Positions 1 to 64,000 of a stretch of 64,000 nucleotides of DNA are shown piece by piece. The stretch lies in assembly GCA_030386875.1 (NCBI GenBank), contig CM059577.1, positions 23,571,038 through 23,635,037 of the forward strand. The letters run 5' to 3'. The translations under genes were made by a program, and so were the position numbers. This stretch comes from Morinoia aosen. Taxonomy: Eukaryota; Arthropoda; Malacostraca; Amphipoda; Talitridae. The notes under the pieces were generated by a model. It saw nothing but the letters and a program-made list of their open reading frames with translations, had not been told where the DNA came from and ran no database searches. The number at the start of each line of letters is the position of its first letter. The stretch's first letter is position 1.

Positions 1-897
1 ATGCAATCTATGTTGGGGATCCATATATCTAATTTATGAAGAATAACTTCTTCAGCAAGTACTACATTGAACTGTTTAGAAATCAATTGTGTAAGCAACC
101 TGACATAACAGACCCCTATGGTTTACTTAATATCAGAAAGTGCAGAGGCAAAGTCTGTCGGAGTTGCTGGGCGTAACGGTAGAGTCACTTCTTTTTGTCA
201 AATGAAAAACCCTGTGAAAGAATTGATTTATGTCACACTATGTGCAGTTAGGTTATATAAAAATATTTGATTTTAAAAGAAAAGTTGTGGTCCATTTTTT
301 ATCGTGAAAGCCTCAGAAAATGCTTCTGAACATGTTAAATTTGCTACATAGGTAAGTTGCCGACGTTTATTAGATCACGAGTTTGTAAAAAGACAGAAAA
401 TAACTTTGTGCGAATGAACTAATTCCCTGATGACGTTTTACTTGATGCTGCATCTATGACGCTCGAGATCGTAAGTTATATATGAAATTCTAATCTTTGT
501 ATTCACTAATCGATTAAAAAATCATGGTAATCATCTATGTTATACTATGTATAGCTGAGTTATCTACTCAGTGAAAATACATTTTTAATTTTCATTCCAT
601 TATTTTAAAAGTTTAGGATGATATGATTCAACTTTATTTACAAGGTAAGAACACCTTTTCATATTATAACTCCAAATTTTCAACTATATAAGGGGTTATG
701 GTAAAATTTTATCTACGCAATACGAAACACATTTTATAGTTTTAAATTAATATTTTAAACTGTTAATGAGACCATGATTACACTTCAATTCAATAAAAAC
801 ACGTTCAACAGTTTAAAAGTTCATATTTTTCATATATATATTTTTAAAAGTTCATGAGACCATCCATGATAAAATTGATTCGCGCAACGGCTCAAGA
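1..897. other. AT-rich non-coding stretch
   Basis: No open frame of note, no repeat unit and no recognisable transposon protein was seen here. The stretch is AT-rich intergenic or intronic DNA up to the first minisatellite. Confidence 0.6.
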
Positions 898-3702
898 TCT
901 GAAACTCAGAGGAGATGTGTGGAACTGAAACTTAGAGGAGTTGTGTGGAACTGAAACTCAGAGGAGATGTGTGGAACTGAAACTTAGAGGAGTTGTGTGG
1001 AACTGAAACTCAGAGGAGTTGTGTGGAACTGAAACTCAGAGCAGTTGTGTGGAACTGAAACTTAGAGGAGTTGTGTGGAACTGAAACTCAGAGGAGTTGT
1101 GTGGAACTGAAACTCAGAGGAGTTGTGTGGAACTGAAACTCAGAGGAGTTGTGTGGAACTGAAACTCAGAGGAGTTGTGTGGAACTGAAACTCAGAGGAG
1201 TTGTGTGGAACTGAAACTCAGAGGAGTTGTGTGGAACTGAAACTCAGAGGAGTTGTGTGGAACTGAAACTCAGAGGAGTTGTGTGGAACTGAAACTCAGA
1301 GCAGTTGTGTGGAACTGAAACTCAGAGGAGTTGTGTGGAACTGAAACTCAGAGGAGTTGTGTGGAACTGAAACTCAGAGCAGTTGTGTGGAACTGAAACT
1401 CAGAGCAGTTGTGTGGAACTGAAACTCAGAGCAGTTGTGTGGAACTGAAACTCAGAGGAGTTGTGTGGAACTGAAACTCAGAGGAGTTGTGTGGAACTGA
1501 AACTCAGAGGAGTTGTGTCGAACTGAAACTCAGAGGAGTTGTGTGGAACTGAAACTCAGAGCAGTTGTGTGGAACTGAAACTCAGAGGAGTTGTGTGGAA
1601 CTGAAACTCAGAGGAGTTGTGTGGAACTGAAACTCAGAGCAGTTGTGTGGAACTGAAACTCAGAGCAGTTGTGTGGAACTGAAACTCAGAACAGTTGTGT
1701 GGAACTGAAACTCAGAGGAGTTGTGTGGAACTGAAACTCAGAGGAGTTGTGTGGAACTGAAACTCAGAGGAGTTGTGTGGAACTGAAACTCAGAGGAGAT
1801 GTGTGGAACTGAAACTTAGAGGAGTTGTGTGGAACTGAAACTCAGAGGAGTTGTGTGGAACTGAAACTCAGAGGAGTTGTGTGGAACTGAAACTCAGAGG
1901 AGTTGTGTGGAACTGAAACTCAGAGAAGTTGTGTGGAACTGAAACTCAGAGGAGTTGTGTGGAACTGAAACTCAGAGGAGTTGTGTGGAACTGAAACTCA
2001 GAGCAGTTGTGTGGAACTGAAACTCAGAGGAGTTGTGTGGAACTGAAACTCAGAGGAGTTGTGTGGAACTGAAACTCAGAGGAGTTGTGTGGAACTGAAA
2101 CTCAGAGGAGTTGTGTGGAACTGAAACTCAGAGGAGTTGTGTGGACCTGAAACTCAGAGGAGTTGTGTGGAACTGAAACTCAGAGGAGTTGTGTGGAACT
2201 GAAACTCAGAGGAGTTGTGTGGAACTGAAACTCAGAGGAGTTGTGTGGAACTGAAACTCAGAGGAGTTGTGTGGAATTGAAACTCAGAGGAGTTGTGTGG
2301 AACTGAAACTCAGAGGAGTTGTGTGGAACTGAAACTCAGAGGAGTTGTGTGGAACTGAAACTCAGAGGAGTTGTGTGGAACTGAAACTCAGAGGAGTTGT
2401 GCGGAACTGAAACTCAGAGGAGTTGTGTGGAACTGAAACTCAGAGGAGTTGTGTGGAACTGAAACTCAGAGCAGTTGTGTGGAACTGAAACTCAGAGGAG
2501 TTGTGTGGAACTGAAACTCAGAGGAGTTGTGTGGAACTGAAACTCAGAGCAGTTGTGTGGAACTGAAACTCAGAGGAGTTGTGTGGAACTGAAACTCAGA
2601 GGAGTTGTGTGGAACTGAAACTCAGAGGAGTTGTGTGGAACTGAAACTCAGAGAAGATGTGTGGAACTGAAACTCAGAGCAGTTGTGTGGAACTAAAACT
2701 CAGAGGAGTTGTGTGGAACTGAAACTCAGAGGAGTTGTGTGGAACTGAAACTCAGAGGAGTTGTGTGAAACTGAAACTCAGAGGAGTTGTGTGGAACTGA
2801 AACTCAGAGGAGTTGTGTGGAACTGAAACTCAGAGGAGTTGTGTGGAACTGAAACTCAGAGGAGTTGTGTGGAACTGAATCTCAGAGGAGTTGTGTGGAA
2901 CTGAAACTCAGAGGAGTTGTGTGGAACTGAAACTCAGAGGAGTTGTGTGGAACTGAAACTCAGAGCAGTTGTGTGGAACTGAAACTCAGAGGAGTTGTGT
3001 GGAACTGAAACTCAGAGGATTTGTGTGGAACTGAAACTCAGAGCAGTTGTGTGGAACTGAAACTCAGAGCAGTTGTGTGGAACTGAAACTCAGAGGAGTT
3101 GTGTGGAACTGAAACTCAGAGGAGTTGTGTGGAACTGAAACTCAGAGGAGTTGTGTGGAACTGAAACTCAGAGGAGTTGTGTGGAACTGAAACTCAGAGG
3201 AGTTGTGTGGAACTGAAACTCAGAGGAGTTGTGTGGAACTGAAACTCAGAGGAGTTGTGTGGAACTGAAACTCAGAGGAGTTGTGTGGAACTGAAACTCA
3301 GAACAATTGTGTGGAACTGAAACTCAGAGGAGTTTTGTGAAACTGAAACTCAGAGGAGTTGTGTGGAACTGAAACTCAGAGCAGTTGTGTGGAACTGAAA
3401 CTCAGAGGAGTTGTGTGGAACTGAAACTCAGAGGAGTTGTGTGGAACTGAAACTCAGAGGAGTTGTATGGAACTGAAACTCAGAGGAGTTGTGCTGTCCT
3501 GAAACTCAGAGGAGTTGTATGGAACAGAAACTCAGAGGAGTTGTGCTGTCCTGAAACTCAGAGGAGTTGTATGGAACTGAAACTCAGAGGAGTTGTGTGG
3601 AACTGAAACTCAGAGGAGTTGTATGGAACTGAAACTCAGAGGAGTTGTGCTGTCCTGAAACTCAGAGGAGTTGTATGGAACAGAAACTCAGAGGAGTTGT
3701 GT
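898..3702. repeat. 26-bp minisatellite, about 108 copies
   Basis: A 26-bp unit with the core ACTGAAACTCAGAGGAG is repeated head to tail with very few substitutions. The commonest variant is GCAG for GGAG, scattered through the array; CTTAG for CTCAG and GAGATG for GAGTTG occur near the left edge. The last copies (about 3460-3700) diverge, with GTATGGAAC and GTGCTGTCC variants. Because 26 is not a multiple of 3, no long protein is encoded. The low divergence suggests recent expansion or ongoing homogenisation. Confidence 0.97.
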
Positions 3703-3807
3703 GTACTGTGGAACGTGGGCTGTGTGGGGAGGGAATCTTGTCGTCTGAAACTATTATCGGAATCATGTGCCATCGTTGATGGAACTTGTGTAAACTTATA
3801 CTCGTGC

Positions 3808-5440
3808 TCAGTTTATGAAAACAAAATTTAAATTTACCAGTATCCAGTTTATGAAAACAAAATTTAAATTGACCAGTATCCAGTTTATGAAAACAAAATT
3901 TTAATTTACCTTTATCCAGTTTATGAAAACAAAATTTAAATTTACCTGTATCCAGTTTATGCAAACAAAATTTAAATTTACCTGTATCCAGTTTATGAAA
4001 ACAAAATTTAAATTTACCTGTATCCAGTTTATGAAAACAAAATTTTAATTTACCTTTATCCAGTTTATGAAAACAAAATTTTAATTTACCTTTATCCAGT
4101 TTATGAAAACAAAATTTAAATTTACCTGTATCCAGTTTATGAAAACAAAATTTTAATTTACCTTTATCCAGTTTATGAAAACAAAATTTAAATTTACCAG
4201 TATCCAGTTTATGAAAACAAAATTTAAATTTACCAGTATCCAGTTTATAAAAACAAAATTTAAATTTACCAGTATCCAGCTTATGAAAACAAAATTTAAA
4301 TTTACCAGTATCCAGTTCATGAAAACAAAATTTAAATTTACCAGTATCCAGTTTATGAAAACAAAATTTAAATTTACCAGTATCCAGTTTATGAAAACAA
4401 AATTTAAATTTACCTGTATCCAGTTTATGAAAACAAAATTTAAATTTACCTGTATCCAATTTATGAAAACAAAATTTAAATTTACCTGTATCCAGTTTAT
4501 GAAAACAAAATGTAAATTTACCTGTATCCAGTTTATGAAAACAAAATTTAAATTTACCTGTATCCAGCTTATGAAAACAAAATTTAAATTTACCTGTATT
4601 CAGTTTATGAAAACAAAATTTAAATTTACCTGTATCCAGTTTATGAAAACAAAATTTAAATTTACCTGTATCCAGTTTATGAAAACAAAATTTAAATTTA
4701 CCAGTATCAAGTTTATGAAAACAAAATTTAAATTTACCAGTATCCAGTTTATGAAAACAAAATTTAAATTTACCAGTATCCAGCTTATGAAAACAAAATT
4801 TAAATTTACCTGTATCCAGTTTATGAAAACAAAATTTAAATTTACCAGTATCCAGTTTATGAAAACAAAATTTATATTTACCAGTATCCAGTTTATGAAA
4901 ACAAAATATAAATTTACCTGTATCCAGTTTATGAAAACAAAATTTAAATTTACCAGTATCCAGTTTATGAAAACAAAATTTAAATTTATCGGTGTCCACT
5001 TAATGAAAACAAAATTTAAATATACCGGTGTCCAGTTTGTGAAAACAAAATTTAAATATATGGGTGTCCAGCTTACGAAAACAAAATTTAAATTTACCAG
5101 TATCCAGTTTATGAAAATAAAATTTAAATTTACCTGTATCCAGTTTATGAAAACAAAATTTAAATTTACCTGTATCCAGTTTATGAAAACAAAATTTAAA
5201 TTTACCAGTATCCAGTTTATGAAAATAAAATTTAAATTTACCGGATTCGAGTTTATAAAGAAAAAATTCAAATTTACGGATGTTAAGTTTATGAATATCA
5301 AATTTAATTATACCGGTGTCTAGTTTATAAAGATAATATTTAAATTTACCGGTGTCTAGCTTATGAAGACAAAATTTAATTATATCGATCTGTCAAGTTT
5401 ATGAAAACAAAATTTAATTTTGCCGGCCCTAATTTATAAG
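3808..5440. repeat. 36-bp minisatellite, about 45 copies, open on both strands
   Basis: The 36-bp unit contains ATGAAAACAAAATTTAAATT followed by a TACCAGTATCCAG-type segment. Since 36 is a multiple of 3, frames stay open. The plus strand reads a 12-residue peptide repeat MKTKFKFTSIQF, and the minus strand reads HKLDTGKFKFCF. I see no signal peptide, no splice sites and no domain, and both strands are open equally well, so I read this as non-coding repeat. Copies at the left edge carry a TTTTAATTT variant with stops; copies after about 5220 decay gradually. A spacer of only about 105 bp separates it from the 26-bp array. Confidence 0.95.
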
Positions 5441-6524
5441 AAAAGATTTCTCACCACCCAAAAAGGAATTATGTAGTCGTTGCTTTTCTATGCTTATAGA
5501 GTAGGAGATCTCATTAGGATTTTCTAATCGGGTGTAGTTAGTAACTAATACGTTTCATACCGAATGAAGTTATTTTCTGTTGGGATTGAGCATATACTAA
5601 TTTCACACCTAGAAAATACATTTCAAAATATTTGAAACCTGAACTACTTTCTTATATATTATTGTTAAATATATCATCTTTATTCATGGTAATTTCTGTG
5701 ATAACACACAGTGAAGCCTTTCTTAAGCGATAGCAAGCAGTACAGGTTGACAAACGAAGCTGGTTTTCATGTGCCAATTTGCATTTTTAAATAATTGTTA
5801 TCAATATATGCTACGATATAACTTGTGTATTTGTTTAGAAATAACATATATTTACTGTAAGTCAGAAAATACCTGGAGTGACAAATTAACAGGTTACGAA
5901 TATAAAACAGCTAATACTTTTATAACGGATTTGGACACAGAGAAAAATTTTCCATCCGTTACGTTAAATAATTCTACATATGAATGTGTCCTAGAATGTA
6001 AGTTCACTTGGACTAACTCACTCTGCGTAACTTACCCACGACGATGTGAATATTTTGAGAATCAGTTCGCCGAATAACATTGGGACAGCTGTATCAATGC
6101 TCAGTCCGGCACCCATCATGGTATGGGGTGCTGATAGCAAATGCTAAAACAATTTAAACAATTTATTTACCCCAAGCGATACTTCAGTAGATTGTTTCTC
6201 AAGGCTATTACAATAGACACATTTAAGTATAGCTACTTGTGGGCACAAATTAGTTCAGCAATTTTTAGGTTGCCAGGTTCATCAACGCTATTTTAAGGTG
6301 TACAGTTATGTTTAAATTAATTCACTTAACCTAGTTGTGCACTAGACTTATCAATGTATTGTTTGCTCAAGATTGTATTCATAATTTGACAATAATAATT
6401 AGAATGGGCTAGATGAGAACAGTATGTTCTAGAAAAAACATTAGATCACACTCAAGATCTACGTTACTACTCATAATAATATTACCCTATCAAGATGAAT
6501 CAAATGGCAGAAAAGATTGGACTT
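5441..6524. other. AT-rich non-coding stretch with one small unassigned ORF
   Basis: The longest open frame is 5769-6077 plus, 102 residues and rich in cysteine, with no recognisable domain or signal peptide. It may be chance. Nothing else was supported. Confidence 0.4.
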
Positions 6525-6529
6525 GATTA

Positions 6530-8380
6530 CCTTATGTGATTAATATTACGATAGAAATAGGGACTTATTCTTTTTGAACGCTTTATAAGGACTTTTTTAC
6601 GGATCTCAGCAGGGATCGAATTCTAAGTCTTGGTTCCAATAGAGGATACAGCGTTGTAACAGCGCTTTTGAATAATAAGGGGGTATGAAGTTACTTCTAA
6701 TTTGGGTTATACGATCATGATGATCAATTTGGGCACTTTATAATTGTTCAAGGTCTTTGTCACCCTCATTAATCAGTGTTTTATATCAGAAATTACTAAT
6801 GGAGGCCTGTAGAGTTCCTAAAGATTAAGTATTTTTAAACCATTGAATTAATTATTCGAGCGACCATTATATTCTAATTTTCTTGCCGTATATATATAGT
6901 GGCTCATTTTGGGGGTGCGATGAGTAAGTTTGTTTAATTTTTATCAGTTCCGTCTTATGCTTTCTATTCCGAATAGTAAATATGGTGAAATGAGCGTTCG
7001 ATGGCGCATTTTCAACGCTTTTTAGGTAATACATTTTTAATTTCATTGAAAATTCCTACGGATTTTGATAATTTATTTCTGATATGTACAATATACTCTT
7101 TTAAGATCAGATGTTCATTAATTATAATTCCCAGGAACTTATAGGAGTTAATTTCATCAATTTCATCATCAATATCTCCAATCTTAATGCGTGGAAGAGA
7201 TGCATTCCGTTTATAAGAGAAAATAAAATATTTTATCTTATCGATATTGAGGCTTATCATATTAGGTTTGAACTACACTGAAACCTTTTATTCATACTCT
7301 CTTAATTCATACTCTCTGTTATTAGAATGGGATTTTCATTAAGAAGAGCTATAGAAAGCGTGCTGTCGTCATCAAAAGGTATGAATTTGAAAAATGAAGT
7401 AGATTTAACTCTGTCATCGATAAAGATAAATAATACGAGAGGCCCAAGGATAGATCCTTGTGGTATTCTATGGCTAGTTGTTAATAGCTCCGATAGTGCG
7501 TTGTCAATGGCAACGTATTGGTTTCGATTTGTATTTGATCATAAGCAAATCCTATAATGTCATAAAAGTAGGGTTTTGAAAGTATAATGTTATTGTCTAA
7601 GCAATCGAATGTTTTTCGGAAGTCAAGAAACACGGAGCAAACAAGCGTTTATTCATCTATCCTGGAATAAAGGTATTGTAATGGATTTAATACAGCCTAT
7701 ATTATAAAAATTTTTAGAACGAAAGCCTTATAGTTTGTCATTGAGAAATGATTTGTGTTGAAAATATGAATATACAATTTTCCCGAATAATTCGCCAATA
7801 TTTACTACCTGAATTTCACAAATACTTCCGATTATAACTGGTAGTACAAAGACAGCTCTATATTTCTTACCACAAGTTTTATCAGCATTTTTAAAATAGG
7901 GGTTACTCTGACAATTTAGGAGAGTTCGGGAAAAAAACTAAGAAAAACCATTGGTTTTAATTTTGGATTTGAACGGTGCTATTATATCAGCTAAAGCTTT
8001 AAGTACTTTATACGAGAACGATTTTAATCCACTTTATTCACTTTTCAAGTTGTTTATGCACGCAATTGCGTCGGAGAAGTTAGTAGGCGTAAAGAAGAAA
8101 AAGTTGAGCTCTCGGAAATGATTTGTGTATTCATCGTGGCCAGTAAGCTTACTCAAAATAACGACAGCTATTTTTTCATCTCTTTTCTAAAAAGTTGTTA
8201 AACACACTTGCAATATCTTTATTTTCGTTATATTTTACATTATCTTGAACAATGAACTCAACTCTTTTCGAAACACTATTATTCGGCTTGTAGAAAGAAT
8301 TAAGAAAACGCCAGGTTTTATTACTATCAGTTTCAAATTGAATGAATTTGAGAGTAAAGTAGTTTTTCAGTATTCTGGTT
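6530..8380 (-). pseudogene. LINE reverse transcriptase domain remnant
   Basis: Minus-strand reading gives the linker TWRFLNSFYKPNN followed by IASVFNNFL (about 8200-8320). RT motif A is FLDFRKTFD (about 7604-7630). Motif B is RIPQGSILGP (about 7440-7475). Motif C is FDDD (about 7366-7380), where active LINEs have FADD or YADD, so the alanine is substituted. Then come NSYKFLGI (about 7120-7145), ISPYLLFGIES (about 6965-6995) and a C-terminal NSIPAEIR (about 6600-6620) in which the preceding conserved Trp is a TAG stop. Stops and frameshifts separate the pieces. The RT would copy the element's RNA at the nicked target. Confidence 0.92.
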
Positions 8381-8759
8381 TATTTGTCATATAATTCTGG
8401 AATCTGTTATACATTTCTTTAGATATTCTCCTTTCTTAGAATAGAGCCAGGTACGCTTGAAGTTTCTTTATATTCTTCATATTGATCACGATGTCTTCTG
8501 TAATACACGGCTTTTGTCTATTTTTTGGCAGAATTGTATGAGTAATGATGGTACAACACTTATTATATGGAGTCATCATAATTTCAGGTAACTTTAGTAT
8601 TGCTTCATCACTGTGTGTGGCATTATTGTCCCGTTGATAAATGTTCAATATTGACATTAATTCTTCTAAAAACAATTAGCAATGTTTGAAAATTAAATTC
8701 ATTTAAGCAACAATAAGACTAAGTATCAGTCTGTGGCTTGGTACTAGTAATAAAGACAT

Positions 8760-9515
8760 TTTTCTTAATACGAAATACCTGAAAATGGTCAGATCAGTCG
8801 GACGTTATTATTCCGTAAGAAAATGAATTAGATCTATCATGAAGATATCAAGTAGCGTAGTTGATGATTAGAAGAAAAGATTTCGACTGAAAAGCATTAA
8901 TAAAATTTGAGATTTGTTGGCAGCTTTCATGTTTTAGAAGATCGTAGTTCAAGTCACTTTACGTTGTTTTATCACTGTATAAAAACTTGTTAATATGTGA
9001 CCTAATGCTATGGAGTTCACTCAGGAAAGATACCGGCATGCTGTTGGAGGCCTATACACAGTTTCAATTATTACTCGTTTACCGCTTGTCGTCAGTTCTA
9101 TGGATAATGTTTGTATCCGGTCATGATTTATAGTTGCATTTGCAACGATTCTCGAAGCTTTGTGTTTAGATACGTCCGCACTCACGCCTCCGCCCTGTTT
9201 ACCATTATTACGTAGTGAATGGTGGCTGAAATGTTTTTGCATTTGAATTGTACCTTCAGATGAATCATCTATTCAACTTCCGGTGAAGCTAATTACGTCT
9301 AAGTTACAACTTAGCTTAGCGATGGTTCAAGTTATTTCATCTATTTTTGGATAGAGTGACCTACAGTTCCAACGCAAAAGCGAAAAATCATTGCATCTTA
9401 TTCCCATTGATTCACTGAATTTTTGAATATTAATATGTTCACAATTTCTTGACTCATTTAGATTTTGAAGCAATACATTCCACTGATTAAGATCTGTGTC
9501 AAAACCATCAAACAT
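8760..9515 (-). pseudogene. LINE endonuclease domain remnant
   Basis: This is the N-terminal part of the LINE ORF2, which in an active element nicks target DNA. In order on the minus strand: FSLLRWNCRSLYPKIDEI near 9340-9400, with the Asn of the WNCRSL segment where EN domains carry a catalytic Asn; GKQGGGVSADV near 9180; IIETVYRPP near 9045; SDLNYDLLKHES near 8920-8960, matching the usual GDFN-D-L motif with Gly and Phe replaced; and IITSD-SDHFQVF at 8770-8815, the usual SDHFP-type end, with a stop between the two SD pairs. Several frames are needed to follow the domain, which shows frameshift decay. Confidence 0.85.
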
Positions 9516-9540
9516 AGCAACATGATCAGCCTTTAAAGTA

Positions 9541-10200
9541 AACTATCAAAAAAGTATACGATGTAGGAGTGAAAAATATTACAAGTCAATGGTAAATAAT
9601 AAAAAATACTACTAAAAGACACAAAGACAAAATTTAAAAAGGATCATCATAAAAGTTAAAATTAAAAGGTAAAAAATCTCACAGATATGATCAGCCTTCC
9701 ATCTAGAGTAATTTCATCAAGAGAACACACACTCAGTCCTTGAGTGAAAACAATGGGGTACATAAATTGCTCATAGTGTAGTTACAAGAGCTGACACACA
9801 CCAAATAATGTCCGCACACAACACAAAAGCAGTAACAAAATACCAAAATGACGGTGGAATGATATTTAACATAAAGACCTTGAATACCTAATTTATTCTT
9901 GTATGTAGTAACATAGGTGCGACGCGGATAAGAACCTAATCAGCTAACGTAAAAAGAGCGTTATGAAAACCATCAAATGAGGAGTTGTAGAAGCTGCTAC
10001 GATAGGCGGAGCAAATTTAAATGAACGTAAATTGCACATAAAAAATTATAACGATTTATTTGAAGGAAATCAAACTGCTATACCTGACATGAATGTCTTA
10101 AGTGTGTAGCTGCATTTTCTATAGAAAATGTAACAAATTCTGATACATATTTAAACCGCTCATGAATAATGTAGAAAGGTGACAATACAAAATGATCTTG
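9541..10200. other. AT-rich non-coding stretch
   Basis: This lies just upstream of the LINE ORF2 in that element's orientation and may include its 5' region. I see no gene or repeat. Confidence 0.4.
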
Positions 10201-11378
10201 GTGAGGTGCACTGATAGCCACTATCATCATCATCGTGTGTTGCGTTGATGGCCAACATCATCATAGTGCATTGTGCTGATAGCCAATATCATCATGGTGT
10301 GATGTGCTGATAGCCAATATCACCATGGTGTGGTGTGCTGATAGCCAATATCATCATGGTGTGATGTGCTGATAGCCAATATCATCATGGTGTGGTGTGC
10401 TGATAGCCAATATCACCATGGTGTGGTGTGCTGATAGCCAATATCATCATGGTGTGATGTGCTGATAGCCAATATCACCATGGTGTGGTGTGCTGATAGC
10501 CAATATCATCATGGTGTGATGTGCTGATAGCCAATATCATCATGGTGTGGTGTGCTGATAGCCAATATCATCATGGTGTGGTGTGCTGATAGCCAATATT
10601 ATCAAAGAGTGGTGCGCTGAAAGCCAATATCATCATGGTGTGGTGTGCTGATAGCCAATATTATCAAAGAGTGGTGCGCTGATAGCCAATATCATCATGG
10701 TGTGGTGTGCTGATAGCCAATATCATCAAGGTGTGGTGTGCTGATAGCCAATATTATCAAAGAGTGGTGCGCTGATAGCCAATATCATCAAGGTGTGGTG
10801 TGCTGATAGCCAATATTATCAAAGAGTGGTGCGCTGATAGCCAATTTCACCATGGTGTGGTGTGCTGATAGCCAATATTATCAAAGATTGGTGCGCTGAT
10901 AACCAATATCATCATGGTGTGGTGTGCTGATAGCCAATATCATCATGGTGTGGTGTGCTGATAGCCAATATTATCAAAGAGTGGTGCGCTGATAGCCAAT
11001 TTCACCATGGTGTGGTGTGCTGATAGCCAATATTATCAAAGATTGGTGCGCTGATAACCAATATCATCATGGTGTGGTGTGCTGATAGCCAATATCATCA
11101 TGGTGTGATGTGCTGATAGCCAATATCATCATGGTGTGATGTGCTGATAGCCAATATTATCAAAGAGTGGTGCGCTGATAGCCAATATAATCATGGTGTG
11201 ATGTGCTGATAGCCAATGTCATCATGGTGTAGTGTGCTGATAGCCAATATTATCAAAGAGTGGTGCGCTGATAGCCAATATTATCAAAGAGTGGTGCGCT
11301 GATAGCCAATGTCATCATGGTGTAGTGTGCTGATAGCCAATATTATCAAAGAGTGGTGCGCTGATAGCCATATCATCA
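10201..11378. repeat. 31-bp minisatellite, about 38 copies of two unit types
   Basis: The unit has the core GTGCTGATAGCCAATATCAT. Two main types are interspersed: one continues CATGGTGTGGT, the other TATTATCAAAGAGTGGTGC. The left half (10260-10590) is nearly pure first type; from about 10600 the two alternate in runs. The first two units near 10205-10260 are diverged. Mixed type order indicates duplication of multi-unit blocks rather than single units. Confidence 0.95.
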
Positions 11379-11586
11379 TGGACACCTGCAATGGTCCAGT
11401 GGTATTAACAAAACCTTCGCTCGAAGCTTTTGGATATCCGCTACTTCTCTTTCTATGGCTTAAGATGACCGCTCTGGGGCTTAGGTGCGCCAGCTTACGG
11501 CGATCGAAATGAAGAAATCAAAATTACGCGTTTTGGCCTATGTAGGCTTAGTGTTGGATTTATTTATATTCTCGTTTAGAAGTTAA

Positions 11587-11768
11587 GCGACCCATAGACG
11601 ATCAATTTAATTGTCAATATCATTGACTCAATATATTGGTGAAATTTTTTTTGCCCACAAGATCAATTAGTTGACGGTCATCAATCAAGCCCACAGACGA
11701 TCAATTAAATTGTCAATATTCATTATTGTCAATTATATTGACAATGAAATTGATCGTCTATGGGCCGC
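11587..11768. mobile_element. 182-bp inverted-repeat (MITE-like) element
   Basis: The left 41 bp (11587-11627) and the right 41 bp (11728-11768) are inverted copies differing at 3 positions; the core is CCCATAGACGATCAATTT. A third partial copy of the same arm lies inside (from about 11689, plus orientation), so the inner arm and the right arm form a tighter hairpin. There is no coding capacity. Flanks AGTTAA (left) and TTTAGG (right) do not give a clear target-site duplication. Size and structure fit a non-autonomous DNA transposon. Confidence 0.8.
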
Positions 11769-11826
11769 TTTAGGGTGGTTGTTTTGCTCAGGACTTATGG
11801 AGCTCAGATATGGTTGTTTGGATCAA

Positions 11827-12523
11827 GTATACTTTAAGGACACCAGCGCCATCTGGTGTCCATGAACTACACCCGGTTTTTATGGGGTCCTTAAAAATAC
11901 ACTTGGGTGAAATTTATAATAATTTAAACGACATTTAATGAAAATTGTAACCATTTATAAAAGCAATGCATGGAAAGCATAATAAAGAAGCGGTCAAAAC
12001 ATAAATACATTATGCATTTTCTTTCTGATTAGTGAATCACTGTTTGTTATTGTAACGGATTCTGAGCGGCGTTGTTGTTATAGAACACTTTCAAAGTGTT
12101 TGATGAGAATCGGTCAAACCACATGAATTCATTGAGATATCTTGATAGAAAATTTCACTGTGCCAGTAACACTACTGTGCCTAGTCCAATTCATTTCTTC
12201 ATTGCAAGCATCACACTTCATGACACTTGACAATATTTGTCTCTGCTTCATCCATTCAATGGCCGGCAGCGGATCTTCACCAAGTGGTGGAAGAATTTCT
12301 GTTTGAAATGTTGCTCGGTTCATTTTATTAAAAAGACCACAGGTTTTTCATATTATTGAAAAAAATTATTTCGATTTGATTGCAATCAAGATATGCAGAA
12401 CACCGTAGCATAGATACATTAAAAAATTCACTGGTCTGCTCAAACTACACTTGGATTAACACTGGTGTCCGTAAAGTACACCTGGGGCCGAGTTTGTAAA
12501 TTTGGTGTCCTTAAAGTATACGT
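11827..12523. mobile_element. About 700-bp DNA transposon remnant, Merlin-like candidate
   Basis: A 19-bp segment GTATACTTTAAGGACACCA at 11827-11845 recurs exactly in inverted orientation at 12505-12523. Related GGTGTCC-type segments lie just inside (about 11856, 11884 and 12464), suggesting nested or duplicated ends. A minus-strand transposase-like fragment lies between them. The family assignment rests on that short fragment and is tentative. Confidence 0.6.
12129..12323 (-). pseudogene. Transposase N-terminal fragment (IS1016/Merlin-like, tentative)
   Basis: This 64-residue minus-strand frame starts MNRATFQTEILPPL and contains PAIEWMKQRQIL then a CxxC pair in MKCDACNEEMNW. That arrangement (AI-W-hydrophobic segment, then zinc-ribbon first knuckle) resembles the start of IS1016/ISXO2-like transposases, the eukaryotic branch of which is Merlin. 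The second Cys pair and the whole catalytic DDE domain are missing, so it would be non-functional. It sits between inverted 19-bp repeats, which supports a transposon origin. It could also be a chance frame. Confidence 0.4.
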
Positions 12524-13042
12524 GGTTCGGTTGTTTTAGTTCATGTCAATGAAAACGATTTTTTTTCCATAATTTGAATGATATGAAAGTAAAGATTGTA
12601 ATTGAAGTCAAGGTTAGTGATTCAGGTTAGGTAAAATGAGAGGTGATTTCATGGTATGAATACCAGGGAAAGTAATTAAGCAGCTTTTGATAAAACATAA
12701 TAATAAGGCCTAGAAAAGTAGACGTGCGTGATGGTTATTGCACACGGGAAATACTAATATTAATAGCACTAGTGTACATGACACGTCAAAAATAACGGCA
12801 TTCAATATTTTTCTCAAATATATTTTCCAGATGTGGATGACAAACAAATATGTATATCCATCCTAATAGTTTCCACGATCAGAATATTCTTCGAATATCA
12901 GATACGGTCACTAAGCATCCTTAATTAAAGAGCGTGACAGAGAGAGACAGACCAACCAACCAACCAAGTAACAACTGTGTATAACTTTAGACACCTGGTC
13001 ATTGTAATACCATAGGGAAAATTGCGCACAGAAATATATAAA

Positions 13043-13045
<3 letters not shown>

Positions 13046-13080
<35 letters not shown>

Positions 13081-13098
13081 TTAATTTATTTAAGAAGA
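13046..13098. repeat. ATTT microsatellite
   Basis: About eleven tandem TTTA units occur with one imperfect unit near the right end. Confidence 0.9.
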
Positions 13099-15302
13099 TA
13101 CCTAGCGTTTTATTATATAAGGATGGATAAAAAATTTTGTTACCATGATAACAATTGGAGATTTTAATTAACATCACTGCCTGCTCCATCTAAGCGACCT
13201 TATGCCCGGTAACACATCAAACACGGAAAACACGACAAAAACAGTCAGAACGTGCAGAACAAATATACGCAGGAGGCGCCTCAGAAAATGTCTCCTAACG
13301 AAGCGGAGGAAGTCTTTAGCTTTTTTGACGCGTGTACTTTTGTGAGCTATAAAGCCTGAGGTCCATTTTATATGGCCCTTGAATTCTGCACCGGCTACTA
13401 AACCCATTTATGGACTACAAAAGCTGGAGGCTATTATCCGTTCTTATCTTGAAGCTGGCTTGTGTCAGATCAGGAGTTAGGGTAAATGTTATCACTTTAG
13501 GGTAATGTTTCACTTCATTTTAGTTATTTTATTGATTTGGTAGTCATTGTTTCTGAATTTGTGCCTAGTTTCTACACGTTGAGTACGTTTGTCTGGTCAC
13601 TACGGTTGGTTTGGTTGTAGGCAGCCGAATTGAAAAACTCCCTTTTCTGCTCGAATGCATTTCGATTCTTTTTAAAAAGTTTGAAAAACATAATTGCATG
13701 GAAATGTTTCACTTCATACTCTAAATTCTATTAATAAAAAGTTCTGAAACATTTGAAATACTATTCTCTTATACCGGTTCGTGAATGAGCAATTTACCAA
13801 GTGGTACTTATAAGTACCAAAATGTAGTGAAAGTGTTAAGTGACCCTAAGATATTCTTCCAAATTATTCAATGATTTTATCAACGGAGAAAATTAGAAGT
13901 ACATTATTTAGAGGTTTACTTGCGTGGGAGTTGTGCTGGCTTCGAATGACCCTTAACTTTACAGTAGTCACGAACAATATGTTGTAAATAAATTTTAATC
14001 TTGGTTTTTTCAAATGCAGGATACTGAACTTCGCACTCGTTTCTTTGACTTTGCTTCAACATTGAAATAAGTCCTGAGAGAAAATAATTCCCGTAGCATA
14101 TTTTACAAACATCTTCTAAACACGAAACACGTGTAGAAGATATAATTTAATAAGAAATTGGGTGCTCCGAATATCACTGACGATTTCTGTATGTCAGATG
14201 TAGGTGCACCTCTCATCGGTTTAGCTTCGGTTTGTTGAATGGTTACTTAATCACACACAAGTTACACGATCGTAAATGAATTACGGATAATTCACATTTA
14301 CTCCAACTAGTTACTGACGCACCTAAGAGGTAACGTTAACCTCCTTTTGTGATTGCAAACTAAGCATCAGTAAGGGCAACACACGCACCACTCGCATGCA
14401 CCACTTCTGCTCGTGACGAGGTTTTGGTCAAGTTAAAGTGAAATGAAGTGAACTTGGAAAGAAATACAGCGAAGTCTTGTGCGTTATGATCGTTGATGAA
14501 AAAATTTCTTTATCAACATTAGAATTTTTCATATTTTTATTTGGGTTGAGGGTATTAAAATGAAAACATTCCAAGCAATTCATTTTTTAAATTTACGTTA
14601 TTTACTTCGTGGATCCACACACCATAATGAAATCGTAATTCAACATATTTAACAATGAAATAAATGTGTATTTTAATTAATAGGCATCATTTTTAAAGGT
14701 CTCCTACGTGCAATATTTGTTAGCAGTGAGCTAAAGATGCTAACTGGCACTTGTTAGGCTCGAATAAGTTCGAAAGGCAGAATGTAAGAAAAAGTATTCA
14801 CTTCAGACTCCTGCATTGCACTCCCGATTTATTTTGAAATTGAGTGCATTACTTTCTTGTATGCTCATGGGAAAATTATAATTATTTCATAATCAAAACC
14901 CACCTCATTTCTACACAACACACCGCACCTTGACAGATGAGAGCACTTTTTACTGCACTAATTATGGCAAGTGATAGTTAATTGTTCGATTTGATAATGT
15001 TTGCTTAGTTAATTTGGTTAGGTTAAATTACTTGGTTATCTTATAGCTTCTTATATAATTTTGTTAAATAACTTGTCTATTTTAGTGTTATTCAGCTTAT
15101 TCAGGTAATCAGCTTTGTTAGTTAATTGCTGCATAGTTAATTTGGCGGTTGATCCATTTAATTAGTTACTAATTGCTTAGTTAATAATTGAGTAAGTGGT
15201 TCACTTTTTGTGACGGACAAATAGTTGGTTAGTTGACAGCTGGTTTGTTAATGTGCGGAGTCGCACGTCCACATATTACAGAGGTCGCTGCTAGTGACAT
15301 TG

Positions 15303-15435
15303 GCATGTTATGCAACATGTCATGTAACATGCTATGCAACATGCTTTGCAACATGCTTTGCAACATGCTATGCAACATGCTATGCAACATGCTGTGCAAC
15401 ATGCTATGCAACATGCTATGCAACATGATATGTAG
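15303..15435. repeat. 12-bp minisatellite, about 11 copies
   Basis: The unit is ATGCTATGCAAC, with CTTTG and CTGTG variants. The 12-bp period keeps frames open on both strands (MLCN on plus, MLHS on minus), which makes two spurious ORFs of about 100 residues. No coding signal was seen. Confidence 0.9.
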
Positions 15436-16329
15436 TAAAATCGTAAACGCGACGAAGAATCTTTCATTTTTTATTGATATGGAAACCAATTTTACGCAGT
15501 TGTTTTTTGGCAAACAAGATTATGTATGCGTAATGTGATGTATTCTGCGTACTCCTTCTATGTAATAACTCGATTTTATACGTGTATTGATGAATTGATT
15601 AATAAAATATGGTAAAATGGCATGAAAGTGATAATAACACAGAATGAAATATTTTATCAAATAAATATGCACGTTTAAGAAATGTTCAAAGAATAAATAA
15701 TGAAATTAGTATATGAGCGTATAAACACATTAGACAGTGTCCACACGGCTTGATCACTGAGTGCTCTTGTCTGGCATGAAAAATAAACAAGGACGGAAGC
15801 AGTGAGATAAGTGTAGGAAAGTTGGCAGAGGGGAGAGTTTTAACATTTACTTTGCTAAAGAATTATCAAGTGTGAAGGATAAAAATTTCCGAAATTCAAA
15901 ATTGTATAGAATCACAAACTGGCATTGATAATAATCTTTGAAATCACAAGTGTTCAAAAACACAAAAATACAGCAGCAGTGAAATAGTGGTCCTTTCGAA
16001 TTAGATTTTTAGAACTGATGGTTAGAGAAGTATTGGATTTCAAGAGAAATAAGATCATTGCTGTAAGCATATGATAATGAGCCATCTAAGATAATATTTA
16101 TTTTTTATTCTGTGCTTATGCTCGTAGCAAGGAATAATTTCACAGCAGTTTGTACACGAAAATAAAGTGATGTGAAATCAGTGGAGCTCGGAACTAAGCT
16201 CACTTAGGGAATTTAAATTAAAAAACAAATAATTATAGGAACCTTGATATCTGAACGCCAGAGCCCGTTGCTCGGCTGCTTGTGCTTGTTACGAACAACC
16301 GGTGGTGGTGACGGGTGCACGTGACGAAG

Positions 16330-16375
16330 ATGGTGGACCTGGTGAGGTTGACAGCATTCTACACCCTCACAGCAG
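16330..16375 (+). CDS. beat-like: Putative exon 1 of a Beat-family gene (signal peptide)
   Basis: The exon reads MVDLVRLTAFYTLTA plus one extra base (46 nt, phase 1) and stops at CAG followed by the donor GTACGG. The ATG has A at -3 and G at +4, and an in-frame TGA at 16309 excludes an upstream start. When joined to the acceptor at 35282, the split codon becomes GTA and the reading continues TVAEA then AHLTRLVVPQ. The joined N-terminus looks like a secretory signal: a short charged start, a moderately hydrophobic LTAFYTLTAVTV core and an AEA cleavage motif directly before the mature Ig domain. Exact phase agreement and the signal logic support the join, but no transcript evidence is available. 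The last 27 bases are the start of a 95-bp tandem array that repeats this exon end nine more times. Confidence 0.55.
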
Positions 16376-17285
16376 GTACGGGGTTTGGTTACAGCCAAGT
16401 TACGGTTATGAACAAATTACTATTTTAAATTATATAACACTTATGACAGCATTCTACACCCTCACAGCAGGTACGGGGTTTGGTTACAGCCAAGTTACGG
16501 TTATGTAGAAATTAATATTTGAAATTATATAACACTTATGACAGCATTCTACACCCTCACAGCAGGTACGGGGTTTGGTTACAGCCAAGTTACGGTTATG
16601 AACAAATTACTATTTTAAATTATATAACACTTATGACAGCATTCTACACCCTCACAGCAGGTACGGGGTTTGGTTACAGCCAAGTTACGGTTATGTAGAA
16701 ATTAATATTTGAAATTATATAACACTTATGACAGCATTCTACACCCTCACAGCAGGTACGGGGTTTGGTTACAGCCAAGTTACGGTTATGAACAAATTAC
16801 TATTTTAAATTATATAACACTTATGACAGCATTCTACACCCTCACAGCAGGTACGGGGTTTGGTTACAGCCAAGTTACGGTTATGAACAAATTACTATTT
16901 TAAATTATATAACACTTATGACAGCATTCTACACCCTCACAGCAGGTACGGGGTTTGGTTACAGCCAAGTTACGGTTATGAACAAATTACTATTTTAAAT
17001 TATATAACACTTATGACAGCATTCTACACCCTCACAGCAGGTACGTGGCTTGGTTACAGCCAAGTTACGGTTATGAACAAATTACTATTTTAAATTATAT
17101 AACACTTATGACAGCATTCTACACCCTCACAGCAGGTACGGTGTTTGGTTACAGCCAAGTTACGGTTATGATCAAATTACTATTTTAAATTATATAACAC
17201 TTATGACAGCATTCTACACCCTCACAGGAGGTACGTGGTTTGGTTACAACCAGGTTACGGTTATGAACAAATTAAGATTTTAAAT
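16349..17285 (+). repeat. 95-bp tandem array (10 copies) carrying an exon end and splice donor
   Basis: Ten head-to-tail copies have a period of exactly 95 bp. Each starts with the last 27 bases of putative exon 1 (TGACAGCATTCTACACCCTC then ACAGCAG), followed by GTACGG and about 62 bp of intron-like sequence. In copies 2-10 the preceding bases are TT-A, so each has its own ATG in the exon 1 frame, reading MTAFYTLTA then the phase-1 donor. Two sub-types differ in the AT-rich tail (AACAAATTACTATTTT and TAGAAATTAATATTTG); they alternate in the first four copies, after which only the first type remains. Divergence is very low apart from the last copies. Confidence 0.95.
16376..16377 (+). other. 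Splice donor of putative exon 1
   Basis: The site is CAG|GTACGG. The same donor recurs at exact 95-bp steps (16471, 16566, 16661, 16756, 16851, 16946, 17041, 17136, 17231). The hexamer is GTACGT at 17041 and 17231, and the last copy has GAG instead of CAG before it. Confidence 0.5.
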
Positions 17286-17550
17286 TCCAAAACCCGTGAT
17301 GTGCTCGACACAGTCCGGCTCCGCAGAAAACATCGAGACGTCAATGGTGTCTACAAATCTTCTCAATAACTAATTCATTATAAAAGTAGTTTCACGATTC
17401 TTTTACCCAATTCAGGTTATAATTCTTCCCAGTCGACGTTTCAGAAATGTTATTTTCTTCTTAGAACTTTAGTTAATTGGGCGTGTGATACGTGAGGGGG
17501 CGAGTTGACTCCAGTGACGTAACGATCTCTGAATTTTTCGGGTCAAGTTC

Positions 17551-20500
17551 TCCTGGTAGATCTGTACACCTGGTAGATCTGTACACCTGGTAGATCTGTA
17601 CATCTAGTAGATCTGTACACCTGGTAGATCTGTACACCTGGTAGATTTGTATACCTGGTAGATCTGTGCACCTGGTAGATTTGTACACCTAGTAGATCTG
17701 TACACCTGGTAGATCTTTACACCTGGTAGATCTGTACACTTGGTAGATCTGTACACCTGGTAGATCTAAACACCAGGTAGATCTGTACACCTAGTAGATC
17801 TGTACACCTGGTAGATCTGTACACCTAGTAGATCTGTACACCTGGTAGATCTGTACACCTGGTAGATCTGTACACCAGATAGATCTGTACACCTAGTAAA
17901 TCTGTACACCTGACAGATCTGTACACCTGGTAGATCTGTACACCTGGTAGATCTGTACACTTGGTGGATCTGTACACCTGTTAGATCTGTACACCTGGTA
18001 GATCTGTACACCTGGTAGATCTGTACACCTGGTAGATCTGTACACCTGGAAGATCTGTACACGTGGTAAATCTTCACACCTGGTAGATCAGAACACGGTG
18101 TAGATCTGCACACCTGGTAGATCTGTACACCTGGTAGACATGTACACCTGGTAGATGTGTACACCTGGTAGATCTGTTCACCTGATAGATCTGTACACGT
18201 GGTAGATCTGTACACCTGGTAGATCTGTACACCTGGTAGATCTGTACACCTGTTAGATCTGTACACCTGTTAGATCTGTACACCTGGTAGATCTGTACAC
18301 CTGGTAGATCTGTACACCTAGTAAATCTGTACACCTGGTAGATCTGTACACCTGGTAGATCTGTGCACCTAGTAGATCTGTACACCTGTTAGATCTGTAC
18401 ACCTGGTAGATCTGTACACCTGGTAGATCTGTACACCTGATAGATCTGTATACGTGGTAGATCTGTACACCTGGTAGACATGTACACCTGGTAGATGTGT
18501 ACACCTGGTATATCTGTTCACCTGGTAGATCTGTACACCTGGTAGATCTAAACACCAGGTAGATCTGTACACCTAGTAGATCTGTACACCTGGTAGATCT
18601 GTGCACCTAGTAGATCTGTACACCTGGAAGATCTGTACACCTGGTAGATCTGTACACCTGGTAGATCTGTACACCTGGTAGATCTGTACACCTGGTAGAT
18701 CTGTACACCTGGAAGATCTGCACACGTGGTAAATCTTCACACCTGGTAGATCAGAACACGGGGTAGATCTGCACATCTGGTAGATCTGTACACCTGGTAG
18801 ATCTGTACACCTGGTAGATCTGTACACCTGGAAGATCTGCACACGTGGTAAATCTTCACACCTGGTAGATCAGAACACGGGGTAGATCTGCACACCTGGT
18901 AGATCTGTACACCTGGTAGACATGTACACCTGGTAGATGTGTACACCTGGTAGATCTGTTCACCTGGTAGATCTGTACACATGATAGATCTGTACACCTG
19001 GTAGATCTGTACACCTGGTAGATCTGTACACCTGGTAGATCTTTACACCTGGTAGATCTGTACACTTGGTAGATCTGTACACCTGGTAGATCTAAACACC
19101 AGGTAGATCTGTACACCTAGTAGATCTGTACACCTGGTATATCTGTACACCTAGTAGATCTGTACACCTGGTAGATCTGTACACCTGGTAGATCTGTACA
19201 CCAGATAGATCTGTACACCTGGTAGATCTGTACACCTGGTAGATCTGTACACCAGGTAGATCTGTACACCTGGTAGATCTGAACACCTGGTAGATCTGTA
19301 TACCTGGTAGATCTGTACACCTGGTAGATCTGTACACCTGGTAGTTCTGAACACCTGGTAGATCTGTACACCTGGAAGATCTGTACACCTGGTAGATCTG
19401 TACACCTGGTAGATCTGTACACCTGGTAGATCTGTACACCTGGTAGATTTGTATACCTGGTAGATCTGTGCACCTGGTAGATTTGTACACCTAGTAGATC
19501 TGTACACCTGGTAGATCTTTACACCTGGTAGATCTGTACACTTGGTAGATCTGTACACCTGGTAGATCTAAACACCAGGTAGATCTGTACACCTAGTAGA
19601 TCTGTACACCTGGTAGATCTGTACACCTAGTAGATCTGTACACCTGGTAGATCTGTACACCTGGTAGATCTGTACACCAGATAGATCTGTACACCTAGTA
19701 AATCTGTACACCTAACAGATCTGTACACCTGGTAGATCTGTACACCTGGTAGATCTGTACACTTGGTGGATCTGTACACCTGTTAGATCTGTACACCTGG
19801 TAGATCTGTACACCTGGTAGATCTGTACACCTGGAAGATCTGCACACGTGGTAAATCTTCACACCTGGTAGATCAGAACACGGTGTAGATCTGCACACCT
19901 GGTAGATCTGTACACCTGGTAGACATGTACACCTGGTAGATGTGTACACCTGGTAGATCTGTTCACCTGATAGATCTGTACACGTGGTAGATCTGTACAC
20001 CTGTAAGATCTGTACACCTGGTAGATCTGTACACCTGGTAGATCTGTACACCTGGTAGATCTGTACACCTAGTAAATCTGTACACCTGGTAGATCTGTAC
20101 ACCTGGTAGATCTGTGCACCTAGTAGATCTGTACACCTGTTAGATCTGTACACCTGGTAGATCTGTACACCTGGTAGATCTGTACACCTGATAGATCTGT
20201 ATACGTGGTAGATCTGTACACCTGGTAGACATGTACACCTGGTAGATGTGTACACCTGGTATATCTGTTCACCTGGTAGATCTGTACACCTGGTAGATCT
20301 AAACACCAGGTAGATCTGTACACCTAGTAGATCTGTACACCTGGTAGATCTGTACACCTAGTAGATCTGTACACCTGGAAGATCTGTACACCTGGTAGAT
20401 CTGTACACCTGGTAGATCTGTACACCTGGTAGATCTGTACACCTGGAAGATCTGCACACTTGGTAAATCTTCACACCTGGTAGATCAGAACACGGGGTAG

Positions 20501-22610
20501 ATCTGCACACCTGGTAGATCTGTACACCTGGTAGATCTGTACACCTGGTAGATCTGTACACCTGGAAGATCTGCACACGTGGTAAATCTTCACACCTGGT
20601 AGATCAGAACACGGGGTAGATCTGCACACCTGGTAGATCTGTACACCTGGTAGACATGTACACCTGGTAGATGTGTACACCTGGTAGATTTGTTCACCTG
20701 GTAGATCTGTACACGTGATAGATCTGTACACCTGGTAGATCTGTACACCTGGTAGATCTGTACACCTGGTAGATCTTTACACCTGGTAGATCTGTACACT
20801 TGGTAGATCTGTACACCTAGTAGATCTGTACACCTGGTAGATCTGTATACCTAGTAGATCTGTACACCTGGTAGATCTGTACACCTGGTAGATCTGTACA
20901 CCTGATAGATCTGTACACCTGGTAGATCTGTACACCTGGTAGATCTGTACACCAGGTAGATCTGTACACCTGGTAGATCTGAACACCTGGTAGATCTGTA
21001 TACCTGGTAGATCTGTACACCTGGTAGATCTGTACACCTGGTAGTTCTGAACACCTGGTAGATCTGTACACCTGGTAGATCTGTACACTTGGTAGATCTG
21101 TACACCTGGTAGATCTGTACACCTGGTAGATCTGTACACCTGGTAGATCGGTACACCTGGTAGATCTGTACACCTGGTAGATCTGTACACCTGGTAGATC
21201 TGTACACCAGGTAGATCTGTACACCAGGTAGATCTGTACACCTAGTAGATCTGTACACCTGGTAGATTTTTACACCTGGTAGATCTGTACACTTGGTAGA
21301 TCTGTACACCTGGTAGATCTAAACACCAGGTAGATCTGTACACCTAGTAGATCTGTACACCTGGTAGATCTGTACACCTAGTAGATCTGTACACCTGGTA
21401 GATCTGTACACCTGGTAGATCTGTACACCAGATAGATCTGTACACCTAGTAAATCTGTACACCTGACAGATCTGTACACCTGGTAGATCTGTACACCTGG
21501 TAGATCTGTACACTTGGTGGATCTGTACACCTGTTAGATCTGTACACCTGGTAGATCTGTACACCTGGTAGATCTGTACACCTGGAAGATCTGTACACGT
21601 GGTAAATCTTCACACCTGGTAGATCAGAACACGGTGTAGATCTGCACACCTGGTAGATCTGTACACCTGGTAGACATGTACACCTGGTAGATGTGTACAC
21701 CTGGTAGATCTGTTCACCTGATAGATCTGTACACGTGGTAGATCTGTACACCTGGTAGATCTGTACACCTGGTAGATCTGTACACCTGTTAGATCTGTAC
21801 ACCTGGTAGATCTGTACACCTGGTAGATCTGTACACCTGTTAGATCTGTACACCTAGTAAATCTGTACACCTGGTAGATCTGTACACCTGGTAGATCTGT
21901 GCACCTAGTAGATCTGTACACCTGGTAGATCTGTACACCTGGTAGATCTGTACACCTGTTAGATCTGTATACGTGGTAGATCTGTACACCTGGTAGACAT
22001 GTACACCTGGTAGATGTGTACACCTGGTATATCTGTTCACCTGGTAGATCTGTACACGTGGTAGATCTGTACACCTGGTAGACATGTACACCTGGTAGAT
22101 GTGTACACCTGGTAGATCTGTACACCTGGTAGATCTGTACACCTGGTAGATCTGTACACCTGGTAGATCTGTACACCTGGTAGATCTGTACACCTGGTAG
22201 ATCTGTACACCTGTTAGATCTGTACAACTGGAAGATCTGCACACGTGGTAAATCTTCACACCTGGTAGATCAGAACACGGGGTAGATCTGCACACCTGGT
22301 AGATCTGTACACCTGGTATACATGTACACCTGGTAGATGTGTACACCTGGTAGATCTGTTCACCTGGTAGATCTGTACACGTGATAGATCTGTACACCTG
22401 GTAGATCTGTACACCTGGTAGATCTGTACACCTGTTAGATCTGTACACCTGTTAGATCTGTTCACCTGGTAGATATATACACGTGGTAGATATGTACACC
22501 TGGTAGATCTGTACACCAGGTAGATCTGTACACCTGGTAAATCTGTTCACATGGTAGATCTGTACACCTGGTAGATCTGCACGCCTGGTAGATCTGTACA
22601 TCTGGTAAAC
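17551..22610. repeat. 17-bp minisatellite, about 297 copies, with higher-order structure
   Basis: The unit is GGTAGATCTGTACACCT, containing the palindromes AGATCT and TGTACA. Variants such as CTAGTAG, CTGTTAG, GGAAGATCTGCACACG and CACCAGG recur in the same order in distant blocks, so longer blocks have been duplicated. The minus strand consensus has no stop in any frame, and because 17 bp shifts frame each unit, all three frames read the same 17-residue cycle (YRSTRCTDLPGVQIYQV). This creates about 20 overlapping spurious ORFs of 67-220 residues. There is no evidence of coding. Confidence 0.97.
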
Positions 22611-23327
22611 CTGCCCACAATGTAGATTTTATCAGATCGTCAGATAGATCTGGTATATGTAAGCACCTCCAACGCTCGTATCTGTGATACACGCACGCAA
22701 TTTGCCAGTAAATTTTTGCACCAAAGATGCGCGGAAATTCAAGAGCTGCTCAGACACCGCATACAGGCAGACGCTGTGCGATTACCGCGCTTCGTAGCCG
22801 TTCCAGTTTTAGCACTTTGACCGCGATAGGCTAAGCTCAAGTTCAGTATTCAACTCAAATTTAAAGTCAAATGTAGTTAGGAATGAAAAAAAAAAACATA
22901 GAAACTAGATTGTACCTTCATTTTGTTTTGATGAAGCGTTTTTTAAATTGAGTTTGTGTCGAGCAGCATCATGAAAATCCCCTCCGTGTACAACGGCGGC
23001 TCAAGTCGCAGTCAAAGTGTTGGCTTGTTTTAATTCTGTGCTTTGTAGGAAACTCTCATCGCTGAAACGAATTTCTAATTTCACACGTAGAACCTAGGTA
23101 GGAAGTTACGTGCATGGATATTCAAACGAGGTGTGTTTCTCGTGTTGGTTTTTCTCCAGGACTTATGCTTGTGTGTATTTATAATAGGATATGTTAAGGC
23201 AAACCAAAATTTAAAGTTTTATTTTTTGAAATTTTTCGTCTCTGTCGCGTTTGTTTGGAATGAAAACTTAGCAATGGTGAAATATTTACTTCAGATTATG
23301 TGATCTATTTCGATTGCATTCAATGTT
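22611..23327. other. Unique sequence between two arrays
   Basis: A slightly GC-richer patch near 22740-22830 has no recognisable product. No tRNA fold or transposon was identified. Confidence 0.4.
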
Positions 23328-24878
23328 ATTGTGGTGACGGTGGTTGTGGTGACGGTGGTTGTGGTGAGGGTGGTTGTGGTGACGGTGGTTGTGGTGAGGG
23401 TGGTTGTGGTGACGGTGGTTGTGACAGTGGTTGTGGTGACGGTGGTTGTGGTGACGGTGGTTGTGGTGACGGTGGTTGTGGTGAGGGTGGTTGTGGTGAC
23501 GGTGGTTGTGACGGTGGTTGTGGTGACGGTGGTTGTGGTGACGGTGGTTGTGGTGACGGTGGTTGTGGTGACGGTGGTTGTGGTGAGGGTGGTTGTGGTG
23601 ACGGTGGTTGTGACGGTGGTTGTGGTGACGGTGGTTGTGGTGACGGTGGTTGTGGTGACGGTGGTTGTGACGGTGGTTGTGGTGACGGTGGTTGTGGTGA
23701 CGGTGGTTGTGGTGAGGGTGGTTGTGGTGACGGTGGTTGTTCTGACGGTGGTTGTGGTGACGGTGGTTGTGGTTACGGTGGTTGTGGTGACGGTGGTTGT
23801 GGTGACGGTGGTTGTGGTGACGGTGGTTGTGGTGACGGTGGTTGTGGTGACGGTGGTTGTGGTGACGGTGGTTGTGGTGACGGTGGTTGTGGTGACGGTG
23901 GTTGTGGTGACGGTGGTTGTGACGGTGGTTGTGGTGACGGTGGTTGTGGTGACGGTGGTTGTGGTGACGGTGGTTGTGACGGTGGTTGTGGTGACGGTGG
24001 TTGTGGTGACGGTGGTTGTGGTGACGGTGGTTGTGGTGACGGTGGTTGTGGTGACGGTGGTTGTGGTGACGGTGGTTGTGACGGTGGTTGTGGTGACGGT
24101 GATTGTGGTGACGGTGGTTGTGGTGACGGTGGTTATGGTGACGGTGGTTGTGGTGACGGTGGTTGTGGTGACGGTGGTTATGGTGACGGTGGTTGTGATG
24201 ACGGTGGTTGTGGTGACGGTGGTTGTGGTGACGGTGGTTGTGATGACGGTGGTTGTGGTGACGGTGGTTGTAACGGTGGTTGTGGTGACGGTGGTTGTGA
24301 CGGTGGTTATGGTGACGGTGGTTGTGACGGTGGTTGTGGTGACGGTGATTGTGGTGACGGTGGTTGTGGTGACGGTGGTTGTGGTGACGGTGGTTGTGGT
24401 GACGGTGGTTGTGGTGACGGTGGTTGTGACGGTGGTTATGGTGACGGTGGTTGTGACGGTGGTTATGGTGACGGTGGTTGTGACGGTGGTTGTGGTGACG
24501 GTGATTGTGGTGACGGTGGTTGTGGTGACGGTGGTTATGGTGACGGTGGTTGTGGTGACGGTGGTTGTGGTGACGGTGGTTATGGTGACGGTGGTTGTGA
24601 TGACGGTGGTTGTGGTGACGGTGGTTGTGGTGACGGTGGTTGTGGTGACGGTGGTGGTGATGACGGTGGTTGTGGTGACGGTGGTTGTGGTGACGGTGGT
24701 TGTGACGGTGGTTGTGGTGACGGTGATTGTGGTGACGGTGGTTATGGTGACGGTGGTTGTGATGACGGTGGTTGTGGTGACGGTGGTTGTGGTGACGGTG
24801 GTTGTGGTGACGGTGGTTGTGGTGACGGTGGTGGTGATGACGGTGGTTGTGGTGACGGTGGTGGTAATGACGGTACCA
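23328..24878. repeat. 15-bp minisatellite (with 12-bp short units), about 105 copies
   Basis: The unit is GGTGACGGTGGTTGT, with occasional 12-bp units lacking GGT. Periods of 15 and 12 are multiples of 3, so long frames stay open on both strands (GDGGC and VTVVV on plus, TTTVT on minus, up to 553 residues). None has codon variety, domain or expression signal, so I treat them as artefacts of period. The same unit occurs in reverse orientation at 54371-54836. Confidence 0.97.
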
Positions 24879-27365
24879 AAAAACTCAGGCCAGTGAGAGA
24901 TAGAGTTAGTTAGGCTGGCCAGCGCGCAGTGCCTCTCTCGCAGCAGGTACACTCGTTTGACTTCCTCGCTGGTTTATCTCACATGATTCTTTATTTTTCT
25001 GCCCACTGTAATCTTGTATTACTATATCGCGTCTGGAATTTTTCTATTTTCTTACGTATTTATTCTTTTTTCGTTCCTATTCTTCTGCGGAAACCTTCCT
25101 AAATGTAGTGCTCTAGTAAACTGAGCGTCAGTCTGCAGTGGATGATCCCATGAGTGTCAGGGAGGTTTTAATTAACATGAACGAATTAGCGTATCTTTAA
25201 TTTATACGTTGAGGAACATAAAGTTAATGCAAATAATATTCTTTTTAAAACAAACAAAAATTACTTTTAAATATTGTCGGCAACTTTGTTGTTGTTGATG
25301 CAGTATGAAAGTATTTTTAATTTCAAGAATTGTAGGAATGTAGTGGAATAATTTAGCAATTAAAGCAAGTGTCTAAGAAAGACATACAGGTAGGAACTGA
25401 AACTACTCTTCATGACAGAAAAGCTGTTGAATTTGTTTTCGAGACTCTTCATGTATTTTATAAAATAGTTGTCAATTTTTATTTTGATATTTACATTTTT
25501 TTGTAAAACATTTTCTCAATCTGTCTTCTTATAGTTCTTATTCACTTATACCTTTATCTCACTTCAACTCCCTACATTTATTTTTCCCTCTTTTATCCTT
25601 CTCCGCAGCTTCCCTCTTTCACTACTTGCTTTTTTCCCTTTCCTACCTTCCTTCTTTCATCCAATAATTTTTTTCCTTCAATCCTGCTTCGGAAAGCCAT
25701 TCTCCTTTTTCTTATTTTTTGCTTTTTATTTTGTTCCTACCCTTTCCCCCTCATCCCAATTTTTTTATTTCTTCACTTTACCATTTCTTCTATTTTTATT
25801 TACCCACTTTTCCCTTTTATCCCCGGTTCCTCCGCCCCTGACGCACAACATTAATCAGAACTAAGCAAAATTTTTCAGAGACGTTTCGAAACAATCTACG
25901 GAGTCTGGTCCCCAGGTTTCACTAACTTCCCTCATCGACAAACTGGAATAAAAATGCCTTCAAACAATAAGCTCCGGCTGATGAAGCGCCCTCAGTTATT
26001 ATTGGGATTTGGAATTGGCGACCAGCCGTTCAAATCAGTTCCAGGTTAAAACTAACCCTGCCATGAATATATATTCAGAGGTTTTATTTTTATCTATTTC
26101 AGAGGTAATATATGATTCTCACAGGTACATATTTACGTCTGTGTGCATGTCATTCTCTTAATTTTGGACACTTTTCTAAGAATATCAAGCTTTACAAGAG
26201 CCGTGTTTCTCTTAGCGCTTTAAACGCAAGTTACTTCTGAGTTATAATTAACAACCATTTTCACAGTTTCTGTATATAGCATTTTATCCCCCAAATCCAG
26301 TTTTTGCTTTGCCTGACTGTAGATACAGATATCCACCATGAAATTTGACTATAAATGAACAATATTCTGAGGTATTTTATCGGGAGCTGGTCACCAAGTC
26401 ACTGGAGAACAATCACATTGGATACGCACTGCGGCGTGCTCACTTATTATTGAGTTTTTGCTATAACTTTTCACAGGATATACGTTGTGCTCAAATCTTC
26501 AGACTTAAGATCCCCACCAGCGTTTGCTTGTCGTGCTAAGGACGGCCTAAAATCAAAGCTAAGTTTACACCACAGGGGACTTCCCCTTCGCCTTGCGCTC
26601 AATTCATTTTTGAGGCCAAAAGGTTAGCCTTATGAAGACCAACTTATGCTTTTGATAACAACAACAACAAACAAACAACAAACATCGGCATCTTTGGGAT
26701 GCTTTATTTCCAATCAAGCCTGATACATATGATCTTAAGCATTGGTTTTTCAAATGTCTTATAACTAACCCTATATATAGGACACCATGACGGTTTCCCC
26801 GTAAAGCCGGTACCCATTTCCGACACCTGGGTTGAGTGGGGTATTGTGCTTGAGCTTTCCCTTATACCCAACGGGAAAAATAACGAAATAATGCAACATT
26901 ATAAAGGATAATATTATTCATGACGAGCGGAACAAGGTAAGAATTTAATTGGAGACCTAGAAGAGCATACATTACGACAGCGTCTATCAGGAATGACGGT
27001 GGTCGCTATAAAGGTTTTAAACAGAGTCGATAAGGCAAGAGTCGAAGTGATTTAAGATGGGGCTGGGCTTATTTACAACAGGTTTAGTTCATTCAAGGGA
27101 AAATAAATTTTACTAATGAGGTACATGGTTATTGTTAAAGAGAGTTCAAATCAAAGTAAAAGTGTTATGGTTGAGTTGTGGGCAGGTTTTGGCTGGCCAG
27201 GTCGCGTTCGGTATGAACAGCAGGCAAAATATTTAACAGCTTTTGAGAAAAATGCAAAAATGATGCCTGTTTTATTAATCGGACAATGATAAATATTATT
27301 ATGGTTATAAAAAGAACAAAAAACAATATATACAAATGAAGCAGCCTCAGACGAAGAGCACGTGA
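24879..27365. other. Non-coding region with a long pyrimidine-rich tract
   Basis: From about 25540 to 25850 the plus strand is strongly C/T-rich with little order. An ACA/AAC simple run lies near 26657-26690. No gene or transposon protein was recognised. Confidence 0.45.
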
Positions 27366-27548
27366 CATCTGAGCACATCTCTTCCCCACACCACACGCAT
27401 CCCCACGCACATCTCTTCCCCTCACCACACGCATCCCCACGCACATCTATTCCCCCCACCACACGCATCCCCACGTACATCTCTTCCCCACACCACACGC
27501 ATCCCCACGCACATCTCTTCCCCCCATCACACGCATCCCCAGGATGCG
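27366..27548. repeat. 34-bp minisatellite, 5 copies
   Basis: The C-rich unit includes CATCTCTTCCCC, then CACCACACGCATCCCCACG. Five copies occur with few changes. The array ends in a perfect hairpin, listed separately. Confidence 0.92.
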
Positions 27549-27553
27549 TGTGA
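27527..27553. other. Perfect 12-bp hairpin at the array edge
   Basis: TCACACGCATCC (27527-27538), a 3-base loop CCA, then GGATGCGTGTGA (27542-27553) form a perfect inverted repeat. The left arm is part of the last 34-bp unit and the right arm is its reverse complement in flanking DNA. Confidence 0.9.
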
Positions 27554-27654
27554 CTGATGCTCTAGAGGGCTATGTTATAGGATAAGTGGGTTGTGATGCT
27601 CGGTGAGGCTGGAAAGAGAGCTACTCTCATTGGCAGTGACGCTTGCGTAGAGCT

Positions 27655-27745
27655 TTAAATTAGTAAATCAAATTTAAAACCTGTGGAGAATCAAGCAATA
27701 AAATAAAGAGGCTGTACAAAATCAACCCACAAAATAGGGAGGTCA
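27655..27745. repeat. Left block of a degenerate CCAAT-type array
   Basis: About two to three diverged units of the form AATCAACC..AAAATAGGGAGG and GAGGCTGTAC match the array at 28748-29420. About 1 kb of other sequence separates the blocks. Confidence 0.6.
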
Positions 27746-28747
27746 TGCGGATGTCACGTTTGCCCTTTGTTAATTTGCATCAGCAAGATAATCTCGATTG
27801 GAGGAATGGCACTCCTCCACACCAACATATAAATTATATTGCAATTTGCACGAGAAAAACATAAACACAGCATAACATAACAATACAGTATCATGAGTCC
27901 TAATATAATCAAACTATTACAAGTACTCACTAAGTTCGGACACAGACAGACTTACATCTCCATGACCCACTTTACTTAGAGGCTTTTCTATGTCATTGAG
28001 CCAGGACCTGTTCGCAGAATATGCTTAGGACTTAATACGATTGAGAACTTACGACACTGTACTCACTCACAATAAGATCATATTGCGCGATTGCTATGCA
28101 AAAAATGCTCAATTATAAATTGTATACATCAATTACAATGCTTCTGAAACCCTAACATTGGCCGGTCAATTCATAGCCAAGATATTAGCTACTGAAATAC
28201 GATTCGAAAGACCGCAGTTTTTAAGCACATCGGTTACAGCATTTTACACGAAGGACAAAAACATTTAGAAACCAGGCACACGATAATTGAATTAAAAGTC
28301 TATTTTTAACTTTCTAATGGCACGTTTGGATGCTCATTCTATTCATGTTTCATTCCGACATCAGTCTTCAAGTTTGACCACGGGAAGAGAATTTTTCCGG
28401 ACCCTGTTTATTTCCCAGGGACGGTAGTATAGAAGTGACGGCAAGTTAAGGAGATACATCACGGTACGACCTCCCACCTGCAAAAAACTATTTTCAGAAC
28501 TATACAAAAACTATTCATGAGGAATTCTTCATTACCAGGATGATGTGTTTTCAGACAATTCCATCCAACTCACCCGACCCATGTCAGCATTTTCTTAAAC
28601 AGACATACTGTGAATGCTTGTGCTCCCAAGCACGCTCGCCTCACTCTCGCGAACAAAGCTTCTTCACACAGTAATTCTAACAGGTTTTTAAATTCTAACA
28701 TACTTCGCATTACTCTTATACACAATATTATATTTCCAAATCACTAG
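27746..28747. other. 1-kb unique segment interrupting the CCAAT-type array
   Basis: No repeat units and no recognisable protein. It may be an insertion into the array, but I found no convincing terminal repeats or target-site duplication. Confidence 0.4.
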
Positions 28748-29420
28748 TCACTCGGAATCAACCAATCAAATAGAAAGACTATGCAGAATCAACCAATCAA
28801 ATAGGGATGCTGTGCGAAATCAACCAGTCAAATAAGGAGGCTCTACTGAATCGACCAATCAAACAGCGAGGCTGTGCAGAATCAACCAATCAGATAGGGA
28901 GGCTGTGCTAAATCAACCAATCAAAAAGGAGCCCATACAGAATTAACCAACAAAATAGGGGGCTGAGTACAATCAATCTAAGAAATTGACAATCACAGCA
29001 GAGTCAACCAATCAAACTAGGACCCTGTATAGAATCAACCAATCAAATCTAAGCTATACAGAATCATCAGCCAATTGAATTAAAAAGGCTGTGTAGAATC
29101 AACCAATCAAGCAAGGAGTCTTTGCAGAATCAAACAATCAAACAATAAACCTGTTCTGAATCAACCAACCAAACTGAATGCCAGCCTAGAATGAACCAAT
29201 CGAATTGAAAGCCTACGTAGAATAAACCAATGAAATATGGAGTCGTTGTAGAATCAGCCGACCAAATAGGGGCATGAGTGTGGACCAACAACAGTTGTTC
29301 TGTTCAATTAGATGTTTATAGACGAATCAATTAACATGGCAAGGATTCTATGCATCATTGACCATTCAAATAGAGAATCAATTCAGCCATAACTGATCGA
29401 ATGGGGGGCCAATGTAATTA
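28748..29420. repeat. Degenerate ~35-bp array rich in CCAATCA motifs
   Basis: Roughly 18 diverged units are built around GAATCAACCAATCAAAT followed by a GGAGGCTGTGC-like segment. About nine keep an exact CCAATC, the core of the CCAAT box bound by NF-Y in eukaryotes. Unit divergence is much higher than in the neighbouring arrays, so this array is old. Confidence 0.85.
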
Positions 29421-29767
29421 ATCAAACTGGACCGTCTAAAATTTACCCAGATAACAAGAGATCTCAAAAGGAAATCATCGAGTTGAAACCGAAAGCTATT
29501 TTGAATTAACCAACAACTTACAACCCTCAAAAAATCAACTAATCCTGTGATGAGCGGGTGTGAAATTTTTCCTTAACAATTTATAGTTTCTGTAGAAATC
29601 GATGCATCAAATGCCGAATCTATGAGTGACCCTTCAGAAGAGGAGCCTATGTAAAATTGAGAGTGAAGCAATCGCGTGAAGGGCATCCGCCAAATGTCGC
29701 GCTGTGAAAAACTGCACTAAGCGTCGCTGTTATTTGTGTCGTGATCTGTATACACGACAGCAGGCAC

Positions 29768-30030
29768 TGCAAGGGGCACGGCAGGGGGCACGGCAGGGGG
29801 CACGGCAGGGGGCACGGCAGGGGGCACGGCAGGGGGCACGGCAGTGGACACGGCAGGGGGCACGGCTGGGGGCACGGCAGGGGGTACGGCAGGGGGCACG
29901 GCAGGGGGCACGGCAGGGGGCACGGCAGGGGGCACGGCAGGGGACACGGCAGGGGGCACGGCTGGGGGCACGGCAGGGGGTACGGCAGGGGGCACAGCAG
30001 GGGGCACGGCAGGGGGCACGGCAGGGGGCT
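29768..30030 (+). repeat. 12-bp G-rich minisatellite, about 22 copies
   Basis: The unit is GGGGGCACGGCA, giving runs of four to five G separated by a 7-base CACGGCA loop. This satisfies the common quadruplex pattern (four or more G-runs with loops up to 7). The 12-bp period keeps frames open on both strands (GARQ, HGRG and AGGT on plus, PCPL and VPPA on minus), which I treat as spurious. Confidence 0.95.
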
Positions 30031-30169
30031 TAATTTACTGGAAATATACAGAAAACTCCCTGGTAATTTCTTCAAAACAAGGGCGTTTGAAGAGCGCAAC
30101 TCAGTGCCTCAAAAGTTTTATCTTGTTCATCGCTCATTTACTGTACTTCATATCTCAAATATGGTTCCG

Positions 30170-30910
30170 ACTCCTTGCATCATCATTCCTCACAATCCCA
30201 TTTCCACACTTCTCTACTTACCATGGATTGCACCGCCACACATTTTCTTACTTACCAAAGTATCAATTTGCAACTTTTTCAGTTTCCCGTTTCCTTACTG
30301 CGTCATTTTACCACTTCCTTACCTCCTCACTCCCACACTTTGCTACTTTCCCATTCCCCCACTTCCTTAGATTTTTATTTCTATGCTTCCCCTCGTTTAT
30401 ATAATCAGCTCCCCAATGTCTCTAATTGTCCATTCCCTAGTCACTCAATTTTCTCATTCCCCACTTTTTTAATTCCCCGTTTCCTCAATTACAAAATTAT
30501 TCTCCGCTCATTCCCTTTAATCCTTCGCTACATAAATTTTATAATTCCTCATTGCTCAATCTTTTTTAGATCTAAATTTACAACTTTCCAACTGTCCCTA
30601 ACTTTAAAGCCTTTCTTTTCATAAATTTTCTTTCGGCTAATTCTTCCTCAGGTCCAACTTGTCCAATTTTTGATTCTCGAATTTCCCCGACTTTTCACAG
30701 GTTGCACTTTTTAAAGCGGCAATTTTCTCATTTCTTCATCTTTTCCTCAAGTTCCACTTCTCAAATTTGTACATTTCTCACTCCCCAAGTTTTCCTCAGG
30801 TTCCATTTCTCAAATTTGCAATTTTCTCAAACTTTTCCTCATGTCCCACGTCTCAAATTTTCAATTTTTTTACTCCCCAACTTTTCCTTTGCCCCATTCC
30901 CCTGCCACTT
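30170..30910. repeat. Pyrimidine-rich, degenerate low-complexity tract
   Basis: The plus strand is dominated by TTTTCTCA, TTCCTCA and CTCCCCA words. From about 30715 to 30900 a loose unit of about 50 bp can be followed (TTTCTCAAATTTGCAATTTT-like words). Open frames here reflect composition and have no domain. Confidence 0.6.
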
Positions 30911-32640
30911 GCCCGAGGCGTCAACTCACGACCAAAACTTCATTTCACGCAGAATTTGAAGGTGCATCGCGACCGTCACGAGATCGGGTCGACAACCTGC
31001 AAATATCTCCGTAGACCTGACCTCGCCTCACACACATGAACACCCCTCAATTTGGGGCATGTATCTTCATCGTTCCAGCCTACATTGGCCCACTCACACA
31101 ACCTTCAAACGCACGCGCACCACATTACGAGTTTTATTAAAAGAAAACCCACTAAATGGGGAGCCAGACGAAATCTGCGCCACTCGATGGGGTTCTGGGG
31201 ACGATTCATGGGGACACAAATCACGGGGAGAGCTGTAGGGGAGAGGTGGGGAGGGGGAATGAGAGGTCAGAGCGGGGGTGAGAGGAGGGAGTTGGAATGA
31301 GAATGGAGTGGTAGAAAAAGGGGAGTGGGACGAGCATAAAATGAGGGAGAGATGGCGGGAGTTAAATGTTTCAGTGAGAAGAAATGATGTGTGCTTGAAG
31401 AATCAAGTGAAGTGTGCATTTTATGTCATGGAGAAACACGTATTAAAGTGGCTGACAAGTGAAGAGTAAGAAACAAATAGCGAGTAGAATGGAGATAACA
31501 AATTTTCAAGAGAGACTTAAAAATGTTAGGCTCAAATTGACCGAGATTTTGAAATAGAAGGGCTACTAAAAGAAAAAAATGATTGTAGCTGACCAATGAT
31601 TGAACGAAGAAAATAAGAAGCAACAGGAAAGATAAAAAGGACTTCGAGGAAGGTCAATGTTAACTTTTACTGAGACTTTAATGTGGGCTTTTGCTGCATG
31701 AGCGGTGGGGCGATGGTGTTGACCGGCAAGAAAAATGGGAAAGCAGAGATGCTGAATTCCAAGACCGTAACGAGCAAGTTCTGGCGTAAAGATCTTCGGG
31801 CGACCAAAAAATACGACAAATTGAAGCGACCTGTGAAATACAGAGCAGCGTGTGGGAGTGCTTGCAATGAATGCTTCTAGTTTGATCTTGCTTGCGTGCC
31901 TCCCATATAGCCTCCGCCGAGGCTGTTGAAAATATAACCCATTCACTGTTTCTGACATCGGACCTATTACTTTAAATATAAGATTGATTTTTGAAAGAAG
32001 AAAAAACAATACTTTGCCGCCCAAACCAACGAAAAAATACCTCAATGCTCATTCCTAAATGGAGAACCTAATAGGAGCTTAACTATCTCGTGTACCAGAT
32101 TGGTTTAACATTAAATAGAGAGTGAATTGACTTGATGGTAACCACATGGAGCACAATATTCCTAGCCAAACTGACTCGAATGCAACACATAGTAGCGTCT
32201 GAGAAACCATTAATTATAAGGATAGTAACCTTTTGAAGGTAACCTTTCTTCGATGATATATATCACGCTAACATGTTATCTATAAATTCTGAAGGCTGTT
32301 TAGAATTTCTATAGTTATCACCTCTAGACTTCAACGTATAATAATAACGGTAGAATATTTCACTGAACCGAAAATTCAGTGATTTATGAAGGTAGTGTCT
32401 AATCACTATAAGGTACTCATAATATTTCATATTATCATAGCACCTATAAATCAAGCATTGAGTACAGTTGTTATAATGCTTGATATTAGCTCATATCTAA
32501 CACTAGCAACGTATGATTTCATGCGGCCTCGCTGAATTTCCCTCGTGTCGACCTCAGCTGACCTACTGAAGCACTCGGTCGACTGCTCTCTTAACTGAAC
32601 TTCAGGACGCTTGCATAAACTATGAGCTCGTACTGATGAT
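30911..32640. other. Non-coding region, purine-rich in part
   Basis: A GA-rich patch lies at about 31190-31400. The 159-residue minus-strand frame at 31566-32045 shows no domain and overlaps unrelated frames of similar quality, so no gene is called. Confidence 0.4.
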
Positions 32641-32649
32641 GCATTGGAG

Positions 32650-32735
32650 TCGTGTGTGTGTGTGTGTGAGTATGTTTGTGTGGGTGCATGTGTGTGCCAT
32701 GCGTGTGTGTGTGTGAACGAGTTTGTATGTAAACG
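32650..32735. repeat. Interrupted TG microsatellite
   Basis: GTGTGTGTGTGTGTGTG runs are interrupted by AGTATG and CATG words. Confidence 0.85.
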
Positions 32736-34999
32736 TGGATCAGTGCGTGTTTGTAAACGTGCTCATTCGTGAACTTTGTGCACGTGTTTTTAAATCTGCG
32801 TGTCAATGTGAGATAGGACAATAAATGAGAGAGAAACAAGTGGTTCACTTCAATTCCCATCTTGCTACGTATCAGGTTCTGTGGCGCATTTCTTAATTTT
32901 AAATAGCTATCTGTTATTTTGATTACTTAAGAAAATTATATAATTATTTTCCTTGCAGCGATTTTATCTCGAGTTTTTGAAATTCTTAGTATTTAACCGA
33001 TTCAATCAAGGCATATGGAGGAAGTTATATTAAGGATGAAACCATATCAGGAACATTTTTGTAGTTGAAATAAGCAACACAGTTAAAAACTCCTGAAATG
33101 TGTTCGTATGGATCCAAGATTGAAAAATTCAGAAAATGACGCGTACAACTCTGTTTCAGATACGTTATAGCAGGGGATTGAAATTTCTCATCTTCTTTCG
33201 CATATAGGAAAATAAAAAAATGGTCTTTGAGATTATACAGAAAACTCGATGGTACAATTACGTAACATCGATTTTTTCAACTCATTAATGTTTTTCTTGC
33301 AGCAGCATCTATGTACATAAATGACGTGGCGTAGAGAATATTTTATCTAGTATAATATGGGTCATAGCATTTCGCTCGCAATCTTTGTGAAATTTGCATT
33401 TCATTTCCTTTTCTATTCATGGTTAAACCTCTTAAAAATCTGTGTATATATTTATTTTAGTGCATATATGTATCAATAAATAAATCAATAAATATTTACG
33501 CAGATTTTTTTATGCATACGCAACCGTTTTATACACGGATTTTGTGTCAGTTAATGATTAAGTAACCTTAGAGATGTAGTTTCAAATTAAAAAATTAGAT
33601 AAAATATTTCCACAACCACTGCACAACGCTTTAATATGAGTGCACTTGACTGGTTTTAAAATAACCCTGAAATGATGAATTTACTTCCCTAATTTTTAAT
33701 AATTACTAGACAGACCTGGTCACCTATCCTTGTTAACTATAGTATTCAATACATAGGGAACGAAAACAGGGAATAAACAGCAAATGAAAGAGAATCTTGA
33801 CGCAGCTATAGTTTAAAAACAGGTTAATTTAAGACAAACAACTAAAAATTCAGTAAAAAACATCCAGCTAAATGAGCAATACAGGAAATGTTCAATTGCA
33901 AACCTGGTTAAAAGTAGCGTGTTGGGTTGCTCGCTATAAACATTCAATATTGCAGAGATGTTTCACTGAATGTGTTTCTGCATTGTTATTCTTTTATGTG
34001 TTAATAAAATAATGAAATAAATAAAAAAGCTGATGCTGATTTCACCATAAATAAGGAGTGTGTTGCTTGCTTTTCCCACATTTGCCCACTCGGGACTCCC
34101 ATCTGCCCCCTCTCGGAACTGGTAGTTCCTCAAAGAGCAGCAATGTGCCATGAAGGTCTAATTTGATTCCTATTCTGAGATAATTTATAACTCAGGAGCT
34201 AAGGAATATTTTTTTCAAAAAATAAGAAATGAGCATCAGATGCACTAGGTATTCGTATTCCTTGTGTAATTAAGAGGACTGGGTCATAGGTCTTGTATAA
34301 AAGCAATGAATAAATAAACTGGGTCTCATTTCGAGTAAAGTTTCAAATATTTAATGGTAATATGACCTCTATGTTCGCGTTGTCCATTGGTAGTGACTTT
34401 TTCACACAAACTCTAAATATTTATCATTTCTCCTGTGAATTCATTATTAATCGATTGCGCACGAGGCATGTTAACATTGACGTAAATTTCTTCGAGATAT
34501 AAGCACAGATGTCACCGAATTATTTCGCTGACGTCATAGCATCGATATCATTATACCTTTCCGGTATATCTATATAATCAAATAAACAAGCAATCGGTTT
34601 CAGATGTTAAATTCTTATTCATTTTATTCAATCAACCCGTTAATTTTAACGTGTTTGCAACGCGCACTGAAATTCTCAGTGAATATTAAAGTTTTATTAT
34701 TGTTACACTACATTATCAACGCAAGACACATGTTATCCCGACTTTGATTCCCCATTGTCGTACATTCATTCCTATCATCAAAATTTTAAAAAAGTTCAAA
34801 AGTTATTAAAACTGCCTTAACTGCCTAATTTACTTCCTATCCTCTGAGTAATTTTTGCACAACTGTCATTACATCTTACAATACAGATTGAATGAGCATC
34901 TTACATCTTAAATCAGAATGAGCATCTCCGTAATGATCTTACTTCTTAATCTAAAAGTTACCCTTATTTTGGAGTTACCGGCCCTCATTTTTGTTTGTC
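32736..34999. other. AT-rich DNA, probably intron of the Beat gene
   Basis: No repeats or coding signals were seen. If exon 1 and exon 2 belong together, this is intron 1. Confidence 0.45.
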
Positions 35000-35282
35000 C
35001 AGTTACTCTGACCCTCACGTGTGTGTAGTAACTGAGACCCTCATTTCATGTGTGTGCAGTAACTCATAGCTTCATTTAGGTGTGCAGTAACTGTGACCCT
35101 CATGTGTGTGCAGTAACTGAGACCCTCCTTTCATGCGTGTGCAGTAACTCATACCTTCACTTATGTGTGCAGTAACTGTGACCCTCATGTGTGTGCAGTA
35201 ACTAGACCCTCATTTCATGCGTGTGCAGTAACTCATACCTTCACTTATGTGTGCAGTAACTGTGCCCCTCACGTATGCGCAG
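35000..35282 (+). repeat. Trimeric ~28-bp array of acceptor-like sites ending at the exon 2 acceptor
   Basis: Ten [C/T]AG|TAAC sites follow one another. The last G of each AG lies at 35028, 35059, 35087, 35113, 35144, 35172, 35198, 35228, 35256 and 35282. The spacings are 31, 28, 26 repeated three times (30 instead of 31 once), so the array is three copies of an 84-85-bp trimer. Each site has a GTGTGCAG or GCGCAG context followed by TAACTGTGACC, TAACTGAGACC or TAACTCATACC. The final site, GCGCAG|TAACAG, is the acceptor of the Ig exon and sits in exact register. Confidence 0.9.
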
Positions 35283-35506
35283 TAACAGTGGCGGAAGCGG
35301 CGCACCTGACGCGGCTGGTGGTGCCGCAGGTGGCGCTGGCGGGCACGGACGTGCGGCTGCAGTGCGACTACGACCAGGCGGGCGGGCCCGAGCTCTACTC
35401 CCTCAAGTGGTACAAGGACGATAAGGAGATTTACAGACACGTCCCCGCCACCGCCAACCACGCGCACTGCCCCTCGCAGATATCCCTGCCCGGCATCTCT
35501 GTTGAC
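35283..35506 (+). CDS. beat-like: Beat-family (Beaten path) first immunoglobulin domain exon
   Basis: This 224-nt GC-rich exon in AT-rich surroundings encodes, after the split codon, TVAEAAHLTRLVVPQVALAG, then TDVRLQC, DYDQAGGPELYSLKWYKDDK, EIYRHVP and ends PGISVD. The B-strand Cys (residue 43 of the joined protein), the C-strand LYSLKWYKD block (Trp58), the E-YR motif and the closing PGI-VD are hallmarks of the first Ig domain of Beat proteins. These are secreted or membrane-anchored axon-guidance and synaptic proteins, and family members bind Side (Sidestep) receptors. The domain is cut before the F-strand Cys (the usual CEVS), which must lie in a later exon. The exon runs from CAG|TAAC to GAC|GTGAGT, phase 1 in and phase 0 out. 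Which Beat paralogue this is cannot be told. An unspliced upstream frame exists but only reads through the acceptor repeats. Confidence 0.88.
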
Positions 35507-35890
35507 GTGAGTCTTCGTTCTCTCTCGTCTGTTTATTTGAAGACTTCCCGGTGCAGTGAGTTACGCATTGGTGACGGGCTGATGTTGATGTGTGTTGCTG
35601 ACTTCATTCTCTCAAGTCTGATAATTGGAAGACTTTCCGGTGGAGTGATTCGAATAAGGTAATGGTGAAGGGTTGAAGTGAGTGAGTCTGTTCATTTTTT
35701 CACGTGTGCTAATTTGAAGAATTTCCACTGGACTGATCTAATAGGGTAATGATAAAGGGTTGAAGTTGATGTGAGTTGATCTTAGGTGTGTTCAATATTC
35801 TGCCTTGTGTTAATTTTGATCTTTATCCAGTGGAGGGATTCGAGTAAGGTAATGGTAATGTTCTTTATTTAATAAGGGCTGAAGTTAAAC
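35507..35890 (+). repeat. Degenerate ~88-bp array beginning at the exon 2 donor
   Basis: Four diverged units start with the authentic donor GTTGAC|GTGAGT. Related donor-like words follow: GTTGAT|GTGTGT (GT at 35590), GTTGAA|GTGAGT (35678) and GTTGAT|GTGAGT (35771), at spacings of 83, 88 and 93 bp. The units also share a GAAGACTTTCCGGTGGAGTG-like block and a following AAGGTAATGG. Divergence is clearly higher than in the 95-bp array. Confidence 0.75.
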
Positions 35891-36169
35891 TAAAAAGGCC
35901 TGAGTTCCAGCACATCTGCTGCTTTGCGCTCAATCTTGGTTGAGAACGTGAGCAAAAATTTGAAATATTCAAGATTGTAAGAAAATTTATACAAGTAGAA
36001 ATATTTGTGCGAGGAAAATGTAAACACGAGAATGCTCTTGTGTCGTAGGATGTTGTTCACTAGAGCTGTGCACACGGGATTATTTGACGGCGTAGAGATG
36101 TAGCGACTGTGTATTTCCAGGAATGTTGAAAAATGGCGTAAAAGCAGGAGCTAGAAAGATAGGGCAGTT

Positions 36170-36480
36170 TTGAGGTAAATATTTAAGAAAAGTAGAGTTT
36201 TATGAAGAAGCGTTTAGGAAAAGAACAGTTTGGAAGTAGATGATCATAAGAAAATAGCAGCTTTGAAGTTGATGCGTATCACAAACGAACAGTTTTGATG
36301 CAGATGCGTATAAGAAATAAACAGTTTCGATGTAAATGCGTCTGAGAAAAGAGCAGTTTTGAAGTAGAAGCGTCTAAGAAAAATGCACTCTTGAAGTAGG
36401 TGACTAAGTGAAAAGCAGTTATAAACTAGATGCGCGTAAAGTTTTGAAGTTAATGCGTAAAAGAAAAGAGCAGCTTCAGT
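36170..36480. repeat. Degenerate ~35-bp array
   Basis: About eight to nine loose units are built from GCAGTTTTGAAGTAGATGCG followed by TATAAGAAAAGA-like words. It lies about 80 bp before the candidate exon at 36559. Confidence 0.7.
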
Positions 36481-36558
36481 GTAAATATCTTTCCGAATAT
36501 ATTTAAAATTGAAGTATTTTCTATTCCAGCAGAGAAATTTTCTTCAATTTCCCCCAAG

Positions 36559-36632
36559 AGAAATAACAAGCCCACGTCCGTGTACATCCGAGCAGACGCT
36601 ACACTGACGGGGCAGCAGCTGCTGAACCTGAC
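36559..36632 (+). CDS. Candidate further exon, low confidence
   Basis: After a good pyrimidine tract (TTTTCTTCAATTTCCCCCAAG, ending in AG at 36558) a GC-rich 74-nt stretch reads RNNKPTSVYIRADATLTGQQ then LLNLT in phase 0, which is compatible with exon 2. It ends before a possible donor GTGACA at 36633. The LTGQQLLNLT end could be an Ig-type B-strand just before its Cys, or the E-strand region expected before the missing F-strand. It lacks diagnostic residues, the acceptor is AAG and the donor is weak. Without splicing, the frame stops at TGA 36634. The 17-kb satellite starts exactly here. Confidence 0.25.
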
Positions 36633-39600
36633 GTGACATGACTGTCACGTGTCTTACGAGACACGTGACACTGTGGTAGGACACTTCTGTCACGTGTCTT
36701 GCGAGACACTGTGGTAGGACACTTCTGTCACGTGTCTCGCGAGACACTGTGGTAGGACACTTCTGTCACGTGTCTCACGAGACACTGTGGTAGGACACTT
36801 CTGTCACGTGTCTCACGAGACACTGTGGTAGGACACTTCTGTCACGTGTCTCACGAGACACTGTGGTAGGACACTTCTGTCACGTGTCTCACGAGACACT
36901 GTGGTAGGACACTTCTGTCACGTGTCTCACGAGACACTGTGGTAGGAAACTTCTGTCACGTGTCTCACGAGACACTAGATTTGTGGTAGAACACTTTTAT
37001 CACGTGTCTCACGAGACTCGAGACACAGTGGTAGGACACTTCTGTCACGTGTCTCACGGGACACTAGATACTGTGGCAGGACACTTCTCTCACGTGTCAC
37101 ACGAGACACTGTGGCAGGATACTTCTCACACGTGTCTCACGAGACACTGTGGTAGGACACTTCTGTCACGTGTCTCACGAGACACTGTGGTAGGACACTT
37201 CTGTCACGTGTCTCACGAGACACACGAGACACTGTGGTAAGACACTTCTGTCACGCGTCTCACGAGACACGAGAAACTGTGGCAGGATACTTCTGTCACG
37301 TGTCTCACGAGACACGAGACACTGTGGTAGGACACTTTTGTAACGTGTCTCACAAGACACACGAGACACTGTGGTAGGACACTTCTGTCACCTGTCTACA
37401 AGACACATGAGACACTGTGATAGGACACTTCTGTCACGTGTCTCACGAGACACACGAGAAACTGTGGTAGGACACTTCTGTCACTTGTCTCACGAGACAC
37501 GAGACACTGTGGCAGGATACTTCTGTCACGTGTCTCACGAGACACTGTGGTAGGACACTTCTGTCACGTGTCTCACGAGACACACGAGAAACTGTGGTAG
37601 GACACTTCTGTCACTTGTCTCACGAGACACGAGACACTGTGGCAGGATACTTCTGTCACGTGACTCACGAGACACACGAGACACTGTGGCAGGATACTTC
37701 TCTCACGTATCTCACGAGACACCATGGTAGGACACTTCTGTCACGTGTCTCACGAGACACACGAGACACTGGGGTAGAACACTTCTGTCACCTGTCTCAC
37801 GCGACACACGAGACACGGTGGGAGGACACTTCTGTCACGTGTCTTACGAGACACACTAGACACTGTGGTAGGACACTCTGTCACGTGTCTCACGAGACAC
37901 GAGACACTGTGGTAGGACACTCTGTCACGTGTCTCACGAGACACACGAAACACTGTGGTAGGACACTCTGTCACGTGTCTCACGAGACACACGAAACACT
38001 GTGGTAGGACACTTCTGTCACGTGTCTCACGAGACACACGAGACACTGTGGTAGGACACTCTGCCACGAGTCTCACGAGACACACGAGACACTGTGGTAG
38101 GAAACTCTGTCACGTGTCTCACGAGACACACGAAACACTGTGGTAGGACACTTCTGTCACGTGTCTCACGAGACACACGAAACACTGTGGTAGTACACTT
38201 CTGTCACGTGTCTCACGAGACACGAGACACTGTGGTAGGACACTCTGTCACGAGTCTCACGAGACACACGAGACACTGTGGTAGGACACTCTGTCACGTG
38301 TCTCACGAGACACACGAAACACTGTGGTAGGACACTTCTGTCACGTGTCTCACGAGACACACGAAACACTGTGGTAGGACACTCTGTCACGTGTCTCACG
38401 AGACACACGAAACACTGTGGTAGGACACTCTGTCACGTGTCTCACGAGACACACGAAACACTGTGGTAGGACACTCTGTCACGTGTCTCACGAGACACAC
38501 GAAACACTGTGGTAGGACACTCTGTCACGTGTCTCACGAGACACACGAAACACTGTGGTAGGACACTCTGTCACGTGTCTCACGAGACACACGAGACACT
38601 GTGGTAGGACACTTCTGTCACGTGTCTCACGAGACACACGAAACACTGTGGTAGGACACTTCTGTCACGTGTCTCACGAGACACACGAAACACTGTGGTA
38701 GGACACTCTGTCACATGTCTCACGAGACACACGAAACACTGTGGTAGGACACTCTGTCACGTGTCTCACGAGACACACGAAACACTGGGGTAGGACACTC
38801 TGTCACATGTCTCACGAGACACACGAGACACTGTGGTAGGACACTCTGTCACGTGTCTCACGAGACACACTAGACACTGTGGTAGGACACTCTGTCACGA
38901 GTCTCACGAGACACGCGAGACACTGTGGTAGGACACTCTGTCACGAGTCTCACGAGACACGCGAGACACTGTGGTAGGACACTGTCACGTGTCTCACGAG
39001 ACAAACGAGACACTGTGGTAGGACACTCTGTCACGTGTCTCACGAGACACACGAAACACAGTGGTAGGACACTCTGTCACGTGTCTCACGAGACACACGA
39101 AACACAGTGGTAGGACACTCTGTCACGTGTCTCACGAGACACACGAAACACAGTGGTAGGACACTCTGTCACGAGTCTCACGAGACACACGAGACACTGT
39201 GGTAGGACACTGTCACGTGTCTCACGAGACACACGAGACACTGTGGTAGGACACTCTGTCACGTGTCTCACGAGACACACGAGACACAGTGGTAGGATAC
39301 TTCTGTCACGTGTCTCCCGAGACACACGACACTGTGGTAGGACACTATCACGTGTCTCACGAGACACACGAGACACAGTGGTAGGACACTCTGTCACGTG
39401 TCTCACGAGACACACGAGACACTGTGGTAGGACACTTCTGTCACGTGTCTCACGAGACACACGAGACACTGTGGTAGGACACTTCTAACACGTGTCTCAC
39501 GAGACACTGTGGTAGGACACTTCTGTCACGTGTCTCACGAGACACACGAGACACTGTGGTAGGACACTCTGTCACGTGTCTCACGAGACACACGAGACAC

Positions 39601-42600
39601 TGTGGTAGGGCACTTCTGTCACGTGTCTCACGAGACACTGTGGTAGGACACTTCTGTCACGTGTCTCACGAGACACACGAGACACTGTGGTAGGACACCG
39701 TCACGTGTCTCACGAGACACACGAGACACTGTGGTAGGGCACTTCTGTCACGTGTCTCACGAGATACACGAGACACTGTGGTAGGACACTGTCACGTGTC
39801 TCACGAGACACACGAGACACTGTGGTAAGACACTGTCACGTGTCTCACGAGACACACGAGACATTGTGGTAGGACACCGTCACGTGTCTCACGAGACACA
39901 CGAGACACTGTGGTAGGACACTCTGTCACGTGTCTCACGAGACACACTAGACACTGTGGTAGGACACTCTGTCACGTGTCTCACGAGACACACGAAACAC
40001 AGTGGTAGGACACTCTGTCACGTGTCTCACGAGACACGCGAGACACTGTGGTAGGACACTGTCACGTGTCTCACGAGACACACGAGACACTGTGGTAGGA
40101 CACTCTGTCACGTGTCTCACGAGACACACGAAACACAGTGGTGGGACACTCTGTCACGTGTCTCACGAGACACACGAAACACAGTGGTAGGACACTCTGT
40201 CACGTGTCTCACGAGACACGAAACACAGTGGTAGGACACTCTGTCACGAGTCTCACGAGACACACGAGACACTGTGGTAGGACACTGTCACGTGTCTCAC
40301 GAGACACACGAGACACTGTGGTAGGACACTCTGTCACGTGTCTCACGAGACACACGAGACACAGTGGTAGGATACTTCTGTCACGTGTCTCACGAGACAC
40401 ACGAGACACTGTGGTAGGACACTATCACGTGTCTCACGAGACACACGAGACACAGTGGTAGGACACTCTGTCACGTGTCTCACGAGACACACGAGACACT
40501 GTGGTAGGACACTTCTGTCACGTGTCTCACGAGACACACGAGACACTGTGGTAGGACACTTCTGTCAAGTGTCTCACGAGACACTGTGGTAGGACACTTC
40601 TGTCACGTGTCTCACGAGACACACGAGACACTGTGGTAGGACACTCTGTCACGTGTCTCACGAGACACACGAGACACTGTGGTAGGGCACTTCTGTCACG
40701 TGTCTCACGAGACACTGTGGTAGGACACTTCTGTCACGTGTCTCACGAGACACACGAGACACTGTGGTAGGACACCGTCACGTGTCTCACGAGACACACG
40801 AGACACTGTGGTAGGGCACTTCTGTCACGTGTCTCACGAGACACACGAGACACTGTGGTAGGACACTGTCACGTGTCTCACGAGACACACGAGACACTGT
40901 GGTAAGACACTGTCACGTGTCTCACGAGACACACGAGACATTGTGGTAGGACACCGTCACGTGTCTGACGAGACACACGAGACACTGTGGTAGGGCACTT
41001 CTGTCACGTGTCTCACGAGACACACGAGACACTGTGGTAGGACACTGTCACGTGTCTCACGAGACACACGAGACACTGTGGTAGGACACTGTCACGTGTC
41101 TCACGAGACACACGAGACACTGTGGTAGGACACCGTCACGTGTCTCACGAGACACACGAGACACTGTGGTAGGACACTGTCACGTGTCTCACGAGACACA
41201 CGAGACACTGTGGTAGGGCACTTCTGTCACGTGTCTCACGAGACACACGAGACACTGTGGTAGGACACCGTCACGTGTCTCACGAGACACACGAGACACT
41301 GTGGTAGGACACTCTGTCACGTGTCTCACGAGACACACGAAACACAGTGGTAGGACACTCTGTCACGTGTCTCACGAGACACACGAAACACAGTGGTAGG
41401 ACACTCTGTCACGTGTCTCACGAGACACACGAAACACAGTGGTAGGACACTCTGTCACGAGTCTCACGAGACACACGAGACACTGTGGTAGGACACTGTC
41501 ACGTGTCTCACGAGACACACGAGACACTGTGGTAGGACACTCTGTCACGTGTCTCACGAGACACACGAGACACAGTGGTAGGATACTTCTGTCACGTGTC
41601 TCACGAGACACACGAGACACTGTGGTAGGACACTGTCACGTGTCTCACGAGACACACGAGACACAGTGGTAGGACACTCTGTCACGTGTCTCACGAGACA
41701 CACGAGACACTGTGGTAGGACACTTCTGTCACGTGTCTCACGAGACACACGAGACACTGTGGTAGGACACTTCTGTCACGTGTCTCACGAGACACTGTGG
41801 TAGGACACTTCTGTCACGTGTCTCACGAGACACACGAGACACTGTGGTAGGACACTCTGTCACGTGTCTCACGAGACACACGAGACACTGTGGTAGGGCA
41901 CTTCTGTCACGTGTCTCACGAGACACTGTGGTAGGACACTTCTGTCACGTGTCTCACGAGACACACGAGACACTGTGGTAGGACACCGTCACGTGTCTCA
42001 CGAGACACACGAGACACTGTGGTAGGGCACTTCTGTCACGTGTCTCACGAGACACACGAGACACTGTGGTAGGACACTGTCACGTGTCTCACGAGACACA
42101 CGAGACACTGTGGTAAGACACTGTCACGTGTCTCACGAGACACACGAGACATTGTGGTAGGACACCGTCACGTGTCTCACGAGACACACGAGACACTGTG
42201 GTAGGGAACTTCTGTCACGTGTCTCACGAGACACACGAGACACTGTGGTAGGACACTGTCACGTGTCTCACGAGACACACGAGACACTGTGGTAGTACAC
42301 TGTCACGTGTCTCACGAGACACTGTGGTAGGACACCGTCACGTGTCTCACGAGACACACGAGACACTGTGGTAGGACACTGTCACGTGTCTCACGAGACA
42401 CACGAGACACTGTGGTAGGGCACTTCTGTCCCGTGTCTCACGAGACACACGAGACACTGTGGTAGGACACCGTCACGTGTCTCACGAGACACACGAGACA
42501 TTGTGGTAGGACACCGTCACGTGTCTCACGAGACACACGAGACACTGTGGTAGGACACTGTCACGTGTCTCACGAGACACACGAGACATTGTGGTTGGAC

Positions 42601-45600
42601 ACCGTCACGTGTCTCACGAGACACACGAGACACTGTTGTAGGACACTGTTACGTGTCTCACGAGACACACGAGACACTGTGGTAGGACACTGTCACGTGT
42701 CTCACGAGACACACGAGACACTGTGGTAGGACACTGTCACGTGTCTCACGAGACACACGAGACACTGTGGTAGGACACTGTCACGTGTCTCACGAGACAC
42801 ACGAGACACTGTGGTAAGACACTGTCACGTGTCTCACGAGACACACGAGACACTGTGGTAGGGCACTTCTGTCACGTGTCTCACGAGACACACGAGACAC
42901 TGTGGTAGGACACCGTCACGTGTCTCACGAGACACACGAGACACTGTGGTAGGACACCGTCACGTGTCTCACGAGACACACGTGACACTGTGGTAGGACA
43001 CTGTCACGTGTCTCACGAGACACACGAGACACTGTGGTAGGACACTGTCACGTGTCTCACGAGACACACGAGACACTGTGGTAGGACACTGTCACGTGTC
43101 TCACGAGACACACGAGACACTGTGGTAGGACACTGTCACGTGTCTCACGAGACACACGAGACACTGTGGTAGGACACTTTCACGTGTCTCACGAGACACA
43201 CGAGACACTGTGGTAGGACACCGTCACGTGTCCCACGAGACACACGAGACACTGTGGTAGGACACTGTCACGTGTCTCACGAGACACACGAGACACTGTG
43301 GTAGGACACCGTCACGTGTCTCACGAGACACACGAGACACTGTGGTAGGACACTGTCACGTGTCTCACGAGACACACGAGACACTGTGGTAGGACACCGT
43401 CACGTGTCTCACGAGACACACGAGACACTGTTGTAGGACACTGTCACGTGTCTCACGAGACACACGAGACACTGTGGTAAGACACTGTCACGTGTCTCAC
43501 GAGACACACGAGACACTGTGGTAGGACACCGTCACGTGTCTCACGAGACACACGAGACACTGTGGTAGGGCACTTCTGTCACGTGTCTCACGAGACACAC
43601 GAGACACTGTGGTAGGACACTGTCACGTGTCTCACGAGACACACGAGACACTGTGGTAGGACACTGTCACGTGTCTCACGAGACACATGAGACACTGTGG
43701 TAGGGCACTTCTGTCACGTGTCTCACGAGACACACGAGACACTGTGGTAGGACACCGTCACGTGTCTCACGAGACACACGAGACACTGTGGTAGGGCACT
43801 TCTGTCACGTGTCTCACGAGACACACGAGACACTGTGGTAGGACACCGTCACGTGTCTCACGAGACACACGAGACACTGTGGTAGGGCACTTCTGTCACG
43901 TGTCTCACGAGACACACGAGACACTGTGGTAGGGCACTGTCACGTGTCTCACGAGACACACGAGACATTGTGGTAAGACACCGTCACGTGTCTCACGAGA
44001 CACACTAGACACTGTGGTAGGACACTCTGTCACGTGTCTCACGAGACACACGAAACACTGGGGTAGGACACTCTGTCACATGTCTCACGAGACACACGAG
44101 ACCCTGTGGTAGGACACTCTGTCACGTGTCTCACGAGACACACTAGACACTGTGGTAGGACACTCTGTCACGAGTCTCACGAGACACGCGAGACACTGTG
44201 GTAGGACACTCTGTCACGTGTCTCACGAGACACACGAAACACTGTGGTAGGACACTTCTGTCACGAGTCTCACGAGACACACGAAACACTGTGGTAGGAC
44301 ACTCTGTCACGTGTCTCACGAGACACACTAGACACTGTGGTAGGACACTCTGTCACGTGTCTCACGAGTCACACGAAACACAGTGGTAGGACACTCTGTC
44401 ACGTGTCTCACGAGACACGCGAGACACTGTGGTAGGACACTGTCACGTGTCTCACGAGACACACGAGACACTGTGGTAGGACACTCTGTCACGTGTCTCA
44501 CGAGACACACGAAACACAGTGGTAGGACACTCTGTCACGTGTCTCACGAGACACACGAAACACAGTGGTAGGACACTCTGTCACGTGTCTCACGAGACAC
44601 GAAACACAGTGGTAGGACACTCTGTCACGAGTCTCACGAGACACATGAGACACTGTGGTAGGACACTGTCACGTGTCTCACGAGACACACGAGACACTGT
44701 GGTAGGACACTCTGTCACGTGTCTCACGAGACACACGAGACACAGTGGTAGGATACTTCTGTCACGTGTCTCACGAGACACACGAGACACTGTGGTAGGA
44801 CACTATCACGTGTCTCACGAGACACACGAGACACAGTGGTTGGACACTCTGTCACGTGTCTCACGAGACACACGAGACACTGTGGTAGGACACTTCTGTC
44901 ACGTGTCTCACGAGACACACGAGACACTGTGGTAGGACACTTCTGTCACGTGTCTCACGAGACACTGTGGTAGGACACTTCTGTCACGTGTCTCACGAGA
45001 CACACGAGACACTGTGGTAGGACACTCTGTCACGTGTCTCACGAGACACACGAGACACTGTGGTAGGGCACTTCTGTCACGTGTCTCACGAGACACTGTG
45101 GTAGGACACTTCTGTCACGTGTCTCACGAGACACACGAGACACTGTGGTAGGACACCGTCACGTGTCTCACGAGACACACGAGACACTGTGGTAGGGCAC
45201 TTCTGTCACGTGTCTCACGAGACACACGAGACACTGTGGTAGGACACTGTCACGTGTCTCACGAGACACACGAGACACTGTGGTAAGACACTGTCACGTG
45301 TCTCACGAGACACACGAGACATTGTGGTAGGACACCGTCACGTGTCTGACGAGACACACGAGACACTGTGGTAGGGCACTTCTGTCACGTGTCTCACGAG
45401 ACACACGAGACACTGTGGTAGGACACTGTCACGTGTCTCACGAGACACACGATACACTGTGGTAGGACACTGTCACGTGTCTCACGAGACACACGAGACA
45501 CTGTGGTAGGACACCGTCACGTGTCTCACGAGACACACGAGACACTGTGGTAGGACACTGTCACGTGTCTCACGAGACACACGAGACACTGTGGTAGGGC

Positions 45601-48600
45601 ACTTCTGTCACGTGTCTCACGAGACACACGAGACACTGTGGTAGGACACCGTCACGTGTCTCACGAGACACACGAGACACTGTGGTAGGACACTCTGTCA
45701 CGTGTCTCACGAGACACACGAAACACAGTGGTAGGACACTCTGTCACGCGTCTCACGAGACACACGAAACACAGTGGTAGGACACTCTGTCACGTGTCTC
45801 ACGAGACACACGAAACACAGTGGTAGGACACTCTGTCACGAGTCTCACGAGACACACGAGACACTGTGGTAGGACACTGTCACGTGTCTCACGAGACACA
45901 CGAGACACTGTGGTAGGACACTCTGTCACGTGTCTCACGAGACACACGAGACACAGTGGTAGGATACTTCTGTCACGTGTCTCACGAGACACACGAGACA
46001 CTGTGGTAGGACACTGTCACGTGTCTCACGAGACACACGAGACACTGTGGTAGGACACTTCTGTCACGTGTCTCACGAGACACACGAGACACTGTGGTAG
46101 GACACTTCTGTCACGTGTCTCACGAGACACTGTGGTAGGACACTTCTGTCACGTGTCTCACGAGACACACGAGACACTGTGGTAGGACACTCTGTCACGT
46201 GTCTCACGAGACACACGAGACACTGTGGTAGGGCACTTCTGTCACGTGTCTCACGAGACACTGTGGTAGGACACTTCTGTCACGTGTCTCACGAGACACA
46301 CGAGACACTGTGGTAGGACACCGTCACGTGTCTCACGAGACACACGAGACACTGTGGTAGGGCACTTCTTTCACGTGTCTCACGAGACACACGAGACACT
46401 GTGGTAGGACACTGTCACGTGTCTCACGAGACACACGAGACACTGTGGTAAGACACTGTCACGTGTCTCACGAGACACACGAGACATTGTGGTAGGACAC
46501 CGTCACGTGTCTCACGAGACACACGAGACACTGTGGTAGGGCACTTCTGTCACGTGTCTCACGAGACACACGAGACACTGTGGTAGGACACTGTCACGTG
46601 TCTCACGAGACACACGAGACACTGTGGTAGTACACTGTCACGTGTCTCTCGAGACACTGTGGCAGGACACCGTCACGTGTCTCACGAGACACACGAGACA
46701 CTGTGGTAGGACACTGTCACGTGTCTCACGAGACAAACGAGACACTGTGGTAGGGCACTTCTGTCACGTGTCTCACGAGACACACGAGACACTGTGGTAG
46801 GACACTGTCACGTGTCTCACGAGACACACGAGACACTGTGGTAAGACACTGTCACGTGTCTCACGAGACACACGAGACACTGTGGTAGGACACCGTCACG
46901 TGTCTCACGAGACACACGAGACACTGTGGTGGGGCACTTCTGTCACGTGTCTCACGAGACACACGAGACACTGTGGTAGGACACTGTCACGTCTCTCACG
47001 AGACACACGAGACACTGGTAAGACACTGTCACGTGTCTCACGAGACACACGAGACACTGTGGTAGGACACCGTCACGTGTCTCACGAGACACACGAGACA
47101 CTGTGGTAAGACACTGTCACGTGTCTCACGAGACACACGAGACATTGTGGTAGGACACCGTCACGTGTCTCACGAGACACACGAGACACTGTTGTAGGAC
47201 ACTGTCACGTGTCTCACGAGACACACGAGACACTGTGGTAGTACACTGTCACGTGTCTCACGAGACACACGAGACACTGTGGTAGGACACTGTCACGTGT
47301 CTCACGAGACACACGAGACACTGTGGTAGGACACTGTCACGTGTCTCACGAGACACACGAGACACTGTGGTAAGACACTGTCACGTGTCTCACGAGACAC
47401 ACGAGACACTGTGGTAGGACACTTTCACGTGTCTCACGAGACACACGAGACACTGTGGTAGGACACTGTCACGTGTCTCACGAGACACACGAGACACTGT
47501 GGTAGGACACTGTCACGTGTCTCACGAGACACACGAGACACTGTGGTAAGACACTGTCACGTGTCTCACGAGGCACACGAGACACTGTGGTAGGACACTG
47601 TCACGTGTCTCACGAGACACACGAGACACTGTGGTAGGACACTGTCACGTGTCTCACGAGACGCACGAGACATTGTGGTAGGACACCGTCACGTGTCTCA
47701 CGAGACACACGAGACATTGTGGTAGGACACCGTCACGTGTCTCACGAGACACACGAGACACTGTGGTAGGACACTGTCACGTGTCTCACGAGACACACGA
47801 GACATTGTGGTAGGACACCGTCACGTGTCTCACGAGACACACGAGACACTGTTGTAGGACACTGTCACGTGTCCCACGAGACACACGAGACACTGTGGTA
47901 GGACACTGTCACGTGTCTCACGAGACACACGAGACACTGTGGTAGGACACCGTCACGTGTCTCACGAGACACACGAGACACTGTGGTAGGACACCGTCAC
48001 GTGTCTCACGAGACACACGTGACACTGTGGTAGGACACTGTCACGTGTCTCACGAGACACACGAGACACTGTGGTAGGACACTGTCACGTGTCTCACGAG
48101 ACACACGAGACACTGTGGTAGGACACTGTCACGTGTCTCACGAGACACACGAGACACTGTGGTAGGACACTTTCACGTGTCTCACGAGACACACGAGACA
48201 CTGTGGTAGGACACCGTCACGTGTCTCACGAGACACACGAGACACTGTGGTAGGACACTGTCACGTGTCTCACGAGACACACGAGACACTGTGGTAGGAC
48301 ACTGTCACGTGTCTCACGAGACACACGAGACACTGTGGTAGGACACTGTCACGTGTCTCACGAGACACACGAGGCACTGTGGTAGGACACCGTCACGTGT
48401 CTCACGAGACACACGAGACACTGTTGTAGGACACTGTCACGTGTCTCACGAGACACACGAGACACTGTGGTAATACACTGTCACGTGTTTCACGAGATAC
48501 ACGAGACACTGTGGTAGGACACCGTCACGTGTCTCACGAGACACACGAGACACTGTGGTAGGGCACTTCTGTCACGTGTCTCACGAGACACACGAGACAC

Positions 48601-51600
48601 TGTGGTAGGACACTGTCACGTGTCTCACGAGACACACGAGACACTGTGGTAGGACACTGTCACGTGTCTCACGAGACACATGAGACACTGTGGTAGGGCA
48701 CTTCTGTCACGTGTCTCACGGTACACACGAGACACTGTGGTAGGACACCGTCACGTGTCTCACGAGACACACGAGACACTGTGGTAGAGAACTTCTGTCA
48801 CGTGTCTCACGAGACACACGAGACACTGTGGTAGGGCACTGTCACGTGTCTCACGAGACACACGAGACATTGTGGTAAGACACCGTCACGTGTCTCACGA
48901 GACACACTAGACACTGTGGTAGGACACTCTGTCACGTGTCTCACGAGACACACGAAACACTGGGGTAGGACACTCTGTCACATGTCTCACGAGACACACG
49001 AGACCCTGTGGTAGGACACTCTGTCACGTGTCTCACGAGACACACTAGACACTGTGGTAGGACACTCTGTCACGAGTCTCACGAGACACGCGAGACACTG
49101 TGGTAGGACACTCTGTCACGTGTCTCACGAGACACACGAAACACTGTGGTAGGACACTTCTGTCACGAGTCTCACGAGACACACGAAACACTGTGGTAGG
49201 ACACTCTGTCACGTGTCTCACGAGACACACTAGACACTGTGGTAGGACACTCTGTCACGTGTCTCACGAGTCACACGAAACACAGTGGTAGGACACTCTG
49301 TCACGTGTCTCACGAGACACACGAAACACAGTGGTAGGACACTCTGTCACGTGTCTCACGAGACACGAAACACAGTGGTAGGACACTCTGTCACGAGTCT
49401 CACGAGACACATGAGACACTGTGGTAGGACACTGTCACGTGTCTCACGAGACACACGAGACACTGTGGTAGGACACTCTGTCACGTGTCTCACGAGACAC
49501 ACGAGACACAGTGGTAGGATACTTCTGTCACGTGTCTCACGAGACACACGAGACACTGTGGTAGGACACTATCACGTGTCTCACGAGACACACGAGACAC
49601 AGTGGTAGGACACTCTGTCACGTGTCTCACGAGACACACGAGACACTGTGGTAGGACACTTCTGTCACGTGTCTCACGAGACACACGAGACACTGTGGTA
49701 GGACACTTCTGTCACGTGTCTCACGAGACACTGTGGTAGGACACTTCTGTCACGTGTCTCACGAGACACACGAGACACTGTGGTAGGACACTTCTGTCAC
49801 GTGTCTCACGTGTCTCACGAGACACTGTGGTAGGACACTTCTGTCACGTGTCTCACGAGACACACGAGACACTGTGGTAGGACACCGTCACGTGTCTCAC
49901 GAGACACACGAGACACTGTGGTAGGGCACTTCTGTCACATGTCTCACGAGACACACGAGACACTGTGGTAGGACACTGTCACGTGTCTCGTGACACTGTG
50001 GTAAGACACTGTCACGTGTCTCACGAGACACACGAGACATTGTGGTAGGACACCGTCACGTGTCTGACGAGACACACGAGACACTGTGGTAGGGCACTTC
50101 TGTCACGTGTCTCACGAGACACACGAGACACTGTGGTAGGACACTGTCACGTGTCTCACGAGACACACGAGACACTGTGGTAGGACACTGTCACGTGTCT
50201 CACGAGACACACGAGACACTGTGGTAGGACACCGTCACGTGTCTCACGAGACACACGAGACACTGTGGTAGGACACTGTCACGTGTCTCACGAGACACAC
50301 GAGACACTGTGGTAAGACACTGTCACGTGTCTCACGAGACACACGAGACACTGTGGTAGGACACCGTCACGTGTCTCACGAGACACACGAGACACTGTTG
50401 TAGGACACTGTCACGTGTCTCACGAGACACACGAGACACTGTGGTAGGACACTGTCACGTGTCTCACGAGACACACGAGACACTGTGGTAGGACACTGTC
50501 ACGTGTCTCACGAGACACACGAGACACTGTGGTAGGACACTGTCACGTGTCTCACGAGACACACGAGACACTGTGGTAATACACTGTCACGTGTCTCACG
50601 AGACACACGAGACACTGTGGTAGGACACTTCCACGTGTCTCACGAGACACACGAGACACTGTGGTAGGACACTGTCACGTGTCTCACGAGACACACGAGA
50701 CACTGTGGTAGGACACTGTCACGTGTCTCACGAGACACACGAGACACTGTGGTAAGACACTGTCACGTGTCTCACGAGGCACACGAGACACTGTGGTAGG
50801 ACACTGTCACGTGTCTCACGAGACACACGAGACACTGTGGTAGGACACTGTCACGTGTCTCACGAGACACACGAGACATTGTGGTAGGACACCGTCACGT
50901 GTCTCACGAGACACACGAGACATTGTGGTAGGACACCGTCACGTGTCTCACGAGACACACGAGACACTGTGGTAGGACACTGTCACGTGTCTCACGAGAC
51001 ACACGAGACATTGTGGTAGGACACCGTCACGTGTCTCACGAGACACACGAGACACTGTTGTAGGACACTGTCACGTGTCTCACGAGACTCACGAGACACT
51101 GTGGTAGGACACTGTCACGTGTCTCACGAGACACACGAGACACTGTGGTAGGACACTGTCACGTGTCTCACGAGACACACGAGACACTGTGGTAGGACAC
51201 TGTCACGTGTCTCACGAGACACACGAGACACTGTGGTAAGACACTGTCACGTGTCTCACGAGACACACGAGACACTGTGGTAGGGCACTTCTGTCACGTG
51301 TCTCACGAGACACACGAGACACTGTGGTAGGACACCGTCACGTGTCTCACGAGACACACGAGACACTGTGGTAGGACACCGTCACGTGTCTCACGAGACA
51401 CACGTGACACTGTGGTAGGACACTGTCACGTGTCTCACGAGACACACGAGACACTGTGGTAGGACACTGTCACGTGTCTCACGAGACACACGAGACACTG
51501 TGGTAGGACACTGTCACGTGTCTCACGAGACACACGAGACACTGTGGTAGGACACTGTCACGTGTCTCACGAGACACACGAGACACTGTGGTAGGACACT

Positions 51601-53755
51601 TTCACGTGTCTCACGAGACACACGAGACACTGTGGTAGGACACCGTCACGTGTCTCACGAGACACACGAGACACTGTGGTAGGACACTGTCACGTGTCTC
51701 ACGAGACACACGAGACACTGTGGTAGGACACCGTCACGTGTCTCACGAGACACACGAGACACTGTGGTAGGACACTGTCACGTGTCTCACGAGACACACG
51801 AGACACTGTGGTAGGACACCGTCATGTGTCTCACGAGACACACGAGACACTGTTGTAGGACACTGTCACGTGTTTCACGAGACACACGAGACACTGTGTT
51901 AAGACACTGTCACGTGTCTCACGAGACACACGAGACACTGTGGTAGGACACCGTCACGTGTCTCACGAGACACACGAGACACTGTGGTAGGACACTTCTG
52001 TCACGTGTCTCACGAGACACACGAGACACTGTGGTAGGACACTGTCACGTGTCTCACGAGACACACGAGACACTGTGGTAGGACACCGTCACGTGTCTCA
52101 CGAGACACACGAGACACTGTGGTAGGACACTGTCACGTGTCTCACGAGACACACGAGACACTGTGGTAGGACACCGTCACGTGTCTCACGAGACACACGA
52201 GACACTGTGGTAGGACACTGTCACGTGTCTCACGAGACACACGAGACACTGTGGTAGGACACCGTCATGTGTCTCACGAGACACACGAGACACTGTTGTA
52301 GGACACTGTCACGTGTTTCACGAGACACACGAGACACTGTGTTAAGACACTGTCACGTGTCTCACGAGACACACGAGACACTGTGGTAGGACACCGTCAC
52401 GTGTCTCACGAGACACACGAGACACTGTGGTAGGGCACTTCTGTCACGTGTCTCACGAGACACACGAGACACTGTGGTAGGACACCGTCACGTGTCTCAC
52501 GAGACACACGAGACACTGTGGTAGGGCACTTCTGTCACGTGTCTCACGAGACACACGAGACACTGTGGTAGGGCACTGTCACGTGTCTCACGAGACACAC
52601 GAGACATTGTTGTAAGACACCGTCACGTGTCTCACGAGACACACGAGACACTGTGGTAGGACACCGTCACGTGTCTCACGAGACACACGAGACACTGTGG
52701 TAGGGCACTTCTGTCACGTGTCTCACGAGACACACGAGACACTGTGGTAGGACACCGTCACGTGTCTCACGAGACACACGAGACACTGTGGTAAGACACT
52801 GTCACGTGTCTCACGAGACACACGAGACACTGTGGTAGGACACTGTCACGTGTCTCACGAGACACACGAGACACTGTGGTAGGGCACTTCTGTCACGTGT
52901 CTCACGAGACACACGAGACACTGTGGTAGGACACCGTCACGGGTCTCACGAGACACACGAGACACTGTGGTAGGGCACTTCTGTCACGTGTCTCACGAGA
53001 CACACGAGACACTGTGGTAGGACACTGTCACGTGTCTCACGAGACACACGAGACACTGTGGTAGGACACCGTCACGTGTCTCACGAGACACACGAGACAT
53101 TGTGGTAAGACACCGTCACGTGTCTCACGAGACACACGAGACACTGTGGTAGGACACCGTCACGTGTCTCACGAGACACACGAGACACTGTGGTAAGACA
53201 CTGTCACGTGTCTCACGAGACACACGAGACATTGTGGTAAGACACTGTCACGTGTCTCACGAGACACTGTGGTAAGACACTGTCACGTGTCTCACGAGAC
53301 ACACGAGACACTGTGGTAAGACACTGTCACGTGTCTCACGAGACACACGAGACATTGTGGTAAGACACCGTCACGTGTCTCACGAGACACACGAGACACT
53401 GTGGTAGGACACTGTCACGTGTCTCACGAGACACACGAGACACTGTGGTAAGACACCGTCACGTGTCTCACGAGACACACGAGACACTGTGGTAGGACAC
53501 CGTCACGCGTCTCACGAGACACACGAGACATTGTGGTAGGACACCGTCACGTGTCTCACGAGACACACGAGACACTGTGGTAAGACACCGTCACGTGTCT
53601 CACGAGACATACGAGACATTGTGGTAGGACACCGTCACGTGTCTCACGAGACACACGAGACACTGTGGTAAGACACCGTCACGTGTCTCACGAGACACAC
53701 GAGACATTGTGGTAGGACACCGTCACGTGTCTCACGAGACACACGAGACACTGTC
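36633..53755. repeat. 17-kb satellite of 38-, 44-, 46- and 47-bp units, roughly 380 copies
   Basis: The basic unit contains TCACGTGTCTCACGAGACAC and CTGTGGTAGGACACT. The left edge (36650-36960) is made mostly of 38-bp units. Further right a 9-bp internal duplication (ACACGAGAC) gives 47-bp units ending TTCTGTCAC, then 46-bp (CTCTGTCAC) and 44-bp (CTGTCAC) forms dominate. Most units hold one CACGTG and an inverted repeat GTGTCTC..GAGACAC with a 2-base loop. Blocks of variants recur at about 1.1-1.2, 4.4 and 4.8-4.9 kb. All ORFs in it (60-138 residues) are read-through of the unit. No unrelated sequence interrupts it. Confidence 0.98.
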
Positions 53756-54370
53756 AACGCGCAATTCAGTATCCCTGACACAGTTTGGAGCTACTCGTCT
53801 TCCTCTGACAGCATGCATGGAAGCGGATTTTTAATTTATTGTTCTATTTAGGTAATTATTTAAAATGTTATTCATATAAATTGTGTAAATTGGTTTAAAA
53901 TTTTTAATTTCAATTGGGCTCGATGGCCTCGTACATTTACTGCAATCTTTCAATTTTGGCATTTTTCTGATCGAAATTTCAAAGTTTATATTTTTTTCAA
54001 GGAAAATTTGAGCCCAGAGGTCTTGCTGCATATGGCATTATTTTAGTGTTGCCAGATGCGCAGCTGTCTTCATGCTCAAATTTTGTTCTGAAAATGGTCT
54101 CCGAGATAAAGTTATTTCCATGAACCCATTTATGGTAAATTATATTTCCTAAATCACCCATATGCTAAAATTTGATTTATTAAATGTCATTCACGTTAGA
54201 ATTTCATATCCTAAATATGTATTCTGATAGTTAAACAAAAAAAGTTGTTGTTGAGAACTTTGATTCGCGTTTGCTTTCCCATCACACTAACTTCCTTCTT
54301 CAATAACCCCCGCGGTTTTGTTAACCATTTATTGTCCCAATTTCTGTACTCATTTTACCGTTATTGAAAT
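53756..54370. other. AT-rich DNA between arrays
   Basis: No gene recognised. The first 60 bp after the satellite are more balanced in composition but show no clear exon. Confidence 0.4.
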
Positions 54371-54836
54371 CGCCATCATTCCCACCTCCATCATCACAAC
54401 CACCATCATCACAACTTCCGTCATCACAATCATCGTCACCACAACCACCGACACCACAACCACCGTCACCACAACCACCGTCACCACAACCACTGTCACC
54501 ACAACCACCGTCACCACAACCACCGTCACCTCAACCACCGTCACCACAACCACCGTCACCACAACCATCGTCACCACAACCACCGTCACCACAACCACCG
54601 TCACCACAACCACCGTCACCACAACCACCGTCTCCACAGCCACCGTCATTACAACCGCCGTCACCACAACCCCTGTCACCACAACCACCGTCACCACAAC
54701 CACCGTCACCACAACCACCGTCACCATAACCACCGTCACTACAACCACCTTCACCACAACCACCGTCACCACAACCACCGTCACTACAACCACCGTCACC
54801 ACAACCATCGTCACCACAACCACCGTCACCACAACG
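54371..54836. repeat. 15-bp minisatellite, reverse-oriented copy of the 23.3-24.9 kb family, about 30 units
   Basis: The unit is TCACCACAACCACCG, the reverse complement of the GGTGACGGTGGTTGT cycle at 23328-24878. The left edge begins with CATCATTCCCACCTCC-like degenerate units. Frames are open on both strands because of the 15-bp period and are not considered genes. Confidence 0.95.
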
Positions 54837-55655
54837 AGGAAGGAACTGCCGCTATAGAGGCAATGAACTTCAAACAACACACTGGAGTGCAAATTTACCA
54901 AGTAAAAGAATTTATTAGAGTCGTATTTGAAAATGTGCTGTAATGTCTTTTTTTATTGAAGGGTTGAGAGTGTGTTAATGGAAGAAGCGTCAATGACTCG
55001 TAGTGAGCATTTTGTGATAAATATGAACAAGTGATGACAATTTATAGCCATTCAATTGTCTAATACGTCTTTGTTATTTGATTTACGAAAAGTTTATGTA
55101 AATTTGAATATCATTCACCAATATTGTGCTACACACGCGCACATCAGTTCAAACGCACCCCACGCACATCAGCGTACATGTCTAGCCTGTGTCTACTGCT
55201 GGAGTCGAAGGAAGAAATATTCCTTGATGTTTCCCATCACTCGTACGACGTGCCTCCGCCAGCAGCTTTATCAGAATTTCTTCCATGGAATAGAAAGAAG
55301 GAGTTAAAGATTCGTTAAAGAAGAAGTTAAACTTGTGTCGCAGTCATGAAAACAGAGAGACTGTCAGAGTGAGAGAACGATGAAAAGATCTCCTGAAAGA
55401 GACAACTTGCGCCTCTCTCTAACTTACGCCGTAAAACAGAACATTTGTTCATTCCCAGAAACTCGTTCTATGTAGGCTGCCAGCTGTACGGCTCGTTTTA
55501 TTGCCTTTGCAGTGTTGCTTGAATTTTTGGCTTCTGACTCGCTTTTTTCGAGCGATTCGGACGAGTTAACGACACGCGAGTCTGGCGCTCGGTATCCGTG
55601 ATACGCCGCGTCATCCGCAGCCTGTGTGTCAAGTTGTTCTCTGAGGTGCAGTGCT
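54837..55655. other. Unique sequence, no gene supported
   Basis: Two overlapping frames at 55056-55307 and 55124-55318 have no recognisable domain. A GC-richer patch lies at about 55450-55630. Nothing more can be said from sequence. Confidence 0.4.
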
Positions 55656-55912
55656 CGGCCTCAGTGCTTTATTTCCGAGTTATAATGCTCAATATTTGAG
55701 TAATATGGTTCTCTCTCACTTCTTAATTTTTGAGTTATAATGTTCTATCTCAATACTCATTATTTGAGTTATAATGTTCTATCTCAATACTCATTATTTG
55801 AGTTATAATGTTCTATCTCGATACTCATTATTTGAGTTATAATGTTCTATCTCAATACTCAGGATTTGGGTTATAATGCCCAATCTCAACGCTCAATCTT
55901 CGAGTTGTAGAC
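55656..55912. repeat. 34-bp minisatellite, about 7 copies
   Basis: The unit runs from GAGTTATAATGTTCTATCTC through AATACTCATTATTT. The three middle copies are almost identical and the outer copies diverge. Confidence 0.92.
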
Positions 55913-56079
55913 ATCACCTAATGCAAACCTTGAATTACGCCGAAAAAATTAGTCCTCGTAATTTCTGGCCAATAATAGGTTGCATTAAGCGTCGCATTTG
56001 TTGAATAACTGGGACTAATTTATTATTAATTCGTATAGGATTACGTTTTAATTCGGTTTCGATAGTTTTCTGTTAAATT

Positions 56080-56190
56080 TGCCGTCTGATGATGTTGCTA
56101 TCCGTTGGAGTTGCCATCTGTTGGAGTTGCCATCTGTTGATGTTGCTATCCGTTGGAGCTGCCATCTGTTGGAGTTGCCATCACTTGGGA
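56080..56190. repeat. 16-bp minisatellite in 48-bp trimers
   Basis: The units GTTGGAGTTGCCATCT and GTTGATGTTGCTATCC are arranged as two 48-bp trimers. The trimer equals 16 codons, so one frame repeats DVAIRWSCHLLELPS. No coding evidence. Confidence 0.85.
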
Positions 56191-56567
56191 GATCGGTGTT
56201 TCAGTTTTGCCGTTTGTTTATACGCTCTCACTTGAGGTGTGTGAAAAGCATTCATGTTGTGAATGGAGGACTAACTTATAAATAAATGTTAGAGTGAAAT
56301 GGTGATACAATGAATGATGGTAATGATTATGTAAATATCTACGTGAAAATATGGGTGGTCTCTCAAGTGTCGGAGATATTGCGTGGTGCACATGGACTGT
56401 GCATGATGTTGCACTGTTATTTCTCTTCGTGATGAAAAGGGAACTGTTATAAATATTTTATTTCTATATCGTAAACAAAAACTGCAGTCTCTGTAGTTTT
56501 TAGTTGAGCGAAATTTTGTTTTATTAAAACTTTCTGATTATAGAAATGAGTCCTTTGTTTTCACCCA

Positions 56568-56756
56568 TAAACACACAGTTCACACCATACCAAACACTCA
56601 GTTCACACCATAGCAAACACTCAGTGCACACCATAACAAACACTCAGTGATCACCATAACAAACACTCAGTTCACACTATAACAAACACTCAGTGCACAC
56701 CATAACAAACACTGAATACATACCGTAACAGACACTCAGTTTCTATCATAACAGAC
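56568..56756. repeat. 23-bp minisatellite, about 8 copies
   Basis: The unit is built from CAGTTCACACCATAACAAAC plus ACT, with CAGTGCACACC variants and decay at the right edge. Confidence 0.9.
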
Positions 56757-56969
56757 TTAACAAAGCGGTTGAAATTGTAACCTCAATAATATTTCTGAAC
56801 ACAAAAAAATATTTAAATCGAGCATGTCGTTCAAGATTCAAGTGCACTTCTCTAATTTAAATAATATTTCCAGTCTGTGTGACATTTTCCGTTTAGTGGC
56901 GGCTGTATGGAAATTGATCTGTTTTGTTTTACAAAATTCTAATTAAATTCGCAGTAGAAATTTTTGTTT

Positions 56970-57290
56970 TTCTCACACAGGAAATTTCTGTTCACCGAAC
57001 AGTGGAAGTTTACGTGTACTAGACACTGGGAATTGTTGTTTGCTGCCACACAGAAATTCTTGTGCACTGTACACCGAAAGTTCGTGTTTACTGCACACTA
57101 AAAATTCGTGCTTACCGCACCCTAAACATTTCAGTTAACTGTTCAGCGGAAACTCCTATTAACCGTACACTAGAAGTAGAAGTTCATGTTGCCTGCGCTC
57201 AAAAAGCTCCTGTTCACCGCAAACTATAAATTTCTATTAATTTCACACTCAAGTTCAAACTGATGTTTTCAATGCAGACTAAGAACTCGT
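56970..57290. repeat. Old degenerate ~25-bp array
   Basis: About a dozen loosely similar units alternate an AAATTCGTG-like half with a TTACCGCACACTA-like half. Divergence is high, which makes this one of the oldest arrays here. Confidence 0.6.
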
Positions 57291-57347
57291 TTACAGTGCA
57301 AACTCCTATCCACAGCACATCACAAAAACCACTGCACTCTAAGGGGC

Positions 57348-58005
57348 CAGCACAGACCACACAGCCCCAGCACAGCACCACACAGCCCCAGCACAGCACC
57401 ACACAGCCCCAGCACAGCACCACACAGCCCCAGCACAGCACCACACAGCACCACACAGCACCACACAGCCCCACACAACCCTTGCACAGCACCACACAGC
57501 CCCAGCACAGCACCACACAGCCCCAGCACAGCACCACACAACCCCAGCACAGCACCACACAGCACCACACAGCTCCACACAGCACCCCACAACCCCAACA
57601 CAGCACCACACAGCACCACACAGCACCACACAGCACCACACAGCACCCCACAACCCCAACACAGCACCACACAGCACCACACAGCCCCACACAACCCTTG
57701 CACAGCACCACACAGCCCCAGCACAGCACCACACAGCCCCAGCACAGCACCATACAACCCCAGCACAGCACCACACAGCACCACACAGCCCCAGCACAGC
57801 ACCACACAACCCCAGCACAGCACCACACAGCACCACACAGCTCCACACAGCACCCCACAACCCCAACACAGCACCACACAGCACCACACAGCACCACACA
57901 ACCCCAGCACAGCACCACACAGCACCACACAGCTCCACACAGCACCCCACAACCCCAACACAGCACCACACAGCACCACACAGCACCACACAGCACCACA
58001 CAGCC
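57348..58005. repeat. CAGCACCACA array with 10- and 21-bp units
   Basis: Mixed units CAGCACCACA and CAGCCCCAGCACAGCACCAC-A occur in runs, and larger blocks of about 211 bp recur (for example the CCCTTGCACAGCACC junction near 57479 and 57690). The plus strand has almost no G outside CAG. The frames of 223-270 residues on both strands come from composition. Confidence 0.95.
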
Positions 58006-58204
58006 CTCACATCGTTTACGAGCCAACAGAAGCAGGCTAAAACCTCAAAATAAATTGAGGTGGTAAAACCAAGCACGGTTTTTATGAAGCCGACATTGCT
58101 TTATTGCCTCGCCTAATTACTGCCTTGGTTTGAGCAGTATTGCCCTGTAAACAGGCTGTATTGCTCCGGTCCCTGCCAGCGCCCTTCGTAAAAAGGAGAC
58201 GTGG

Positions 58205-58440
58205 GGAGTCTTCCTCATGGGGAGTGGCTTGTGGGAGCTCGTGTGGGATCATATATGGGAGTACATGCGGGATTATATATGGGGGCACATGTGGGTCCAC
58301 TTGTGGGAGTACACGTGGGAGTACATACGGGAGTACGTGCGGGATCATATATTGGGGCACATGTGGGTCCACATGTGGGAGTACATGTGGGAGTACATGT
58401 GGGAGCACATGTGGGTGAACGTGTGGGAGTACATGATAGT
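58205..58440. repeat. 12-bp minisatellite with a longer period
   Basis: The unit is GGGAGTACATGT, about 18 copies. A longer block containing GGGATCATATAT and GGGGCACATGTGGGTCCAC occurs twice (about 58246 and 58341). Confidence 0.9.
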
Positions 58441-60689
58441 CACACATGAAACTTGTCTGAAAAAACTAGCATACAATAAGAGAGAGAGGAAGTACATGCA
58501 GGCCACAAGTAGATATACTAAGTTAGAAACAGTTTAATAATCCTGCTAGAAACTCTCTCATTCCTAAAAATATATGTTGGAAATAGGTAAATTACTTTAA
58601 GGAGAAAAACATGAGCATTTCTTTGCAACAAAAGCTACTTTTTGATCCAAAAAGTATGTCGAAACTGGGATCGATGCAAGTTTGCGTGGATTAGCTGAGT
58701 CAAATTTGGTCTCGCATTGCTCGTGCAGACTCGGCATTCATACTACATAAGTTACGTCAGTTCAAGCGTCCACATCAGAGTTCAAAAGAGAGGAAGGATG
58801 AAGCTGATTGGTATTTCCATGGGATAAATTTGAATCAGAAAACCTGAAAAAAAGCATTGGAATTTACATTTTTTATGCGGCTGTACACCCGAAATATTAG
58901 TTCGTTTGTTGATGCTAAATAAGTAAGGAGTTCGTGCAACACGAGATTCGTAGAGCAAGCTTTTTATCTCTAGCTAATTTAACGAGCATAAAAGAATTTT
59001 ATAACATATATTTTACGTTTGGGTAAATGTAAGCTACGTCTGAAATTGCCTACATGAAATATACGAGGCTTTTTTGTTGACAGAACTTGATTTTGATTCT
59101 GCGATGCCGAATGGTGAATAAATTTGACAGTCCTTTAATCTAAATAAAGTGGCGCAGATCAGTTAGGCTTCGGGCCTTTTTCCTGCACACGTGTGGTGAA
59201 TGGAACAAACCTGAAACTGTTCTGTGGCACGGATAAACCAGTTAATCGGGGTAACAAATCTAAATTATTTTGAAACCCTCGGAAAAAGAGTTCCTGGTGT
59301 ATCTCAAGATCGAAATATATCATACGCCTTCTATTTTCTTTTCTAAATTGAAAAACGCACAATGCTGAATAATTCCTTACTTTTTTTTATCCTAATGCGA
59401 TACGTCAAAACTTACTCTTTTTCTCATGTTGAATTATATTTTTTACTGAATTATGCTCCCGCATTAAATCAAGCCCTCTTTCTTAAATAAATGCAAGTGA
59501 GCTTTTAGTCCTTCCCCTTGAACCCTCACGCCTCCCCACACTGCCGGGGCTCCCACGCACGAGGTAATTCTATATTCCCCAACCTGCCCCGCAGGGCCGG
59601 CATCTGCAAGGCTTCTCCAGAAAAAGAACCGTAAAATTTCAGAACTTTGCGCACCACCATCTTCGACTTTGTGTTCGTGTTTTGATGCTGTGTTGCGGGC
59701 GGCAATGGCGTTAGGCTCATTCGGTCGAGTGCTTACCCTCTTTTTCTTGCTTTTCCTCTCGCGTCCTCTATAGCAGCCCTCGACTTCTTAACGTGATTTC
59801 AGGACGTCGGCACTGCGAGATGCGGACAGCATTTGCTGTCGCCTTTCTTCTCAATAAAGCTGCAGTTTTGTCCTCGAAGTCGCAGCCCGCGTGCGGAATT
59901 AGATTCCCGCGTGTGCGCCACATTTCATTGTCTTTACCGTGCGTCTCTACTGAAAATGGTGTGCATTGTAGCAATGTTTTTCAATTGGGAAATTGTCTTT
60001 TATTAAATATTAAGATCAAGCCTCAATGTTAAGGTCCTATGCAGTGAAATGAAGGCCGGACGAATAAGGCTAAGCGTAAGCGTCGGTATCGTGTCCTTTA
60101 TAGGAGAATAAAGAAGTGATACAACAAGGCTTATGTCAATCAAGTCGACAGTCGAGTCACGCTGAACCATCAAATGTTCATTACTGCGTTCAGTAATTAT
60201 AACAAACCCAGCATTATGGACTCCCAAGTTTTTCTGAGAGCCTAAACTTTCGTAACTTATCGTTACTTCCATCGCTTATTTTGTAGTATATCTTCACTAG
60301 TTAACTTCACGCCATTCAATCTATTGAACTAGCATTGTGGATGTACCCTGAACCATCTGTTAACTATATTCTTTGCACCAATACTACGAATTATATAAAC
60401 AATGCTAAAGTACACAATACTATGCTAACACCATAACAATTTCCTACTGGTGGGAGAGCACCTTGTAGTGTTCTCCCCCAGGCTGCAACACGCTTCGGGC
60501 AGGCTTTGAGCTATCTTTTTCGTGATAGGATAGCCCGAAGCGAGTGCCTGAGGTACGACCGTATTCGGCAGGATATGGACAACACGGGGGTAACACGGTA
60601 ATTATATTGGTGACTGTTAGGCACACGGAACACGGACCATTACACGGGGCCCTCGGTGACTACTGTGGGCACTGTTCGTTACTCGTAAA
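58441..60689. other. Mostly unique sequence; no gene confirmed
   Basis: A GC-richer stretch at about 59510-59960 contains a plus-strand frame (59793-60032) whose internal ATG at 59820 reads MRTAFAVAFLL, a possible but unsupported secretory start. A strong hairpin near 60491 is listed separately. Confidence 0.35.
60491..60542. other. Stem-loop with 10-bp outer arms
   Basis: CGCTTCGGGC (60491-60500) pairs with GCCCGAAGCG (60533-60542). An inner CTATC (60511-60515) pairs with GATAG (60524-60528). The structure has no downstream T-run that would make it a terminator. Confidence 0.75.
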
Positions 60690-61497
60690 TTACGTAATGA
60701 TTGGAACACAGCACTAATACGTGATGGTTGAAATACAATACTATTCGGGAAGTACGTAATGATCGAAACACAATCCTCTGTGAGAATAGTACAAATATGT
60801 GGTGATTGAAGTACAATCCTATTCGAGAATGACCTAACTTGAAACTTAATCCTATGCGAGAATAGCGCAAATACGTGATGATTGAAGCACAATCCTATTC
60901 GGGAATGACGTAATGATTGAAACACAATCCTATGCGAGAATAGCACACATACGTGATGATTGAAGCACAGTCCTATTCGGGAATGACGTAATGATTGAAA
61001 CACAATCCTATGCGAGAATAGTACTAATACGTGATGATTGAAACACAATCCTATTCAAAAATGACATAACTTGAAACTTAATCCTATGCGAGAATAGCAC
61101 AAATACGTGATGATTGAAGCACAATCCTATTCGGGAATGACGTAATGATTGAAACACAATCCTATGCGAGAATAGCACACATACGTGATGATTGAAGCAC
61201 AGTCCTATTCGGGAATGACGTAATGATTGAAACACAATCCTATGCGAGAATAGTACTAATACGTGATGATTGAAATACAATCCTATTCGAAAATGACATA
61301 AATTACGTAATGATTGAAACACAATCCTATGCGAGAATAGTACTAATACGTGATGATTGAAATACAATCCTATTCGAAAATGACATAAATTACGTAATGA
61401 TTGAAACACAATCCTATGCGAGAATAGCACTAATACCTGATGATTGAAATACAATACTATTCGAAAATGACATAAATTACGTAATGATTGAAACAAG
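60690..61497. repeat. ~78-bp dimeric array, about 10 copies
   Basis: Two related halves alternate: one with GTAATGATTGAAACACAATC and CTATGCGAGAATAG, the other with GTGATGATTGAAGCACAATC and CTATTCGGGAATGAC. A later sub-form has an extra GACATAAATT segment (about 61290-61490), giving a longer period there. Open minus-strand frames (143 and 162 residues) follow from the repeat. Confidence 0.92.
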
Positions 61498-62330
61498 CAC
61501 CAATAGCGGGTAACGTCCGCGAGGACGCTACTTACGAACGCAGCGGCGAGACGTGATGATTGGTGCTACGTCGTCCGACTGTTACGAACAGGTCAGCTGT
61601 GCTAGCGGGGCGCCGAGACGAGGCTAGTCAGCTGGGTCGGGCCCAGCCGCCACGCGGTTCACCGTTGTAGCTGGTAAGTAGCTACGGCGAGGCTAGCCGG
61701 CCGGAGCGGGCGAGAGATGTCGTAGAGCGGCTTGGCCGACGACGCCGGCGCGGGGCGTTGCAACGTGACCTATTTAAGGTTTGAAACACCTTGAAGTGTC
61801 AAGACGCTACTAGGTTTAAGACCGAGCAACACCTTGGGGCGTCGATAGGCAGGGCCGGTCTCCGGAGCTTGGTGCAGGTACGCGAGAGATAAAGTCGATC
61901 TCGGAAGCTAGATGCAGGAACACGAGGCTGGTGCTGGAGATGTGACTTGAACGAGGACGAGGGCTTGAGTGAGAGCGAGCCTTGTTGGGGTCGCCTTATG
62001 TAGGCCTCGAGTGCAAGCCTTGAGTCCGGGCGTGAGTCCTGATTGGTCGCGAGTTTGTGGGCCTGTGGTGCTGGAGGCAGGAAACCGTTGTAGCTTACGG
62101 GCACCTTTTCTCATAGTCGCGAGGCGGCTTCTCTCAGGTCCCGTGTTTGGTTGACTAGGCGCTTCGGGTCCGGAGGTGCTCTGGAACGGATGCGGTTGTA
62201 GTCTGGAGGCAGCTTTTCTCAGGTCTTGTGGAGGTCCGCGGCTTGCCGCTGGGATCACCACAACCTGCGAGGACTTCCCATATCCGTAAACTCTGGGGAT
62301 GACAAAGGCAGGGGTGAAAAATGCGGAAGT
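61498..62330. other. GC- and CpG-rich segment
   Basis: The stretch from about 61500 to 61760 is rich in CG dinucleotides against an AT-rich background. From about 62100 to 62230 a TTTTCTCAGGTC-containing segment is loosely repeated two to three times. A 142-residue minus-strand frame (61908-62336) has no recognisable domain. It could be an unmethylated island, a promoter region or a decayed element. Confidence 0.5.
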
Positions 62331-62697
62331 GACCAAGTCTACTTACTAAGTCCACATACCAAGTCTACACACCAAGTCTACTTAACAAGTCTACTAACCA
62401 ATTCTACGCACCAAGTCTACTTACTAAGTCTACATACCAAGTTTACTTACAGTGTTTACCTACCACGATTACCTATCACGTTCACCTCCGAAGTTCAACG
62501 ACTAAATTTACTGACCAAGTTTACCTACATAGTTTATCTACAAAATTTATCAATCAAGTCTACTTACTAAGTCTACCTACAAAATTTACCTACCAAGTCT
62601 ACATAATCAAGTCTACTAACAAAATTTACCTATAAGTCTTCCTCCCAAGTTTATCTACGAAGTCTAACCAACTCTACATAGCAAATCTACTTAAGGG
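62331..62697. repeat. 13-bp minisatellite, about 27 copies
   Basis: The unit is AAGTCTACTTACC, with AAGTTTACCTACC and AAATTTACCTACC variants. It is regular on the left and degenerate to the right. Confidence 0.9.
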
Positions 62698-64000
62698 CAC
62701 CGTCTGGATAAAAAAGCCCTCCTTGGATTTTACTGAAATTTTCACCATAGGTGTAAAATAATACAACAGTTGTTTTTGAACTCGAGTATTTTTCCGTTAT
62801 TTTATTAGAAAATTGATTTTTTTTAACAAGTGCAAAAAATGGTGTTTGCGAAACATTTTACTTCTCCTAAAATATTGTTGTAAATTTAGAGCAATGAAAA
62901 ATATACCAATCGATAGACCTTGAAAATAGCTAAAAACTCATCGAGCAGTTTTTTCATTTCTGGATTTTTTAATGATTTTTCCACTAAATTTGAATATTTT
63001 CATACTTTTTGTTATATTTCTCTTGTTACTTTTTACTTAAATCCATTTTAAAAAAATAGTCGACGAATTTGAAGCTCTATTAATTTTATATAGAATTATA
63101 TCTTTACCATTACTGTATCTTTAAATTTTGGGAAGAAGTAACATTTAATGCGATACAAAATGAGGTTTTCAGGAGAGCTTAATGAACTCGTTGCACGAGC
63201 GGTCTATTGCTCTACCTAACTCAGAATTCGTTCACTGCTTGTGTTAGAATGTTTTCCTTTCGTATCAAAGCATTTTAAACGTGAACTGTATTATATGGCT
63301 AACTTACGCTTTCTGAACGCTCAAACCTGATTCGTTGTTAACATGAGGTCTAGGTTTTGCTCTGTTCTTACCTTTCGTGTCCATGTTTATTTTTTCCTAA
63401 TTAAACCTCCTGATATTGTAACTTAAAAGGTAGTGTATATTTTATCAATATCATCTTAGTCATTTTGACCTTTTTCTTTTCACTTCATGAATCATTCACA
63501 AGATAATTCTCAAGTTTCATTACATCATCAGCGAAGATGATCATTTTCAAAAATAATTTCATATTTATTATCAATAGCAATTAAAGATCGTCAGTTGTTC
63601 AAGTCACGGTTATTCCATGATATGAATAATCATCAGTGCACGGTTTAATTTTTTTAGTGCATTAAGGTCTCATTGTGGTAAGGTTTTAAGGTAACGTAAA
63701 ATTTTTCATTTCAAGCTTGAATAAAATCAGTGAAGATTTGCAAATCATTATTATAAAAGTAGCCGCGTCCGTCCGTCCCTCCGTCCGTGTGACCCCCTCT
63801 TGATTAAATACGCAATCGGCTTATTTTTAGATGTAAAAATTTTCTATGGAGCATTCTCTGTTGAAATGCATCATGTCGCTTTGATATTTTTAATTGATAA
63901 GGCAAAAAGATATGTTTTGAATTCGTTCGACCAGTAACCTGACTACCACTTAGTATAAGGCCCAAGATTTTGGAATTTGAGTTATTGTTTTCGAAATTGT
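62698..64000. other. AT-rich sequence to the window end
   Basis: It begins with GGGCACCGTCTGG and an A-run before GCCC, which looks like an element edge, but no partner end is visible within the window. A short GTCC-type simple repeat (about 63768-63795) follows AAAAGTAGCCGC. No coding region recognised. Confidence 0.4.

Follow-up and report, generated by a model that had tools for sequence, protein, structure and literature searches.

Minisatellite-like tandem duplications across exon-intron borders have been named mirages in the Adh and globin genes of lancelets, where their origin was called unclear (PMC3087553), and are also present in lancelet PGBD5 and troponin C (PMC3902484). According to the accessible portions of these two reports, the mirages of Adh3, of the globins BflGb6 and BflGb9, of troponin C and of PGBD5 lie at 5' or 3' borders, have units of 10-160 bp, and carry AG/GT signals in many of their copies (PMC3087553, PMC3902484). 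The same portions give 6 and 3 copies per haplotype for the BflGb6 mirage and mention RT-PCR that suggests that regular splicing is undisturbed by mirages (PMC3087553, PMC3902484); somatic length instability is noted for the one in Adh3. In human IFI6 (6-16), a minisatellite supplies several splice donors, and a secondary account describes the use of two further units, with three mRNAs (Turri 1995 via PMC4526556). A literature search that returned mostly listings and the opening lines of abstracts contained neither an arthropod mirage case nor a genome-wide count. One study reportedly deals with tandem repeats that change human gene structure, and another is said to treat minisatellites of C. 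elegans introns in relation to splicing.

The locus compared here with these systems lies in a window (the whole 64,000-nucleotide stretch of Morinoia aosen DNA that was analysed, C22:23571038-23635037) of a 1.99-Gb assembly in 29 contigs. The first-pass annotation of this DNA knew of no described process for repeats anchored at exon-intron borders. Going by the accessible portions of the lancelet reports, such duplications had already been named (PMC3087553, PMC3902484), and we consider it about 70% probable that the arrays are mirage minisatellites, generated by border-crossing tandem duplication followed by slippage or unequal exchange, tolerated, and frequent here.

Gene structure and splice junctions

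The four exons listed in Table 1 join into one open frame of 183 residues, with phases 1, 0 and 1. In a comparison with solved structures, the top two matches of the joined translation are Beat Vb (3.8e-19) and Beat Vc (2.8e-17). Exon 2 by itself also matches Beat Vb (2.6e-6) and Beat Vc (1.3e-5), with titin scoring better through summed weak domains (1.4e-8). On this similarity the predicted product is a member of the Beaten path (Beat) family, an Ig-domain protein whose nearest solved structures are those of Beat. Because the exons give an in-frame Beat protein, the junctions on which the first-pass annotation relied appear sound, and the splice sites in use would be those on the exon side. 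Judged from genomic sequence, the join needs no new intron within a duplicated segment. The last base of exon 1 is 16375, and the GT of its donor occupies 16376-16377. At the start of exon 2, two in-frame acceptors lie 6 bases apart (AG ends 35282 and 35288, cag/TAACAG/TGG), and their products would differ by two residues.

Table 1. Exons and border arrays of the Beat gene, in window coordinates
Feature	Position	Strand	Basis
Exon 1, start codon	16330..16375	+	Phase 1, donor CAG/GTACGG, in-frame join to exons 2, 3 and 4
Donor-side mirage array, ten 95-bp units	16349..17286	+	TRF 9.9 copies, 96% matches
Acceptor-side array, 85-bp unit of three acceptor-like sub-units	34996..35286	+	TRF 3.4 copies, 92%
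Exon 2, first half of Ig domain, Beaten-path protein	35283..35506	+	Homology, in-frame join
Exon 2 donor GTGAGT 35507 with degenerate ~88 bp units, four in all	35507..35890	+	TRF 35603-35776, unit alignments
Exon 3 (beyond window)	88793-88928		In-frame join
Exon 4 (beyond window)	100698-100840		In-frame join

Arrays at the exon borders

The ten repeats of the exon 1 end and its donor, proposed at a spacing of 95 bp, are confirmed, with 95 bp in 9/9 spacings. Each unit combines 27 nt from the exon 1 end with the first 56 nt of the intron, donor included, and a 12-bp filler; unit 1 is the real exon edge, and the final unit lacks the filler. The 40-mer centred on the border has nine copies that match at 37-40 of 40 positions, and AGGT is kept in all ten units. 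Across the two stretches searched, of 154 kb and 110 kb, exact matches to the filler occur in this array only. Units 2 and 4 share an identical set of changes, and each of units 2-10 has an ATG in frame with its copied exon piece. The array does not fit a multi-donor minisatellite of the IFI6 type, as the frame does not stay open after the later donors tried in translation (2, 3, 4 and 10) but closes with a stop at codon 33.

As for exon 2, its acceptor is the last site of an array with AG ends at 35002 (degenerate), 35028, 35059, 35087, 35113, 35144, 35172, 35198, 35228, 35256 and 35282. The spacings are 26, 31, 28, 26, 31, 28, 26, 30, 28 and 26 bp, so that the 31/28/26 register described as strict is present and near-strict, with a single 30 in place of 31. 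The AG is kept in the sub-units, a statement based on reading the sequence as well as on a search pattern that itself required AG. The array has only about 10 nt in common with the exon, and the border 40-mer matches at 24/40, which means that this array spans the border weakly. The repeat unit itself includes the border at exon 1, with 27 nt of exon per unit, and at the exon 3 donor outside the window, where three copies lie 92-110 bp apart (35-36/40). Three of the nine decoy acceptors (35228, 35198 and 35144) leave the frame open and could be usable. The TAAC that follows each copied AG may act as a branch point for the site after it; the one that precedes the real AG does so by 23 nt.

Downstream of exon 2, the four donor-like sites of the first-pass annotation correspond to four units headed by the GTGAGT at 35507; the units are degenerate, and the second site is GTGTGT, not GTGAGT. 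Each unit measures ~85-90 bp or more. Local alignment of unit 1 scores 54, 35 and 19 with units 2, 3 and 4, against 26, 23 and 24 for the best of 500 shuffles, while units 2 and 3 score 47 and 30 with unit 4 (best shuffles 28 and 26). Unit 4 is tied to the exon-adjacent unit only through units 2 and 3. All three arrays lie on the intron side and are anchored at the exon edge, as had been claimed.

With a border copy defined as an intron-side match of at least 26/40 to the junction-centred 40-mer, both exon 2 junctions of the window fall below the cut (acceptor 24/40, donor none), and the exon 3 acceptor, the exon 4 acceptor and the exon 4 donor have no copies at this cut. The exon 4 donor heads a short-period, G-rich array full of GGTGAGTGG at 100836-100897 in window coordinates (L046). 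At another locus, L017, a G-rich short-period array full of GGTGAGTGG begins directly at the exon 3 donor, another donor-like array form.

An array that adjoins an exon proves little by itself, since 55% of the window is tandem repeats. The window also holds a 17-kb array at 36641-53754, with 44/88-bp units and CACGTG in the consensus.

A second copy of the locus

A second, colinear copy of the locus lies ~0.51-0.52 Mb upstream (C22 23.04-23.15 Mb; L031-L040, L050), with aligned stretches that are 86-95% identical (80 longest pieces). Its gene differs from that of the window by 2 changes in the 46 nt of exon 1 and by 4 changes in the 224 nt of exon 2. The exon 1 array is absent from it, the border being single and the 12-bp filler missing too. 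The acceptor array, 291 bp long in the window gene, extends over ~3.9 kb (13-fold) in the second gene copy and has the same last unit, and the exon 2 donor arrays of the two gene copies resemble each other. Other Beat matches, and also channel matches on C7, form near-equal pairs ~0.4-0.9 Mb apart, so these loci, the second locus included, are probably unmerged haplotypes, possibly segmental duplications. Under either interpretation, array copy number differs strongly between gene copies 0.5 Mb apart. Similarly, the sister loci L014 and L015, which again may be haplotypes or segmental duplications, have 0 and 11 acceptor copies; L009 and L010 have 2 and 1 donor copies, and L026 and L027 have no copies.

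Short fillers such as the 12-bp piece can be left by end joining. Present in the exon 1 unit and absent from the second gene copy, the filler suggests a single duplication that would have been multiplied later. The opposite direction, loss of the exon 1 array in the second gene copy, is possible.

The two gene copies also bear on whether selection keeps the arrays for a function in splicing, be it as several usable donors, as dual-specific AGGT sites or as a kinetic brake. The AG/GT of the exon 1 units could act as donor or acceptor, the ten donors are all intact, and the three open decoy acceptors would fit such a role. However, the second gene copy does without the exon 1 array and carries the much longer acceptor array with exons 1 and 2 almost unchanged, the periods of the arrays differ between genes, and the later exon 1 donors that were tried run into the stop. 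We therefore regard a selected splicing function as improbable.

Border copies at other junctions

A protein search with exon 2, blind to repeats, gave 35 matches, from which 30 loci were cut out with 1.5-kb flanks. The Beat set comprises 26 of these loci with 52 junctions, whose positions were set from homology, phase and consensus; the near-identical second loci L002, L010, L015 and L027 were left out, and border copies are present at two of them, L010 and L015. Six junctions are unsure (the acceptors of L005, L006 and L007, the donor of L020, and both junctions of L023), a classification made with their sequence in view, and results were obtained with and without them. At L020 the usual GTGAGT donor is absent and a 68-bp array begins there; L023 has a stop at the match end and an off-phase donor. 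At L011 (~1637-1737), the 3' end of the Beat-like exon 2 seems to enter a 31-bp array, as if copies had become coding.

Around the 52 Beat junctions, 11 exon-side array ends lie no more than 30 bp away, against an expectation of 1.3 derived from the 200-1300 bp zone (ratio 8.4, and 8.1-10.8 over four TRF settings). Without the window's exon and the six unsure junctions, 8 ends remain at 44 junctions, compared with 1.04 expected (ratio 7.7, bootstrap 2.6-14.7). In 60-bp bins there are 2 ends from -90 to -30 bp, 10 from -30 to 30, 9 from 30 to 90 and 3 from 90 to 150, followed by no end until 390 bp; the count of 10 rather than 11 near the junction reflects one end at exactly 30 bp.

Border copies are present at 7/52 Beat junctions, namely 6/26 donors, of which that of L020 is unsure, and 1/26 acceptors. 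Outside the family, eight transporter and channel exons give 3/16 junctions (2/8 donors and 1/8 acceptors), and five of the eight have none. Border copies thus recur beyond Beat, in unrelated genes. These exons were picked from match lists with their sequence still unseen (5 and 3 were read among the 90 SNF and 53 Ion_trans matches listed); their flanks measure only 150-200 bp and their junctions were set by eye, that of the L052 donor being the least sure. Further exon 3 junctions add 1/4, and other junctions of the window's gene 2/6, where one of the six is the second-copy exon 1, with none. In the controls, shuffled flanks gave 0/1720 and exon-middle 40-mers 1/26. Outside the window's gene, 11/70 sampled junctions have border copies (10/64 without the unsure ones), and one gene family supplies most of the junctions sampled.

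Both donor (5') and acceptor (3') borders are duplicated, at different loci, with periods that differ between genes: the L004 donor has 32 copies, mostly 27 bp apart, the L030 donor 40 copies, mostly 35 bp apart, the L029 acceptor 5 copies at 131 bp, and the L053 acceptor 3 copies at 54 bp. The higher proportion of copied donors than acceptors is suggestive, the cases being too few, and fits first-AG scanning.

In DNA that is more than half tandem repeats, as in the window, some arrays must abut exons by chance, and the near-identical second copies at 0.4-0.9 Mb would suit arrays made by the assembly. Such an origin is very improbable in view of the excess of array ends near junctions, of the exon sequence carried by the copies and never found by shuffling, of the substitutions by which units differ, and of the acceptor array edges that are common to both gene copies.

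Position of the arrays relative to exons

The counts do not support the idea that repeats expand specifically from the exon-intron border. At a cut of at least 29/40, the share of 40-mers with a copy is 0.04 at acceptors and 0.23 at donors, compared with 0.12-0.20 at far intron points. A border copied above background was accordingly rejected; the rate is about that of other intron points, and lower at acceptors, which leaves no clear excess over ordinary intron. Arrays that abut a junction, with an end within 30 bp, are found at 8/44 junctions, where the proportion of far intron points that lie inside arrays predicts 7.6. The enrichment of array starts within 30 bp of splice sites, which the first-pass annotation proposed as a genome-wide test, is seen at the sampled Beat loci, without setting the border apart from growth that an exon halts.

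These two comparisons are what would be expected if minisatellites could arise at any point of an intron and extended up to where selection for the exon halts them, since array ends would then pile up at exons without any special role of the border. Taken alone, such blocked growth is possible but doubtful, as it predicts flat coverage around exons. At 30-200 bp from exons, array coverage is 0.331, compared with 0.193 when each flank is rotated, and none of 5000 rotations was as high. An array lies within 150 bp of 20/44 junctions, compared with 12.3 expected (P 0.0013, 3000 rotations). The excess of arrays therefore lies 30-200 bp out from exons. Comparing near and far coverage by paired loci gives 0.317 and 0.168, at P 0.03 only. 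The right background is also unsure, because the control zone has a much lower coverage (0.17) than the window (0.55), and other pieces of the locus range over 0.05-0.90.

The same coverage profile, 0.34-0.41 at 80-150 bp and 0.17 far out, would suit exon edges as hotspots of array birth, where GC steps, R-loops or replication stalls lead to template switching. Mean GC drops from 0.60 in exons to 0.44 at 0-100 bp and 0.39 at 400-1400 bp, and a filler of the kind that end joining can leave is found in the exon 1 array. On the other hand, an exact template for this filler is absent from the two stretches searched, and acceptor borders are seldom copied (1/26), which makes the hotspot reading rather unlikely. 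Blocked growth and hotspots are refinements of the mirage explanation and are not exclusive of it.

Dispersed repeats were considered in two respects and rejected in both. There is no sign of a dispersed repeat as the source of the acceptor array, for which a search that scored only the best candidates and skipped common words gave, beyond the two gene copies, one weak 71% match on C8. Nor are dispersed repeats fewer near exons, which could have caused more arrays there; they make up 4-9% at all distances, by a crude measure that sees only repeats shared within 300 kb.

Origin of the arrays and comparison with known systems

For the mirage explanation that we favour, the strict units, the homogenised copies and the differences between gene copies point to the following course. 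A short tandem duplication that breaks once within the edge of the exon and once in the intron would copy the splice site into the intron, and slippage together with unequal exchange would afterwards make the array longer or shorter and its units more alike. Such arrays could persist as long as the splice site next to the exon remains unaltered in its position, with the other copies inside the intron; here, donor 1 joined to the final acceptor would give the right protein. The arrays are probably neutral. Rampant minisatellites, more so within ~200 bp of exons at the sampled loci, would leave a sizeable minority of junctions with border copies.

More tentatively, and at somewhat less than even odds, exon edges may be preferred birthplaces of minisatellites here, and border-copying arrays a general, fast-turning class of variation. 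If so, exon-intron borders would make the genome locally unstable and keep supplying spare splice sites, and border arrays would be general at genes of this genome rather than an oddity of a handful of lancelet loci. With the proportion of sampled junctions that have border copies, it becomes countable whether tandem repeats originate at borders, how splicing passes over dozens of decoy sites nearby, and at what frequency border copies become new exons or introns.

Among described systems, human IFI6 (6-16) is similar in that each repeat unit carries a splice donor beside the exon, going by the secondary account, but the later exon 1 donors tried here lead to the premature stop. Intron gain by tandem duplication in potato RdRp, as outlined in the available part of the report, resembles the present case in that a border-crossing duplication copies splice signals, whereas the in-frame join here shows no new intron and appears to need none (PMC4974935). 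The dual-specific AGGT splice sites in the tandem repeats of UBC, described in the accessible part of a further report, recall the AGGT held by the exon 1 units, for which a donor or acceptor role is putative (PMC10809524). The closest likeness is to the lancelet mirages, which in the portions available have minisatellite-like units that include the exon/intron border and keep AG/GT in many copies. Unlike the lancelet cases, this animal has many Beaten-path genes, as expected of an arthropod from the distribution of that family, and up to 40 copies in an array, several borders of one gene are involved, and 70 other junctions were counted. Use of the right sites is suggested by RT-PCR in the accessible account of the lancelet genes, and is deduced from the in-frame join here. 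The kind of feature is thus already known from lancelet mirages, and border copies are present here at a sizeable minority of the sampled exon edges.
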